Assembly (NCBI GenBank): GCA_021521415.1
Contig: JAIQDT010010035.1
Coordinates: 1-64,000, forward strand
Source: Bidens hawaiensis
Lineage: Eukaryota > Streptophyta > Magnoliopsida > Asterales > Asteraceae
DNA length: 64,000 bases
Direction: 5' to 3'
Part shown: positions 1 to 64,000 of the stretch, piece after piece
Layout of the letters: the number at the start of each line of letters is the position of its first letter
How positions within the stretch are numbered: position 1 is the first letter of the stretch
Notes under the pieces: generated by a model
The model's database searches: none
What the model saw: only the letters and a program-made list of their open reading frames with translations
Told to the model about the DNA's origin: nothing
Program-made: the position numbers and the translations under genes

Positions 1-560
1 GGATTTTAATTTATTTTATATACTTAGGATTTAATGATGAAAGAATTTCACAAATAAATGAGATATAGTTATAATCCGTTCTAAAAGCTATCTGGATTTA
101 GTGAGTCATATCCCGTTTAGTTTTTTTTTATTACAAATTGTTACTTAATTATAAATAATATCTTTTTTTTTAAATGGATATTAATTTTAGTATATATTCC
201 TATTTTATAAGATTTTCATATCAAATATTAGGTGAGATTAATTTTTAATTTAATGAAATGTTATAACCCGTTTTAGGGCTATCTGGATTTGGTGAGAACC
301 ATACCCGTGAAGTCGGATCAAATGCATGAGAAACCTCCATTTACAAATAAAAAAATCTTATTGCAATGAGATGTTATAACCCCGTTTTAGGGCTATCTGG
401 ATTTGGTGAGAACCATACCCGTGAAGTCGGATCAAATGCATGAGAAACCTCCATTTACAAATAAAAAAATCTGATTGCTTGAGAGAAAGTAGGAAGCAAC
501 TGAAGAGCTTTTAAAAGTTTGATTTATATAAGATAAGATACCATCATAGCATATATGAAA
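1..560 (+). repeat. AT-rich dispersed repeat, tandem unit of ~112 bp
   Basis: A module reading GAGATGTTATAACCC, then GGGCTATCTGGATTTGG, then an ATGCATGAGAAACCTCC block occurs twice in direct tandem (about 253-353 and 366-471). The same module recurs near 2.2-2.8, 52.8-53.1 and 56.1-57.3 kb, so this is the first of several copies of a dispersed non-coding family. No coding potential is seen. The family is not recognised; it could be a non-autonomous DNA transposon or a Helitron-like sequence. Confidence 0.6.
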
Positions 561-1304
561 CGAACATACCCACTTAGGTCGAACTAAGGGCGATCCCACA
601 TTTATTAATATTTTATATATTATGTATACTATCGAATTTTTATTTTCCCTTATTTTTTAGGCATTGAATCCATATAAAGAATTGATAAAAAATTAAATTC
701 AAATATTACAAATAGGAGAACGGTTAACATTTAAAAGTCTTGATTAGCTTCTGGTAATCGTCAACTAATCACAAATCAGAGGCCCACGTTAGAATTTTCA
801 TCAAATCCCCATATTAATCGCTAGGTGGTTAATGACCGTCAAAGGCGTTCCTAGACAAAACTAATCGACAAAAAAAAATCGATGGCAACACAACAATTCC
901 GGTCAATTTCCGGGCAATGTTCAATTTCCGGGCAAACATTGTAAATTCCGACTACTTACCACTAGAATTAATCGCGACGGCGGTTAAGACTTACCACCAA
1001 AAGGAGATGAGATGAAGATGAAGAGGGTGGCAATCTAAACGATTTGCAGCGATGGTTTTTAAGTTAAATTTGAGAAGAACGTCCTGTTATGTTATTTTAC
1101 TTTTACTATATTACATCTTCACCCTATAAGTATTAGATTTTTTCATCTTCACCCTATAAGTATTAGTTTTTTTGTTAAAGCTAATTTTTATTTTCTTATT
1201 TGTTTATGTTATTTTTTTCTTGCCTAAAGCGTAATTAGTTGTACACAAGGTATATCAATAGATTTTGTGTCTATTTAGTTGTACATGTAAGTTATTTATA
1301 TATT

Positions 1305-1341
<37 letters not shown>

Positions 1342-1864
1342 TTTAAGTATCTAATTTTGAATATCGTATATATATCAGTGTGCAATGCCGGCTATGAGGC
1401 AGGGTCGGGTGATCGACAGACCCCAGCCTGACACCTCAATAGGGCAGAATGTTTGTTTATTATTTTTAAGTTATGTAAATTTTATGAAAAAAAAATGTAT
1501 TTTTACTTAACTAATTTAATGTTTAATATTTTTTTTGTCTCTGACCCAATTTTTTTTTTTTTCACGATTCTCGGAAATGGCCCTGTGTGGACATATATGT
1601 GAATGTGTTGTAGAAAATAGTTAAAATAAAAATTAAAAGTTTCCTAATAATGGTAAAAAAACACAAACTTTGAAGTTAGAAAACTATGTGAGGCTATTTA
1701 GAAGACTATGGAGCCTAAATCCTACATCCTAGGAAACTATTTCATATTTTGAAAAGTAATAATCTTAAACACTAGATTATAAATCTAATGACCTAGATTT
1801 ATTCTTACTCTTCCTAGAATACTATATATTTTTTACTTTAACCCACTCTGTGTGTGTGTGTGTA
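561..1864. other. Intergenic AT-rich DNA with microsatellites
   Basis: No gene is recognised. It contains a (TA)n tract at about 1305-1339 and a (TG)n tract at about 1849-1864. A short GC-richer patch near 1380-1450 stands out from the AT-rich surroundings but has no identifiable function. Confidence 0.5.
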
Positions 1865-2860
1865 TACTAGTTTTTATCCCCCGAATTACGGGGGTTGTGT
1901 TTCTTTTTCGTGGTCTAATATTCATATTCTTTTTGCATTTTAATTTTATGTATTATAAAAAAGTTAATAATAGGTTTGATGATGAAATAGTTTCACAAAT
2001 AAATGACATGTTATAACCCGTTTAAAGCTATGGGTTTTGTGTGACCCATGACCCGCTTATTTTCTTTCTATAAAATTGCTTCTTAATATAAATAATATAT
2101 TTTTCTTAAAAAATTGGATATTAATATTTTATTTAGTATATCCCTACTTTATAAGATTTGCATATCAAATACTTGGTGAGATTTATTTTTAAAACAGTGA
2201 GATGTTATAACTTGTTTAAGGTTATCTAGGTATGGTGAGACCCATACCGTGAATTCTGGTCAAATGCACTTGAAGTCTTTATTTACAAATAAAACAATAT
2301 GGTGGCTTGAGTAAATGTAAGAAACAATCATAAAGCCTTTTAAATGTTTCGTTTATTTACGGGGGTTGTTTTATATTATTTGTTTCTAATATTTATTATG
2401 TTTTGAATTTTTATTTTTTTTATTGTATGAAAGTTAATAATATATTTATGGTTTGATGATAAATTGTTTCACAAATAAATGAGGTGTTATAACCCGATTT
2501 AAAAGCTATATGGTTTGATGAGACCCAAGACCCATTTATTTTTTACTATAAAATTGGTTTTTTAATTATAAATAATATATATCTTTTTTTAAATAAATAG
2601 TATATTAATTTTTAGTATATCCTTAATTTATAGGATTTTTATATCAAATATTTGGTGGGATTAGTTTTTAATTTAATGAGATGTTATAACCCGTTTAAGA
2701 AATATATGGGTTTTGATTAGACCCATATCCATGAATTCGGGTCAAATGTATGAGAAGCCTCCATTTAAAAATCAAGGAAATCTGGTGACTCCAAAAAAAG
2801 GGAGAGCGACCACATCGCGACACGTTAGGATTTTTATTGTTTTCGTTTATATATATTATA
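1865..2860 (+). repeat. Two further copies of the AT-rich dispersed repeat family
   Basis: The segment begins with an inverted-repeat-like end (CCCCCGAATTACGGGGG, about 1878-1894) and holds two units of about 450 bp. Each unit runs through TTGATGATGAAA, ATGAGATGTTATAACCCG, the (A/T)GGATTTTCATATCAAAT block and a CAAATGCATGAGAAGCCTCC block. The units are diverged but clearly collinear with the copies near 52.4-53.1 and 56-57.3 kb. Confidence 0.6.
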
Positions 2861-3013
2861 GATATAAGTGGAATAAAAATTACAGTTAAAATTCCAATTC
2901 TATATTTTTTTTTAACGGCGAAATTTTATAAAGCATCGACTAGCCAGAAGCTAGACGAGCAAGAAAGAAAAGAAAAAAAAACTGCATGAAAAGCATGAGA
3001 TATTTAATCCACT

Positions 3014-3895
3014 CTATCCAAGAAACCTTACACCTATTGTTTCTACTCGAGAACCAATAGAAAGAAAAATACATACATCATCGAACAACCACGAGTGTTT
3101 TAGGCGACTATTCAAGAAAACCAAATCATTCCGAAGCTTCCAAATAGCCCACCAAGTCACATATATAATCGAACCTACAACTTCTTTCTTAGTCACACTT
3201 AACGAAGAGTTGTCTACCCAATCCATCAAATCTGAAGGAAATCTTAAAATTGGCCAATTCACATCGAGCCACCTTTCAACCAAAATCCAAATGTTCTTTA
3301 TAGCGTTACAATCCCCAAACACATGAAGGACAGATTCTATTCCGTCATTACACAAGGGGCATAAAGTAGACAGAACCTCAATACCTTTAGCCACTAAATT
3401 AGACCGAGTTGGGATACGATTACCCAAAACTCGCCACCCACAAATATTAATCTTCCTTGGTCGACAAGAGAACCAAATAGATTTTCTCTGACCATTTGGG
3501 AGCGTGTAATTATCTATATGCTCTCGGACCGCCTTGACCACAAAATCATTCATCCCTTGCACCGTCCAAACCCATCGATTATTATCATTAGAGAAAGAGA
3601 GAGAACTAATTAGATTTTGCATATATAAAAATTGTGCCATTTCAACACCCCCACGAATATCTCTACGCCAAGCCCACGAGTGTCCTCCTGACCTTTGAAC
3701 TACCAAGCAATCTTTCTCCAACTCTAAAGCATATAATCTTGGAAACTTTTCTGCTAAACATATAGTATTACACCAAGTGTGTTTCCAAAACATTGTCTTG
3801 TTTCCCCTCCCAACGCGTTTTCGAATCACATGATATGGAACCACACCTGAGTCATTGAGTTTTTTAAAAGCCTTTTGCATGCTAACCCAACACAC
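3014..3895 (-). pseudogene. LINE ORF2 C-terminal region with zf-RVT zinc-binding domain
   Basis: A 293-residue open segment holds the zf-RVT signature: KSIWFSCRPRKINICGWR, then a Cys/His cluster CPLCNDGIESVLHVFGDC, then WWAIWKLRNDLVF. It is the longest surviving open stretch of the element. An additional fragment, 4160-3882, carries the preceding SNFFWGG motif. The domain is typical of plant L1 ORF2 C termini and is of unclear biochemical role. Confidence 0.85.
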
Positions 3896-4443
3896 GGTTC
3901 CCTTTTAAAAAGGATAAAACACTCGCCTCCATACTATACAAAGAATCAATAACTTTTACCCATATGGCATTCGGCTCATTCACAAACCTCCATCTCCACT
4001 TTAGCAATAACGCATTATTAAAACCTTCCAAAGAGCCCACCCCTAACCCACCTTTATCTTTCAAGGCTAAAACCAACTTCCAAGACGCCCAATGCATTTT
4101 CCTTTTATCCTTGCTTCCTCCCCAAAAGAAGTTTGAACGAAGTTGCTCCAACCGGAACATGAAAGAGTGACATATAAAAAATACCTAAAGCACCGAAACC
4201 GAATTAATCAACAAAGAGCGGGCTCCAATAGAAAGAAGGGGAGCTTTCCATGAATTCAGTTGAGACACAAATCTATCTATAATAACTTTCCATGCATTTG
4301 AGTTTGCCATATTTTTTCCAACCGGAAGACCTAAATATATAAATGGAAGTGTTCCCGGATTGCATCCCACCATCGAAGCACAATCCACAACATCCTCATA
4401 ATCCACCGCCACCCCGTAATATTCGATTTATGAAGATTTATTT

Positions 4444-5652
4444 TTAGACCAGAGGCCGGAAGAAACATTTTAGGATACGAACCACAGTTGACCATTCCCC
4501 AAGTAAAAGCGCATCATCCGCATAAAACAAATGAGATAAAAAAACATCCTTTTTGCCAACTCGAACATTCTTGAGCAAACTGATATCTACCGAATCTTCA
4601 ATCATAACATGTAACCCCTCCATTGCCAAAATAAATAGGAATGGAGACAACGGGTCACCTTGCCTCAATCCTCGCTGCATGTTAAACTCATCCGTTGAAC
4701 CACCATTAACCAGAAGTGAAAGTCTTGACGATCGTAAAACTTCCAAAATCCAACCAATCCACTTGTTTCCAAACCCCATAAAACCCATGATTGTCCTTAA
4801 TTACTCCCACGAAAGAGAATCATACGTTTTTTCAAAGTCAACTTTAAAAATCATTAGTTTATTTTTCTAGCTTCTTACACCAATCCACCAATTCATTCAT
4901 AACCGTCTAAAATTTGACGACCCTTTATAAAGGTAGACTGGACACCACTCACCAAAAAATCAATTACTTTACTCAGTCGGCTGGCAAGAACTTTAGCAAT
5001 TATCTTATTAATAATGCCAATAAGGCTAATCGGTCTAAAATCATTTATGGGAGCTGGGCTATGGACTTTTGGAATCAAAGTGATGAAAGAGGAGTTACAA
5101 CCTTTTGGGATCCCAGATTCCAAAAAAAAAGTCCTCGATGGCCTAAAAAATATCATCTTTTAATACCTCCCAAAAGTGTTTAACAAAGCCAATAGTGAAA
5201 CCATCTGGACCCGGGCTTTTATCTGAACCACACGCCCAAACCGCGCATTTAATCTCTTCCAAGCTAATTGGAATTTCCAACAACAATCGTTGATCCTCAG
5301 ACAACAAAGGAAATTTCAAACTTATTGTTATCTAGGGAATACAATTTACCTTTTTGAATTTGGAAGAGAAATAGTCGAAAAACATTCGTTTAACCCGATC
5401 TGGTTCGTCCTCCCAAACCCCTTCAACTTTTATCCCGGTAATCGATTGTTGTCTCCCTTTCTTCTTCAATTTATTGTGGAAGAATTTCGAGTTTTCATCA
5501 ACCAACTTCGGCCACATATTTTTACGTTTTAAAGCCGAATCCGCATTTTCTTTAGTTTCAATTTTTTGAAGATGAAATCTAGCTTGGTTTCGGCTTTCAC
5601 GGACCGAATCCGTCCCGCTCCCTTGATCAAGAATATCTTCACACCTCTCCAA
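4444..5652 (-). pseudogene. LINE reverse transcriptase domain (broken)
   Basis: The fragment at 5652-5332 is the spacer between endonuclease and RT (WPKLVDENSKFFHNKLKK). The one at 5156-4893 carries the RT fingers, with FITLIPKV, DFRPISLIG and GVQSTFIKGRQI. The one at 4788-4444 carries the palm, with LRQGDPLSPFLFILAMEGL and the catalytic FYADDALLL box. These are ordered as in plant L1 ORF2 but lie in different frames with stops between them. A further piece with the thumb region follows at 4412-4185. Confidence 0.88.
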
Positions 5653-5936
5653 CTCTCTTTGTAAATTGGCTTTAATCCCATTCTAAAACTTTTTAGACTG
5701 ATTTATCCAAATCTTAAGAGCATTCTTTAATCTTTTAAATTTTTCCTTTAATTTATACATACCCTTACCATGAATATTAGACTGCCATGAAGCTTTAACA
5801 AACTCATCCACCCCATCCATTTTCGAGCCAAGAATTATAAAATTTAAATGGGACAACACCATAATTACCAACCTTTTGCTTTAACACAATAGGTCTATAA
5901 TCCGATAAACTAGAGCAAATGACTGATGCCTCCAAA

Positions 5937-6568
5937 TTATGAACCAAATCCACCAAATCCTCCGAAAGCAAAAAACCGGTCAAGTTTACTAAATTTCTTC
6001 CCTGCCGAATCAACTCTAGTAAATTTATAACCCCCAAGAGGAAGATCAACCACACCCAGCCAATCAATAAAATTATTAAAATTGGAGGCGTTCTGATGCA
6101 AGAAAGTTGTTCCCAACCTTTTAGTCGACGACCGAACCGAATTAAAATCACCAAAAACACAATAAAAACCTGGATTATGCACCTTAAAGGATTCAATTGT
6201 ACACCACAACTTCTTCTTTTCGCTTTCTTCCTGAGGAGAATAAACGTTAACCATAAAGCACTATACCTTTAGATATTTCCATTCCCCTTTAACGATCACC
6301 ATATTATCGTACATAAAATGGAATGTTTGACAAACAAAGCCGGATTCCAAACTGACATAATTCCACCAGACTTTCCCCTAGCAGACGCCAAAGCAAAGTC
6401 AAACTGAGAATTTCCCCAAACCAAACGGATTCGAGCTAGATCCAAAACTGTAATTCTTGTTTCTTGTAACCCAAGGAAGTTTATACCCTCTTTATTACAT
6501 ATTGATGCCATCCCTCTGCATTTAACCACGCTCCCAAGACCACAAATATTAAAAGACAACACATTCAT
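5937..6568 (-). pseudogene. LINE endonuclease domain (broken)
   Basis: The N-terminal part begins MNVLSFNICGLGS and contains FLGLQETR, the usual start and the Glu-bearing motif of exonuclease-endonuclease-phosphatase domains of plant L1 ORF2. A second frame (about 6254-5937) continues with VNVYSPQ and the FGDFNSVR motif, which carries the active-site Asp and Asn. The change of frame between about 6296 and 6254 shows a frameshift. The later part of the domain is also split (5804-6196 in another frame). It would nick target DNA in an intact element; here it is non-functional. Confidence 0.85.
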
Positions 6569-7037
6569 TTATCCACCATTTTAATTAATCCCGATTAATT
6601 GTTAGTCAGCACTTTACCGTGTGACTAGCAACTAGCAAATTCTACAACACTAATTAAAAGTTAGACGGTGAAGTAAGGAGTGCATACATTGGAGCATCCA
6701 TATCACACACCATCTCTAAGTATTAGGGGGTGTTTGTTTTTTCTTCAAACATCTTCAAGTGAGCTTATGTCTGCAGGCACGCAGACGTCACCCTTGAAGA
6801 CTGTTTGTTTTTTTTTTTAAACAGATCTGAACACATCTTATTTCCTCTTCAAAAATAAGACACAGATCTCTTTCTTATAACATCTTCACAAAACCCTACT
6901 CCCTCTTCTCCTCCGACCAGGTACGCACACAACATCAGTCACCCAACCAACCCACGCCCAACTTTAAATCTGATCTAAACCCGTCACGATTCATTTCATG
7001 TCATTTCAACAAAATAATAATATCATTATCAATCATC

Positions 7038-7201
7038 ATGTCTTTGAGATCATCGATCTGTTTGACACTAGCAGCAACCCTAGCTCTCGTCTTCTTATTC
7101 TCACCGGCCGTTGCCGACCTCGTCGTCGTTTTAACCGAAGATAACTTCGAGAAGGAAGTCGGTCAAGATCGCGGCGTTCTCGTTGAGTTCTACGCGCCTT
7201 G
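7038..7201 (+). pseudogene. Captured first exon of a protein disulfide isomerase (PDIL2-like) gene
   Basis: From ATG 7038 the frame encodes 54 residues plus two bases. It gives a hydrophobic signal peptide ([18 protein letters not shown]), a mature start [18 protein letters not shown], and [10 protein letters not shown]. This is the N terminus of plant PDIL2-type thioredoxin-fold proteins up to the residue just before the CGHC active site. Exon 1 stops at a consensus donor (TG|GTAATT at 7201/7202), splitting the Trp codon. Everything after intron 1 is absent, so no active site is encoded. Read through the donor, it terminates at once (TGG TAA). The open frame and intact signal peptide suggest a fairly recent capture. 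Confidence 0.85.
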
Positions 7202-7650
7202 GTAATTCAACTCAACTCATCTCATATTATTATTATTATTATTATTAACTGTTTCTTATATTGATCTAATTAGTTTATTTTGTTAATGATTAATTAGGTT
7301 TGTGATTCAGTTTCTAGTGTTTATGCAGCTATTTGAAGTGTGTTTGATGATTAAATTAGCTTATAGTGTCTAGTTTTGGATCCTGTTAACTGTATTTTAT
7401 TCGATCTGATTATTAGTTGATTTGATTATCGCCGATGAAAGTTAGATGTCACTGATTATTAATTTTGTTTCTGGTAAATTAGGCTTCTAGTGTTTATTCA
7501 GCTATTTGAGGTGTGTATTTGCTGATGAAATTTGCTTTTAGTGTCTATTTTCGATTCTGTTAACTGTATTGTTAGTTGATATGATTGGTCGAGTTGTTTA
7601 TTGTCGTTTAAATTTAGGTGTCGCCGATTACTGGTTTTTTTTAAAAAGAT
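7202..7650 (+). other. Captured PDI intron 1 segment with internal duplication
   Basis: AT-rich intron-like DNA follows the donor and includes a (TTA)n run at about 7227-7249. A block starting with CTAGTGTTTAT at about 7313 is repeated with divergence from about 7486 (both contain CAGCTATTTGA and TTAACTGTATT), a direct duplication at about 175-bp spacing. No acceptor followed by a CGHC-encoding exon is seen before the MITE end. Confidence 0.6.
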
Positions 7651-7828
7651 CTGAATAAATGACTTCTATCTTGTGAGATAAGTTTGACAGTTATGCAGAC
7701 AGTATCAGCTTATAAAAACAAACAGTCTTATATTTTCAGCTTGCAGATCTTCAGACCACATCTTCAGTTGCAAACATGAAAACAGATGAAATCAGCTTGC
7801 AGACAGTTTATGTCTGCAAAAACAAACA

Positions 7829-8959
7829 GCACCTTAGAGATATCTCTTTTTATTCTTCTTAATCTAAAAGTTATAACGATTTGTTATAACGGTTGGGCTG
7901 GTCCGGCATTCTAAATGGTGGTCCGAACGCAGTTGAAGCATTTTTTTATATATTTTTTGTTTTTTTTTCTTAAGTACAAACCTCTGAAACTTACTCATCT
8001 TTTCTTGTTTTTTATAGAAGGCAACGGAAACACAATTGGTCTGGTAAAAACAACCGGAAGTTAGTTTTTTTTTTTTTTTTGACACACATCAACCCGAAAA
8101 TTTTCTTTTGGCTTACCAACCCAAAAAAAATCAGACTGGAAATTTGTTAACCAAATTAAATTTGTTCTGGATCCAACACTGCTCGTTTGTAGACTGTAGT
8201 TATAGTCAACCAAACTGAATTGTTAACTTAGGTTTATTTTGTGCATTATTAACTTCATGTATACATTTCCCGGACTTCAATCCGTCATCCAGCAACCTTG
8301 CAAGTGAGTCGTGGACTGGTGGTGTTCCCGCAACCCTGTAGACGACACATTGGAGTATCGGACCTCTATCCCGCATCAACTAGCGGCCTTTCCCTCCCTT
8401 TCTACTTCGTTGTCTTCTTTACACAACGTGTCACAATGATAGTATACCGAAGAGTCTTATACGTCTTTGATCATTTTACAAAGGATGTGATAAATATTAG
8501 TGTATTAATTAATTTGTACCATCAAACACCTAATGATATTTATGTTGAGAAGACATAGCAGTTCGAGACAAGGACTGCAAATTAGTGATTTGACAATGGC
8601 TGACAAGTTGGTGGTTACACCACCTTGCTTGCACGCTAGTCAGTGGCCATGGCTTTTACTTACAAAGTACCATTCTTTTAAACTTACACGTCCGTGCTAC
8701 AGTCGGCAAAGCAGAAATCTTTATGACCATATATAGCTGACCCAGAAATTCTGACTCCACTGTTTGCATGGTGTCTTTGTGATGTCTGCTTTTAATTAGG
8801 TTAATGTAAATACTAGATAGAAGAGTGTTTGATACATAACCAATGTTAAGTAATAAAAAAACGAGAATCATATAAGCGGCTTATGTCATTAACTTGGTTT
8901 AACTATGATAGATAACACGATTATGTAAATGTACAATCACCGGCGTTCTTTTCCTGCAT
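7829..8959. other. Intergenic, no gene recognised
   Basis: AT-rich sequence with short open frames that show no recognisable family. Poly-T stretches at about 7941-7972 and 8064-8080. No structural RNA or transposon end was identified. Confidence 0.5.
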
Positions 8960-9172
8960 TCATCATCATCATCGTACTCAATATATCCCACCAATAGCAA
9001 AGCTATGGTAGGGTCTGAGGAGGGTAAGATGTAGACAGCCTTACCTCTACCCCATAGGTTTAAGAGGCTGCTTCCGGTGAGACCCTTGGCTCGATAGTAG
9101 TTTTGCATCAAGCCTTGGACATAAGGCACATAACACTCAACCATCGGGACACCGCCGATTGGTGTATGCACT
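8960..9172 (-). mobile_element. SINE (Au-like type), minus strand
   Basis: Read on the minus strand, the body contains GGGTCTCACCGGAAGCAGCC, GGGGTAGAGGTAAG, CATCTTACCCTCCTCAGACC and GTGGGATATATTGAGTACG, then a short (GAT)n tail. This arrangement resembles plant Au-type SINEs. A shorter, younger copy of the same family lies at 62583-62741. This copy keeps about 90 bp more at the 5' end, so it may be near full length. Confidence 0.75.
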
Positions 9173-10239
9173 CTTGTCTTTCGGCTATCAACGCCACCAC
9201 ATGATGCCTTACTAACCTTCCGTCACTTTTAACGTTATTTTCACGATATTAGTAAAATAACGTCAAAATTAGTGCAAATTCACTTTTGTCCACCCGAGGG
9301 TTCACACATATATACATTATATGCGCGCACCGCAAACAGAACGTTCTTTTCCTGTTTCATTGTAGTTATCAAACAATATTTAAAATTGAATTATGTGGTT
9401 TTCAAGATTTTTAGTTTTTGTAAATGAAAATTGTATTTGTGTTACTTTGAAACATTGAATATGACTTTTGTACCAAAGGTAGCAGACTGCAAGTCTCTGA
9501 ATGCAGGTGTCCTATAGCATATGTTCCATTGCTATCATCTTTATCTTATATTATCTTCCAACGTGTACTCGTTTGTCACATTCACGGCAGAATCAGTAAG
9601 AAATAATAGCTAGCTTGTGTTAAGTTTCTATTCATCTTTCTAAATACAGTTAAAACTGTATACTTGGTAAATTATATGGAGTTAGTAGAAAACAAAAGCA
9701 CATATTCAAGCATAAATGACGTCATGCACTTGGTAATTAAGCGTCACGTTTTCTACATGTATAAAAAAAATGGTTCACAAAATGGTACGATATGCACAAC
9801 CGAGGAATTAGACCGTCCCAAAACACTGGTGTCATGAATTAATTGTACCATTTTTTTAAAACATGATGAGTTTGACCTTTAAGTTATAGTTGGCGGAAGA
9901 AAGTTAGGCTCATTTCGATCAAGAAGTTCGGATGCTATAGATAGATTTTATATTTTTAGCAATGTTTAAGAATATTGAAAAGTTAAATTTATAAACTTGC
10001 CGCACTAAGACATGGTCTAAATTTGGGCTTTTTTGACCCAAACAAAAGCCTATAGTTAATCTAAATGGCCCATAGGAGTACTGATTGAAATTTGAATGCC
10101 AAAAAGCCCAAAATCAAGTTCTAATGTGTTCAACAAATAAATGTTAAAGCAAAGTTATCACTTGGATCTTCAGAAGCTTTATTAATAACATCCATTTTGA
10201 AGTACGACCATCAAAAAGTCAACCAACAACTACGTAAAT
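9173..10239. other. Intergenic, no gene recognised
   Basis: AT-rich DNA without supported coding sequence, RNA gene or transposon boundary. Confidence 0.45.
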
Positions 10240-11930
10240 TAATATTTTAATTGTTTTTGTTTGTTTTTAGTCAAGATTTGTATACTACCAACACTTTTAT
10301 GTGTCGTAGGTTCCGGGAGTTGATCGTGATCAAAAAGGACGAAAAACGAGCTAAAAAGAGCCAAAACGGAGATCCGGAACACGTCAGGAAGGAGCCAGAA
10401 CAGAGAACCGGTCAGACCGGGCCGGTCTGACCGGCCCCCTTGGTGGAGCACGCCGCGCCGCGCTACCGGGGAGGCCAAAGCCCGTCGCGCGGCGCCTAGG
10501 AGGAGCTGGGTGGACTTTAATTCGGTTTTGTTATATTTGGGCCTTGTTTTTTGTATTTAAACATGTTTAACTTAAACCTAAACATAACTTGAAGACCCTA
10601 GCTGAATTTGAGAGTTCTTGGAGCATATTATCAAGCTTTGTGGTGATTTTGAAGGCAAGAGGACAGCCAGTGAAGACTTATACGTTCACGTTTGGAGATT
10701 ACGGGTTTTATCGCCTTTAATCTTTCGTTTATTAGATTTTCACCATGTTTTCAGTTTTAATTGTTTTGTTTGATTTAGACTTTATGATGCTAGGTTAAAT
10801 TCCATAAACTACCTAGGTCGTGATGAACCTTAGTTCGATTTGATTTGTTTGGATTTCGTTTCGTTATGGATTTTATGTTCTAAGTAGACTGTTGAGTTTT
10901 GATTTAATTGATGCGTATGATTGCTTGGTTTTGTTTACTTGGATTTATTGTTTCACATTGCCCTTGTTGATTGTTTCATAGGATAGAGTTTGTTAGATCA
11001 GTTACTGTGTGTTCTTGACTCGTTTGTGATTAATATCGACTAAAATCATAGAAACAATAAAATCAATTAAACAGATAAAAGTGAGCTGCTAGCCTAAAAA
11101 GCTGTAAGGTGATAGGTTATTGATAGATCTTTGCTTGTCGGGATTGCTAGATTTAGTTTTTCGTAAGGAGTCCGTTTAGGTTTGATTGTAAGCTTAGTCT
11201 ATTAAGTTAATTGAGCCTGCTTTGCAATCGTTGAATTCCGCGCTGTAAGGTAGGTTTTCGTCATAAAAGATACTTAGACATAAGCGATTAAATAACCGTA
11301 AGAAAGTTTAATATAAAACTGGTGAGTCTTAAAACTTGTTAAATTCATAGGCGTCTTCTTGAAGTTCAATGGTCCTGTTCGGGTTTTTTGTCAAGTGTCT
11401 ATTTTATGATCCCAGTTTCATAACGTGAGTTTTCTATTTAATTAATAACCGTAACTTTAGAGATTCTAGCCTATGTAGTTATCTTCATCATCTGAATTAA
11501 TCTAAGTGTTTAATTGTTTATTAGTTTAAAATTAATTAGGGTTAAGATTGATTAATTAATTAATTAGTTTTAAGGTTATGATTATGTTTTATTATTATTT
11601 TATTAATTAGGTTTAGGGCTTTAATATTTTATTATTAGTTTTTATTATTAGTTAATTAAAGTAATCATTAGTTAATTATTATTAAGTTTTAATTATTAGT
11701 ATTAAATTCTCCCTCAAAGATTATTAATAAATAGTCGTGTCTTGTAGTTGAGTTTTGTTTGCTAATTTCATAAATTAAAGAGTCTCGTGGTCGATATCCG
11801 GACTTACTTAGTTGTACTAGAGTCGATCGGCTCACTTGCCGGTTAGTAGTTTAAGGGTCTATAGTATTATTTAGTGTCCAGATTAGTATAATTTTAGTTA
11901 ATAATTATTTGACTACTTTTGGCACATCAG
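10240..11930 (+). repeat. Possible LTR/leader remnant of a gypsy-type retrotransposon
   Basis: A GC-rich island (about 10370-10500) with a perfect 13-bp inverted repeat is followed by long AT-rich DNA. Near the end comes a stretch of the kind often seen at the end of plant gypsy LTRs: CTCGTGGTCGATATCCGGAC, TTGTACTAGAGTCGATCGG, then TTTTGGCACATCA at about 11907-11931. No coding domains follow and no second LTR is in the window, so a solo LTR or fragment is the best guess. Boundaries are approximate. Confidence 0.35.
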
Positions 11931-13299
11931 ATGCCTCACATTAGCACCCGAATCTCCACTAGCTTATCAACATGGGTTGGTTTTACCCTTACGGCCTTAC
12001 CCTCTATTTGAACCATGGATGGAACTTTTAAGGGGCAAGGAGAGGTTGCGCCCCCAATAGTTTTTGGGCTCAGAACTTTTAAATATAGCCCATATATTCT
12101 TTATAAAAATGGTACTTTTGGCTTTCAATGGTACTTTTGGCTTTCAATGGTACTTTTGGGCTTAGAAGTTGTAATATACAAGTTTTTGATAGCTCATACA
12201 CAACCAAAAGTATTGAATAGAATTTTAAACTGCAACAAAAAAGTAACAAAAGTATTAATTCCGGTCAACATAATCAAGATACTAGACTTGATTAAAATAA
12301 AGAATAAAAACCAACGCTAAAAATAAAAACTAAATTGTTAAAGATATTTTTGATGGTTATTGTGTGAGTCGTATCATTTTTACACCCCACCCACACACAC
12401 ACACACACCCCACCAAGCATTCCCACAAGTTCGCATCCTTCATTGTTTTGTGATATAGTAAAACTGTAAAATCCATATAAATATTGATTTTGATTATGAA
12501 AGTAGAACTAAGTCATATCCAAGCCAAGTTAAAATACAATACAAACAAGAGAGAACGTACTTGAGATGGTGTCGCAATTAGAAACTAAAGGATGTCACTA
12601 ACGCATGTTTGGGATAGCTTCTGATGGTAAAGCTGTACGTCCATGCTCCGCCACATAACTGTCGTGTACTTGATTACTCACTTTATGTTTTAGGGTTTCT
12701 TTACAAGTATTCGGATCCTTGTTATCGATCTTAGGTGAGTAAAATGTATCGATTAATAAAATTCCCACTACATAGAGGTGGAATTAGACGAGGCTTGTCA
12801 GGCCATTATTTACTAGCAAATCAGCCACCTTAATTAGAGTTACTTCTCAATATAAAGAAGATATAATAAGTAACAACGGATAAGTAAATCAGCCACCTTA
12901 ATTAGATTCCTTTTGGGCTTTTTTGCACTAATGTACTTCATGATTTCTATATAATGGTTCTCGATTCGATTTGTCATATGATGGATTTACCAACAACGGA
13001 TATATGTGTAGATTGGTGATCTTATTCCATAATCAAAACATGAGCAACCCAGAGGTGAAAAAAATTACAAATATATATACAATTGGTAAACACCAGAGTA
13101 TAACCTTAAACAATTATACAATGGTTCTTTGAAACCACTGTAGGTGATGTGTTTAAAAAAAGGGGTTTCTATGTTAACCACTGTGAAACACAAAACATTT
13201 TATTCTAACCGCTTTAAATGATAGTTATTTATACCAAACCAGATTAAGCCTCTTTCAATGAGCATTATTTACACCGGTTTATAGTATGATTGGTGTGAT
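11931..13299. other. Intergenic, tandem micro-duplication and (CA)n tract
   Basis: A 19-bp phrase (GGTACTTTTGGCTTTCAAT) is repeated in tandem at about 12111-12150. A (CA)n run lies at about 12390-12408. The stretch at 13120-13260 repeats the phrase AACCACTGT, reminiscent of CACTA subterminal repeats, and may be the other side of the DNA-transposon remnant ending at 25151. Confidence 0.4.
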
Positions 13300-13610
13300 T
13301 GATGGTAATCAAGAACACAAAACAAGAATTTTGAAATTTTGCAGAAACTTCAAGCAAGTTTTTTTTACTAACTGAAAGATAGATTCATGAACAGGTACAT
13401 TCAACCCATTAAATAGCTACTAGTACCCTGCTAATTCTCAACAAACAAAACAGACGTGGACTAAGTAGGCATCCCCACTTGACCAGTAATTTTTAACTGA
13501 AAAATTCAAAACATTACTAAAAAATAGGAAACCCACGATGGGTGACGTGGAGAATTATTCAACCGGCCATGCACAAATAAACCAAGAGAACGTTGGGTCA
13601 TATTTCTTCA
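13300..13610 (-). repeat. copia 3' LTR
   Basis: 311 bp, TG...CA ends. It aligns with 24754-25043 through most of its length and carries two small extra segments (near 13420-13435 and 13468-13475) absent from the other LTR. The divergence implies an old insertion. Confidence 0.88.
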
Positions 13611-14261
13611 TCCTCCCTTGAACCAACTTCTCTTACACCTAGCTGCCATCTGAAGTAAACGAACTTTTCTTTAGTCACCGACTTTATCAACACATCTGCA
13701 ACTTGTTCATGCGTACTGCAAAAATCCAGAGCAATTAAACCTTTTTCCACTACTTTCCTGAGATAATGATACTTCAATTCTATGTGTTTCGATCGGCTGT
13801 GATGCACGGGGTTTTTTGAGAGCCTTATTCCTGATTGGTTATCACAGTAGGATTCTTTTGGAACAACCCCATATCATCCAGAATACGTCTGAACCAAACT
13901 GCTTGACATGAAGCTCCTGCAGCAACAATATATTCGGCTTCCGTACTGGACAGAGCAACTATAATTTGCTTTTTAGAACACCATGAATTAGCACCGCTCC
14001 CGAGAGAAAACATGTAGCCAGATACACTTTTCCGATCATCAATGCAGCTTGCCCAATCACTACCAGTGAAACCAACAAGAGTAGTTTAATCTCCCATTGA
14101 GTACCATATGCCATAGCTTGGTTTTCAGCTATGTACTTTAGTATTCTTCGAGCAGCACCTAAATGAATTTTAGAGGGGCTTTGCATGAAACGGGCTACCA
14201 CACTTACAGCATAGGATAGATCGGGCCTGGAGTGAGTGAGATAAAGAAGTCCACCCACCAA
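13598..14261 (-). pseudogene. copia RNase H and C terminus (broken)
   Basis: Three minus-strand fragments. 14261-13959 has GGLLYLTHSRPDLSYAV. 14013-13825 has WCSKKQIIVALSSTEAEY, the RNase H motif with catalytic Glu and Asp neighbourhood. 13807-13598 has the HIELKYHYLR motif and the C-terminal STHEQVADVLIK. The frame changes between fragments show frameshifts. The C-terminal end overlaps the 3' LTR by a few codons. Confidence 0.88.
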
Positions 14262-14379
14262 GCTTCTGGATAACTCACCATCAGTCTAGTCTTTTCTGAG
14301 TGGTCATTAACTGAGAATTTTTCATTAGCATTCATAGGTGACGATTCAGTTTTGGTTGAAAGAACACCAAACTTTTGTA

Positions 14380-15186
14380 TCAAGTTTTCTGCGTACGCCT
14401 TTTGATGGAGAAATATTCCACTCTGAGATTGAACAACTTCCAGACCAAGAAATACTTTAAGGTGACAAGATATGTCATCTCAAAGGTACTCATCATGCTT
14501 TGCTTGAACTCGAGAACCAGTTCATTTGAGGAAGAAGCACATATGATATCATCTACGTAGATCACATTGCCGGATTCAGTGTGCTTGATGTAAAAAGTGG
14601 GCTCACTGCTGTTCTTGACATACCCGTTATCTCCAAAGTCAGTATCAATCTTGGCATACCAAGCTCTTGGAGCTTGTTTCAAGCCGTACAAAGCTTTGTT
14701 CAACCTGTATACATGCCCAGGATGTTTTTCGCAAGTAAATCCCTCCGGTTGTGCCACATACATTTTTTCCACAAGATCACCGTTGAGAAAGGCTGACTTG
14801 ACATCTAACTGATGGAGTGTCCAACCCTTTTGAGCAGCAACAGCTAGAAGTAGTCGGATCGTTTCAAACCGCGCTACTGGGGCAAACATTTCTTGGAAGT
14901 CAATTCCCGGTTGTTGAGAGAATCCTTTGGCCACAAGTCTTGCCTTGTACTTTATGCTACTTCCATCAGGACCCATTTTGGTTTTAAATGACCATTTGAC
15001 ACCCACAATAGATCTTCCTTCTGGTGGCGGAACAAGAACCCAAGTGTTATTCTTTTCAATGGAGTGAATTTCCCTTTGCATGGCTTGTACCCAATCAGTT
15101 GAGTGCATGGCTTCTGAAAAGTTTGTTGGGTTTTGGATACTAAGAGCCAAGTGACATGAAAGCTGATCACCTCCATCGCTTTCCAC
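14380..15186 (-). pseudogene. copia reverse transcriptase (partly open)
   Basis: A 268-residue open stretch covers the RVT_2 domain: MQREIHSIEKNNTWVLVPPP, VGVKWSFKTKMGPDGSSIKY, KARLVAKGFSQ, QLDVKSAFLNGDL, LNKALYGLKQAPRAWY and the catalytic YVDDII box. Near the C terminus the frame diverges from the family, where a deletion before the VDD box and later lesions spoil it. The integrase-RT linker, rich in Pro and Thr, lies just upstream in another frame (15559-15167). Confidence 0.9.
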
Positions 15187-15554
15187 TACAGCCCTTCACC
15201 GGATGCGTAGTCAGCCATCCAAGTGGGTTGCCTGGTGTGGTGGTCCGACGGGTATTGATAGAGGTGACTGTAGAAGGTACAACAGTGGGTTCATTTTGTG
15301 AAGGTAGAATATTTGGCTGTAGTGAAGGTGATAGATCGTGATTTGTGGGTAGTAGTGGGGTTGGTGTTGGAGTTGATGGTGTGGTAGGGACATCATTTGT
15401 AGTTTGAGTATGAAAGTGGTTATGGCCGGTTGTACTATGTCGTTCAGGAAAAGGACAAGGAAATGGGTTAATGTAGCTATAAATCGGATCACTTGATGTA
15501 CCAGCTTCATATGTGGGCCACACCCACTTTTCACTTTCAATAAGGGTCATGCTA

Positions 15555-16195
15555 TGCATACACCAGCCCCTGGTGTGGGAAAAAGGCTATACGGCTCGTA
15601 TAGGGCCTATACGAGTCGTATAGCCCTAACTTATTGACATGCGTACGAACGTGTCAGTGTGACAGCTTTTTGCAGTCTATACGAGCCGTATAGATTTTCC
15701 AGCTCGTATAGCCTACGTAACTCGTTTGACCTATACGACCCGTATAGGGTCTATACGACCCGTATATACAACATGTCATGTGTCTATAAGGCATTAAACA
15801 ACTATAATATTATAAATTATAAACGATATATTTCAAAAGCTGAGTTAACACGAACCAAAACATCTACACCAATAAATGAAACTAAAAAGTCGTTACCCCG
15901 AAACGCTCATGTTGTACGTAGGTTGTTGTGTATATTTTTATTTTGTAACCAACTCGGGTGTTATTTTTAATATTTTGTAATTTTAAAATTGAAAAAAAAA
16001 ACTATACGAGTCAAATAGACCCTATACGAGTCATATAGCCCTATACGAGTCATATAGGGGCTATACAACACAAAAGAATAAAACCTGACACTTCTGCTTG
16101 AAAATGACTTGACTATGCACCTATACGAGCCGTATAGAGCCTATACGACTCGTATAGGCTACCCTGGTGTGTGAATAACCAACATGGTGTATGTA
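15555..16195 (+). mobile_element. Palindrome-rich non-autonomous element inside the copia
   Basis: This 641-bp insertion interrupts the integrase-RT linker. Its ends are inverted (TGCATACACCA at the left; reverse complement of the right end TACATACACCA), and TA flanks both sides (15553-15554, 16196-16197), suggesting a TA target duplication. About ten copies of a 17-mer of the form CTATACGRSYCGTATAG cluster in two blocks, about 15587-15765 and 16002-16158, each a near-palindrome. The middle is AT-rich and non-coding. A mariner-like non-autonomous element is one reading; a foldback element is another. No known family was recognised. Confidence 0.65.
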
Positions 16196-17066
16196 TAACC
16201 CAAGCCTTCAATAAAATCCACATCTCTCTTTAATGATACTCTTTGAGTGGTAGGATTGTACGATTTATAAACTCCATCAATGGTGTTAGAGTAACCAATA
16301 AGGATGGACTTTTCTGATCTATCCTCAAGCTTTTTTATGTTCTGTGAAGGTATAGAACCAAAAGAAATACAACCAAAAGGTCTCATGTGTTTAACAGAAG
16401 TTTTTGTACCTGACCAGGCTTCAAGTGGAGTTTTGTTGACAAGAGCTTTGGTGGGAGATCTGTATAGTGTATAAACAGTTGCTGCGACTGCTTCAACCCA
16501 GAGAAAGAGTTTGGAAGATCCTTTTCTTTAAGCATTCTTCTAGCCAAGTTCATAACAGTTTGGTGTTTTCTTTTGACAACGCCATTGTGTTGTGGTGTGG
16601 GGACAGTTACTTCACACCTTATGCCAGCATTTGCACAAAAAACATTAAAGTCTTTAGAACAGAATTCTCCACCTCTGTCAGATCGAAGGACTTTAATTTT
16701 TGAGCCACATTCATTTTCTATTTCAGCCTTGAAGTGATTTAATTTCTCAAATGTCTCACTTTTGTAAGTGAGAAAGTAAACCCATGACATTCCGGTGAGG
16801 TCATCTATAAAAGCAGATAATACAAGCTTTTGCCTAGGCTTTCAATGTGCATTGGCCCACCCAAATCAGTGTGCACAAGGCCAAGTTTGGTCTTAGCACG
16901 CCAAGAGTGTGAATTGAAAGCCTTTCTTGTTTGTTTTCCAACCAAACATGCCTCACATTTTAGAGCAGACATTATTTGGGGCAAACCAATCACCATATCT
17001 TTTTCATGTAGTTGCTTTAAACTGTCAAAATTTAAGTGGCCATACCTGAGACGCCATTTGAGAGCT
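16196..17066 (-). pseudogene. copia GAG-pre-integrase and integrase domains (broken)
   Basis: From 17066 leftward come a pre-integrase zinc-binding segment (RYGHLNFDSLKQL and CEACLVGKQTRKAF) and the integrase start LVHTDLGGPM. In the next frame (16790-16383) are VLRSDRGGEF and PQHNGVVKRKH, and at 16386-16196 the post-core RPFGCISFGSIP segment. The usual catalytic Glu of the third DDE position (NGVxER in relatives) reads Lys here, so the integrase would be inactive even without the frameshifts. The right end is cut by the nested LTR element; the left end by the palindrome-rich element. Confidence 0.88.
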
Positions 17067-18107
17067 TGAAGAAACACCAGTCGAACCCCGACAGATTACG
17101 AGTAACCTGAGGGTTAGATAGACGTTTCCCACGAGGGGTTAATTCCGGCAAGATGGTTCTTCCGATAACCTGCAAAACAGACACCGTGAGCTCGTCACTA
17201 AGAAAGGGGGGGTTCCTCCTTGTGACCACCCTCCGGCGTGAGAATCAGTCTATATTACTCTTTGAATATAAAAGTATATTATTAATACTAGAGCAGTTAT
17301 CAGGTAAATTATACAAGATATTAGATGATGAAATGATAATACCATTTGATGTCTTTTATAGCCGAATGTGGGTTTCCAAGGAGGTTTAGCCGGCCTACTA
17401 CTCTGCCAACTGTGGCCTACGCACGTGCTCTGCTGGTAATTGGTGGATAGGCAGCGGCTGACAGTGACCAGGCGTGCTGTTCACTTTTCCTTTTCCACCA
17501 ACTACAGGCTAGGCACGTGGTATGGCAGGAGTTGGTGAGCAGGCGGCGGCTATTGGTCACAGTGCTGTGGCGTGTTGTCTGCCATGCTGCTGTCAGTGAG
17601 CTGTCGTATCGTTGGTCAGATCTTTTGTCCATACCTCGTCAGGTATCACACAAAAGATCCTCCATTATTATACGGACTGGCTCATTTAGGCGGGAGTTTT
17701 CCCCCTCCCGCCTTTATGCGGGAATGTTCCCGGCTTTGCTCATTCCTTCTTCAGGTGACTACTGAATTATTACGAGTCTGAGCCTTATGCGTGTAGCCAT
17801 GCTGCGCGGGTGGCCAGTCCCTAATGGCGGGTATCCGTACCTGCGGGAACAGGCGGATACTTGGAAACCATAGGGAGGCATTTCCTGCGGGACCAGCTTG
17901 CGTACCGCATGTGAGGTCGTCACAACTCTGAGCGTGGTGGGTCCTGCGGGTTTGGTAGGTCGCGGCGCAGACGTCCCTATGGTGAAGTCTGCGGGTTCAA
18001 CTGCGCAGACGTCCGTTTAAGGAGTCTTGCGTGTTCAACTGCGCAGACGTCTCCTTTTAAGGAAGTCTTGCGGGTCCTAACCACCTCTGCTGGGACCTAC
18101 CTCTTCA
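17067..18107 (-). repeat. 3' LTR of the gag-only element
   Basis: 1041 bp, nearly identical to 22662-23704. It begins next to the target duplication GAGCT and ends beside the polypurine tract. Short open frames in it are mirrored in the other LTR and have no family resemblance. Confidence 0.93.
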
Positions 18108-18121
18108 AGTCCCCCCAGTCC
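18108..18121 (-). other. Polypurine tract of the gag-only element
   Basis: On the minus strand GGACTGGGGGGACT lies immediately before the 3' LTR, the expected position for plus-strand priming. Confidence 0.8.
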
Positions 18122-18499
18122 AATGTTCTTCTCATGAATGTTTAATAAAGTGAGGTGAACTTTTGGACTTAAGCAAGGGGTTTTTGAAAAGGGTTTAGTT
18201 TTATGGGTTTTCCGCGGGAAGTCTTACCCACGGGTTTCCCAATGTCACGCAGAATTTCCCAATGTTCTGCTTGATCTCTGGGATGATGCGGATAGGTCTG
18301 TAACCTCCCCGCAAGTCAGGAGCGTTTAGAACCTTTTGTGTAGATTCTCCATGAGGTCTTGGTGGTTTTGAACATAGTGATCAATCATGTTATAACCACC
18401 AATTCCATCCTGAAGTTTCAAACAATCTAGTTCTTGACGTTCCCGCTATGCGGGGATGTTAATCCCGTTTCTGCAAGCATGGCCCAGAAGATCCTTCTT

Positions 18500-19290
18500 G
18501 GTTTCAATTCCCATGGAGTGCTCGGTATGCGAAGGGTTTTGCCTTGACGCTGTACCCGCACTTCGTCTTATTAGTTACTTTACTCCCAAGGTATTCCTGG
18601 CGTTAAATCCCTGCAGGGCTAGGTGCGTGAAGGGTTCTGCCTTAACACTGTACCCGCACCTGACTTATGGTTGCCGAGGTGTTCCTGGCGTTTAATCCCC
18701 TGCGGGCGCTAGGTATGTGAAGGGTTTTGCCTTAACACTGTACCCGCGCCCGACTTACAATTGGGTGCCGAGGTTTGACTTTTTACGGGTGTTAGGTATG
18801 TGGAGGGTTTTGCCTTAACACTGTACCTGTGCCCGTTTTGTAGTTGGGTGGAATGCCAAGATTTTCTCGGCTTCACTTCCCTGTGGGTGCTAGGTATGTG
18901 AAGGGTTTTGCCTTAACACTGTACCCGCACCCGGCTTTATAGTCGGGTTTTTTCCGGTTTCCGTTCCCTGCGGGTGCTAGGTATGTGAAGGGTTTTGCCT
19001 TAACACTGTACCCGCACCCGGCTTCATAATTGGGTTTTTCCGGTTTCCGTTCCCTGCGGGTGCTAGGTATGTGAAGGGTTTTGCCTTAACACTGTACCCG
19101 CACCCGGCTTCATAATTGGGTTTTTCCGGTTTCCGTGCCCTGCGGGTGCTAGGTATGTGAAGGGTTTTGCCTTAACACTGTACCCGCACCCGACTTCATA
19201 GTTGGGTATTCTTGGCCTCTGTTCCCTGCGGGTGCTAGGTATGTGAAGGGTTTTGCCTTAACACTGTACCCGCAGCCGACTTACGGTCAA
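18500..19290. repeat. ~87-bp tandem repeat, nine units
   Basis: The landmark GAAGGGTTTTGCCTTAACAC (with variants) recurs about every 83-100 bp from about 18527 to 19245, each followed by CTGTACCCGCACCCG and preceded by GCGGGTGCTAGGTATGTG. The later five units are more alike than the first three. It lies between the polypurine tract and the antisense ORF and is non-coding. Confidence 0.85.
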
Positions 19291-19630
19291 CTGGATAGCC
19301 AGGGTAAGGGGTTTTTCCCGCTTACTTTTCGAATCTTTTTGAATCTTTGAAATTTGAAAAGTTGGTGAAAGGATAAGAACAGTCGTCGTGCGACGGTTTC
19401 TTCTGACTGTGTCAGGACGTGCTGGAAGTTATGGCGACGTGACATTATATGGTCATTCCAGACGCTTTTTACGGCGCGTGGGCGCGATTTTTCGGGCGCG
19501 TGGCCGCAGAATTAATGGCACTCGTCCTTTCAACAGCTGTTGCCAGCTTGCCTGGTGCCACATGTCACGGTTTCATTGCACCTTCAATTTCTCTCTCCTC
19601 CGCATTAAATTCATCGCATTAATTGCGATC

Positions 19631-19643
19631 ACTATATAAAGGG
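19631..19643 (+). promoter_or_regulatory. TATA-box-like site upstream of the antisense ORF
   Basis: CTATATAAAGGGG lies about 75 bp before the splice acceptor of the antisense ORF. Spacing fits a start site near 19665 and a short leader with an intron. It lies inside the retroelement and is oriented opposite to the LTR promoter. Confidence 0.5.
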
Positions 19644-19719
19644 GAAGAAGGTCCTTTACGTCTTCACGCTTTCCTTTGTACATAGAAAAGGTGTTTGACA
19701 CTTGTATTTTCTTTGTAGG

Positions 19720-20054
19720 TTGTGCATCGGGTCTTCTCAGAGACTACTTACGATGATGCCATGAGCGCAGCCCTCAACGCTTCTCATGAGGATGGGGAAA
19801 AGGCCGGCTTCCTGCTTGGTCTAGGGTGCGTTGAGAAAGGCTTCCCGCCTTCCAATTTCCCTTTGTTCGATGTGGATACCGAAGCTGCATATGACCAAGC
19901 GGTGAACCAATATGCCGCCTTCCCGCATCCGGTGGTGGAGAAGGTGAAGGAAGTCGCTGCTGCTGATGATGGACTTGCTATCCTCAAGGCTTTCCTTGAA
20001 CCGCCACGCTCTACTGATGGGGCGGGTCCAAGTGGAAGTGGTCCTGAAGCTTGA
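19720..20054 (+). CDS. Antisense ORF of the gag-only element (last-exon-like, gypsy-type additional ORF)
   Basis: About 110 residues are open on the strand opposite gag. It begins just after a consensus splice acceptor (TTTCTTTGTAG at about 19709-19719) and has no ATG at its start; the first in-frame Met is near 19759. The protein contains PPSNFPLFDVDTEAAYDQAV and EVAAADDGLAILKAFLEPP and a Gly/Ser-rich end. It resembles the C terminus of plant proteins annotated as putative gypsy-type transposon proteins, and additional antisense ORFs are known in Tat-lineage elements (identification from memory, moderate confidence). The upstream exon(s) are not seen between the TATA-like site and the acceptor, so the gene looks truncated or uses a short leader exon. 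Confidence 0.5.
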
Positions 20055-20280
20055 TTCTGAAGATCCCTTCCCGCTGCTAGGATAGACTAGATTTTATTTT
20101 GTAGGCGGGTAGTTACCCGGCCATTCTTGTAATATATCTTTTGTGAAATACAAATCTTTTTGTGGATAAGACTGTTATTTCCTTTGGGTTCATTGCTTTA
20201 TAAACCTTATATGACTTGCATACTTAGTTTAAATTAGCGATTTCCCAAGTGTTTAGAATAAGTTAACCTTGAATGCGGTT

Positions 20281-20870
20281 GACAGTAGGTTGAAGTTTTG
20301 CTTCCCCCTCAAGCCGCCATTTAACTGTCCTGCGTGAAGGTCTTGTCATTTTCTGGGTTTATGCGGGTTTTGCCGCCTTCCCCACGCAACGATTCTTCAC
20401 TTGATGCGGTGAATACCGGCATTAGTGTTCGAATCGACCGTTCAACGCGTGGTTGTTAATAGGTTAGTGTTCAGCTTCCTCTACCAGGATTCATGCGGAT
20501 ATACCGGCACTTTCACATAGTGGGATGGCTGAACCTTTCCCCTTTAACTGACCTGCGTGAAGGTTCTGTCGTTTTTTGGGTTTATGCGGGTTTTGCCGCC
20601 TTCCCCACGCAATGACTTCTTGATGCGATGACTACCGGCATTAGTGCTCGAATCGACCGTTCAACGCGTGGTTGTTAATAGGTTAGTGTTCAGCTTCCTC
20701 TACCAGGATTCATGCGGATATACCGGCACTTTCACATAGTGGGATGGCTGAACCTTTCCCCTTTAACTGACCTGCGTGAAGGTTTGATGCTTTTGGGTTT
20801 GTGCGGGTTTTGCCGCCTTCCCTCCGCAACGATTCTTCACTTGATGCGGCGGATACCGGCATCTCCATGT
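20281..20870. repeat. ~220-bp tandem repeat in the gag-only element, about 2.6 copies
   Basis: The landmark TGCGTGAAGG recurs at about 20331, 20554 and 20773 (spacing about 223 and 219). Each unit also has TGCGGGTTTTGCCGCCTTCC and the CTACCAGGATTCATGCGG block. Non-coding. Confidence 0.8.
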
Positions 20871-20944
20871 GCAAAGTTCATAAAATATAAATGTAAAATC
20901 ATCAGCTTCAATTTGAAGGAGAATCGTTTCCATTAGAAGTGGCT

Positions 20945-21140
20945 CTAGGCCTTTTCTTTACAAATTTGGAATTGATCTACATACAAACTGTGTAATTGAG
21001 CTCCCATTAGGCGTGGCTTGGATGGGAGCACCATCGAGCCGACATGTATCTTGTTCGGGATCTCGTTGTTTACGCAGTATGTAGTCTCCGTTGAAGCTGC
21101 GATTTTTATTCGTGCGTTTCCCCAGCTGGGGTTCACGCAT
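20945..21140 (-). other. Residual post-gag sequence
   Basis: A short minus-strand open stretch follows the gag stop. It may be what remains of the gag-pol junction after deletion of pol. No domain is recognised. Confidence 0.35.
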
Positions 21141-21155
21141 CAGCCTGCTCGACGC

Positions 21156-22595
21156 TCACTTCGCCACAAGGTGCGCGAGTGTCCCGTCCTTGACAAATGC
21201 TTCGACCAAGTCCTTTACGTCTAAGCATTCTTCAGTGTTGTGGCCTTTGGTTTTGTGAAAATCACAATACTTTCTCTGATCAGCGTTGTGGCGATGCCGG
21301 ATAAACGGAGCCTTTGGCCACGGGAGCTCCTCCGTGGCGAATATCTCGGTCACACTCTTTGTGAGTGGCGTCCACCTGGAGTTCTTCTCCGGTTTCACGT
21401 TATCTCTTCCGCCCAACCGATGTTGGAAACCGGACGGGGTGTCAAAGTTTACCCTTGACTGCCAAATGCCCAGCTTCCGCTTTTTGTTTAATCGGGCGGT
21501 AAGGACTTTGTTTTCCCTCGTCTTCTGGGTGTAGAGGTTCGTGCTCTGTGGAAGATCTCTACCCAGTTGCCTCTCGGTTTCCGCAAAGCGTTTAGCTGCG
21601 GTCATGATGGCATCCCATGTGGATGGCATGCCATCTTTGCCCGTCAGGGTGCGGATGAGTTCCGGGTCGTTTGCGCCCTGGATGAAAGCGGCGCGAACGA
21701 GATCTTCGCTAACGTTGCCCAGGCTTAGCTTCTTCGAGTTGAAGCGAGTGATGAAGTCAGGCAAAGATTCTTCCTCCTCTCGGACGCACTTGAGGATTGT
21801 CCACTGCTCCTCAGTGTACTTTCTTTGCTGACTAAAGTGTTGGCTGAACTTCTGTTGGAAGTCTGCCCAATCGTAGATGTGGTGGACCGGCAGACGGTCG
21901 AACCACGCTCTAGCTGCCCCGACCAGCGTCATTTGGAACATGTAACACCACGTGGGTTCCGTCCAGTTACTGACGGTCGCCCCCGCGATGAATCTGTTCA
22001 AGTGATCGTCAGGGTCAGAAATACCATCGTACGTGCCTATGTTGGACATTTGTTTGGCACTTCTTGGGGCGATTGCTTCCGCAATGTCCCTTGCGAATTT
22101 GGACGTTCCCGCCCTTGCCGCAGTTGGCGTGAATGTTTTGGAGAAGTCCCGTGGGCTGTTGCCCACGTTTATTGGACTGAATGCTTCTCCAAAACGCCTT
22201 CTCGGTTGGGAATCCGTTTCTTTACGCTTCCCTTTCGCCCTATGACGAGGGTTCGCGTCTTCCTCGGATTCCTCCGAATCATCGTCGTATTCGAATTCTT
22301 CCACTTGTTGGAGTGAACGTAAACGTTCATCCAACTCAGCTTGGAACTCTTTTTGACGTGCTTCGGCCCACGCTTTAACCTCATCGAGTGTTTGGCAGGG
22401 GAGCCTCGTCTGTTGATTTTCTAACTGGGTATTGGTGAATCCCAGTGTCTGATTATTTACTTCACTTGCCCCGGCTTGGGTAGCTGGGGTAGTGTTCGTA
22501 AAGTTTGTGTACTCGGTATTCCCCCTTATAGCTGGGGTCATAATTACCGGAGTCTCTTGGTTACTCGGTTTTGGGACCGGAGTATCCTTAACCAT
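21156..22595 (-). CDS. Gag protein (Retrotrans_gag, Tat-like), intact 479-aa frame
   Basis: The frame starts at ATG 22595 (MVKDTPVPK), 67 bp inside the primer binding site. After a Gln/Glu-rich N-terminal region with a coiled-coil-like stretch (QAELDERLRSLQQVEEFEYD) and an acidic patch come a Lys/Arg-rich segment, then the capsid-type Retrotrans_gag domain at about residues 210-330 (WCYMFQMTLVGAARAWFDRL, WADFQQKFSQHFSQQRKY, ESLPDFITRFN). The C-terminal CDFHKTKGHNTEEC resembles the histidine/cysteine motif of Tat-lineage gags. The frame stops at 21156 without entering a protease. It would form the particle that packages element RNA. Intact reading suggests selection or youth. Confidence 0.88.
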   Translation of the reverse strand: MVKDTPVPKPSNQETPVIMTPAIRGNTEYTNFTNTTPATQAGASEVNNQTLGFTNTQLENQQTRLPCQTLDEVKAWAEARQKEFQAELDERLRSLQQVEEFEYDDDSEESEEDANPRHRAKGKRKETDSQPRRRFGEAFSPINVGNSPRDFSKTFTPTAARAGTSKFARDIAEAIAPRSAKQMSNIGTYDGISDPDDHLNRFIAGATVSNWTEPTWCYMFQMTLVGAARAWFDRLPVHHIYDWADFQQKFSQHFSQQRKYTEEQWTILKCVREEEESLPDFITRFNSKKLSLGNVSEDLVRAAFIQGANDPELIRTLTGKDGMPSTWDAIMTAAKRFAETERQLGRDLPQSTNLYTQKTRENKVLTARLNKKRKLGIWQSRVNFDTPSGFQHRLGGRDNVKPEKNSRWTPLTKSVTEIFATEELPWPKAPFIRHRHNADQRKYCDFHKTKGHNTEECLDVKDLVEAFVKDGTLAHLVAK

Positions 22596-22645
22596 CTTTC
22601 AAGAAGTTTTGAAAAAACTGGAGAAAAATAAAGTTCTAGCTTTAT

Positions 22646-22661
22646 GCACGGATGGCGCCAA
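22646..22661 (-). other. Primer binding site of the gag-only element
   Basis: On the minus strand TTGGCGCCATCCGTGC directly follows the 5' LTR. TGGCGCC is a common start for plant gypsy primer sites. The same string up to CGTG adjoins the LTR of the non-coding element at 28235-31743. Confidence 0.8.
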
Positions 22662-23704
22662 TGAAGAAACACCAGTCGAACCCCGACAGATTACGAGTAA
22701 CCTGAGGGTTAGATAGACGTTTCCCACGAGGGGTTAATTCCGGCAAGATGGTTCTTCCGATAACCTGCAAAACAGACACCGTGAGCTCGTCACTAAGAAA
22801 GGGGGGGGGTTCCTCCTTGTGACCACCCTCCGGCGTGAGAATCGGTCTATATTACTCTTTGAATATAAAAGTATATTATTAATACTAGAGCAATTATCAG
22901 GTAAATTATACAAGATATTAGATGATGAAATGATAATACCATTTGATGTCTTTTATAGCCGAAGGTGGGTTTCCAAGGAGGTTTAGCCGGCCTACTACTC
23001 TGCCAACTGTGGCCTACGCACGTGCTCTGCTGGTAATTGGTGGATAGGCAGCGGCTGACAGTGACCAGGCGTGCTGTTCACTTTTCCTTTTCCACCAACT
23101 ACAGGCTAGGCACGTGGTATGGCAGGAGTTGGTGAGCAGGCGGCGGCTATTGGTCACAGTGCTGTGGCGTGTTGTCTGCCATGCTGCTGTCAGTGAGCTG
23201 TCGTATCGTTGGTCAGATCTTTTGTCCATACCTCGTCAGGTATCACACAAAAGATCCTCCATTATTATACGGACTGGCTCATTTAGGCGGGAGTTTTCCC
23301 CCTCCCGCCTTTATGCGGGAATGTTCCCGGCTTTGCTCATTCCTTCTTCAGGTGACTACTGAATTATTACGAGTCTGAGCCTTATGCGTGTAGCCATGCT
23401 GCGCGGGTGGCCAGTCCCTAATGGCGGGTATCCGTACCTGCGGGAACAGGCGGATACTTGGAAACCATAGGGAGGCATTTCCTGCGGGACCAGCTTGCGT
23501 ACCGCATGTGAGGTCGTCACAACTCTAAGCGTGGTGGGTCCTGCGGGTTTGGTAGGTCGCGGCGCAGACGTCCCTATGGTGAAGTCTGCGGGTTCAACTG
23601 CGCAGACGTCCGTTTAAGGAGTCTTGCGTGTTCAACTGCGCAGACGTCTCCTTTTAAGGAAGTCTTGCGGGTCCTAACCACCTCTGCTGGGACCTACCTC
23701 TTCA
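22662..23704 (-). repeat. 5' LTR of the gag-only element
   Basis: 1043 bp, nearly identical to 17067-18107. The extra two bases are in a G run near 22800. It is followed (plus strand) by the second copy of target duplication GAGCT. Confidence 0.93.
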
Positions 23705-24059
23705 GAGCTTCATCATCATGCTTGTTGCTGGGACCATCTTTGACAGTGAAAAGACAGGTGGCATCCAGGACAAACATGTTGTTATATGCAACATCTATTT
23801 CCATGATCATCATTCCTGTGAGCTTATTTGTTACTGTGCACATTCCCTCATCAAAGAGAATGGAGTAATGCTTTTTCATAAGTTGCCCTACACTCAACAG
23901 GTTGTATTCTAGTTTGGGAACATAAAACACATCTTCAAGCATTTTGTGAGAGCCATGTCCTGTGTGGATTTTTACAGTTCCCTTCCCTTCGACATCAATC
24001 CCTTTCTTGTCACCCAACTTGACTTTTATTTTAAAAGACTCATCATTGAGCCCAATCAT
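23705..24059 (-). pseudogene. copia protease-flanking region (severed from integrase)
   Basis: The frame contains GTVKIHTGHGSHKMLEDVFY and VPKLEYNLLSVGQLMKKHY, the conserved end of the copia protease domain leading into the pre-integrase. It stops at the nested insertion at 23704. The sequence resumes at 17066, so the two halves were contiguous before the insertion. Confidence 0.85.
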
Positions 24060-24102
24060 ATGATTAGAAAAACCTGAATCAATAAACCATAGGTATGCTT
24101 GA

Positions 24103-24735
24103 TTAGAAGAGGATTATGTGCAGGTCATAAGGGCAAAGTGGTTCAACCGAGGCTATGAAAAGTGAGCAGCAGTTGAGCATTGCCATCTTCTGCACCAACA
24201 TTCTGATATTCATTTTCAACAACATTGGCTTGTTGATCATCTGTGTTATACCAACAATCTTTCTTGAAATGACCATACTTCTTTCACACAAAGCATTGGG
24301 GAACTTTGCTTCTATCCATACTGATTCATCATCTTTCATAACGAGATTTTCAAACTCTCGTCGAAGACCTTGAAGCTTCACCGATTGGACCTGCGAGTCC
24401 CCCTGGAATTCTACTTGCAGTGTCTCCCATGTTTCCTTTGCTGACTCAGATGCTGCAATTCGCGAGAATAAAAGATCGTGAACGCCCTGCTGGATAATGG
24501 ACATGGCCAAAGCATCCTTGCGTTTAGAGTCTCGACGATCGGGTGACGAGTCGGTCAAGGCTGTTACACCCAGAAACACGACTTCCCACAGGTCACGAGA
24601 TTAGAGGATCATTTTCATCCGGATACTCCAATGGTCATAGCCTTCACCATGGAAAACAGGGATCGGAACTCCGGATGAGGGGTTAGGATTTGGTGGGTAT
24701 TCAAGCACAAGAACAAACAGGTTCGGGAGCGGGGG
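24103..24735 (-). pseudogene. copia gag (UBN2 type), broken
   Basis: The N-terminal part reads through HGEGYDHWSIRMKMIL, then an in-frame stop near 24602, then SRDLWEVV. The main part contains ALAMSIIQQGVHDLLFSRIA and ETWETLQVEFQGDSQVQSVK, the UBN2/retrotrans gag core. A CCHC zinc knuckle (YGHFKKDCW) is visible at about 24250-24300 in another frame, with its second Cys codon mutated to TGA. The nucleocapsid function is lost. Confidence 0.85.
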
Positions 24736-24737
24736 AT

Positions 24738-24750
24738 GGTTCTGATACCA
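24738..24750 (-). other. copia primer binding site (initiator tRNA-Met type)
   Basis: On the minus strand, TGGTATCAGAACC starts three bases after the LTR end. It matches the usual TGGTATCAGAGC plant PBS except near its end. Confidence 0.8.
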
Positions 24751-24753
24751 AGA

Positions 24754-25043
24754 TGATGGTAATCAAGAACACAAGACAAGAATTTTGAAATTTTGCAGAA
24801 GCTTCAAGCAAGTTTTTTTACTAACTGAAAGATAGATTCATGAACCGGTACATTTAACCCATTAAATAGCTAATAATTCTCAACAAACAAAACAGACGTG
24901 GACTAAGTCCACTTGACCAGTTATTTTAACTGGAAAATTCAAAACATTACTAAAAAACAGGAAACCCATTATGGGTGACGTGGAGAATTATTCAACCGGC
25001 CATGCACAAATAAACCAAGAGAACGTTGGGTCATATTTCTTCA
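24754..25043 (-). repeat. copia 5' LTR
   Basis: 290 bp partner of the LTR at 13300-13610, with the same termini. It directly precedes the primer binding site when read on the minus strand. Confidence 0.88.
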
Positions 25044-25109
25044 GCACATACTATATGAAGTGGTATTTTTTGGGGTTTCATGTATAACAACTTTAAAATA
25101 AATTTTAAA

Positions 25110-25151
25110 CCACTTCTATAGAGCATTTTTTTTTTCTTTTTTGTAGTAGTG
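25110..25151 (-). mobile_element. CACTA-type transposon end
   Basis: Read on the minus strand from 25151, the sequence starts CACTACTACAAAAAAG, the typical terminus of CACTA (En/Spm) elements and their MITEs. Plus-strand sequence between the copia LTR and this end has AACCACTT-like subterminal phrases. The partner terminus was not found, so the copia may have inserted into this element and the other end been lost. Confidence 0.5.
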
Positions 25152-25321
25152 ATCCAATCACTAAAAGAAAACACGTAGAGAATAATTATCCTTGGAATTA
25201 TAGACTTTAACATTCCTTCAATCAACTGATCTTATATCAGCCATGGATGCAGAGAACTATCTCCCACAAAGGAAGTACATACCATATTAGTTAACATTTA
25301 TTTATTTAGCTTTTATTTTGT

Positions 25322-25440
25322 TTAATTGAGCCAATGAATAATGACCGGTGCAATACCTGGAACAAATCCAAAGATATCTAACAAAATCGTGACAAGGAAC
25401 ACGGCTAATAAAGTATTATATACTTCATTCTCATGTTTTA
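25322..25440 (-). pseudogene. Fragment of a small hydrophobic protein, possibly PMP3/RCI2-like
   Basis: The minus-strand frame ends in a hydrophobic segment TLLAVFLVTILLDIFGFVPG followed by IAPVIIHWLN and a stop. The LDIFGFVPGI phrase is loosely similar to the second membrane span of PMP3/RCI2 proteins, but the identification is weak. A diverged duplicate of this exon and its 3' flank lies at about 28150-28234, on the other side of the oxidase gene. The open frame extends further upstream (to 25621) without recognisable features. Confidence 0.3.
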
Positions 25441-26165
25441 TACCTTGTACGTGAGCATCAACAAGATGCATGATCTTTTTCCCATTTTTCTTTTCTTTTT
25501 TTATTAATTTCTTCTGTCTACATGGATATATAAAAAGTAAAAACCTAATGATTCTGCATGTGACAGCACAATATGCAAGAGTTCTCATATAATGAGCGTA
25601 CGAATACCATAAAGATTTCACATAAATATCCTAGAGTATATGCATCTCGTACAGTTAAACAAAATACGGGGTAAACAATACATTTCTATTTAGTACCATG
25701 TTTGCTCTTAAACATTTTTTTTTCTTTTGTAATTTTAGTTCTCGGATCGAGTTGTACTCTTCTACATATTAAATGATACAAAGTCAACATTCCTCAATGT
25801 AATGATATACGAATTAATATATCGCTAATATGCCTTTGGTAATGAAGACAATGGTTCAAAACCTGACATTGGAGTTGATTTTCTTTTGAAGTAGTTTTAG
25901 GAGTATGCATAGGATAGATGGGTGTGTGTAGTTAAAAAAAAAGTTGCTAATATGCTCAGATGTATATGAATTATTGGTAACCAAGTGCACATCTAACATA
26001 CAATTTTCAAATTTCTTAGTTCATATGAACTAAAATATTGCAACTTATAGTAAACTTCTACATGGATCATCATGATTTGCATATTACATAGAAATCCCTT
26101 AAATAAATGAGAATACAATAAAGTATGATGACCACACCAAAGCAATGGTACGCCCTGAATTTTCT
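25441..26165. other. Intergenic between the small fragment and the oxidase gene
   Basis: AT-rich DNA, no gene recognised. It is the 3' flank of the oxidase-like gene on the minus strand. Confidence 0.45.
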
Positions 26166-27790
26166 TCATTGCATTTGAACCCAAATACCAGGACTTGGGA
26201 TCTCTTTGTGAACCACAAACATAAGATAGTTCCCCACTGGAGCAATGTTACCGGACGGCGGAGCCCTCACAACAACTTGGTATCTTGACCTCCCTATAAT
26301 CTTGGAAGCGACGCCACCATCCAGTACCAACAATCTTTGATTCATTGAAAAAGAATGCGTGTTAAATGAAGGTGCCACCATTGTCACTGATACCGAGCTT
26401 AGATCCACATCGCCCGAAACATTAAACACAATAACCAATTGTTTTCCATAATGAATTTTAGTGTTTGTTACGGGCAGGATTATTGTTGGGCGTAACACAG
26501 ATGAATTCGCTTCCAAGTAAGAAGGAGAAAATGTCTCCAAACTCAGCTCAGTTGGGTAAAGGACATTTGTGAATTCATACTTATCATGTGGGTTACTTAC
26601 ACCAACAAGAACACGCCCATCTCGTAATAGAACTGCGGTGGAATGGTAGACTCTAGGCTTGGTGCTTGGATTTTGCACCTCAAATCGAGACCCTACTTGG
26701 TTATTAGGTAGGTATGCTGCTGGGCTTAGAACCGGGTTCCTCCCAAGCTCCCACCCGGCAACCCCTGCTGATGCTCCATTGATTATTAAAACATGACCAT
26801 TGGGAAGCAACAACATGTCACCCATGACGCGAGCCAAAGGCATGGTCTCTATGAACCATTGGGGTTCAGGGTCAGATATTTTGATTCGCCCGCAAGTATC
26901 CAATGCCCCATCAAATATCCCCTTATTTGCGTTAACAAATGCTCCTTTTGGTGTGCCCCACATACCAATACTTCAAACTCTGTCACGGTTTCTCCTTTTA
27001 TCTTCAAAGGGAGTAGCACCGCAGATCCTGTACTTGGATAATTCCTTGGTTGGCCACCGGGCATTGTTGGGTATGTCTTCAACACTAGATTCCTGGAGTA
27101 GTCGAACAATATAGCACGATTGTTCGCAAAAATGAAGAGATTCCCATCAGGATAGAGAAACACAAATGGGTATAAGTTATTCTCAATTTGAGGGTCATTA
27201 GTTTGAACTAGAAAGGGCAAACTAGGAGTGGCCTCATTTGGTGACATCTTCGGATAGAACTCATAGCTAAACGCCTGACGACCACCAATGATAATTTGCC
27301 TACCATCAGGCAATATATGATTGGTAGCGTACCATCTCTGTTTATTTAATCCGTTTTGCATCTCTTGCCAATCGCATAAGTCACATGACTTATAAACTCG
27401 AACAAGACGATAACCACCATCAAACCCACCGGTTTGGACTAAGCTTCCATCGGGCATTAAAGTTCCTGAGGAACACCACACGTTGGAGAGCACCATTAGA
27501 GGGCGTACGGAGTTTGATGCAATGTCATACTCAACTGAGTGTGCGGAACAATCAGTTGAGTTGGGACGGCATTTGCCTTCAGGAAGAGAGATATTTGAAA
27601 CTCCAAAATCTGTACGGTCATACATGACAACCCGATCATTGGGAAGCAGTTGCATGTGCATAGCTGAGATGCCTATGCTTGGTAGGAGGACGGACCACGA
27701 ACCACCTGCTGCGAGGCATCGTTGGGCATGTAGGAATATGAGAAAGAACAAAAGGAGGTGATGAGAGGGAATGTAAGTAGAAAGAACCAT
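26166..27790 (-). pseudogene. Galactose/glyoxal-oxidase-like gene, copy 1 (one frameshift)
   Basis: Intronless frame from ATG 27790: signal peptide (LLLFFLIFLHAQRCLA), then a Glyoxal_oxid_N kelch-type domain (NVWCSSGTLMPDGSLVQTGG, RWYATNHILPDGRQIIIGG, FVFLYPDGNLFIFANN, YPTMPGGQPRNYPSTGSAVL), then a DUF1929-type C-terminal domain (FSPSYLEANSSVLRP, MVAPSFNTHSFSMNQR, GNYLMFVVHKEIPSPG). Expected copper/cofactor residues are present: Cys in WCSSG, Tyr in RWYAT, Tyr-His in VYHST and His in VVHKE. These secreted radical-copper oxidases act in the cell wall. One base is missing near 26962 (after EVLVCG), so two frames overlap there; restored, the length would be about 541 residues, normal for the family. 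It could be a single-base sequencing error rather than a dead gene. Confidence 0.9.
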
Positions 27791-27845
27791 TGGTTTGATT
27801 TTTTGTTTCTTATTTTGGTGTGTTTTTGAAGGTGGCAGTGGTGGC

Positions 27846-27858
27846 TTTAAATAGAAGT
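27846..27858 (-). promoter_or_regulatory. TATA-like box of oxidase copy 1
   Basis: On the minus strand TATTTAAAG lies about 60 bp upstream of the ATG at 27790, a plausible core promoter spacing. Confidence 0.45.
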
Positions 27859-28149
27859 CGAAGTGGTCAAAAACATTCCCTTTGTCTTCTGAATATTAGT
27901 CAACCTCAATATTATATAAATTAGACTTAATCAGTTAACACCCATGAAGTATCCTGTTTTAAATTTTTAAAACAATAGAACAAAAAAGAAGTGGATACAT
28001 TATGTGATGATCTTGTTCCATATATTCTCATGTTAACGGTAACCTAAAAAACAGAACAAGTACATAATGATATGCTTGGTAATGTTTGACATTCTTTCAA
28101 TCAACTGATAGGTCCTAAATACAGAGAACTAACCCTTAGAAGGAGAATG

Positions 28150-28234
28150 AATATATCATATTATAAAACTTTGTTCTATTAATCAAACCAATGATTGATG
28201 ATAGGTATAATGCCTGGAATAAATCAAAAGATAT
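28150..28234 (-). pseudogene. Second, decayed copy of the small hydrophobic-protein exon
   Basis: The minus-strand frame reads FIPGIIPIINHW against FVPGIAPVIIHW at 25322-25440. A TGA replaces the Gly codon that precedes it. The 3' flanks of both copies also align (CAATCAACTGAT, AGAGAACTA). It is cut at 28234 by the non-coding LTR element. Confidence 0.4.
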
Positions 28235-28654
28235 TGTCGAAGCACGAAACGAATCTTACCTGATCCATGACGATGTTTCCACGGATTTTCGAGATGAACG
28301 AACCACGTCTTGATCTTCTTCTTCTTCGGCTGCGCCTGCGACCTGCAATGCTGAGACCTGCAATGGTTTCGGGGGTGTGGAGGTGACTGCTAAGATATCC
28401 TGAGGATTTCTTGTTTACAGACACAAAAAGTGGTGGTGGCTCTTATTGAGCATGACCCATGATAAGGAGGTGGAGACCTCCTTATATAGAGTCTCATGGC
28501 CACCATCATGGTACCCTAATGGGCCTAGCCCAGTTAGGGTTACCTCCACAAAACCCCCTCGGCCCAATAACATTGTATTAGTCCATGTAATGAAATAAGC
28601 CAAACATAATAGATTTAGGGTCGTAGAACCGGGTTTTAGTACCATACCCCTACA
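28235..28654 (-). repeat. 3' LTR of the non-coding element
   Basis: 420 bp, plus-strand ends TGTCGAAGCACG and CCCCTACA. Adjacent to a G-rich polypurine tract on the minus strand (28655-28669). Confidence 0.92.
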
Positions 28655-28669
28655 AGCCCCCCCAAGTCC
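28655..28669 (-). other. Polypurine tract of the non-coding element
   Basis: Minus-strand GGACTTGGGGGGGCT abuts the 3' LTR. Confidence 0.8.
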
Positions 28670-28789
28670 AGTGTTGCTCCTGGGCGCGCAAGCGTCTAGG
28701 TGGAGCGCTGGACTTTATAAGGTGTGAGGCGGTTTTTTCCCTTTCCTTTGGCCTTGTCTTTATTGTCTGAGTTTTGAGAGGTTTTCTTC

Positions 28790-30065
28790 ATGATGGTGAC
28801 ATGTTGTAATAAAAGCCTGCGCGCGAGGCGACTTACGAGCTATAATAATGGTGACATGTTGTAATAAAAGCCTGCGAGCGAGGCGACTTACGAGCTATAA
28901 TAATAATGAAGCTTGCGCGTGAGGCGACTTACGAGCTATAATAATAATGAAGCTAGCGCGAGAAGCGACTTACGAGCTAAAATAATAATGAAGCTGGCGC
29001 GAGAGGCGACTTACGAGCTAAAATAATAATGAAGCTGGCGCGAGAAGCGACTTACGAGCTATAATAATAATAATGCCTGCGCGCGAGGGGCGTCTTACGA
29101 GCTGTAGCATAATAAAGCTTGCGCGTGAGGCGTCTTACGAGCTAAGAATAATAAAAGCCTGCGCGCGAGAGGCATCTTACGAGCTTTGAGAATAATAATG
29201 CCTGCGCGCGAGAGGCGTCTTATGAGCTATAAGAATAATAATTGAGCTGGCGCGTGAGGCGACTTACGAGCTGTGAACAATAATTGAGCTGGCGCGTGAG
29301 GCGACTTACGAGCTGTGAAAGTAATAAAGCTTGCGCGCGAGGGGCGTCTTATGAGCTATAAGAATAATAATTGAGCTGGCGCGTGAGGCGACTTACGAGC
29401 TGAGAATAATAACAACTTGCGCGCGAGGCGTCTTATGAGCTGTGTGAATAATAAAGCCTGCGCGTGAGGCGACTTACGGGCTGTAAGAATAATAACAGCT
29501 TGCGCGCGAGGCGTCTTATGAGCTGTGTGAATAATAAAGCCTGCGCGTGAGGCGACTTACGGGCTGTAAGAATAATAACAGCTTGCGCGCGAGGCGTCTT
29601 ATGAGCTGTGTGAATAATAAAGCCTGCGCGTGAGGCGACTTACGGGCTGTAAGAATAATAACAGCTTGCGCGCGAGGCGTCTTATGAGCTGTGTGAATAA
29701 TAAAGTCTGCGCGTGAGGCGACTTACGGGCTGTAAGAATAATAACTGCTTGCGCGCGAGGCGTCTTATGAGCTGTGTGAATAATAAAGCCTGTGCGTGAG
29801 GCGACTTACGGGCTGTAAGAATAACAACAGCTTGCGCGCGAGACGTCTTATGAGCTGTGTGAATAATAAAGCCTGCGCGTGAGGCGACTTACGGGCTGTA
29901 AGAATAACAACAGCTTGCGCGCGAGGCGTCTTATGAGCTGTGTGAATAATAAAGCATGCGCGTGAGGCGACTTACGGGCTGTAAGAATAACAACAGCGTG
30001 CGCGCGAGGCGTCTTATGAGCTGTGTGAATAATAAAGCCTGCGCGTGAGGCGACTTACGGGCTGC
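28790..30065. repeat. GC-rich tandem array, ~42-bp unit maturing into an 83-bp dimer
   Basis: Units share the skeleton GCGCGNGAGGCG, then ACTTACG or TCTTATG, then AGCTGT and an AATAATAA spacer. The left part (28800-29400) is irregular single units. From about 29400 it becomes a regular alternation of a CGACTTACGGGCTG form and a CGTCTTATGAGCTG form, repeated about eight times at an 83-bp period. Non-coding. Confidence 0.85.
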
Positions 30066-30242
30066 TTTATGTCCCGCGCCACGTGCAGATGTTGCATGCG
30101 CGTGCGCGTAGACTTTGGTTTTGTGTTATGCGCCACGCGCAGATGTTGCGTGCGCGTGCGTGTAGACTGTGACATGTGTGAGCATGTGACGCGTAAGCAT
30201 GTGTAATAGGCGTGAGCATATGTGATGCGTGAGCATATGGTA

Positions 30243-30830
30243 TGAGGATTCCCAACCCTTAAGTTTGACGCGTAGCCATATGGGATATTATGAGGATTCA
30301 AAAACCTTGAAGTTTGGCGCGTAGCCATATGGGATATTATGAGGATTCCCAACCTTGAAGTTTGGCGCGTAGCCATATGGGATATAAGGAGGATTCCCAA
30401 CCTTGGCGCGTAGCCATATGGGATATTATGAGAATTCCCAACCTTGAAGTTTGGCGCGTAGCCATATGGGATATTATGAGGATTCCCAACCTTGAAGTTT
30501 GGCGCGTAGCCATGTGGGATATTAGGAAGATTCCCAACCTTGGCGCGTAGCCATATGGGATATTAGGAGGATTCCCAACCTTGAAGTTTGGCGCGTAGCC
30601 ATATGGGATATTAGGAGGATTCCCAACCTTGGCGCGTAGCCATATGGGATATTAGGAGGATTCCCAGCCTTGGCGGCGTAGCCATATGGGATATTAGGAG
30701 GATTCCCAACCTTGGCGCGTAGCCATATGGGATATTAGGAGGATTCCCAACCTTGAAGTTTGGCGCGTAGCCATATGGGATATTAGGAGGATTCCCAACC
30801 TTGAAGTTTTGGCGCGTAGCCTGATGCGCG
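30243..30830. repeat. Tandem array of 48-bp and 39-bp units
   Basis: The core GCGCGTAGCCATATGGGATA is repeated about thirteen times, each followed by GAGGATTCCCAACCTT. Long units have an extra GAAGTTTGG, short ones lack it. Open frames through it (e.g. repeating ISHMATRQ on the minus strand) are artefacts of the periodicity. Confidence 0.85.
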
Positions 30831-31308
30831 CATGCACGGCGATAGAGTGGTGACTCGTGGGTGGCGTGCATGGCGGAGGTCTCTTGCGCAAAACCCAGAT
30901 GGTGGCTTCCGCTGCGGCACATGCACGGCTGCGGAGTGAGAACCCACGGGCGTGCGTACATGGCGGCGAAAGTCTGGTAATTTCTGGATCTGCAATTTAA
31001 GAGTCAGATCTGCAACTTTAGACCTAAAATCCAGGTCTGTAATCTAGACCTAGATCTGTAAATCAGATCTGGACAGATCTGAAACCCGGAGCAGATTTAA
31101 AACCATCACAGATTCGGAGATCTGATCATTCGAATCACGGATTTTCCTTCTTGCCTAGATCTGGAAGCCTCCTTTTAGATCTATGGATCTTTTTGAGCTT
31201 TAATAGAACAAGCTTTGAAGCCTTTTTCTGTAAACTTCCAGATCTGTGTTTTTCTTGGGAGAGATCTGACAGCCGAGATGAAGATCGAAGGGCAGTTCGT
31301 TGCGGTCC
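30831..31308. other. Leader region of the non-coding element
   Basis: Between array and primer site. It is rich in AGATCT and CAGATCTG palindromes (about 31000-31100 and 31150-31270). No coding sequence recognised. Confidence 0.5.
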
Positions 31309-31323
31309 CACGGATGGCGCCAA
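31309..31323 (-). other. Primer binding site of the non-coding element
   Basis: Minus-strand TTGGCGCCATCCGTG follows the 5' LTR directly. Confidence 0.8.
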
Positions 31324-31743
31324 TGTCGAATCACGAAACGAATCTTACCTGATCCATGATGATGTTTCCACGGATTTTCGAGATGAACGAACCACGTCTT
31401 GATCTTCTTCTTCTTCGGCTGCGCCTGCGACCTGCAATGCTGAGACCTGCAATGGTTTCGGGGGTGTGGAGGTGACTGCTAAGATATCCTGAGGATTTCT
31501 TGTTTACAGACACAAAAAGTGGTGGTGGCTCTTATTGAGCATGACCCATGATAAGGAGGTGGAGACCTCCTTATATAGAGTCTCATGGCCACCATCATGG
31601 TACCCTAATGGGCCTAGCCCAGTTAGGGTTACCTCCACAAAACCCCCTCGGCCCAATAACATTGTATTAGTCCATGTAATGAAATAAGCCAAACATAATA
31701 GATTTAGGGTCGTAGAACCGGGTTTTAGTACCATACCCCTACA
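31324..31743 (-). repeat. 5' LTR of the non-coding element
   Basis: 420-bp partner of 28235-28654 with the same ends. The LTR contains a TATATAGAG-like TATA site on the plus strand near 31571. Confidence 0.92.
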
Positions 31744-32031
31744 CATCTCATCCTGTATTATGCATGCATGGTTCAAGAATGTTAACACCACCTAACAAAT
31801 TCTGATATTATTCTTGTAGAATAAGCGGATGCTATTAACAATATAAATTATACTAAAGTAAAGTTGACTTTATACAAATCATTGCTCAAAATGATTAAGC
31901 TGAGATGAAGCCAACATCTTATATATTTAAATACTGCACACCTACTTAAACCAACAAATTACAATGTTGAAAGAAACAATTATATTTACATTGAACTCAT
32001 TGACTTGGATGATTTTGAAGACTGTGAACTA
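31744..32031. other. Short spacer between LTR element and Stowaway MITE
   Basis: AT-rich, no recognised feature. It does not align with the sequence that continues past the homologous point near 25375 in the duplicated region. Confidence 0.4.
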
Positions 32032-32286
32032 CTCCCTCCGTCCCATTATAAGTGTCATGTTTTGACTTTTCAAGTCTTTCTTTTGCAACTTTGACTGTAA
32101 ATTTTTTTGTTCGTATCATATAATACTTGATGAAAATTATATTAATGTAAAATACATTTAAAACTCAATCCGTTCATATATTTTACATCAAGTATTATAT
32201 AACACAAACAAAAATATTACCGGTCAAAGTTAAATAAGAAAGACTTGAAAAATCAAAGTATGACATTTATAATGGGACGGAGGGAG
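32032..32286 (+). mobile_element. Stowaway MITE (Tc1/mariner-derived)
   Basis: The 255-bp element begins CTCCCTCCGTCCCATTATAA, and its right end is the inverse with one mismatch over about 27 bp. TA flanks both ends (32030-32031 and 32287-32288). These are the defining features of Stowaway MITEs. It sits immediately upstream of the oxidase copy 2 coding region. Confidence 0.95.
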
Positions 32287-32296
32287 TAGTATTTAA

Positions 32297-33920
32297 AGCA
32301 ACCTCCTTTATCACCATCTTCTCCTTTTAGTTCTCTTACTTTGTACCCCACCTTGTCAAGCCGCGGCTGCCGGTGGATCATGGTCTGTCCTCCTGCCAAG
32401 CATAGGCATCTCAGTCATGCACATGCAGCTACTTCCCAACGACCGTGTTGTAATGTATGATCGCATCGACTTTGGAACCTCCAACATCTCTCTTCCAAAT
32501 GGAAAATGTCGCCCTAACTCCACCGATTGCTCTGCCCACTCGGTCGAGTATGATGTTGGTTCCAATACCATACGTCCACTCATGGTGCTCACTAATGTCT
32601 GGTGTTCTTCGGGAACATTAATGCCTGACGGCAGCTTAGTCCAAACTGGAGGATGGGCTGATGGTTACCGCAGGGTAAGAATTTATAAGTCGTGTAACAC
32701 ATGTGACTGGAAAGAGATACCAAATGGATTGAACCAACAAACAAAGATGGTATGCAACCAATCACTTACTGCATGACGGCCGACAAATTATCATTGGCGG
32801 TCGCCAGGCATTTAACTATGAGTTCTTCCCCAAGATGTCGGCCACTGAGAACTCCCCAAGCTTTCCATTTTTGGTTCAAACGAATGATCCCAATGTTGAG
32901 AATAATTTATACCCATTTGTATTTCTCAATCCTGACGGAAATTTGTTCGTTTTTGCCAATAATCGTGCCATTTTCTTCAACTACTCTAGGAACCAAGTTG
33001 TAAAGACCTACCCAACAATGCCTGGTGGACAACCAAGGAATTACCCAAGCACCGGCTCTGCGGTACTACTCCCGTTGAGGATAAAAAAGGGGATAGTAGA
33101 TGATGTTGAAGTATTGGTTTGTGGGGGTGCACCTAAAGGAGTATTCGCTAATGCGAATAATGGAAGATTTGACAAAGCTCTAGATACATGTGGGCGAATT
33201 AAAATATCTGACCCGAATCCTCAATGGGTCATGGAAACAATGCCTTTAGGTTGAGTCATGGGTGACATGATGTTGCTTCCTAATGGACATGTTTTGATCA
33301 TTAATGGCGCATCGGCTGGGGTTGCAGGGTGGGAACTTGGGAGGAACCCGGTTCTCAGCCCTGTAACTTATAGACCAGATAACCAAATCGGGTCACGTTT
33401 TGAAGTGCAAAATCCTAGCACAAAGCCAAGAGTGTATCACTCCACAGCGGTTTTACTACGAGATGGTCGGGTTCTTGTGGGTGGAAGCAACCCCCACGAC
33501 AAATATGTGTTCACGAACGTGCTTTATCCAACCGAACAAAGCTTGGAGGCATTTTCTCCTTCGTATTTGGATTCAAGTTCTTCTTCGTTACGCCCTAGGA
33601 TTTTATTACCCAAGACTAAAACTGTGATGCGCTATGGAAAACGTGTTGCTATTACATTTACGGTATCAGGACGTGTAGATCTGAATTTGATCTCCGTGAC
33701 AATGGTGTCCCCTTCATTTAACACGCACTCGTTTTCTATGAATCAGCGGTTGTTGGTTCTGGATAGTGGTAACTCCACCAAAGCTCTCGGAAGGTCTGCT
33801 TATAAAGTGAGTGTAACAACACCTCCATCCAGAAACTTTGCACCTTCGGGTAATTATCTACTATATGTGGTTCATAAAGAAATTCCAAGCCCCGGCATTT
33901 GGGTCCGAATGCAGCGATAA
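32297..33920 (+). pseudogene. Galactose/glyoxal-oxidase-like gene, copy 2 (multiple lesions)
   Basis: Closely related to copy 1 and in the opposite orientation (head to head). The signal-peptide-like stretch (LLLLVLLLCTPPC) is in frame with GGSWSVLLPSIG, but no ATG precedes it before an upstream stop. The reading frame then breaks at a 4-bp tandem duplication ACAA|ACAA (32737-32744) in the NQQRWY region. In the downstream frame an Arg codon of the MPLARVMGD motif is TGA (33252-33254), a C-to-T change at a CpG. The rest, including VYHSTAVLLRDGRVLVGGSN and YVVHKEIPSPGIWV, is well preserved to the stop at 33920. The family role is extracellular oxidation of aldehydes or alcohols; this copy should not make a full protein. 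Confidence 0.9.
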
Positions 33921-35178
33921 AAATTCGAATCACTATTGCCTTGATTCCTGGATGCATTTATGGTTTCTTAATTTCCTTCATTTTCAAATCTTTCCACACA
34001 GTACTTGTTTAGTGTTGGTAGATTTCATTTATATATTTGGCCTCATAAGTTGGTATTTGAAGATGGTTTATTTTGCCAGTTTCATGAAGTTGTTATTTCA
34101 CAAAGGATTAACTCAAAAAAAATAAAAATAAGTGACAATGTTGTTGGGATTCTTCGACAATATATAATGCACCAGCTTCAAATGTTACTTGGTAAATAAA
34201 CCCTGGATTCAACCTAACTTACTACGATTAATAGATAGCAGTGAACTAACAAATTAACTAAACCTGATAAATCAAAACAATTAAACCAAAAACTCTAAAC
34301 AAATTAAACTCTTGACTTCTAATTTATCTACAATTTAAATTCCTCTTGAGTTATCACTTGTGAATTGAACATTTCTTTTCTCTTCTAGTCCTTTTCCAAA
34401 TTATCGCCAACAATGGCCTCCCATATTCCACAATCGGCTCATCTTCCCCAACTAACACCAACCTTGTTTCGTACCCGAACACTGTCAATGATCATTAAAT
34501 GTGTTGTTGCAACCCCCCCCCCCCTTTTTGATCATTCTAGCGACCCCGTCCCTGACTATTCCCTCGGTCGTATGAACTCCCATAACCATTCCATTGGCTA
34601 ATTAAGAATCTAGGTATCTGATCGAACAAACAACCGTTCTCTTTTAACCTCACTTGAATTATTCCAAGCTTAAATTCCTTCATCGCTTAACCTCATACTT
34701 CTCTTTTATATACGTGATGGATTTACAATGTGATGATAGAATATATAAGAGGTTAAACTAATTAAGTGTTGTTTGTGGTAAAACCATTGCACTTCACACA
34801 ATAGTTTCCTTCACATGATTAGCCTCTCATTATCATGCATGATTTGGAGGACCTTTCACATATGTGATTCCCTTACATCATTATATTTTGTATGATTAAC
34901 CTCTTACGTCTCTTTCGAGACATGAAAAAATCTTTGCAAGAAATATACAATCGGTGAACTTCTAAAAGACGTACAGAATAATTATGACCGGAAGAGTAAA
35001 CCCGTTATTGTTCTTATTCTTGATCAGTATTTCTTAGCTTTCAATTGGCCAAGGGACTGATCAGGGAGGGACAAGGTCGTGGGAATGATCAATATAAACC
35101 CAACTTTTCACTACAATGAAACATAATCCTAAGTTCCTAACACAGTTCAAACTCTATTTAACTAACTAGGGGATGTTT
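33921..35178. other. Intergenic, 3' flank of oxidase copy 2
   Basis: AT-rich, no gene recognised. A C run lies at about 34517-34526. The stretch at about 34320-34420 (CTCTTGAGTTATCAC, GTGAATTGAAC, CGCCAAC) recurs diverged at about 49490-49580, beyond the retroelement array. Confidence 0.45.
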
Positions 35179-37353
35179 TGTAAGGCCCCGTACCTGGTAG
35201 CCCTACTTTCGCGTCGGATTTACTCATAAACACAGTTCTTACAAATCAGAGTTCATTAAAACTTTCACGGAATATAAAAACTTTCTTAAAACATTTCATA
35301 TCAAAACACGTCTTGTCTTAAAACATCATTTTGCCTTTCAAAATAAACGAAACATTAAACTTAAACATCTTGAGTCTTCCGATGCCAGCCTCTTATTCAG
35401 TGCCACGTGTCTCCTCAAGCGAGATGCCTCCTCCTACTCACCTGCGTGCATACTAAAAGTCAGCTACGCAGAGTGAGTTCTAGTTAATCAAGCAACTTAT
35501 CATACAACCACTACATGCATCATATACGTATCCGAAGACACGTAGTCCACTATCTAACCTGCTTACCTTACCACTTAGCCTCTTATTTACACCTACCACC
35601 ATACCACTTTGCCACTTTAATAACGTATAACGTTATGCCACTTTGCCACTTTGCCACTTTAATAACGTTTAACGTTATGCCACTTTGCCACTTTAATGAC
35701 GTAGTCACGTATAGGCTTACCCTACCACGTACTATCGTCATGCCACTATCACTCTTACTACACCCTTGCCACTTCTAACACGCTCTACCTCTACTTATCT
35801 ACAACATGCTTCATATCATTTACATAATAAGCAAGTCACATCATAGCATACATACACACTAATAACCACTTGGCAATCACTGTCCTTGGCGATGCGTGCA
35901 ATATCCGAAGATCGTTCACGCACCAACAAGTATTATATAATAGCTACCTCGTATAACATCTATAGCATACACTTACCACTTAAGGTAAGTGTATTCACAC
36001 TTCACATCGAGTATGCACACAGCCCGAAAACATAACAAGGAAATGGGGCTAGAAACTCACCTGAACTCTGCCTCTTCCTCCGATAGTTGTAAATCCCTTC
36101 TTTAACTGAGCTCGTCTGACTGTATAAGTCACACGTATCAATACTCTCCTGATCTAATCTGGTGGCCTAGTATTAGCTTACTTTTACTTATCGTTTTAAT
36201 TTATTTTCTAATCGAACTCGACTTTAGGCGAAGTTAAACCTTAGGCGAACTTAGCTTTAGGCGAAGTTAAACCTTAGGCGAACTTAGATTTAGGCGAAGT
36301 TAACCCTTAGGCGAACTTAGCTTTAGGCGAAGTTAACCCTTAGGTGAACTTAGCTTTTAGGCGAAGTTGAACCTTAGGCGAACTTAGCTTTAGGCGAAGT
36401 TAAACCTTAGGCGAACTTAGCTTTAGGCGAAGTTAACCCTTAGGCGAACTTAGCTTTAGGCGAACTTAGCTTTTAGGCGAAGTTGTCATCAGGCGAACTT
36501 AGCTTTTAGGCGAAGTTGTCATCAGGCGAACTTAGCTTTTTAGGCGAAGTTGTCATCAGGCGAACTTAGCTTTTTAGGCGAAGTTGTCATCAGGCGAACT
36601 TAGCTTGCAGGCGAAGTTCATCAGGCGAACTTAGCTTGCAGGCGAAGTTGTCGGCTGCAGCTACTGTTCGTCCTTAATCATCTTCGTTTCTTAACCAAAT
36701 AACTCGATTTAGGTATCCACGGAATCGTCTGACCAGCGCCTACAAACCCCAACCATCAAATCGGCCTAACATCGATGTTTAAGGGGTGCGATTTAGGCAT
36801 ATAGGTTACGGGTTCTTTTAGGTTAACAATTAACCTATCAAATGCTAATCAATTCCAGTAATATTTGTTGTTTTAGGTTCGTTTATAACAAACTAACACA
36901 GATCTATGATTTCCCAAATCAAACCGAACCTATACGAACGAATTCTAACTATAAACGTACCTTGAACGAATCGAACTACGAACCCGGTTAAGCCTTGATG
37001 TTGTTTTGGTCCGTCACGACGTTCCAGCACCAACAAGCTCGGGTTTTCGCCTTCGGATCTTGGTTCGGGTTATAAGATGGTGTTGTGTGTGTTTTGGTGG
37101 TGTATGGAATATGTGAGAATGAGGATTAAATGGTGATTAATGGTATTTATATTTAGGGATCATGGGCTTAAGCCCATGGACTCTCCTTCCTTCTTTCATA
37201 ACCCAAGTCCATAACCCATATCCATTACCCAACACTAGCCCGACCCATACCAACTCCTACTCTATTTATTTATTTCCCGATAACCCGAGTAAACTTTCCC
37301 TCTATTATTAAGTAATACAATTAATATTATTTTGGAAATTTCGGGATGTTACA
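35179..37353 (-). repeat. Array LTR 1
   Basis: 2175 bp, outermost left LTR beside the left TGTTT. It contains a minisatellite at 36222-36652 (alternating GGCGAACTTAGCTTT and GGCGAAGTTAACC phrases, about 32 bp per pair). It has a private variant near its start (CCCGTACCTGG where the others read CCCGTACCCGG) and is about 17-19 bp shorter than the others. Confidence 0.92.
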
Positions 37354-38142
37354 AGTCTTCCCTCCTTAAAGAGGTTTCGTCCCCGAAACCTAACTTATTC
37401 CCTATAAAAGGAAAACTTCTTATATTTACACACTTTATTGAATCGTCTTTGTTCTCTTACTCCTGACTTGTAGTCATCTAATGGTGGTCATGTGTTTTAG
37501 CTATTTAAGGTAGCTTGTCCATGAGGCTCTCGATGTCTCAAGTCTCGTCTCGTCTTTCCAAGGGCTTCCTTTGATGCTTTTGTGACAATTTGGAAACTCT
37601 CTTAGCATATCTGACTACAAGCTCCAAGCGTGACTTCTTCATTACTTTTTGCAGTTGGAGTCATGTTGTTTTCGTATATCGCTCTGCCTCAGATTCTTCT
37701 CTTGTCCGCCTTTTTTGTAACAGTCATCTATCTTATCTCTCAGGAAACACAAATGTTATCACTCTAGGAATTATTTAGCACGTGATTCGTAAGGTAAGTA
37801 GTTAATGACGTTGATCAAGTGTAATTAACTATTTGCGTTACTCCTCAGGTTCTACATACTTCCCTTCATGATTTCACTTGTGCTTGTTTATACTCTTAAA
37901 CAGTTAATCAGTTAAGATCAATTAATCCTATCCCTAACCTGCACTCATTCTTCATTTAGCAAATAAGCCAACATTAACATACACCATTTACCATACACTT
38001 TACCTTTACTGAGCTTGCTTGAGTGACACATGGCTATCTTGAACTGGCATCTTCTTTCTTTCTCATTTTAAATCCCATTCTCTGTTCGAGTCTAAGCATG
38101 TAGGATGCTTAAATCTCTCGAACTTATGCTCTGATACCAACT
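37354..38142 (-). other. Array internal region 1
   Basis: 789 bp, non-coding. Minus-strand primer site TTGGTATCAGAGC ends two bases from LTR 2; minus-strand purine tract AAGGAGGGAAGACT abuts LTR 1. Short open frames have no family resemblance. Confidence 0.88.
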
Positions 38143-40334
38143 TGTAAGGCCCGTACCCGGTAGCCCTACTTTCGCGTCGGATTTACTCATAAACACAGTT
38201 CTTACAAATCAGAGTTCATTAAAACTTTCGCGGAATATAAAAACTTTCTTAAAACATTTCATATCAAAACACGTCTTGTCTTAAAACATCATTTTGCCTT
38301 TCAAAATAAACGAAACATTAAACTTAAACATCTTGAGTCTTCCGATGCCAGCCTCTTATTCAGTGCCACGTGTCTCCTCAAGCGAGATGCCTCCTCCTAC
38401 TCACCTGCGTGCATACTAAAAGTCAGCTACGCAGAGTGAGTTCTAGTTAATCAAGCAACTTATCATACAACCACTACATGCATCATATACGTATCCGAAG
38501 ACACGTAGTCCACTATCTAACCTGCTTACCTTACCACTTAGCCTCTTATTTACACCTACCACCTTACCACTTTGCCACTTTAATAACGTATAACGTTATG
38601 CCACTTTGCCACTTTGCCACTTTAATAACGTTTAACGTTATGCCACTTTGCCACTTTAATGACGTAGTCACGTATAGGCTTACCCTACCACGTACTATCG
38701 TCATGCCACTATCACTCTTACTACACCCTTGCCACTTCTAACACGCTCTACCTCTACTTATCTACAACATGCTTCATATCATTTACATAATAAGCAAGTC
38801 ACATCATAGCATACATACACACTAATAACCACTTGGCAATCACTGTCCTTGGCGATGCGTGCAATATCCGAAGATCGTTCACGCACCAACAAGTATTATA
38901 TAATAGCTACCTCGTATAACATCTATAGCATACACTTACCACTTAAGGTAAGTGTATTCACACTTCACATCGAGTATGCACACAGCCCCGAAAACATAAC
39001 AAGGAAATGGGGCTAGAAACTCACCTGAACTCTGCCTCTTCCTCCGATAGTTGTAAATCCCTTCTTTAACTGAGCTCGGCTGACTGTATAAGTTACATGT
39101 ATCAATACTCCCCTGATCTAATCTGGTGGCCTAGTATTAGCTTACTTTTACTTATCGTTTTAATTTATTTTCAAATCGAACTCGACTTTAGGCGAAGTTA
39201 AACCTTAGGCGAACTTAGCTTTAGGCGAAGTTAAACCTTAGGCGAACTTAGCTTTAGGCGAAGTTAACCCTTAGGCGAACTTAGCTTTAGGCGAAGTTAA
39301 CCCTTTGGCGAACTTAGCTTTTAGGCGAAGTTGAACCTTAGGCGAACTTAGCTTTAGGCGAAGTTAAACCTTAGGCGAACTTAGCTTTAAGCGAAGTTAA
39401 CCCTTAGGCGAACTTAGCTTTAGGCGAAGTTAACCCTTAGGCGAACTTAGCTTTTAGGCGAAGTTGTCATCAGGCGAACTTAGCTTTTAGGCGAAGTTGT
39501 CATCAGGCGAACTTAGCTTTTTAGGCGAAGTTGTCATCAGGCGAACTTAGCTTTTTAGGCGAAGTTGTCATCAGGCGAACTTAGCTTGCAGGCGAAGTTC
39601 ATCAGGCGAACTTAGCTTGCAGGCGAAGTTGTCGGCTGCAGCTACTGTTCGTCCTTAATCATCTTCGTTTCTTAACCAAATAACTCGATTTAGGTATCCA
39701 CGGAATCGTCTGACCAGCGCCTACAAACCCCAACCATCAAATCGGCCTAACATCGATGTTTAACGGGTGCGATTTAGGCATATAGGTTACGGGTTCTTTT
39801 AGGTTAACAATTAACCTAACAAATGCTAATCAATTCCAGTAATATTTGTTGTTTTAGGTTCGTTTATAACAAACTAACACAGATCTATGATTTCCCAAAT
39901 CAAACCGAACCTATACGAACGAATTCTAACTATAAACGTACCTTGAACGAGTCGAACTACGAACCCGGTTAAGCCTTGATGTTGTTTTGGTCCGTCACGA
40001 CGTTCCAGCACCAACAAGCTCGGGTTTTCGCCTTCGGATCTTGGTTCGGGTTATAAGATGGTGTTGTGTGTGTTTTGGTGGTGTATGGAATATGTGAGAA
40101 TGAGGATTAAATGGTGATTAATGGTATTTATATTTAGGGATCATGGGCTTAAGCCCATGGACTCTCCTTCCTTCTTTCATAACCCAAGTCCATAACCCAT
40201 ATCCATTACCCAACACTAGCCCGACCCATACCAACTCCTACTCTATTTATTTATTTCCCGATAACCCGAGTAAACTTTCCCTCTATTATTAAGTAATACA
40301 ATTAATATTATTTTGGAAATTTCGGGATGTTACA
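38143..40334 (-). repeat. Array LTR 2
   Basis: 2192 bp; minisatellite at about 39186-39631. It shares diagnostic variants with LTR 3 (AAGTTACATGTATC near 39090, CCCTTTGGCGAACTT). Confidence 0.92.
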
Positions 40335-41123
40335 AGTCTTCCCTCCTTAAAGAGGTTTCGTCCCCGAAACCTAACTTATTCCCTATAAAAGGAAAACTTC
40401 TTATATTTACACACTTTATTGAATCGTCTTTGTTCTCTTACTCCTGACTTGTAGTCATCGAATGGTGGTCATGTGTTTTAGCTATTTAAGGTAGCTTGTC
40501 CATGAGGCTCTCGATGTCTCAAGTCTCGTCTCGTCTTTCCAAGGGCTTCCTTTGATGCTTTTGTGACAATTTGGAAACTCTCTTAGCATATCTGACTACA
40601 AGCTCCAAGCGTGACTTCTTCATTACTTTTTGCAGTTGGAGTCATGTTGTTTTCGTATATCGCTCTGCCTCAGATTCTTCTCTTGTCCGCCTTTTTTGTA
40701 ACAGTCATCTATCTTATCTCTAAGGAAACACAAATGTTATCACTCTAGGAATTATTTAGCACGTGATTCGTAAGGTAAGTAGTTAATGACGTTGATCAAG
40801 TGTAATTAACTATTTGCGTTACTCCTCAGGTTCTACATACTTCCCTTCATGATTTCACTTGTGCTTGTTTATACTCTTAAACAGTTAATCAGTTAAGATC
40901 AATTAATCCTATCCCTAACCTGCACTCATTCTTCATTTAGCAAATAAGCCAACATTAACATACACCATTTACCATACACTTTACCTTTACTGAGCTTGCT
41001 TGAGTGACACATGGCTATCTTGAACTGGCATCTTCTTTCTTTCTCATTTTAAATCCCATTCTCTGTTCGAGTCTAAGCATGTAGGATGCTTAAATCTCTC
41101 GAACTTATGCTCTGATACCAACT
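40335..41123 (-). other. Array internal region 2
   Basis: 789 bp, same primer site and purine tract as region 1; almost identical. Confidence 0.88.
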
Positions 41124-43315
41124 TGTAAGGCCCGTACCCGGTAGCCCTACTTTCGCGTCGGATTTACTCATAAACACAGTTCTTACAAATCAGAGTTCAT
41201 TAAAACTTTCGCGGAATATAAAAACTTTCTTAAAACATTTCATATCAAAACACGTCTTGTCTTAAAACATCATTTTGCCTTTCAAAATAAACGAAACATT
41301 AAACTTAAACATCTTGAGTCTTCCGATGCCAGCCTCTTATTCAGTGCCACGTGTCTCCTCAAGCGAGATGCCTCCTCCTACTCACCTGCGTGCATACTAA
41401 AAGTCAGCTACGCAGAGTGAGTTCTAGTTAATCAAGCAACTTATCATACAACCACTACATGCATCATATACGTATCCGAAGACACGTAGTCCACTATCTA
41501 ACCTGCTTACCTTACCACTTAGCCTCTTATTTACACCTACCACCTTACCACTTTGCCACTTTAATAACGTATAACGTTATGCCACTTTGCCACTTTGCCA
41601 CTTTAATAACGTTTAACGTTATGCCACTTTGCCACTTTAATGACGTAGTCACGTATAGGCTTACCCTACCACGTACTATCGTCATGCCACTATCACTCTT
41701 ACTACACCCTTGCCACTTCTAACACGCTCTACCTCTACTTATCTACAACATGCTTCATATCATTTACATAATAAGCAAGTCACATCATAGCATACATACA
41801 CACTAATAACCACTTGGCAATCACTGTCCTTGGCGATGCGTGCAATATCCGAAGATCGTTCACGCACCAACAAGTATTATATAATAGCTACCTCGTATAA
41901 CATCTATAGCATACACTTACCACTTAAGGTAAGTGTATTCACACTTCACATCGAGTATGCACACAGCCCCGAAAACATAACAAGGAAATGGGGCTAGAAA
42001 CTCACCTGAACTCTGCCTCTTCCTCCGATAGTTGTAAATCCCTTCTTTAACTGAGCTCGGCTGACTGTATAAGTTACATGTATCAATACTCGCCTGATCT
42101 AATCTGGTGGCCTAGTATTAGCTTACTTTTACTTATCGTTTTAATTTATTTTCAAATCGAACTCGACTTTAGGCGAAGTTAAACCTTAGGCGAACTTAGC
42201 TTTAGGCGAAGTTAAACCTTAGGCGAACTTAGCTTTAGGCGAAGTTAACCCTTAGGCGAACTTAGCTTTAGGCGAAGTTAACCCTTTGGCGAACTTAGCT
42301 TTTAGGCGAAGTTGAACCTTAGGCGAACTTAGCTTTAGGCAAAGTTAAACCTTAGGCGAACTTAGCTTTAAGCGAAGTTAACCCTTAGGCGAACTTAGCT
42401 TTAGGCGAAGTTAACCCTTAGGCGAACTTAGCTTTTAGGCGAAGTTGTCATCAGGCGAACTTAGCTTTTAGGCGAAGTTGTCATCAGGCGAACTTAGCTT
42501 TTTAGGCGAAGTTGTCATCAGGCGAACTTAGCTTTTTAGGCGAAGTTGTCATCAGGCGAACTTAGCTTGCAGGCGAAGTTCATCAGGCGAACTTAGCTTG
42601 CAGGCGAAGTTGTCGGCTGCAGCTACTGTTCGTCCTTAATCATCTTCGTTTCTTAACCAAATAACTCGATTTAGGTATCCACGGAATCGTCTGACCAGCG
42701 CCTACAAACCCCAACCATCAAATCGGCCTAACATCGATGTTTAACGGGTGCGATTTAGGCATATAGGTTACGGGTTCTTTTAGGTTAACAATTAACCTAA
42801 CAAATGCTAATCAATTCCAGTAATATTTGTTGTTTTAGGTTCGTTTATAACAAACTAACACAGATCTATGATTTCCCAAATCAAACCGAACCTATACGAA
42901 CGAATTCTAACTATAAACGTACCTTGAACGAGTCGAACTACGAACCCGGTTAAGCCTTGATGTTGTTTTGGTCCGTCACGACGTTCCAGCACCAACAAGC
43001 TCGGGTTTTCGCCTTCGGATCTTGGTTCGGGTTATAAGATGGTGTTGTGTGTGTTTTGGTGGTGTATGGAATATGTGAGAATGAGGATTAAATGGTGATT
43101 AATGGTATTTATATTTAGGGATCATGGGCTTAAGCCCATGGACTCTCCTTCCTTCTTTCATAACCCAAGTCCATAACCCATATCCATTACCCAACACTAG
43201 CCCGACCCATACCAACTCCTACTCTATTTATTTATTTCCCGATAACCCGAGTAAACTTTCCCTCTATTATTAAGTAATACAATTAATATTATTTTGGAAA
43301 TTTCGGGATGTTACA
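41124..43315 (-). repeat. Array LTR 3
   Basis: 2192 bp; minisatellite at about 42165-42612; closest to LTR 2. Confidence 0.92.
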
Positions 43316-44104
43316 AGTCTTCCCTCCTTAAAGAGGTTTCGTCCCCGAAACCTAACTTATTCCCTATAAAAGGAAAACTTCTTATATTTACACACTTTAT
43401 TGAATCGTCTTTGTTCTCTTACTCCTGACTTGTAGTCATCGAATGGTGGTCATGTGTTTTAGCTATTTAAGGTAGCTTGTCCATGAGGCTCTCGATGTCT
43501 CAAGTCTCGTCTCGTCTTTCCAAGGGCTTCCTTTGATGCTTTTGTGACAATTTGGAAACTCTCTTAGCATATCTGACTACAAGCTCCAAGCGTGACTTCT
43601 TCATTACTTTTTGCAGTTGGAGTCATGTTGTTTTCGTATATCGCTCTGCCTCAGATTCTTCTCTTGTCTGCCTTTTTTGTAACAGTCATCTATCTTATCT
43701 CTAAGGAAACACAAATGTTATCACTCTAGGAATTATTTAGCACGTGATTCGTAAGGTAAGTAGTTAATGACGTTGATCAAGTGTAATTAACTATTTGCGT
43801 TACTCCTCAGGTTCTACATACTTCCCTTCATGATTTCACTTGTGCTTGTTTATACTCTTAAACAGTTAATCAGTTAAGATCAATTAATCCTATCCCTAAC
43901 CTGCACTCATTCTTCATTTAGCAAATAAGCCAACATTAACATACACCATTTACCATACACTTTACCTTTACTGAGCTTGCTTGAGTGACACATGGCTATC
44001 TTGAACTGGCATCTTCTTTCTTTCTCATTTTAAATCCCATTCTCTGTTCGAGTCTAAGCATGTAGGATGCTTAAATCTCTCGAACTTATGCTCTGATACC
44101 AACT
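43316..44104 (-). other. Array internal region 3
   Basis: 789 bp, same architecture as the other internal regions. Confidence 0.88.
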
Positions 44105-46298
44105 TGTAAGGCCCCGTACCCGGTAGCCCTACTTTCGCGTCGGATTTACTCATAAACACAGTTCTTACAAATCAGAGTTCATTAAAACTTTCGCGGAATA
44201 TAAAAACTTTCTTAAAACATTTCATATCAAAACACGTCTTGTCTTAAAACATCATTTTGCCTTTCAAAATAAACGAAACATTAAACTTAAACATCTTGAG
44301 TCTTCCGATGCCAGCCTCTTATTCAGTGCCACGTGTCTCCTCAAGCGAGATGCCTCCTCCTACTCACTTGCGTGCATACTAAAAGTCAGCTACGCAGAGT
44401 GAGTTCTAGTTAATCAAGCAACTTATCATACAACCACTACATGCATCATATACGTATCCGAAGACACGTAGTCCACTATCTAACCTGCTTACCTTACCAC
44501 TTAGCCTCTTATTTACACCTACCACCTTACCACTTTGCCACTTTAATAACGTATAACGTTATGCCACTTTGCCACTTTGCCACTTTAATAACGTTTAACG
44601 TTATGCCACTTTGCCACTTTAATGACGTAGTCACGTATAGGCTTACCCTACCACGTACTATCGTCATGCCACTATCACTCTTACTACACCCTTGCCACTT
44701 CTAACACGCTCTATCTCTACTTATCTACAACATGCTTCATATCATTTACATAATAAGCAAGTCACATCATAGCATACATACACACTAATAACCACTTGGC
44801 AATCACTGTCCTTGGCGATGCGTGCAATATCCGAAGATCGTTCACGCACCAACAAGTATTATATAATAGCTACCTCGTATAACATCTATAGCATACACTT
44901 ACCACTTAAGGTAAGTGTATTCACACTTCACATCGAGTATGCACACAGCCCCGAAAACATAACAAGGAAATGGGGCTAGAAACTCACCTGAACTCTGCCT
45001 CTTCCTCCGATAGTTGTAAATCCCTTCTTTAACTGAGCTCGGCTGACTGTATAAGTCACACGTATCAATACTCGCCTGATCTAATCTGGTGGCCTAGTAT
45101 TAGCTTACTTTTACTTATCGTTTTAATTTATTTTCTAATCGAACTCGACTTTAGGCGAAGTTAAACCTTAGGCGAACTTAGCTTTAGGCGAAGTTAAACC
45201 TTAGGCGAACTTAGCTTTAGGCGAAGTTAACCCTTAGGCGAACTTAGCTTTAGGCGAAGTTAACCCTTAGGTGAACTTAGCTTTTAGGCGAAGTTGAACC
45301 TTAGGCGAACTTAGCTTTAGGCGAAGTTAAACCTTTGGCGAACTTAGCTTTAGGCGAAGTTAACCCTTAGGCGAAATTTAGCTTTAGGCGAAGTTAACCC
45401 TTAGGCGAATTTAGCTTTTAGGCGAAGTTGTCATCAGGCGAACTTTGCTTTTAGGCGAAGTTGTCATCAGGCGAACTTAGCTTTTTAGGCGAAGTTGTCA
45501 TCAGGCGAACTTAGCTTTTTAGGCGAAGTTGTCATCAGGCGAACTTAGCTTGCAGGCGAAGTTCATCAGGCGAACTTAGCTTGCAGGCGAAGTTGTCGGC
45601 TGCAGCTACTGTTCGTCCTTAATCATCTTCGTTTCTTAACCAAATAACTCGATTTAGGTATCCACGGAATCGTCTGACCAGCGCCTACAAACCCCAACCA
45701 TCAAATCGGCCTAACATCGATGTTTAACGGGTGCGATTTAGGCATATAGGTTACGGGTTCTTTTAGGTTAACAATTAACCTATCAAATGCTAATCAATTC
45801 CAGTAATATTTGTTGTTTTAGGTTCGTTTATAACAAACTAACACAGATCTATGATTTCCCAAATCAAACCGAACCTATACGAACGAATTCTAACTATAAA
45901 CGTACCTTGAACGAGTCGAACTACGAACCCGGTTAAGCCTTGATGTTGTTTTGGTCCGTCACGACGTTCCAGCACCAACAAGCTCGGGTTTTCGCCTTCG
46001 GATCTTGGTTCGGGTTATAAGATGGTGTTGTGTGTGTTTTGGTGGTGTATGGAATATGTGAGAATGAGGATTAAATGGTGATTAATGGTATTTGTATTTA
46101 GGGATCATGGGCTTAAGCCCATGGACTCTCCTTCCTTCTTTCATAACCCAAGTCCATAACCCATATCCATTACCCAACACTAGCCCGACCCATACCAACT
46201 CCTACTCTATTTATTTATTTCCCGATAACCCGAGTAAACTTTCCCTCTATTATTAAGTAATACAATTAATATTATTTTGGAAATTTCGGGATGTTACA
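44105..46298 (-). repeat. Array LTR 4
   Basis: 2194 bp; minisatellite at about 45149-45597. It shares GGCGAAATTTAGC and CTCTATCTCTAC variants with LTR 5. Confidence 0.92.
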
Positions 46299-47087
46299 AG
46301 TCTTCCCTCCTTAAAGAGGTTTCGTCCCCGAAACCTAACTTATTCCCTATAAAAGGAAAACTTCTTATATTTACACACTTTATTGAATCGTCTTTGTTCT
46401 CTTACTCCTGACTTGTAGTCATCGAATGGTGGTCATGTGTTTTAGCTATTTAAGGTAGCTTGTCCATGAGGCTCTCGATGTCTCAAGTCTCGTCTCGTCT
46501 TTCCAAGGGCTTCCTTTGATGCTTTTGTGACAATTTGGAAACTCTCTTAGCATATCTGACTACAAGCTCCAAGCGTGACTTCTTCATTACTTTTTGCAGT
46601 TGGAGTCATGTTGTTTTCGTATATCGCTCTGCCTCAGATTCTTCTCTTGTCCGCCTTTTTTGTAACAGTCATCTATCTTATCTCTAAGGAAACACAAATG
46701 TTATCACTCTAGGAATTATTTAGCACGTGATTCGTAAGGTAAGTAGTTAATGACGTTGATCAAGTGTAATTAACTATTTGCGTTACTCCTCAGGTTCTAC
46801 ATACTTCCCTTCATGATTTCACTTGTGCTTGTTTATACTCTTAAACAGTTAATCAGTTAAGATCAATTAATCCTATCCCTAACCTGCACTCATTCTTCAT
46901 TTAGCAAATAAGCCAACATTAACATACACCATTTACCATACACTTTACCTTTACTGAGCTTGCTTGAGTGACACATGGCTATCTTGAACTGGCATCTTCT
47001 TTCTTTCTCATTTTAAATCCCATTCTCTGTTCGAGTCTAAGCATGTAGGATGCTTAAATCTCTCGAACTTATGCTCTGATACCAACT
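46299..47087 (-). other. Array internal region 4
   Basis: 789 bp, same architecture as the other internal regions. Confidence 0.88.
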
Positions 47088-49281
47088 TGTAAGGCCCCGT
47101 ACCCGGTAGCCCTACTTTCGCGTCGGATTTACTCATTAACACAGTTCTTACAAATCAGAGTTCATTAAAACTTTCGCGGAATATAAAAACTTTCTTAAAA
47201 CATTTCATATCAAAACACGTCTTGTCTTAAAACATCATTTTGCCTTTCAAAATAAACGAAACATTAAACTTAAACATCTTGAGTCTTCCAATGCCAGCCT
47301 CTTATTCAGTGCCACGTGTCTCCTCAAGCGAGATGCCTCCTCCTACTCACCTGCGTGCATACTAAAAGTCAGCTACGCAGAGTGAGTTCTAGTTAATCAA
47401 GCAACTTATCATACAACCACTACATGCATCATATACGTATCCGAAGACACGTAGTCCACTATCTAACCTGCTTACCTTACCACTTAGCCTCTTATTTACA
47501 CCTACCACCTTACCACTTTGCCACTTTAATAACGTATAACGTTATGCCACTTTGCCACTTTGCCACTTTAATAACGTTTAACGTTATGCCACTTTGCCAC
47601 TTTAATGACGTAGTCACGTATAGGCTTACCCTACCACGTACTATCGTCATGCCACTATCACTCTTACTACACCCTTGCCACTTCTAACACGCTCTATCTC
47701 TACTTATCTACAACATGCTTCATATCATTTACATAATAAGCAAGTCACATCATAGCATACATACACACTAATAACCACTTGGCAATCACTGTCCTTGGCG
47801 ATGCGTGCAATATCCGAAGATCGTTCACGCACCAACAAGTATTATATAATAGCTACCTCGTATAACATCTATAGCATACACTTACCACTTAAGGTAAGTG
47901 TATTCACACTTCACATCGAGTATGCGCACAGCCCCGAAAACATAACAAGGAAATGGGGCTAGAAACTCACCTGAACTCTGCCTCTTCCACCGATAGTTGT
48001 AAATCCCTTCTTTAACTGAGCTCGGCTGACTGTATAAGTCACACGTATCAATACTCGCCTGATCTAATCTGGTGGCCTAGTATTAGCTTACTTTTACTTA
48101 TCGTTTTAATTTATTTTCTAATCGAACTCGACTTTAGGCGAAGTTAAACCTTATGAGAACTTAGCTTTAGGCGAAGTTAAACCTTAGGCGAACTTAGCTT
48201 TAGGCGAAGTTAACCCTTAGGCGAACTTAGCTTTAGGCGAAGTTAACCCTTATGTGAACTTAGCTTTTAGGCGAAGTTGAACCTTAGGCGAACTTAGCTT
48301 TAGGCGAAGTTAAACCTTTGGCGAACTTAGCTTTAGGCGAAGTTAACCCTTAGGCGAAATTTAGCTTTAGGCGAAGTTAACCCTTAGGCGAACTTAGCTT
48401 TTAGGCGAAGTTGTCATCAGGCGAACTTAGCTTTTAGGCGAAGTTGTCATCAGGCGAACTTAGCTTTTTAGGCGAAGTTGTCATCAGGCGAACTTAGCTT
48501 TTTAGGCAAAGTTGTCATCAGGCGAACTTAGCTTGCAGGCGAAGTTCATCAGGCGAACTTAGCTTGCAGGCGAAGTTGTCGGCTGCAGCTACTGTTCGTC
48601 CTTAATCATCTTCGTTTCTTAACCAAATAACTCGATTTAGGTATCCACGGAATCGTCTGACCAGCGCCTACAAACCCCAACCATCAAATCGTCCTAACAT
48701 CGATGTTTAAGGGGTGCGATTTAGGCATATAGGTTACGGGTTCTTTTAGGTTAACAATTAACCTATCAAATGCTAATCAATTCCAGTAATATTTGTTGTT
48801 TTAGGTTCGTTTATAACAAACTAACACAGATCTATGATTTCCCAAATCAAACCGAACCTATACGAACGAATTCTAACTATAAACGTACCTTGAACGAGTC
48901 GAACTACGAACCCGGTTAAGCCTTGATGTTGTTTTGGTCCGTCACGACGTTCCCGCACCAACAAGCTCGGGTTTTCGCCTTCGGATCTTGGTTCGGGTTA
49001 TAAGATGGTGTTGTGTGTGTTTTGGTGGTGTATGGAATATGTGAGAATGAGGATTAAATGGTGATTAATGGTATTTATATTTAGGGATCATGGGCTTAAG
49101 CCCATGGACTCTCCTTCCTTCTTTCATAACCCAAGTCCATAACCCATATCCATTACCCAACACTAGCCCGACCCATACCAACTCCTACTCTATTTATTTA
49201 TTTCTCGATAACCCGAGTAAACTTTCCCTCTATTATTAAGTAATACAATTAATATTATTTTGGAAATTTCGGGATGTTACA
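47088..49281 (-). repeat. Array LTR 5
   Basis: 2194 bp, outermost right LTR beside the right TGTTT; minisatellite at about 48131-48580. Closest to LTR 4, with private changes such as CCTTATGAGAACTT. Confidence 0.92.
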
Positions 49282-49730
49282 TGTTTTGGATTTCTTATTT
49301 TAGCTCCTTATAACTTTTCATAAGTTAATAAGTTACAACCTTATAACTTATTAATTTATCCCCTCCCAATAACATACAATAAAAAACACATTTCAACTTT
49401 TACAAAAGTTAACAAGTCATAAGTTGCTTAAATTAGAACAGTTCAAATAACCGAAACAATTTTTAACTTTGACAATCGCATCTTAAAATTTACATCCAAA
49501 TTCAAATCCTCTTGAATTATCACATGTGAATTGAACTTTCTTTTCACTTTTGATCCTTCTCCAAATACCGCCAACGTACGTATACATCCATTACATTGTT
49601 AAATCGATACAAAGAAAAATAATCATAGCTCATCCAAATTGTCCATAATGTCAAATCACAGTCATTGATTCAAACTAATACAAATAAACATTCCATCCTT
49701 AAACATTGATGGTTGTGGGTGTTAATTTGA
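49282..49730. other. Right flank of the array; possible MITE split by it
   Basis: Joined across the array, the flanks read GGGGATGTTT then TGGATTTCTTA, and similar inverted phrases occur near 49420-49470. The array may therefore have landed in a small PIF/hAT-like MITE. Weak evidence. A diverged copy of 34320-34420 is present at about 49490-49580. Confidence 0.3.
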
Positions 49731-50510
49731 GGATCGTATTCGGTGCCAGCCAAATAAGAATAAAATTTTAAAATTGAATAAGAAACTGTAAAAATTGGTT
49801 CGATTGATAAACCTTACATGGAGGGTTGTGATTCATGAACAATAAGACCAAGTGTAATTAAGGATTAACTTGTTGATCAAGTTAATTGTAATACGAATCT
49901 AAATAAGTCGGGTACGGGATGCACACTTTTTTGATCTTATTATAATTTATAATCTTATTGGTACTTAGGGGCAGCGCCCCTGGTAGCGGGGTGCGAGGGG
50001 CGGCAGCCCCTGGCAGGGTCCAAGGGACAGCGCCCCTGGCTGGTGTCGAGCTTCCAGGTTAGCTTGGAAAAATTTTTTGTTGACATATATTGTTATATTA
50101 AAAAACACATTAGAAATTTAATTTAATTAAATTTCGCATGTTTTATTTGTCACAAATTCTAGAGCGTATTTCATGATTTTGAATTTCAAAATCAGATAAC
50201 TGCAAAGGCAGTTACAACTGCCCAACCCTAATTAAAACTGCCCTTGATCATACGATGTTTTCTTTCTGGTTCAGAAAATCTCTCAATCGCCATACAGATT
50301 CTTGCACTCAATCTGAGTTTTATCCGGTCAAAACATTTGGGAACCAACAAATAGTTTTGATCTAAAAGTGTTTCACGACTCCCAGATTTTCCTAAGATAT
50401 ACGATTGCAGAAATCCCCAACACTCAAACCTTGTGTCTGGGTTGAGCAGCGGGTTGGTATTCAAAGACTTCCACAACTTTCTTCGCATATGTAACATGAT
50501 ATTTTATACC
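49731..50510 (+). repeat. Possible copia-type solo LTR or LTR fragment
   Basis: Contains the GC-rich self-complementary block GGGGCAGCGCCCC (about 49969-49981, and a variant near 50026-50036), common in plant LTRs. It is followed by AT-rich DNA and a leader-like stretch. No ends, primer site or coding domains could be fixed. Confidence 0.3.
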
Positions 50511-51227
50511 TTAATCCGACATCAAGATACATTATGTTTCATGATGACCTTTGTGAAGAGTTGACACGTGCTTTAGTAGAGGTTGAATTTCTCACGGTCC
50601 ATTTGTATTAATCGACAAGTCAAACGACTACAATAATTGATTTATGGGTTCAATCATATCTTTCTAACACTTTCGGTCATTTTCAAGGTTCAATATCTTA
50701 TATTATGGTTTTTGTTTCCAGTTTAAGGTATAAATCCGCCTTGCCCTACAAATAAGTTTGATTTTTCTTCTAGTCACATTCAACTCGTTGGTTTAGTTCT
50801 ATTAAAATGTAATTTGTTAAGCTATTTTCGTTTCATCTCAAATACAAGAGGTTTGATTTTGACATCATGTTGTTTTATATCGAAGTTAGTGACTTCGTAA
50901 AGAAAAATAGTAGAAGTGTAAGGTATTTGGATCTTCAAATATGAATTTGGTATGGTTCTAATTTCTTATATTATATATTTGTGGTTTTAGGCTTGTTTGA
51001 ACCGAACTGAACCACAAAAAAAACACGAAACCATAGAAACTAAAAACAATTATGCCGATTCCAGTCACAGGTTTACAAGCAGTTTTTTATGAGCATTGAA
51101 CATTTCTGTATGTTATCATAATATTACAACATGAGAATGGTTTTAATTTTTATCTAACTAGTGCCATTGTGTGATAATTATGAACGTTTTCTATGACAAT
51201 TGTGTATTTAAAAGTTATAAGCGTAAT
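50511..51227. other. Intergenic, no gene recognised
   Basis: AT-rich DNA leading to the tRNA gene. No supported feature. Confidence 0.45.
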
Positions 51228-51299
51228 GGGCATTTGGTCTAGTGGTATGATTCTCGCTTAGGGTGCGAGAGGTCCCGAGTTTAATTCTCGGAATGCCCC
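51228..51299 (+). tRNA. tRNA-Pro (anticodon AGG)
   Basis: 72 nt. The acceptor stem GGGCATT pairs with AATGCCC, the D arm contains TGGTCTAGTGGTA, and the anticodon stem CTCGC/GCGAG encloses the loop TTAGGGT (anticodon AGG). The T stem is CCGAG/CTCGG. The T loop reads TTTAATT where plant tRNA-Pro normally has TTCGATT, i.e. both bases of a CpG have decayed. The box B promoter is therefore weakened, and only a poor T run follows (ATTCTTTC). It may be a pseudo-tRNA although all stems are intact. Confidence 0.85.
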
Positions 51300-52001
51300 T
51301 AAATTCTTTCATATATTCATCTAATATTAAGTTAGATATTACTTATTATTGATTTTTTTAATTCCATTATGTATAAACAAATTATAAAAGAACAACAAAC
51401 AGCTCATAATAAGAAGAAACAAATCATAATAACTTAATAAGAAATGACAAAGAAAGGTTTATAACAATCATGAATCCTGTGTTGTATCTAGCTCATCGTC
51501 CATCTAAACTCGAGATGACAAAGAAAGGTTTATAACGATCATGAAGACCATCAGGTAATGGCCAATGTACTCGAACACGACAAACAAACTTTTGCGACAG
51601 GCATGCAAGCATGGACATCGTATGGCATTAGTTCTATTAAATTCGCGAGCATGTGAGTGGCATTGTATTAGGTGATACTTGGTTCGAATGTACGATTACC
51701 CAAAACATGCATACTTGTTTACCGGAACTTGTTTACCGGAACTATACCCGTAACATTTTATTTTTATTTTTATTTTCCTTTGTCTTTGGGTAATATAATG
51801 ATTTACTAATTAGAATAATTTACTAATTGTAGTTTTTATATTTCTAGTTAACTGGGTAATAAAAATTAAAAATATATTTGGAAATATCATCATGTAGTTT
51901 TTAACAAACTAACAGATACTCGATATCCGTATAGGTAATTATTCAACAAATACACAACGGTATAGGCCAGTTAAGGGACATGGTTTTATAATAAGACATT
52001 A
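51300..52001. other. Intergenic, no gene recognised
   Basis: AT-rich. A short direct repeat (GATGACAAAGAAAGGTTTATAAC-like phrase near 51445 and 51515) is the only structure seen. Confidence 0.45.
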
Positions 52002-52245
52002 GAGCATCTCCAATGGAAGATCTCTAAAGCACATCAAGTCTTATTTGGAGGAGAGAGAGAATCTAGGTGGAGAAGAGATGTGCCAAGTGGAAGAGAGATT
52101 GAGGGATGTGTATTGGATTTTCGGATCTTAGAAGAAAAAGAAAGGAGAGGGGAGAGAGAATGATGGTTTGAGTGGGGTTTGTGGGTGAGTAGAAGAGAGA
52201 TAACTGGTTTGTCTTTCAAACATCTTCTTACCATCGGAGATGCCC
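52002..52245 (+). mobile_element. MITE with GAGCATCTCC termini
   Basis: The left end GAGCATCTCCAATGG is inverted at the right end (reverse complement GGGCATCTCCGATGG). TTA precedes the left end. The interior is purine-rich and non-coding. The terminal motif is common among plant MITEs; the superfamily is uncertain (PIF/Harbinger-like if TTA is the target duplication; the right side reads ATA). Confidence 0.6.
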
Positions 52246-52344
52246 ATATATTGGGACTATCTATACCCGCCTTATTATCATCCCTAGCTCCTCCAAGCTC
52301 CATTTACTCACCTCTTTCTTTATTATTAACTTTATTATAACACT

Positions 52345-53110
52345 AGTTTGATCCTCCCGTGTTACGTGAGCTTATTTAATTTTTTGTTTTTAATCGTTTT
52401 CCTATTTTATGATGATTTATTTTATTTTTTAACGTAGTTTTTTTTAATTCAATACATATATATTAGTTTGTTATTATATTTTTTTGCGTTTGGGTATTTT
52501 CAATTGAGATGTGTAGGTTTTTTAGTTTTTTAACGAACAAAAATACACGAACACGAACATGTTGATTTTTTTAAATGAACAAATATGAACACAAATATTT
52601 GTCTAATTAAAAAGGGGACGTCGATGTAGTTGACGATGATGGGTAGTATCGGAAGTTAACCGGCGATGGAGATGATAGACCATCAATGGAGAACATGTAA
52701 AGAAGATAAATTAAATTAGGATTTGAGGATGAAAGTATTTACCAATAAATAAAATCTTATAACCCATTTGGGAGCTATTAGGGTTTGGTAAGACCCATAA
52801 CCCGTGGAAAATTATTTTTTGATGATTAAGAGGTTATTTCACAAATAAATGAGATGTTATAACCCGTTTAAGGGTTATCCGGGTTTGATGAGACCCATGA
52901 CCCGCGAAAATTATTGTTTGATTATGAAAGAATTTTATAAATAAATATAAATGAGATGTTATAACCCATTTAAAGACTATCTGGGTTTGGTAAGACCCAT
53001 ACCCGCGATTTCGGGTCAAATTCATGAGAAGTCTTCATTTAGAAATCAAGCAATCTGGTGGCTCTAGAGAATTGGGGGGAAACCTGAGAGCGACACGTAG
53101 GATTTTATGG
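52345..53110 (+). repeat. AT-rich dispersed repeat, third locus
   Basis: Starts CTAGTTTGATCCTCCCGTG, like the start near 1867. It carries three GAGATGTTATAACCC-type modules (about 52740, 52850 and 52953), each followed by the GGTTTGG/TGAGACCCAT phrase, and ends GCGACACGTAGGATTTTA like the copy near 2815-2833. Confidence 0.6.
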
Positions 53111-54513
53111 TAGGCAATTATATAAATAGTTAAATTAGATACATTACTTGAGTCAGTATATAGTATTTGAGTGTCACGTTAAAACACAATTTATTTTGTA
53201 AACTCACTTGAAAATTATGTGACAAAACCACATGACAGATAGGTTTTGTTATAATCGTTTGCAGATAAATATATGTTAAGAGATCAAGCTGAAGCACTTT
53301 AATTAAGGTATATTTTGAAATGCAATATAAATAGCTATGTGTGTATATATGAGACATAAGAAATATTTTACATTTATAACGAGCTAAGTTAAACTTTAAT
53401 ATGATAATAAACAACGTTAAGTGTCATTAACTACGGAGAAACCATTAAGGGACGTTTTATATGGCGTTCTTATCCATCTTCTAGCAAAAAAATCAATATA
53501 AATACAAACTACAAAAGGTATTTATCCAATTTTAGTTTTGGAGAAAGGTAGTATACGAAACAACACATATCTCGTGTGATTTACGGATCTTCAAATGCAA
53601 AGAATGCCTAACTTTTAGTAATCGTATTGCAAGCATACAGTTTTAACTATGAGTGACATTAGCTTGTGCTCAGCCAGCATCCGACTCATGTAGGCTCATG
53701 GCTTGATAAGCTGACTTGTTTTAATTTAAATTATTTTTATGTTTCCAAAAAAATAGATTTAACAGCAATAACAATAACAAACATATTTCTCTAATTGTTG
53801 GTTCACTTGCTTTGTTGTGTTTGTATTTCATGTAACATCAAGGATAATGGATATCTTGACCAATTATTTGATTTTGGGCTAAAGATGCAGCATATTGGTA
53901 ATTAGTCAAGTCCTAATTTTTAGATTATATTTTTCTTGCCATGAAACCCTTTAAAAGTATATTTTGGAGTTTGGAATTTTTAGGTTGAAATGTTATGTCT
54001 AATTCTGATGCAACAGTCTCATTTATAATAATAAGCAAACTGTTATATTACCATTTCAACCTTAGACCTCACAAATAGAACCATATACAGGGGAACATGA
54101 AGGTCTGTTATTAAGAGATGTGCAAATAAGTCAATGTTTTCATAATAAAGTTATATATGTGCTCCAGGTTTGTTATAGATATAATTGGCTCTCATATGCA
54201 GTGTTATTTGTGTGACTTTGTGAAATCGTCCCGTTTCTGTTGTGCAACATTTTTAATAATGTTTTAGTTATGCGATGTAGACCATTTCAGTTATGCAATG
54301 TATCATCAGTATTTGTAATTAATGTTGTTGCAGAAACTATTCCATATTAGCTATTCCTAGATACCTGAAAATATCAAATACGCACAATTTTGATTTTTAC
54401 AAACAAGCCCAATATTTCACAACTGAAAACATATGTACATAATAATTTAAAGGGGACAAGTTACATATATTCAACATCTTGTTTTGTGCACATGTATAAT
54501 ATATTTACAAGTA
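53111..54513. other. Intergenic, 3' side of the protease gene
   Basis: AT-rich DNA, no gene recognised. The part next to 54514 is the 3' untranslated region of the protease gene on the minus strand, with no clear poly(A) signal identified. Confidence 0.45.
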
Positions 54514-55628
54514 TCAAGCCGTTGGATAAGAAGCCATCATAGCAATACCACACAACCCTTCCTTAGCTTCAACATCTCTCTGCATCCTAATGTAACCTTC
54601 TTCACCCCAAACCGTGCTCCATGAGTTCTTCACGAGCCAATATTTGATGCCATCATCAGTGGTTCCATAGCCAACAGCTGTGACCCCATGGTCCAATTCA
54701 GTACCACAACTTCCGTTAAAAACACCACTTGAGTAAAACTGGAAGTCAGACTCCCCAGCATCAATGGCAACTGAAACAGGCTGCATAGCCACCGCCTTCA
54801 GTAGCGCCGACTCACTGTTGACGGGCACATCCTCGTGTCCGGTGATCTTGGCTGCAGCAACTCCTTCTTTCTTTGTATTGCAAGTGGCATCTACTGCTTT
54901 GTAAGGATACGCAACCTCCGTGTTGATCCCTTTGTTTTTAACAATAAAGTCAAACCCATCATCCATGTATCCGCCTTCACATCCTTGGTCTTCACCATTT
55001 CTGTCACAATCCATAAGTTCTTGCTCAGATAATGTAATCAGTTTCCCTGTGGTTATTCCTGTAATTCCTTCAGTAGCAGCGATTGTTGAAAATGCCCAAC
55101 AACTTCCTGTTGATTTTAAAACAAATAATATTTATAAAAGAAAAGGCGTAGCAAAAAAAGGTGTTTTAAGTTTGAAATTTGTTATGGGCTTACCGCATTG
55201 ACCTTGATCCTTGACCGGGGTAACGGCTCCTTTCTTCCTCCAGTCAATGCTAGATGGAACCATGGTCACGTTTTCATACCTGAATGGCATGGTCTGACCC
55301 GATCTTGGTGTATATGGAAACTTGAACCCGTTACGAGTAGCCTTAAACTCTTGATTTGTCTGGTCTGCAAATTCATTGACACTCAACTTGTAAGCATGGT
55401 TGCCAGCATTGTTGAACGCTTCTATGTACGCCACATTGTTCTTGAATATCTTGAAACGTGTTTCTTTCTCCAAATCATCTTTATACACACGTCCATAATG
55501 AGTCATCCATTGTTCATGCCTTTGTATCATGTTATCTTCTTTTATTGTACGAGATGTGACCTGCCCTCCCCACATACAAAAAACAAACAATGTTGCTACT
55601 ATGATTATTGTATTGTGTGATAACCCAT
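54514..55628 (-). CDS. Papain-like cysteine protease, SAG12 type (start region damaged)
   Basis: Two exons: 55194 and upstream, and 55106-54514, with an 87-bp GT..AG intron (55107-55193) splitting QCG|SCWAFS. Domains in order: hydrophobic signal ([15 protein letters not shown]), I29 prodomain with an ERFNIN-type helix ([19 protein letters not shown]), then peptidase C1A starting [12 protein letters not shown]. The catalytic Cys (GSCWAF), His ([12 protein letters not shown]) and Asn (LVKNSWS) are present, plus GCEGG. SAG12-like enzymes act in vacuoles during senescence. The frame containing the signal peptide has no ATG; the ATG at 55628-55626 is one base out of frame, as if one base were missing just after it. 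Corrected, the length would be 342 residues, normal. The first in-frame ATG (55575) would drop the signal peptide. Confidence 0.87.
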
Positions 55629-55705
55629 GTTTATTTCCACTTAGAAGAGTATAAGGATTCTTATAAGTTGGTAGATGTTGAGGTATTCTCGAATTTAGGA
55701 ATGTG

Positions 55706-55717
55706 GTCTATATATAG
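55706..55717 (-). promoter_or_regulatory. TATA box of the cysteine protease gene
   Basis: On the minus strand CTATATATAGAC lies about 80 bp upstream of the ATG at 55628, giving a leader of about 50 nt. Confidence 0.55.
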
Positions 55718-55964
55718 AGCATGAATATGTAGAAAATGTTCATGTTTGATTAATTAAGTAGATCACTACGTGGTTGGCATGGCAAGGCAACATTAGTTTC
55801 CCAAATTGTTGAATCTTGATTTGTTTTTTCTTCCTTGTTGTCATTATCATATATGTTCTTCTACGTTTATATGTCGATGATTATTTGATTGGGATATTCT
55901 TTTTGAAATATCTTTTGTCTCCACATCTTGATCTAGTTAGTTTGTCGTTTAATTTGTTTTTCAA

Positions 55965-57375
55965 ATAACTTTGTGGTATTACGAGGTTGTTTTACATTAT
56001 TCGTTTATAATATTTATATACTTTTGGATTTTATTTTTATTTATTGTAAGAAAGTTAATAATGTAATTAGGATTTGATGATGAAAGAGTTTCACAAATAA
56101 ATGAGATGCTTTAACCCGTTTTAAAAGCTATATATGTTTGGTGAGACCCATGATCCGCTTAATTTTTTTACTATAATTTTTTTTTTGAGTTATAAACAAT
56201 TTTTTTTAAAAGAAAAGGATATTAATTTTTAGTATATTCCTATTTTATAGGAATTTTCATATCGAATATTTGTTGAGACTAATTTTAATTTAATGAGATG
56301 CTATAATCCGTTTAAGGGTTATCTGGGTTTGGTGAGACTCATATCTGTGAATTCAAGTCAAATGCATAATGAGCAAAAATTTTATTTAGTGAGATGTTAT
56401 AACCCGTTTAAGGGCTATCTGGGTTTGGTGAGACTCATACTCGTGAATTCGGGTCAAATGCATGAGAAGCCTTCATTTACCAATAAAGCAATCTAGTGGC
56501 TTGAGAAAAAATATAAGAAAACCATATATTAATGCATGAGATCCATGACCCGCTTATTTTTTTTACTACAAGATTGTTTTTTAATTATAAATAACATATA
56601 TCTTTTTTTTAAAGAAACCATATATTAATTTTTAGTATATCCCTATTTTATAGGATTTTCATATCAAATAATTGGTGAGATTGATTTTAATTTAATGAGA
56701 TATTATAACCCGTTCAAGGAATATCTGGGTTTTTTGAGACCCATGACCGTGAATTTGGGTTAAATGCATGAAAAACCTCAATTTACAAATAATGCAATCT
56801 GGTGGCTTGAGAGAATGTATGAAGCAACTAGAGAGTTTTTTAAAGGTTTCGTATCCCCCGTATTACAAGGGTTGTTTTTACATTATTCGTTTATAATATT
56901 TATATATTTTTGGATTTTAATTTTATTTATTCTACTAAAGTTAATAATATACTTAGTATTTGATGATGAAAGAGTTTCATAAATTAATGAGATATTATAA
57001 CCCGGTTTAAAAACTATTTGGCCCTGTTGAGACCCATGACCCACTTATTTTTTTTACTATAAAATTGTTTTTCAATTATAAATAATATATATCATTTTTT
57101 ATAGAAATAAGATATTATTTTTAGTATATCCACATTTTATAGGATTTTCAAATCAAATATTTGGTGAGTTTCATTTTTAATTTAATGAGATGTTATAACT
57201 CGTTTAAGAAATACATGGGTTTGGTGAGACCCATACCCGTGAATTCGGGTCAAATGCATGAGAATCTTCTATTTACAAATAATGCAATATGGTGGCTTGA
57301 GAGAATGTAGAGTGCAACCAGAGAGCTTTTATAGGTTTCGTTTATATATATTATAGATAGATAGATAGATAGATA
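55965..57375 (+). repeat. AT-rich dispersed repeat, fourth locus, three to four units
   Basis: Successive units carry the TTTGATGATGAAAGAGTTTC start and GAGATGTTATAACCCG modules (about 56100, 56295, 56392, 56697, 56990, 57187), plus GTGAATTCGGGTCAAATGCA and CTTGAGAGAATGTA ends. It terminates in a (TAGA)n microsatellite at about 57355-57380. Collinear with 1865-2860. Confidence 0.65.
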
Positions 57376-58440
57376 GATATAGTTTATCCAGGATAGATTA
57401 CCTATGATTATCGGGTTGGTTCCGGTCTTCATATATGAGAGAAGAAAGAGGGTAGGATTTGATCACTTCTCGTCGACATCTGGTTCATCTTTGTCTCGAT
57501 CATCATTGTCTCAATCACCACCGTCACGATCAATCTTCATCAGTTCGTAACTACATCAAGCCGCTTCTTCATTATTGGTTACCATATTGTCTATTTTTGT
57601 TTTTTTTTGATCAATTTGTATATGTTCCTTTCTATTTCTTGAATCCTTGTCTTTGTTGGTTGTTTCGCTTGATGAAATACTCAACTGAGTTTCAGTAACA
57701 ATTGTCAATACCGTTGTTTAAATGATTCCGAGTTTTTATTTTTTTGTTACGAAATTATAAAGGATCTAATTCCCTGTTCATGGCAAAGTTAAATTATGCG
57801 AGCCAAATCAGCTCGGGCTTCTATACATAATAAGCTACTTTCAGCTCGAACCCGACTTAGTTATTCATACGATTCAACAAGCCCGGTTAAGGAGTTACAC
57901 GATTAACAACTTGGATTACATGAGAGTCGTGCAACACTTTCAGATTGAAATAATCTGGTCGTTCACTCGTTCTCCAAATACTCAATTGTATAAAACTCAG
58001 ATGAAGATCAGAACTTTGTATGTAATTTGAAAGTGAAAAATCGAACCAGAGCGAGCGACCAAAAACAATCAGATTGTATATGTAGGATTAGGGTTTGGAA
58101 ACTGATCCATTTAAACTTCGAATTTAATTAAAGTCCGTCCACTTTAACCTACGACGTGTGACAAAATCCGAAAATTTTTCTTTTTAATGAATTTTCAACA
58201 TAGCAATAATTATTAACCGCTGTCCCGGAACCCGAAAATAAATCTTGTCTACTTTAAAATAATAATATATGATTTTACATTTATTCAGAGTTGGGGGGCG
58301 TTGTAGTCATTTATTAAAAGATAAGCACACACTCATCCAATCACATTACGTTACCTGCAACTGCATATTGAGTAAAAGTCAAAACCTTTGCCAAACCTTG
58401 TTCATATTTTTCCCAATTTACCCTCTAAACAAGATAGATA
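57376..58440. other. Intergenic, 5' flank of the metallopeptidase gene
   Basis: No gene recognised. A stretch with CTCGGGCTT / AGCTCGAACCCGA phrases (57800-57900) resembles the short repeat at both ends of the insertion in intron 4 (60770-61510). The promoter of the metallopeptidase should lie in the last few hundred bases; no convincing TATA box was found. Confidence 0.45.
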
Positions 58441-58749
58441 GATAATTGATTCTATCCCATCTTCTATGCTCAATTCTCATACAATTTCATCATCCAAATT
58501 GAAGGAATCAAGCATCAAAAGAGGTTAATATTCACTTATTTGATGATACCCATCAATTATACATGAGTTAATTCTTGTTGTCACAGTCAATTATGATCAA
58601 TTTCATTGAATTATCACCTGGGTTATGTTTATATATGCTTATATATCTTTATATGTTTTAGTGGTAGTTAAAAAAGTAAAAAAGACTGTTAATTTATGTT
58701 TATGATTGTTGCACACCAGGTGTTCGACCTATTGCTTGAGTGAAAAACA
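58441..58749 (+). other. Probable 5' UTR with intron of the metallopeptidase gene
   Basis: A donor-like AAAAGAG|GTTAAT at 58523/58524 and an acceptor GCACACCAG at 58719 would define a 196-bp leader intron; the ATG follows at 58750. Inferred from splice motifs only. Confidence 0.45.
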
Positions 58750-61700
58750 ATGAAAAATAGGTCAAAGAATCATTCTTTAACATCAAGGGATGAAAGTGAT
58801 GCTAAGATAAAGAATGTAGTGACTGCAAAGAGATCAGGGTATGTTATTCTGGCTGCAATTATCTTGATCACGCAAGGGATATGGGTGGTTCACCATTATC
58901 AGTTTGAGCGGTTGCCCGACCCGCTTTCGGCACAACAGGTGGGGAAAAGAGGGTTTTCGGAGGAAGAGGCAATGAAGCATGTTGAAGAGTTGACTCGGTT
59001 GGGACCTCATCCTGTTGGTTCTGATAAACTAGAGCTTGGTTTGCAGGTATATGGTACATTTTAGTGAAAATCACGAAAGTATCCATTTTGACAGAGAATA
59101 TTAACTAAGTAGCCTTGACTTTTTTAAATTACCAATCAATGAGGGAGCGGGAAGTTTCTGTCAGCACAATGGATTTCAATATCGCGCAGCAGATTCGATC
59201 ATTCCCCACAAATTAATAAAAAAGTTCTTTTCTTTAACATTGAAATGCGCCAAAGATTCAAAAGTGGCGCACGAGAGATTTTAAACGAGGTTCTAATACA
59301 TCAGTAATTGGTGACACGTGTCCTCCGATGATTGGTGGAAATTGTTGGAAACTAAACATTTCAAACAGTCAAGTTTATTTTGTTAATATCCCCGGTCAAA
59401 TTGTACATTTTCGTGATTTTCCTTATATTTTAGTCAGTTACGCGACACACAAATGTATACGTGTACTCCTGTTATCACATCATTACTTTAGCCGAAGGAG
59501 GCCTTGTTCGTGTCCATTCGTTAAGATTTTATCGGACAAACAAAGGGCTCGTGAACACAAACGAACATATAGTGAGTTAAGTTAGTAAAATAATAAAAAT
59601 AAAAACCATAAAAGCTTTAAATGTTTGGTTAACAAATTAAAATCTATAAAATATAAAAAGCCTTTAATAAACAAACATAAGCACACGAACATTAACAATG
59701 TAAATGAATGAACACATGTTACTTTACGTTCACAACATAATGAACAAATGTGACTTATTTTCATTTTTGTTCATTTAATTAATCGAACGGAACTCATTGT
59801 TGATGTCCATCTGCTTCTTAAACAAACGTTGTAAACGACCTTCTCGCCAAACGGTTTGCTGAACATTCAGCTCCTTTACAGCCCTAACCTAGGCTATAAT
59901 CCTAAAAATGCAGCCCTAATAGAACTATAGAAGAATGGTGCTAGTAAACAATATGCTAACTAGCTACTTGCAATAATAAAGAAACAAAGCAAAAGGGTAC
60001 ACGTTATCTCTAAATAATAGTCACCCACAATCAGTTTTGTTCATTTCCATTAACATTAAAATTTGTTCATATTCCCATTATCTTATTGTTTTGCAGTATG
60101 TTTTAAGAACAGCTGAGAATATAAAGAAAACCGCTCACTGGGAAGTTGATGTTGACGTTGACCTTTTCCATGCAAGCTCGGGTGCTAATATTCTGGTCAA
60201 CGGGCTTTTTAAAGGAAAAACACTGGCTTATTCAGATCTCAAACATATTGTTTTAAGAATCTCACCAAAATATGTTTCAGAAGCAACAGATAGTGCTATT
60301 CTGGTCTCTTCTCACATAGATACTGTTTACTCAGCGTACGTTACCTATTTTTAATTCAATAATTTTGGATTTTATTTATTTGAAAAATGATAATGAAGTT
60401 ATGAAACTTAATGTTTATGTTAATATAGGGAAGGAGCTGGTGACTGCAGTTCTTGTGTTGCAGTTATGCTAGAGCTTGCTCGAGGGGTCTCTCATTGGGC
60501 CCACGGTTTTAAGAATTCTGTTATTTTTTTGTTTAATACGGGCGAGGAAGAGGGTTTAAATGGTGCACATAGCTTTATAACTCAGGTATATTAATTATAA
60601 TTTTGATATTATATTTTAATTAAGTGATGACGTGTAAATATTATTGCAGCATCCGTGGAGTAACACCATACGTATGGCTATTGATTTGGAAGCCATGGGC
60701 ATTGGAGGTGCGTCTGCTATATTTCAGGTAGTCAATACCATAAAAATATTGTCTTTAAACTGAAATATAGGGGTGTAAACGAGCAAAGCCGCTCGTGAGC
60801 TACTTGATATCAGCTTGTATCGAGCTGAGCTTGAGCCCGAACCCGAACCGAAAAACAAGCTTGTCTTATAAATGAGTCTGAGGCTCTGAGCTCAAGCTTC
60901 ACTTATCAAGCTCGAGCTGGCTCACGAGCCTAAATGAGCCTATTATTTATATAACTTTTATTTAATATATTAAATATATATATCTGTGTAATAATTTTTA
61001 TTATAGGTATATTATAATTAAAATGGAACTAGTCAGAAGTAAAAACTACGCAGGTGAAGCCAGGAACCAGACCGCAGTGCAACAACATACATTAAAAATA
61101 ATTATAAACATAGTTATCAAAGGCGGTAAGCGCACTCAAGGCACATAGGCCTCGCCTAGGGCCTAGGCGCAATGCGCAAAAAAAGCGAGGGCCTGAGAAA
61201 AAAAAGCGCAATAATGAAAACAATAAAATATATATGTAATAGATATATAAAACTATTATTACTCCCAAATATAATTAAAATTCAATACAATTAACAATTA
61301 AAAACATTTATCCAATACAAAATTTAAATGAAACTTTTTAAAATAAGTAATAAACGGACCGATCTCGAACTTGAGAAGCTACCCATGAGCCGAGCTCAAG
61401 TCTCTATCATGTTAAACAAGCTTAGCTCGAGCCTCTAGTATGTTAAACGAGTAGATCTCGAGCCTCTAGCATGTTAAACGAGCTGATCTTGGCTCGGCTC
61501 ATTTACACCCGTATGGCCTTTTCAAATCTTGGGAAAAAGCAAAAAACTTTTCATGAAATTTAAATCAACATTCAGTCAACCTTGGTACCTTGTTAATTTT
61601 GCCAGGCGGGTCCTGATCCATGGGCTATTGAGAACTTTGCATTGGTAGCAAAATACCCATCGGGCCAAATTATTGCTCAGGTGTGTATTATTTTCTATTC

Positions 61701-62701
61701 TTAAATTAATTATTCGATTCTAGATTTTTAAGATCCATTTGCAGGATCTTTTCACTTCGGGTGTTATAAAATCTGCTACTGATTTTCAAGTGTATAAAGA
61801 AGTTGCTGGTCTTTCTGGTCTTGACTTTGCTTATGCAGATAATACTGCTGTATATCACACAAAGGTATTGTTTAAATTCGTAACATCTTTAATTTGACTA
61901 TTGTTGACCAAGTTAAAGTGATCATATATTCGTATGCAGAATGACAAATTAAAGCTTTTAAAACCTGGTTCGCTGCAACATCTTGGTGAAAATATGCTTG
62001 CTTTTCTGCTTCATACTGCTGCATCTTCTCAACTTTCAAAAGTCAAAGTCAATGAGAAAACTGATACTGATGCTGCCATATATTTTGACATCTTGGTACT
62101 TTATGTTTATGTTTTCATGATTATAAAATTTGATTTATTGACTTTTGAGATCAAATTGCATAGAAAGGTAACCAATTTTTGATAAAAAGAACGTCAAACT
62201 TTCAAAATTTTGATATTTAAGGTAATCCGAGCCAGTTATATTGTCAAAATGATGATGTGGTTGGTGATGTGTCGGAAACTTTGATCATGTTGATGTTCTT
62301 TCAATGTTACTCTAATTAAAAACCTCTTAAATGATTTGGGCCTTTTTGTAAGTGCAAATAAATCTTATTATCTAATGCAAAAATCAGACCACGTCGGTTA
62401 CCTTTTAATGTAGATAGTTCATATATGTTCATTTATTTAAATGAACGAACATGAACAACTTTTTTTTCTTCATTTAGTTAAATGAACGAACGTAAACACA
62501 TGTCTAGTTTGTTTGTCTATGTTCATGAACTTCATTTATGTTTGTTTGCTTACGTTCATTTATGTTCGTAATTTTTAGTTCGAGCCGGGGGTCTCACCGG
62601 AAGCAGCCTCTCTATCCTCATGGGGTAGAGGTAAGACTGTCTACATCTTACCCTCCTCAGACCCTACCATAGCTTTGCTATTGGTGGGATATACTGAGTA
62701 C

Positions 62702-62743
<42 letters not shown>

Positions 62744-63815
62744 TTTTTAGTTCGTTTACATTCGTTAATATGTAGTTAATATTTTTGGACGCGTACATTT
62801 TAGTCCGGTTTAATAACTTTTTAGGCTCAACACACTGTTGTTCACATATACGGTTAACTGATTCTAGCTCAGTTATGTCCGTTCGTTTACGTGAACCATT
62901 CGTTTACGCTGTTAACAAACATGTACACATTCATTATCTTAACATACACGAACAAGAAACCCTGTTCGTTTGGTTATTCGTGTCCGGTGGTTTGCTCGAT
63001 TAAATTTAAACAAACGAATAAAAACATGTTTTTAACAATCCAATTTAACGTGACAATTCAGGGAACATACATGATCGTATTTCATCAACGATTCGCCAAC
63101 ATGCTCTACAACTCAGTCATAATGCAATCCATCATGATATGGGCCACATCAGTCGTTATGGGGGGGCCACCCGCTGCTATTTCATTAGCCTTATCATTAT
63201 TAAGCATAATATTAATGTGGATATTTTCATTAATATTCTCAACTGCCATTGCTTTCATTCTACCACTTGTTTCATCATCACCGGTCCCCTTCATTTCAAA
63301 CCCGTGGCTCATTTTAGGTTTATTTTCTTCCCCTGCTTTCATTGGAGCTTTGACTGGTCAACACATCGGTTACCTTATTCTAAAAGGGTACATTTCACGT
63401 GTACTTTCTAAGAGATTGGACCCTGTGGTTGGATCCAACTGGGCCAAATTGGAAGCTGAAAGGTCATTATATAAAAGTGGTTTGTTGCAATGGCTTATAT
63501 TATTAATTGTTGGTCATTATTTTAAAGTGGGGTCTTCCTATATTGCCCTTGTGTGGCTAGCTTCCCCGGCTTTTGCTTGTAAGTTCGACGTTGTGACAAA
63601 TAATATCTTTATTTGGTCGAAGGTGTATGTTGACTGACATAAGTTCCTGATTCTGTAGATGGACTGCTTGAAGCAACTTTATCTCCCGCACGTGCACCGA
63701 AAGCACTCAAAACAATAACTTTAATATTTGGACTTTTTGTCCCGTTTTTAATATCGGGTGGCATGTTTATTCGGTTAGCAGGAACCGTTGCTGGTATGGC
63801 TGTTCGTCTTGACAG
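58750..63815 (+). CDS. ERMP1-like M28 metallopeptidase, 5' nine exons (runs past window end)
   Basis: Exons by GT..AG sites and frame: 58750-59046, 60097-60335, 60430-60585, 60650-60727, 61606-61680, 61745-61864, 61940-62095, 63062-63578, 63659-63815; the last ends in phase 2 and further exons lie beyond 64000. The product starts with a cytosolic Ser/Lys-rich tail and one membrane span (VILAAIILITQGIWVVHHY). The M28 peptidase domain follows, with zinc-site residues visible: His in SSHIDTV, Asp in GAGDCSS, two Glu in NTGEEEGLNGAH, the IDLEAMG acid and His in AVYHTK. Exon 8 begins the C-terminal multi-span membrane region (LLSIILMWIFSLIFSTAIAF, NPWLILGLFSSPAFIGALTG). The family are ER-membrane aminopeptidase-like enzymes; substrate in plants is not evident from sequence. 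No lesion was seen. Confidence 0.88.
59500..59800. repeat. AACGAACATGAAC-type repeat in intron 1
   Basis: Left part has GTTCGTGTCCATTCGTTAAG and the right part TTTGTTCATTTAATTAATCG, related inverted phrases. The same vocabulary recurs in intron 7 and intron 9 of this gene. Non-coding MITE-like repeat. Confidence 0.5.
60770..61510 (+). mobile_element. MITE-like element in intron 4, possibly with a nested repeat
   Basis: Begins GGGGTGTAAACGAGCAAAGC and ends with the inverse (reverse complement CGGGTGTAAATGAGCCGAGC). Within it, 61120-61215 has a GGCGAGG/CCTAGGCGC-rich stretch that looks like a separate repeat. The superfamily is probably hAT-like but no matching 8-bp target duplication was found. 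Confidence 0.6.
62405..62569. repeat. AACGAACATGAAC-type repeat in intron 7, left part
   Basis: Contains TTTAAATGAACGAACATGAA and its inverse further on (GTTCATTTATGTTCG). The SINE at 62583-62741 is inserted into this repeat, which resumes at 62742. Confidence 0.55.
62583..62741 (+). mobile_element. SINE copy with 13-bp target duplication, in intron 7
   Basis: AATTTTTAGTTCG lies at 62570-62582 and again at 62742-62754, a perfect target duplication. The body starts GGGGGTCTCACCGGAAGCAG shortly after and matches the minus-strand copy near 9 kb, but is 5' truncated. The 3' tail is a long (GAT)n run. Perfect duplications and tail indicate a recent insertion. Confidence 0.88.
62755..63050. repeat. 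AACGAAC-type repeat in intron 7, right part
   Basis: Continuation of the repeat interrupted by the SINE, with TCCGTTCGTTTACG, AACATACACGAACAAG and AAACAAACGAATAAA phrases. It ends just upstream of exon 8. Confidence 0.5.
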
Positions 63816-63829
63816 GTATTACAAGGCGT

Positions 63830-63995
63830 TTATGTCGTTTAGTTAAACGAACGAACATGAACACATGTCTTGGTCGTTCATCTATGTTCGTGAATGTTTT
63901 TTTATGTTTGTTCAGTTTTACTTGTTTACGTTCAATTAGTTTACGTTTGTTTAAGTTCATTCGTCTAAATTTGTTAATATATTAATTTGAAATTT
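63830..63995. repeat. AACGAACATGAACAC-type repeat in intron 9
   Basis: TTAAACGAACGAACATGAAC at the left and TTTACGTTTGTTTAAGTTCA at the right form an imperfect inverted pair, so a short MITE of the same family as in introns 1 and 7 occupies the beginning of this intron. Confidence 0.5.
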
Positions 63996-64000
63996 TAGGT

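Follow-up and report, generated by a model that had tools for sequence, protein, structure and literature searches.

How does an LTR retrotransposon come to carry five LTRs at a single site: are units added in place, or does the element insert as a tandem already formed? The window, which is the whole 64,000-base stretch analyzed here and is free of N, was compared with itself. Four offset diagonals were obtained, spanning 35178-49281 with identities of 98.2-99.3%. They correspond to a head-to-tail array at 35179-49281, in which five LTRs alternate with four internal regions (Table 1), the repeat unit formed by one LTR and one internal region being 2.98 kb long. Both the self-comparison and the borders bear out an earlier note, which had described five LTRs of about 2.19 kb and four internal regions of 789 bp.

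Table 1. Features of the array, with positions counted from the first base of the window.
Feature	Position	Strand	Remark
Target-site duplication, left, TGTTT	35174-35178	.	Directly before LTR1
LTR1, outer, 2175 bp	35179-37353	minus	Shorter mainly through deletion within its own 33-bp repeats
33-bp tandem repeats in LTR1	36222-36652	.	
Internal region 1, 789 bp	37354-38142	minus	
Purine-tract-like site, 15-mer	37357-37371	minus	Copies start at 40338, 43319 and 46302
Primer-site-like 12-mer TGGTATCAGAGC (as read on the minus strand)	38128-38139	minus	Copies start at 41109, 44090 and 47073
LTR2, 2192 bp	38143-40334	minus	
33-bp repeats in LTR2	39186-39630		
Internal region 2, 789 bp	40335-41123	minus	
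LTR3, 2192 bp	41124-43315	minus	Near twin of LTR2 (2 substitutions)
33-bp repeats in LTR3	42167-42611		
Internal region 3, 789 bp	43316-44104	minus	
LTR4, 2194 bp	44105-46298	minus	
33-bp repeats in LTR4	45149-45595		
Internal region 4, 789 bp	46299-47087	minus	Identical to internal region 2
LTR5, outer, 2194 bp	47088-49281	minus	
33-bp repeats in LTR5	48132-48578		
Target-site duplication, right, TGTTT	49282-49286	.	Directly after LTR5

The pentanucleotide TGTTT occupies about 0.29% of the window positions, so that a chance match at two fixed outer edges is unlikely. Each of the eight inner LTR edges adjoins an internal region, and a target duplication was looked for there and none was seen. 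The array has thus the layout of a tandem LTR retrotransposon, with an LTR at both ends, LTRs and internal regions in alternation, and a single 5-bp target duplication that is confined to the outer edges. The restriction of TGTTT to the two outer edges, claimed previously, therefore holds, and the differing duplications at internal junctions that had been named as a counter-indication are absent, as the inner edges are without any. A target duplication at the outer edges only supports a single insertion.

All five LTRs have TG...CA ends. Each of the four internal regions contains one plus-strand copy of GCTCTGATACCA and one of CTTCCCTCCTTAAAG, and these are the only copies on that strand of the window. 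The order of the two motifs, a 12-mer that resembles a primer site and a 15-mer that resembles a purine tract, indicates a reading direction on the minus strand, with the primer site after the 5' LTR and the purine tract before the 3' LTR, as in plant-type LTR retrotransposons. The presence of both sites in every internal region, noted earlier without a strand, was found in the form of primer-site-like and purine-tract-like ends in all four. The 12-mer presumably fits the end of the plant initiator methionine tRNA, and the 15-mer is taken to be a purine tract by analogy with such elements. The ends of the element appear to resemble those of Ty3/gypsy chromoviruses, the start of the LTR and the context of the purine tract being presumably Tekay-like. 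No open frame of 120 codons or more is found in the array; no stop-free stretch in the six frames exceeds 96 codons across the array, or 55 codons in internal region 4, the copy examined. An autonomous LTR retrotransposon was ruled out, as there is no gag-pol coding region or coding capacity in the array, which looks instead like a non-coding LTR element that would rely on the proteins of another element. An assignment to the terminal-repeat retrotransposons in miniature (TRIM) was rejected on size, with LTRs of 2175-2194 bp against the limits of 100-250 bp for the LTR and less than 540 bp in total given for TRIMs (PMC4528315).

The flanks of the array contain other elements and genes. Of 25 open frames listed, 10 were submitted to Pfam and 8 gave matches, with one of the 8, a thioredoxin match, below its cut-off. 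The matches in flanking frames, to glyoxal oxidase, papain-type protease and parts of retrotransposons, suggest a plant host. An LTR element at 17067-23704 has LTRs (17067-18107 and 22662-23704) that are 99.4% alike, a target duplication GAGCT and, at 21156-22598 on the minus strand, a stop-free frame of 480 codons that matches Retrotrans_gag. A further element, at 28235-31743, has 420-bp LTRs that are 99.5% alike, no clear target duplication, and inner LTR edges that resemble those of the element at 17067-23704. It harbors tandem repeats at 28862-30064 with a period of roughly 41-42 bp, as judged from the self-comparison offsets. This tandem-repeat LTR element lies between two glyoxal-oxidase-like genes (26314-27712 and 32366-33769), which run in opposite directions, are 77% alike and are each spread across more than one stop-free frame. 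A tRNA-Pro (AGG) gene is found at 51228-51299, about 2 kb to the right of the array. Dispersed and diverged repeats, about 76-96% alike, are located near both ends of the window (18-530, 1875-2834, 52713-53106 and 55976-57348).

The five LTRs are not equally distant from one another. Gaps were excluded from the substitution counts and age tests. Over their full length, 2 substitutions separate LTR2 from LTR3, compared with 15-23 (mean 19.0) for the other nine pairs. Together with their internal regions (INT2 and INT3), which add one substitution, these twin units are separated by 3 substitutions in total. The internal regions differ pairwise by 0-3 substitutions (0-0.38%). The LTR2-INT2 and LTR3-INT3 units look much younger than the remainder of the array, to judge from these counts. 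They argue against the origin of the whole array in one event, a reading that was set aside on their account, although conversion of a whole unit or faulty assembly may also have made the two alike.

A large part of the LTR variation (21 of 41 variable events) falls in the 33-bp repeats, as do 8 of the 10 changes that LTR2/LTR3 share with no other LTR, a pattern that looks like conversion among subrepeats. Because such conversion can mimic age, alignment columns 905-1310 were left out of the age tests, which kept 1788 columns and 20 of the 41 variable events. Outside the repeats, LTR2 and LTR3 show no substitutions between them and the other nine pairs differ by 5-13 substitutions; the middle LTRs are 0-5 substitutions apart, and LTR1 and LTR5 differ by 13 (0.73%). 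At an assumed 1.3e-8 substitutions per site and year, the latter divergence would place the insertion about 0.3 million years ago. The outer LTRs (LTR1 and LTR5) carry 12 private substitutions and the middle lineages (LTR2/3 and LTR4) carry 4 (one-sided p 0.038). When the outer LTRs are compared with the internal regions, in which there are 3 changes in four copies, the one-sided p is 0.031, and 0.093 if the internal regions are counted as three lineages; for the comparison with the middle LTRs and internal regions jointly, it is 0.011. As these tests are one-sided, were picked after the data had been seen, assume equal mutation rates, and include one p above 0.05, they support younger inner parts without amounting to proof. 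Late growth of the array in place is likely.

The order of events was approached by enumerating growth histories made of three single-unit exchanges, in the LTR or in the internal region, with all breakpoint classes. Each gap was counted as one event in the histories, the trees and the shuffling of copy order. The histories were fitted to 23 variable non-repeat sites, 20 in the LTRs and 3 in the internal regions. Three exchanges explain the 23 sites with 23 changes, which is the minimum. The best exchange-free tree takes 24, a star to which the LTR2/LTR3 twin is added late takes 25, and a star with a simultaneous origin of all units takes 27. The margin of the growth model over the first two is thin, and its breakpoints are free to vary. 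With the repeat columns included, the star with late twin takes 48 changes and the best exchange-free tree 46, for a minimum of 45. At alignment columns 610 and 1232, LTR4 has the state of LTR5, and at column 1624 that of LTR2/3, and the conflict between these site patterns amounts to one change. Support is weak for an exchange inside LTR4, which would save this one change relative to the exchange-free tree. In all 1470 best histories, the second exchange involves the two LTRs on the right of an array that has three, within columns 610-1624. When the copy order was permuted, 432 of 2880 orders, the reversed one included, required no extra change at the non-repeat sites and at all LTR sites. 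The true order likewise requires none, and is hence compatible with growth by exchange; the 4 informative non-repeat LTR sites, too few for the purpose, place little constraint on copy order and on the direction of exchange.

The array probably results from the single insertion of a non-coding LTR element, followed by stepwise unequal exchange adding units in place. An LTR-internal-LTR element of about 5.2 kb, read on the minus strand of a plant chromosome, would have inserted once and duplicated 5 bp of its target. Its LTRs, or its units as soon as there were two or more, would then have paired out of register on sister chromatids or homologs, and crossing over or break repair would have added units of 2.98 kb, with the twins LTR2-INT2 and LTR3-INT3 as the product of the last exchange. 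We infer that exchange also supplied the first added unit, that there were three steps, and that exchange itself was the cause. The earlier proposal that one insertion grew in place stands as to the single insertion, given the outer duplication, and as to at least one late duplication in place, given the twins and the younger inner parts, provided that the twins were not produced by conversion or by an assembly error. Whole-unit gene conversion could be an alternative source of the twins. As to mechanism, for which either unequal exchange or template switching had been put forward, stepwise exchange is the best reading and a pre-formed tandem cDNA its main rival.

According to this rival, which is possible but rather unlikely, the element inserted as a ready tandem, generated by template switching, by read-through RNA from a one-LTR circle or by joined cDNA, and the LTR2/LTR3 twin arose later. 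The single outer target duplication fits equally well. At column 1624, LTR1 and LTR5 agree and LTR2-4 are different, which is expected since a tandem template makes the end LTRs alike, and the 25 changes of the star with late twin are just 2 over the minimum. Complexes formed by template switching have been published (PMC1950507), and a 2025 survey was unable to choose between the two origins (PMC11899658). However, the middle LTRs and internal regions of a ready tandem should match the age of the outer LTRs, whereas they show fewer changes (one-sided p 0.01-0.09).

The two remaining explanations concern the reality of the units and the number of insertions. One or more units may have been falsely duplicated during assembly, most likely LTR2-INT2 or LTR3-INT3, for example by the joining of two haplotypes. 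The 3 substitutions between the twins would agree with this, but the 15-23 substitutions in the other nine LTR pairs make LTR1, LTR2/3, LTR4 and LTR5 distinct sequences, the window has no N, and the neighboring 6.6-kb LTR element is a normal single copy with its GAGCT duplication, so that such an artefact is improbable. Several independent or nested insertions of the same family side by side, or recombination between neighboring elements, would be a known route to complex elements in cereals (PMC1950507). In the present array, the outer duplications match and inner ones are absent, and the four internal regions are all 789 bp long and 0-3 substitutions apart; the state of the inner edges and of the target duplications led to the rejection of independent or nested insertion, and this explanation has next to no likelihood. 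A stronger version of insertion followed by unequal exchange, according to which the array is a dated and still-growing series that records three successive exchanges in place, with a newest unit young enough for alleles of one to many units to segregate in the species, is doubtful. If true, the locus could show in nature how a dispersed retroelement becomes a macrosatellite, and could settle the choice between recombination in place and tandem insertion.

Tandem LTR structures are described as common and highly polymorphic in plants in a 2025 survey, which reports 266 potential cases in the rice pangenome, and more in Arabidopsis, almond and cotton, and leaves their origin by recombination or tandem insertion undecided (PMC11899658). 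In TLI1 and TLI2, loci treated in detail in this IDENTAM survey, LTRs and internal regions alternate, inner LTRs are shared and one short duplication lies outside, as in the present array, but these have two internal regions and three LTRs where four internal regions are found here (PMC11899658). Perfect 5-nt duplications are given for 10 of the 28 clear Nipponbare cases, and these 28 are described as containing coding domains, unlike the array (PMC11899658). For barley BARE1, at least 4600 three-LTR structures are stated (PMC7215508).

Non-coding elements with several LTRs in one orientation are known from the maize TRIM Wukong, of which 15 of 89 intact elements are multi-LTR, eight with three LTRs, five with four, and two with six and seven, most of them reported with target duplications (PMC4528315). 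Their units are shorter than 540 bp and their LTRs 100-250 bp long, in contrast to about 2.19 kb here (PMC4528315). LTRs also alternate with internal domains in Cassandra arrays, which reach 12 repeats, but Cassandra LTRs are very short and include a 5S rRNA-like part, and their repeat units are reported without differences, whereas the units here differ (PMC7215508). The template-switch complexes of Triticeae are likewise complex elements that entered as a unit, and the example illustrated has a flanking duplication; in these, two parent sequences are fused, whereas a single family is present here, with copies seemingly of different age (PMC1950507). Satellites derived from Ogre in Lathyrus also have a retrotransposon as the source of tandem repeats, but short 3'UTR repeats are expanded in that case, and the whole LTR-internal unit here (PMC7004042).

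Four units at one site are inside the published plant range, of up to 7 LTRs in Wukong and up to 12 repeats in Cassandra. Satellites and macrosatellites are recognized by long, many-unit arrays at one or more genomic loci, against the four units here, and the array may be a candidate for the early stage of satellite formation suggested before. The array taken alone is one more example of a kind already known in plants, from which it is set apart by its long LTRs and lack of a coding part, its four units and their readable differences. It holds four cores and four to five LTRs that can be told apart, whose differences can order events, which a two-unit array hardly allows, and with outgroup copies and other accessions the locus could directly test the recombination model for the origin of tandem LTR elements.
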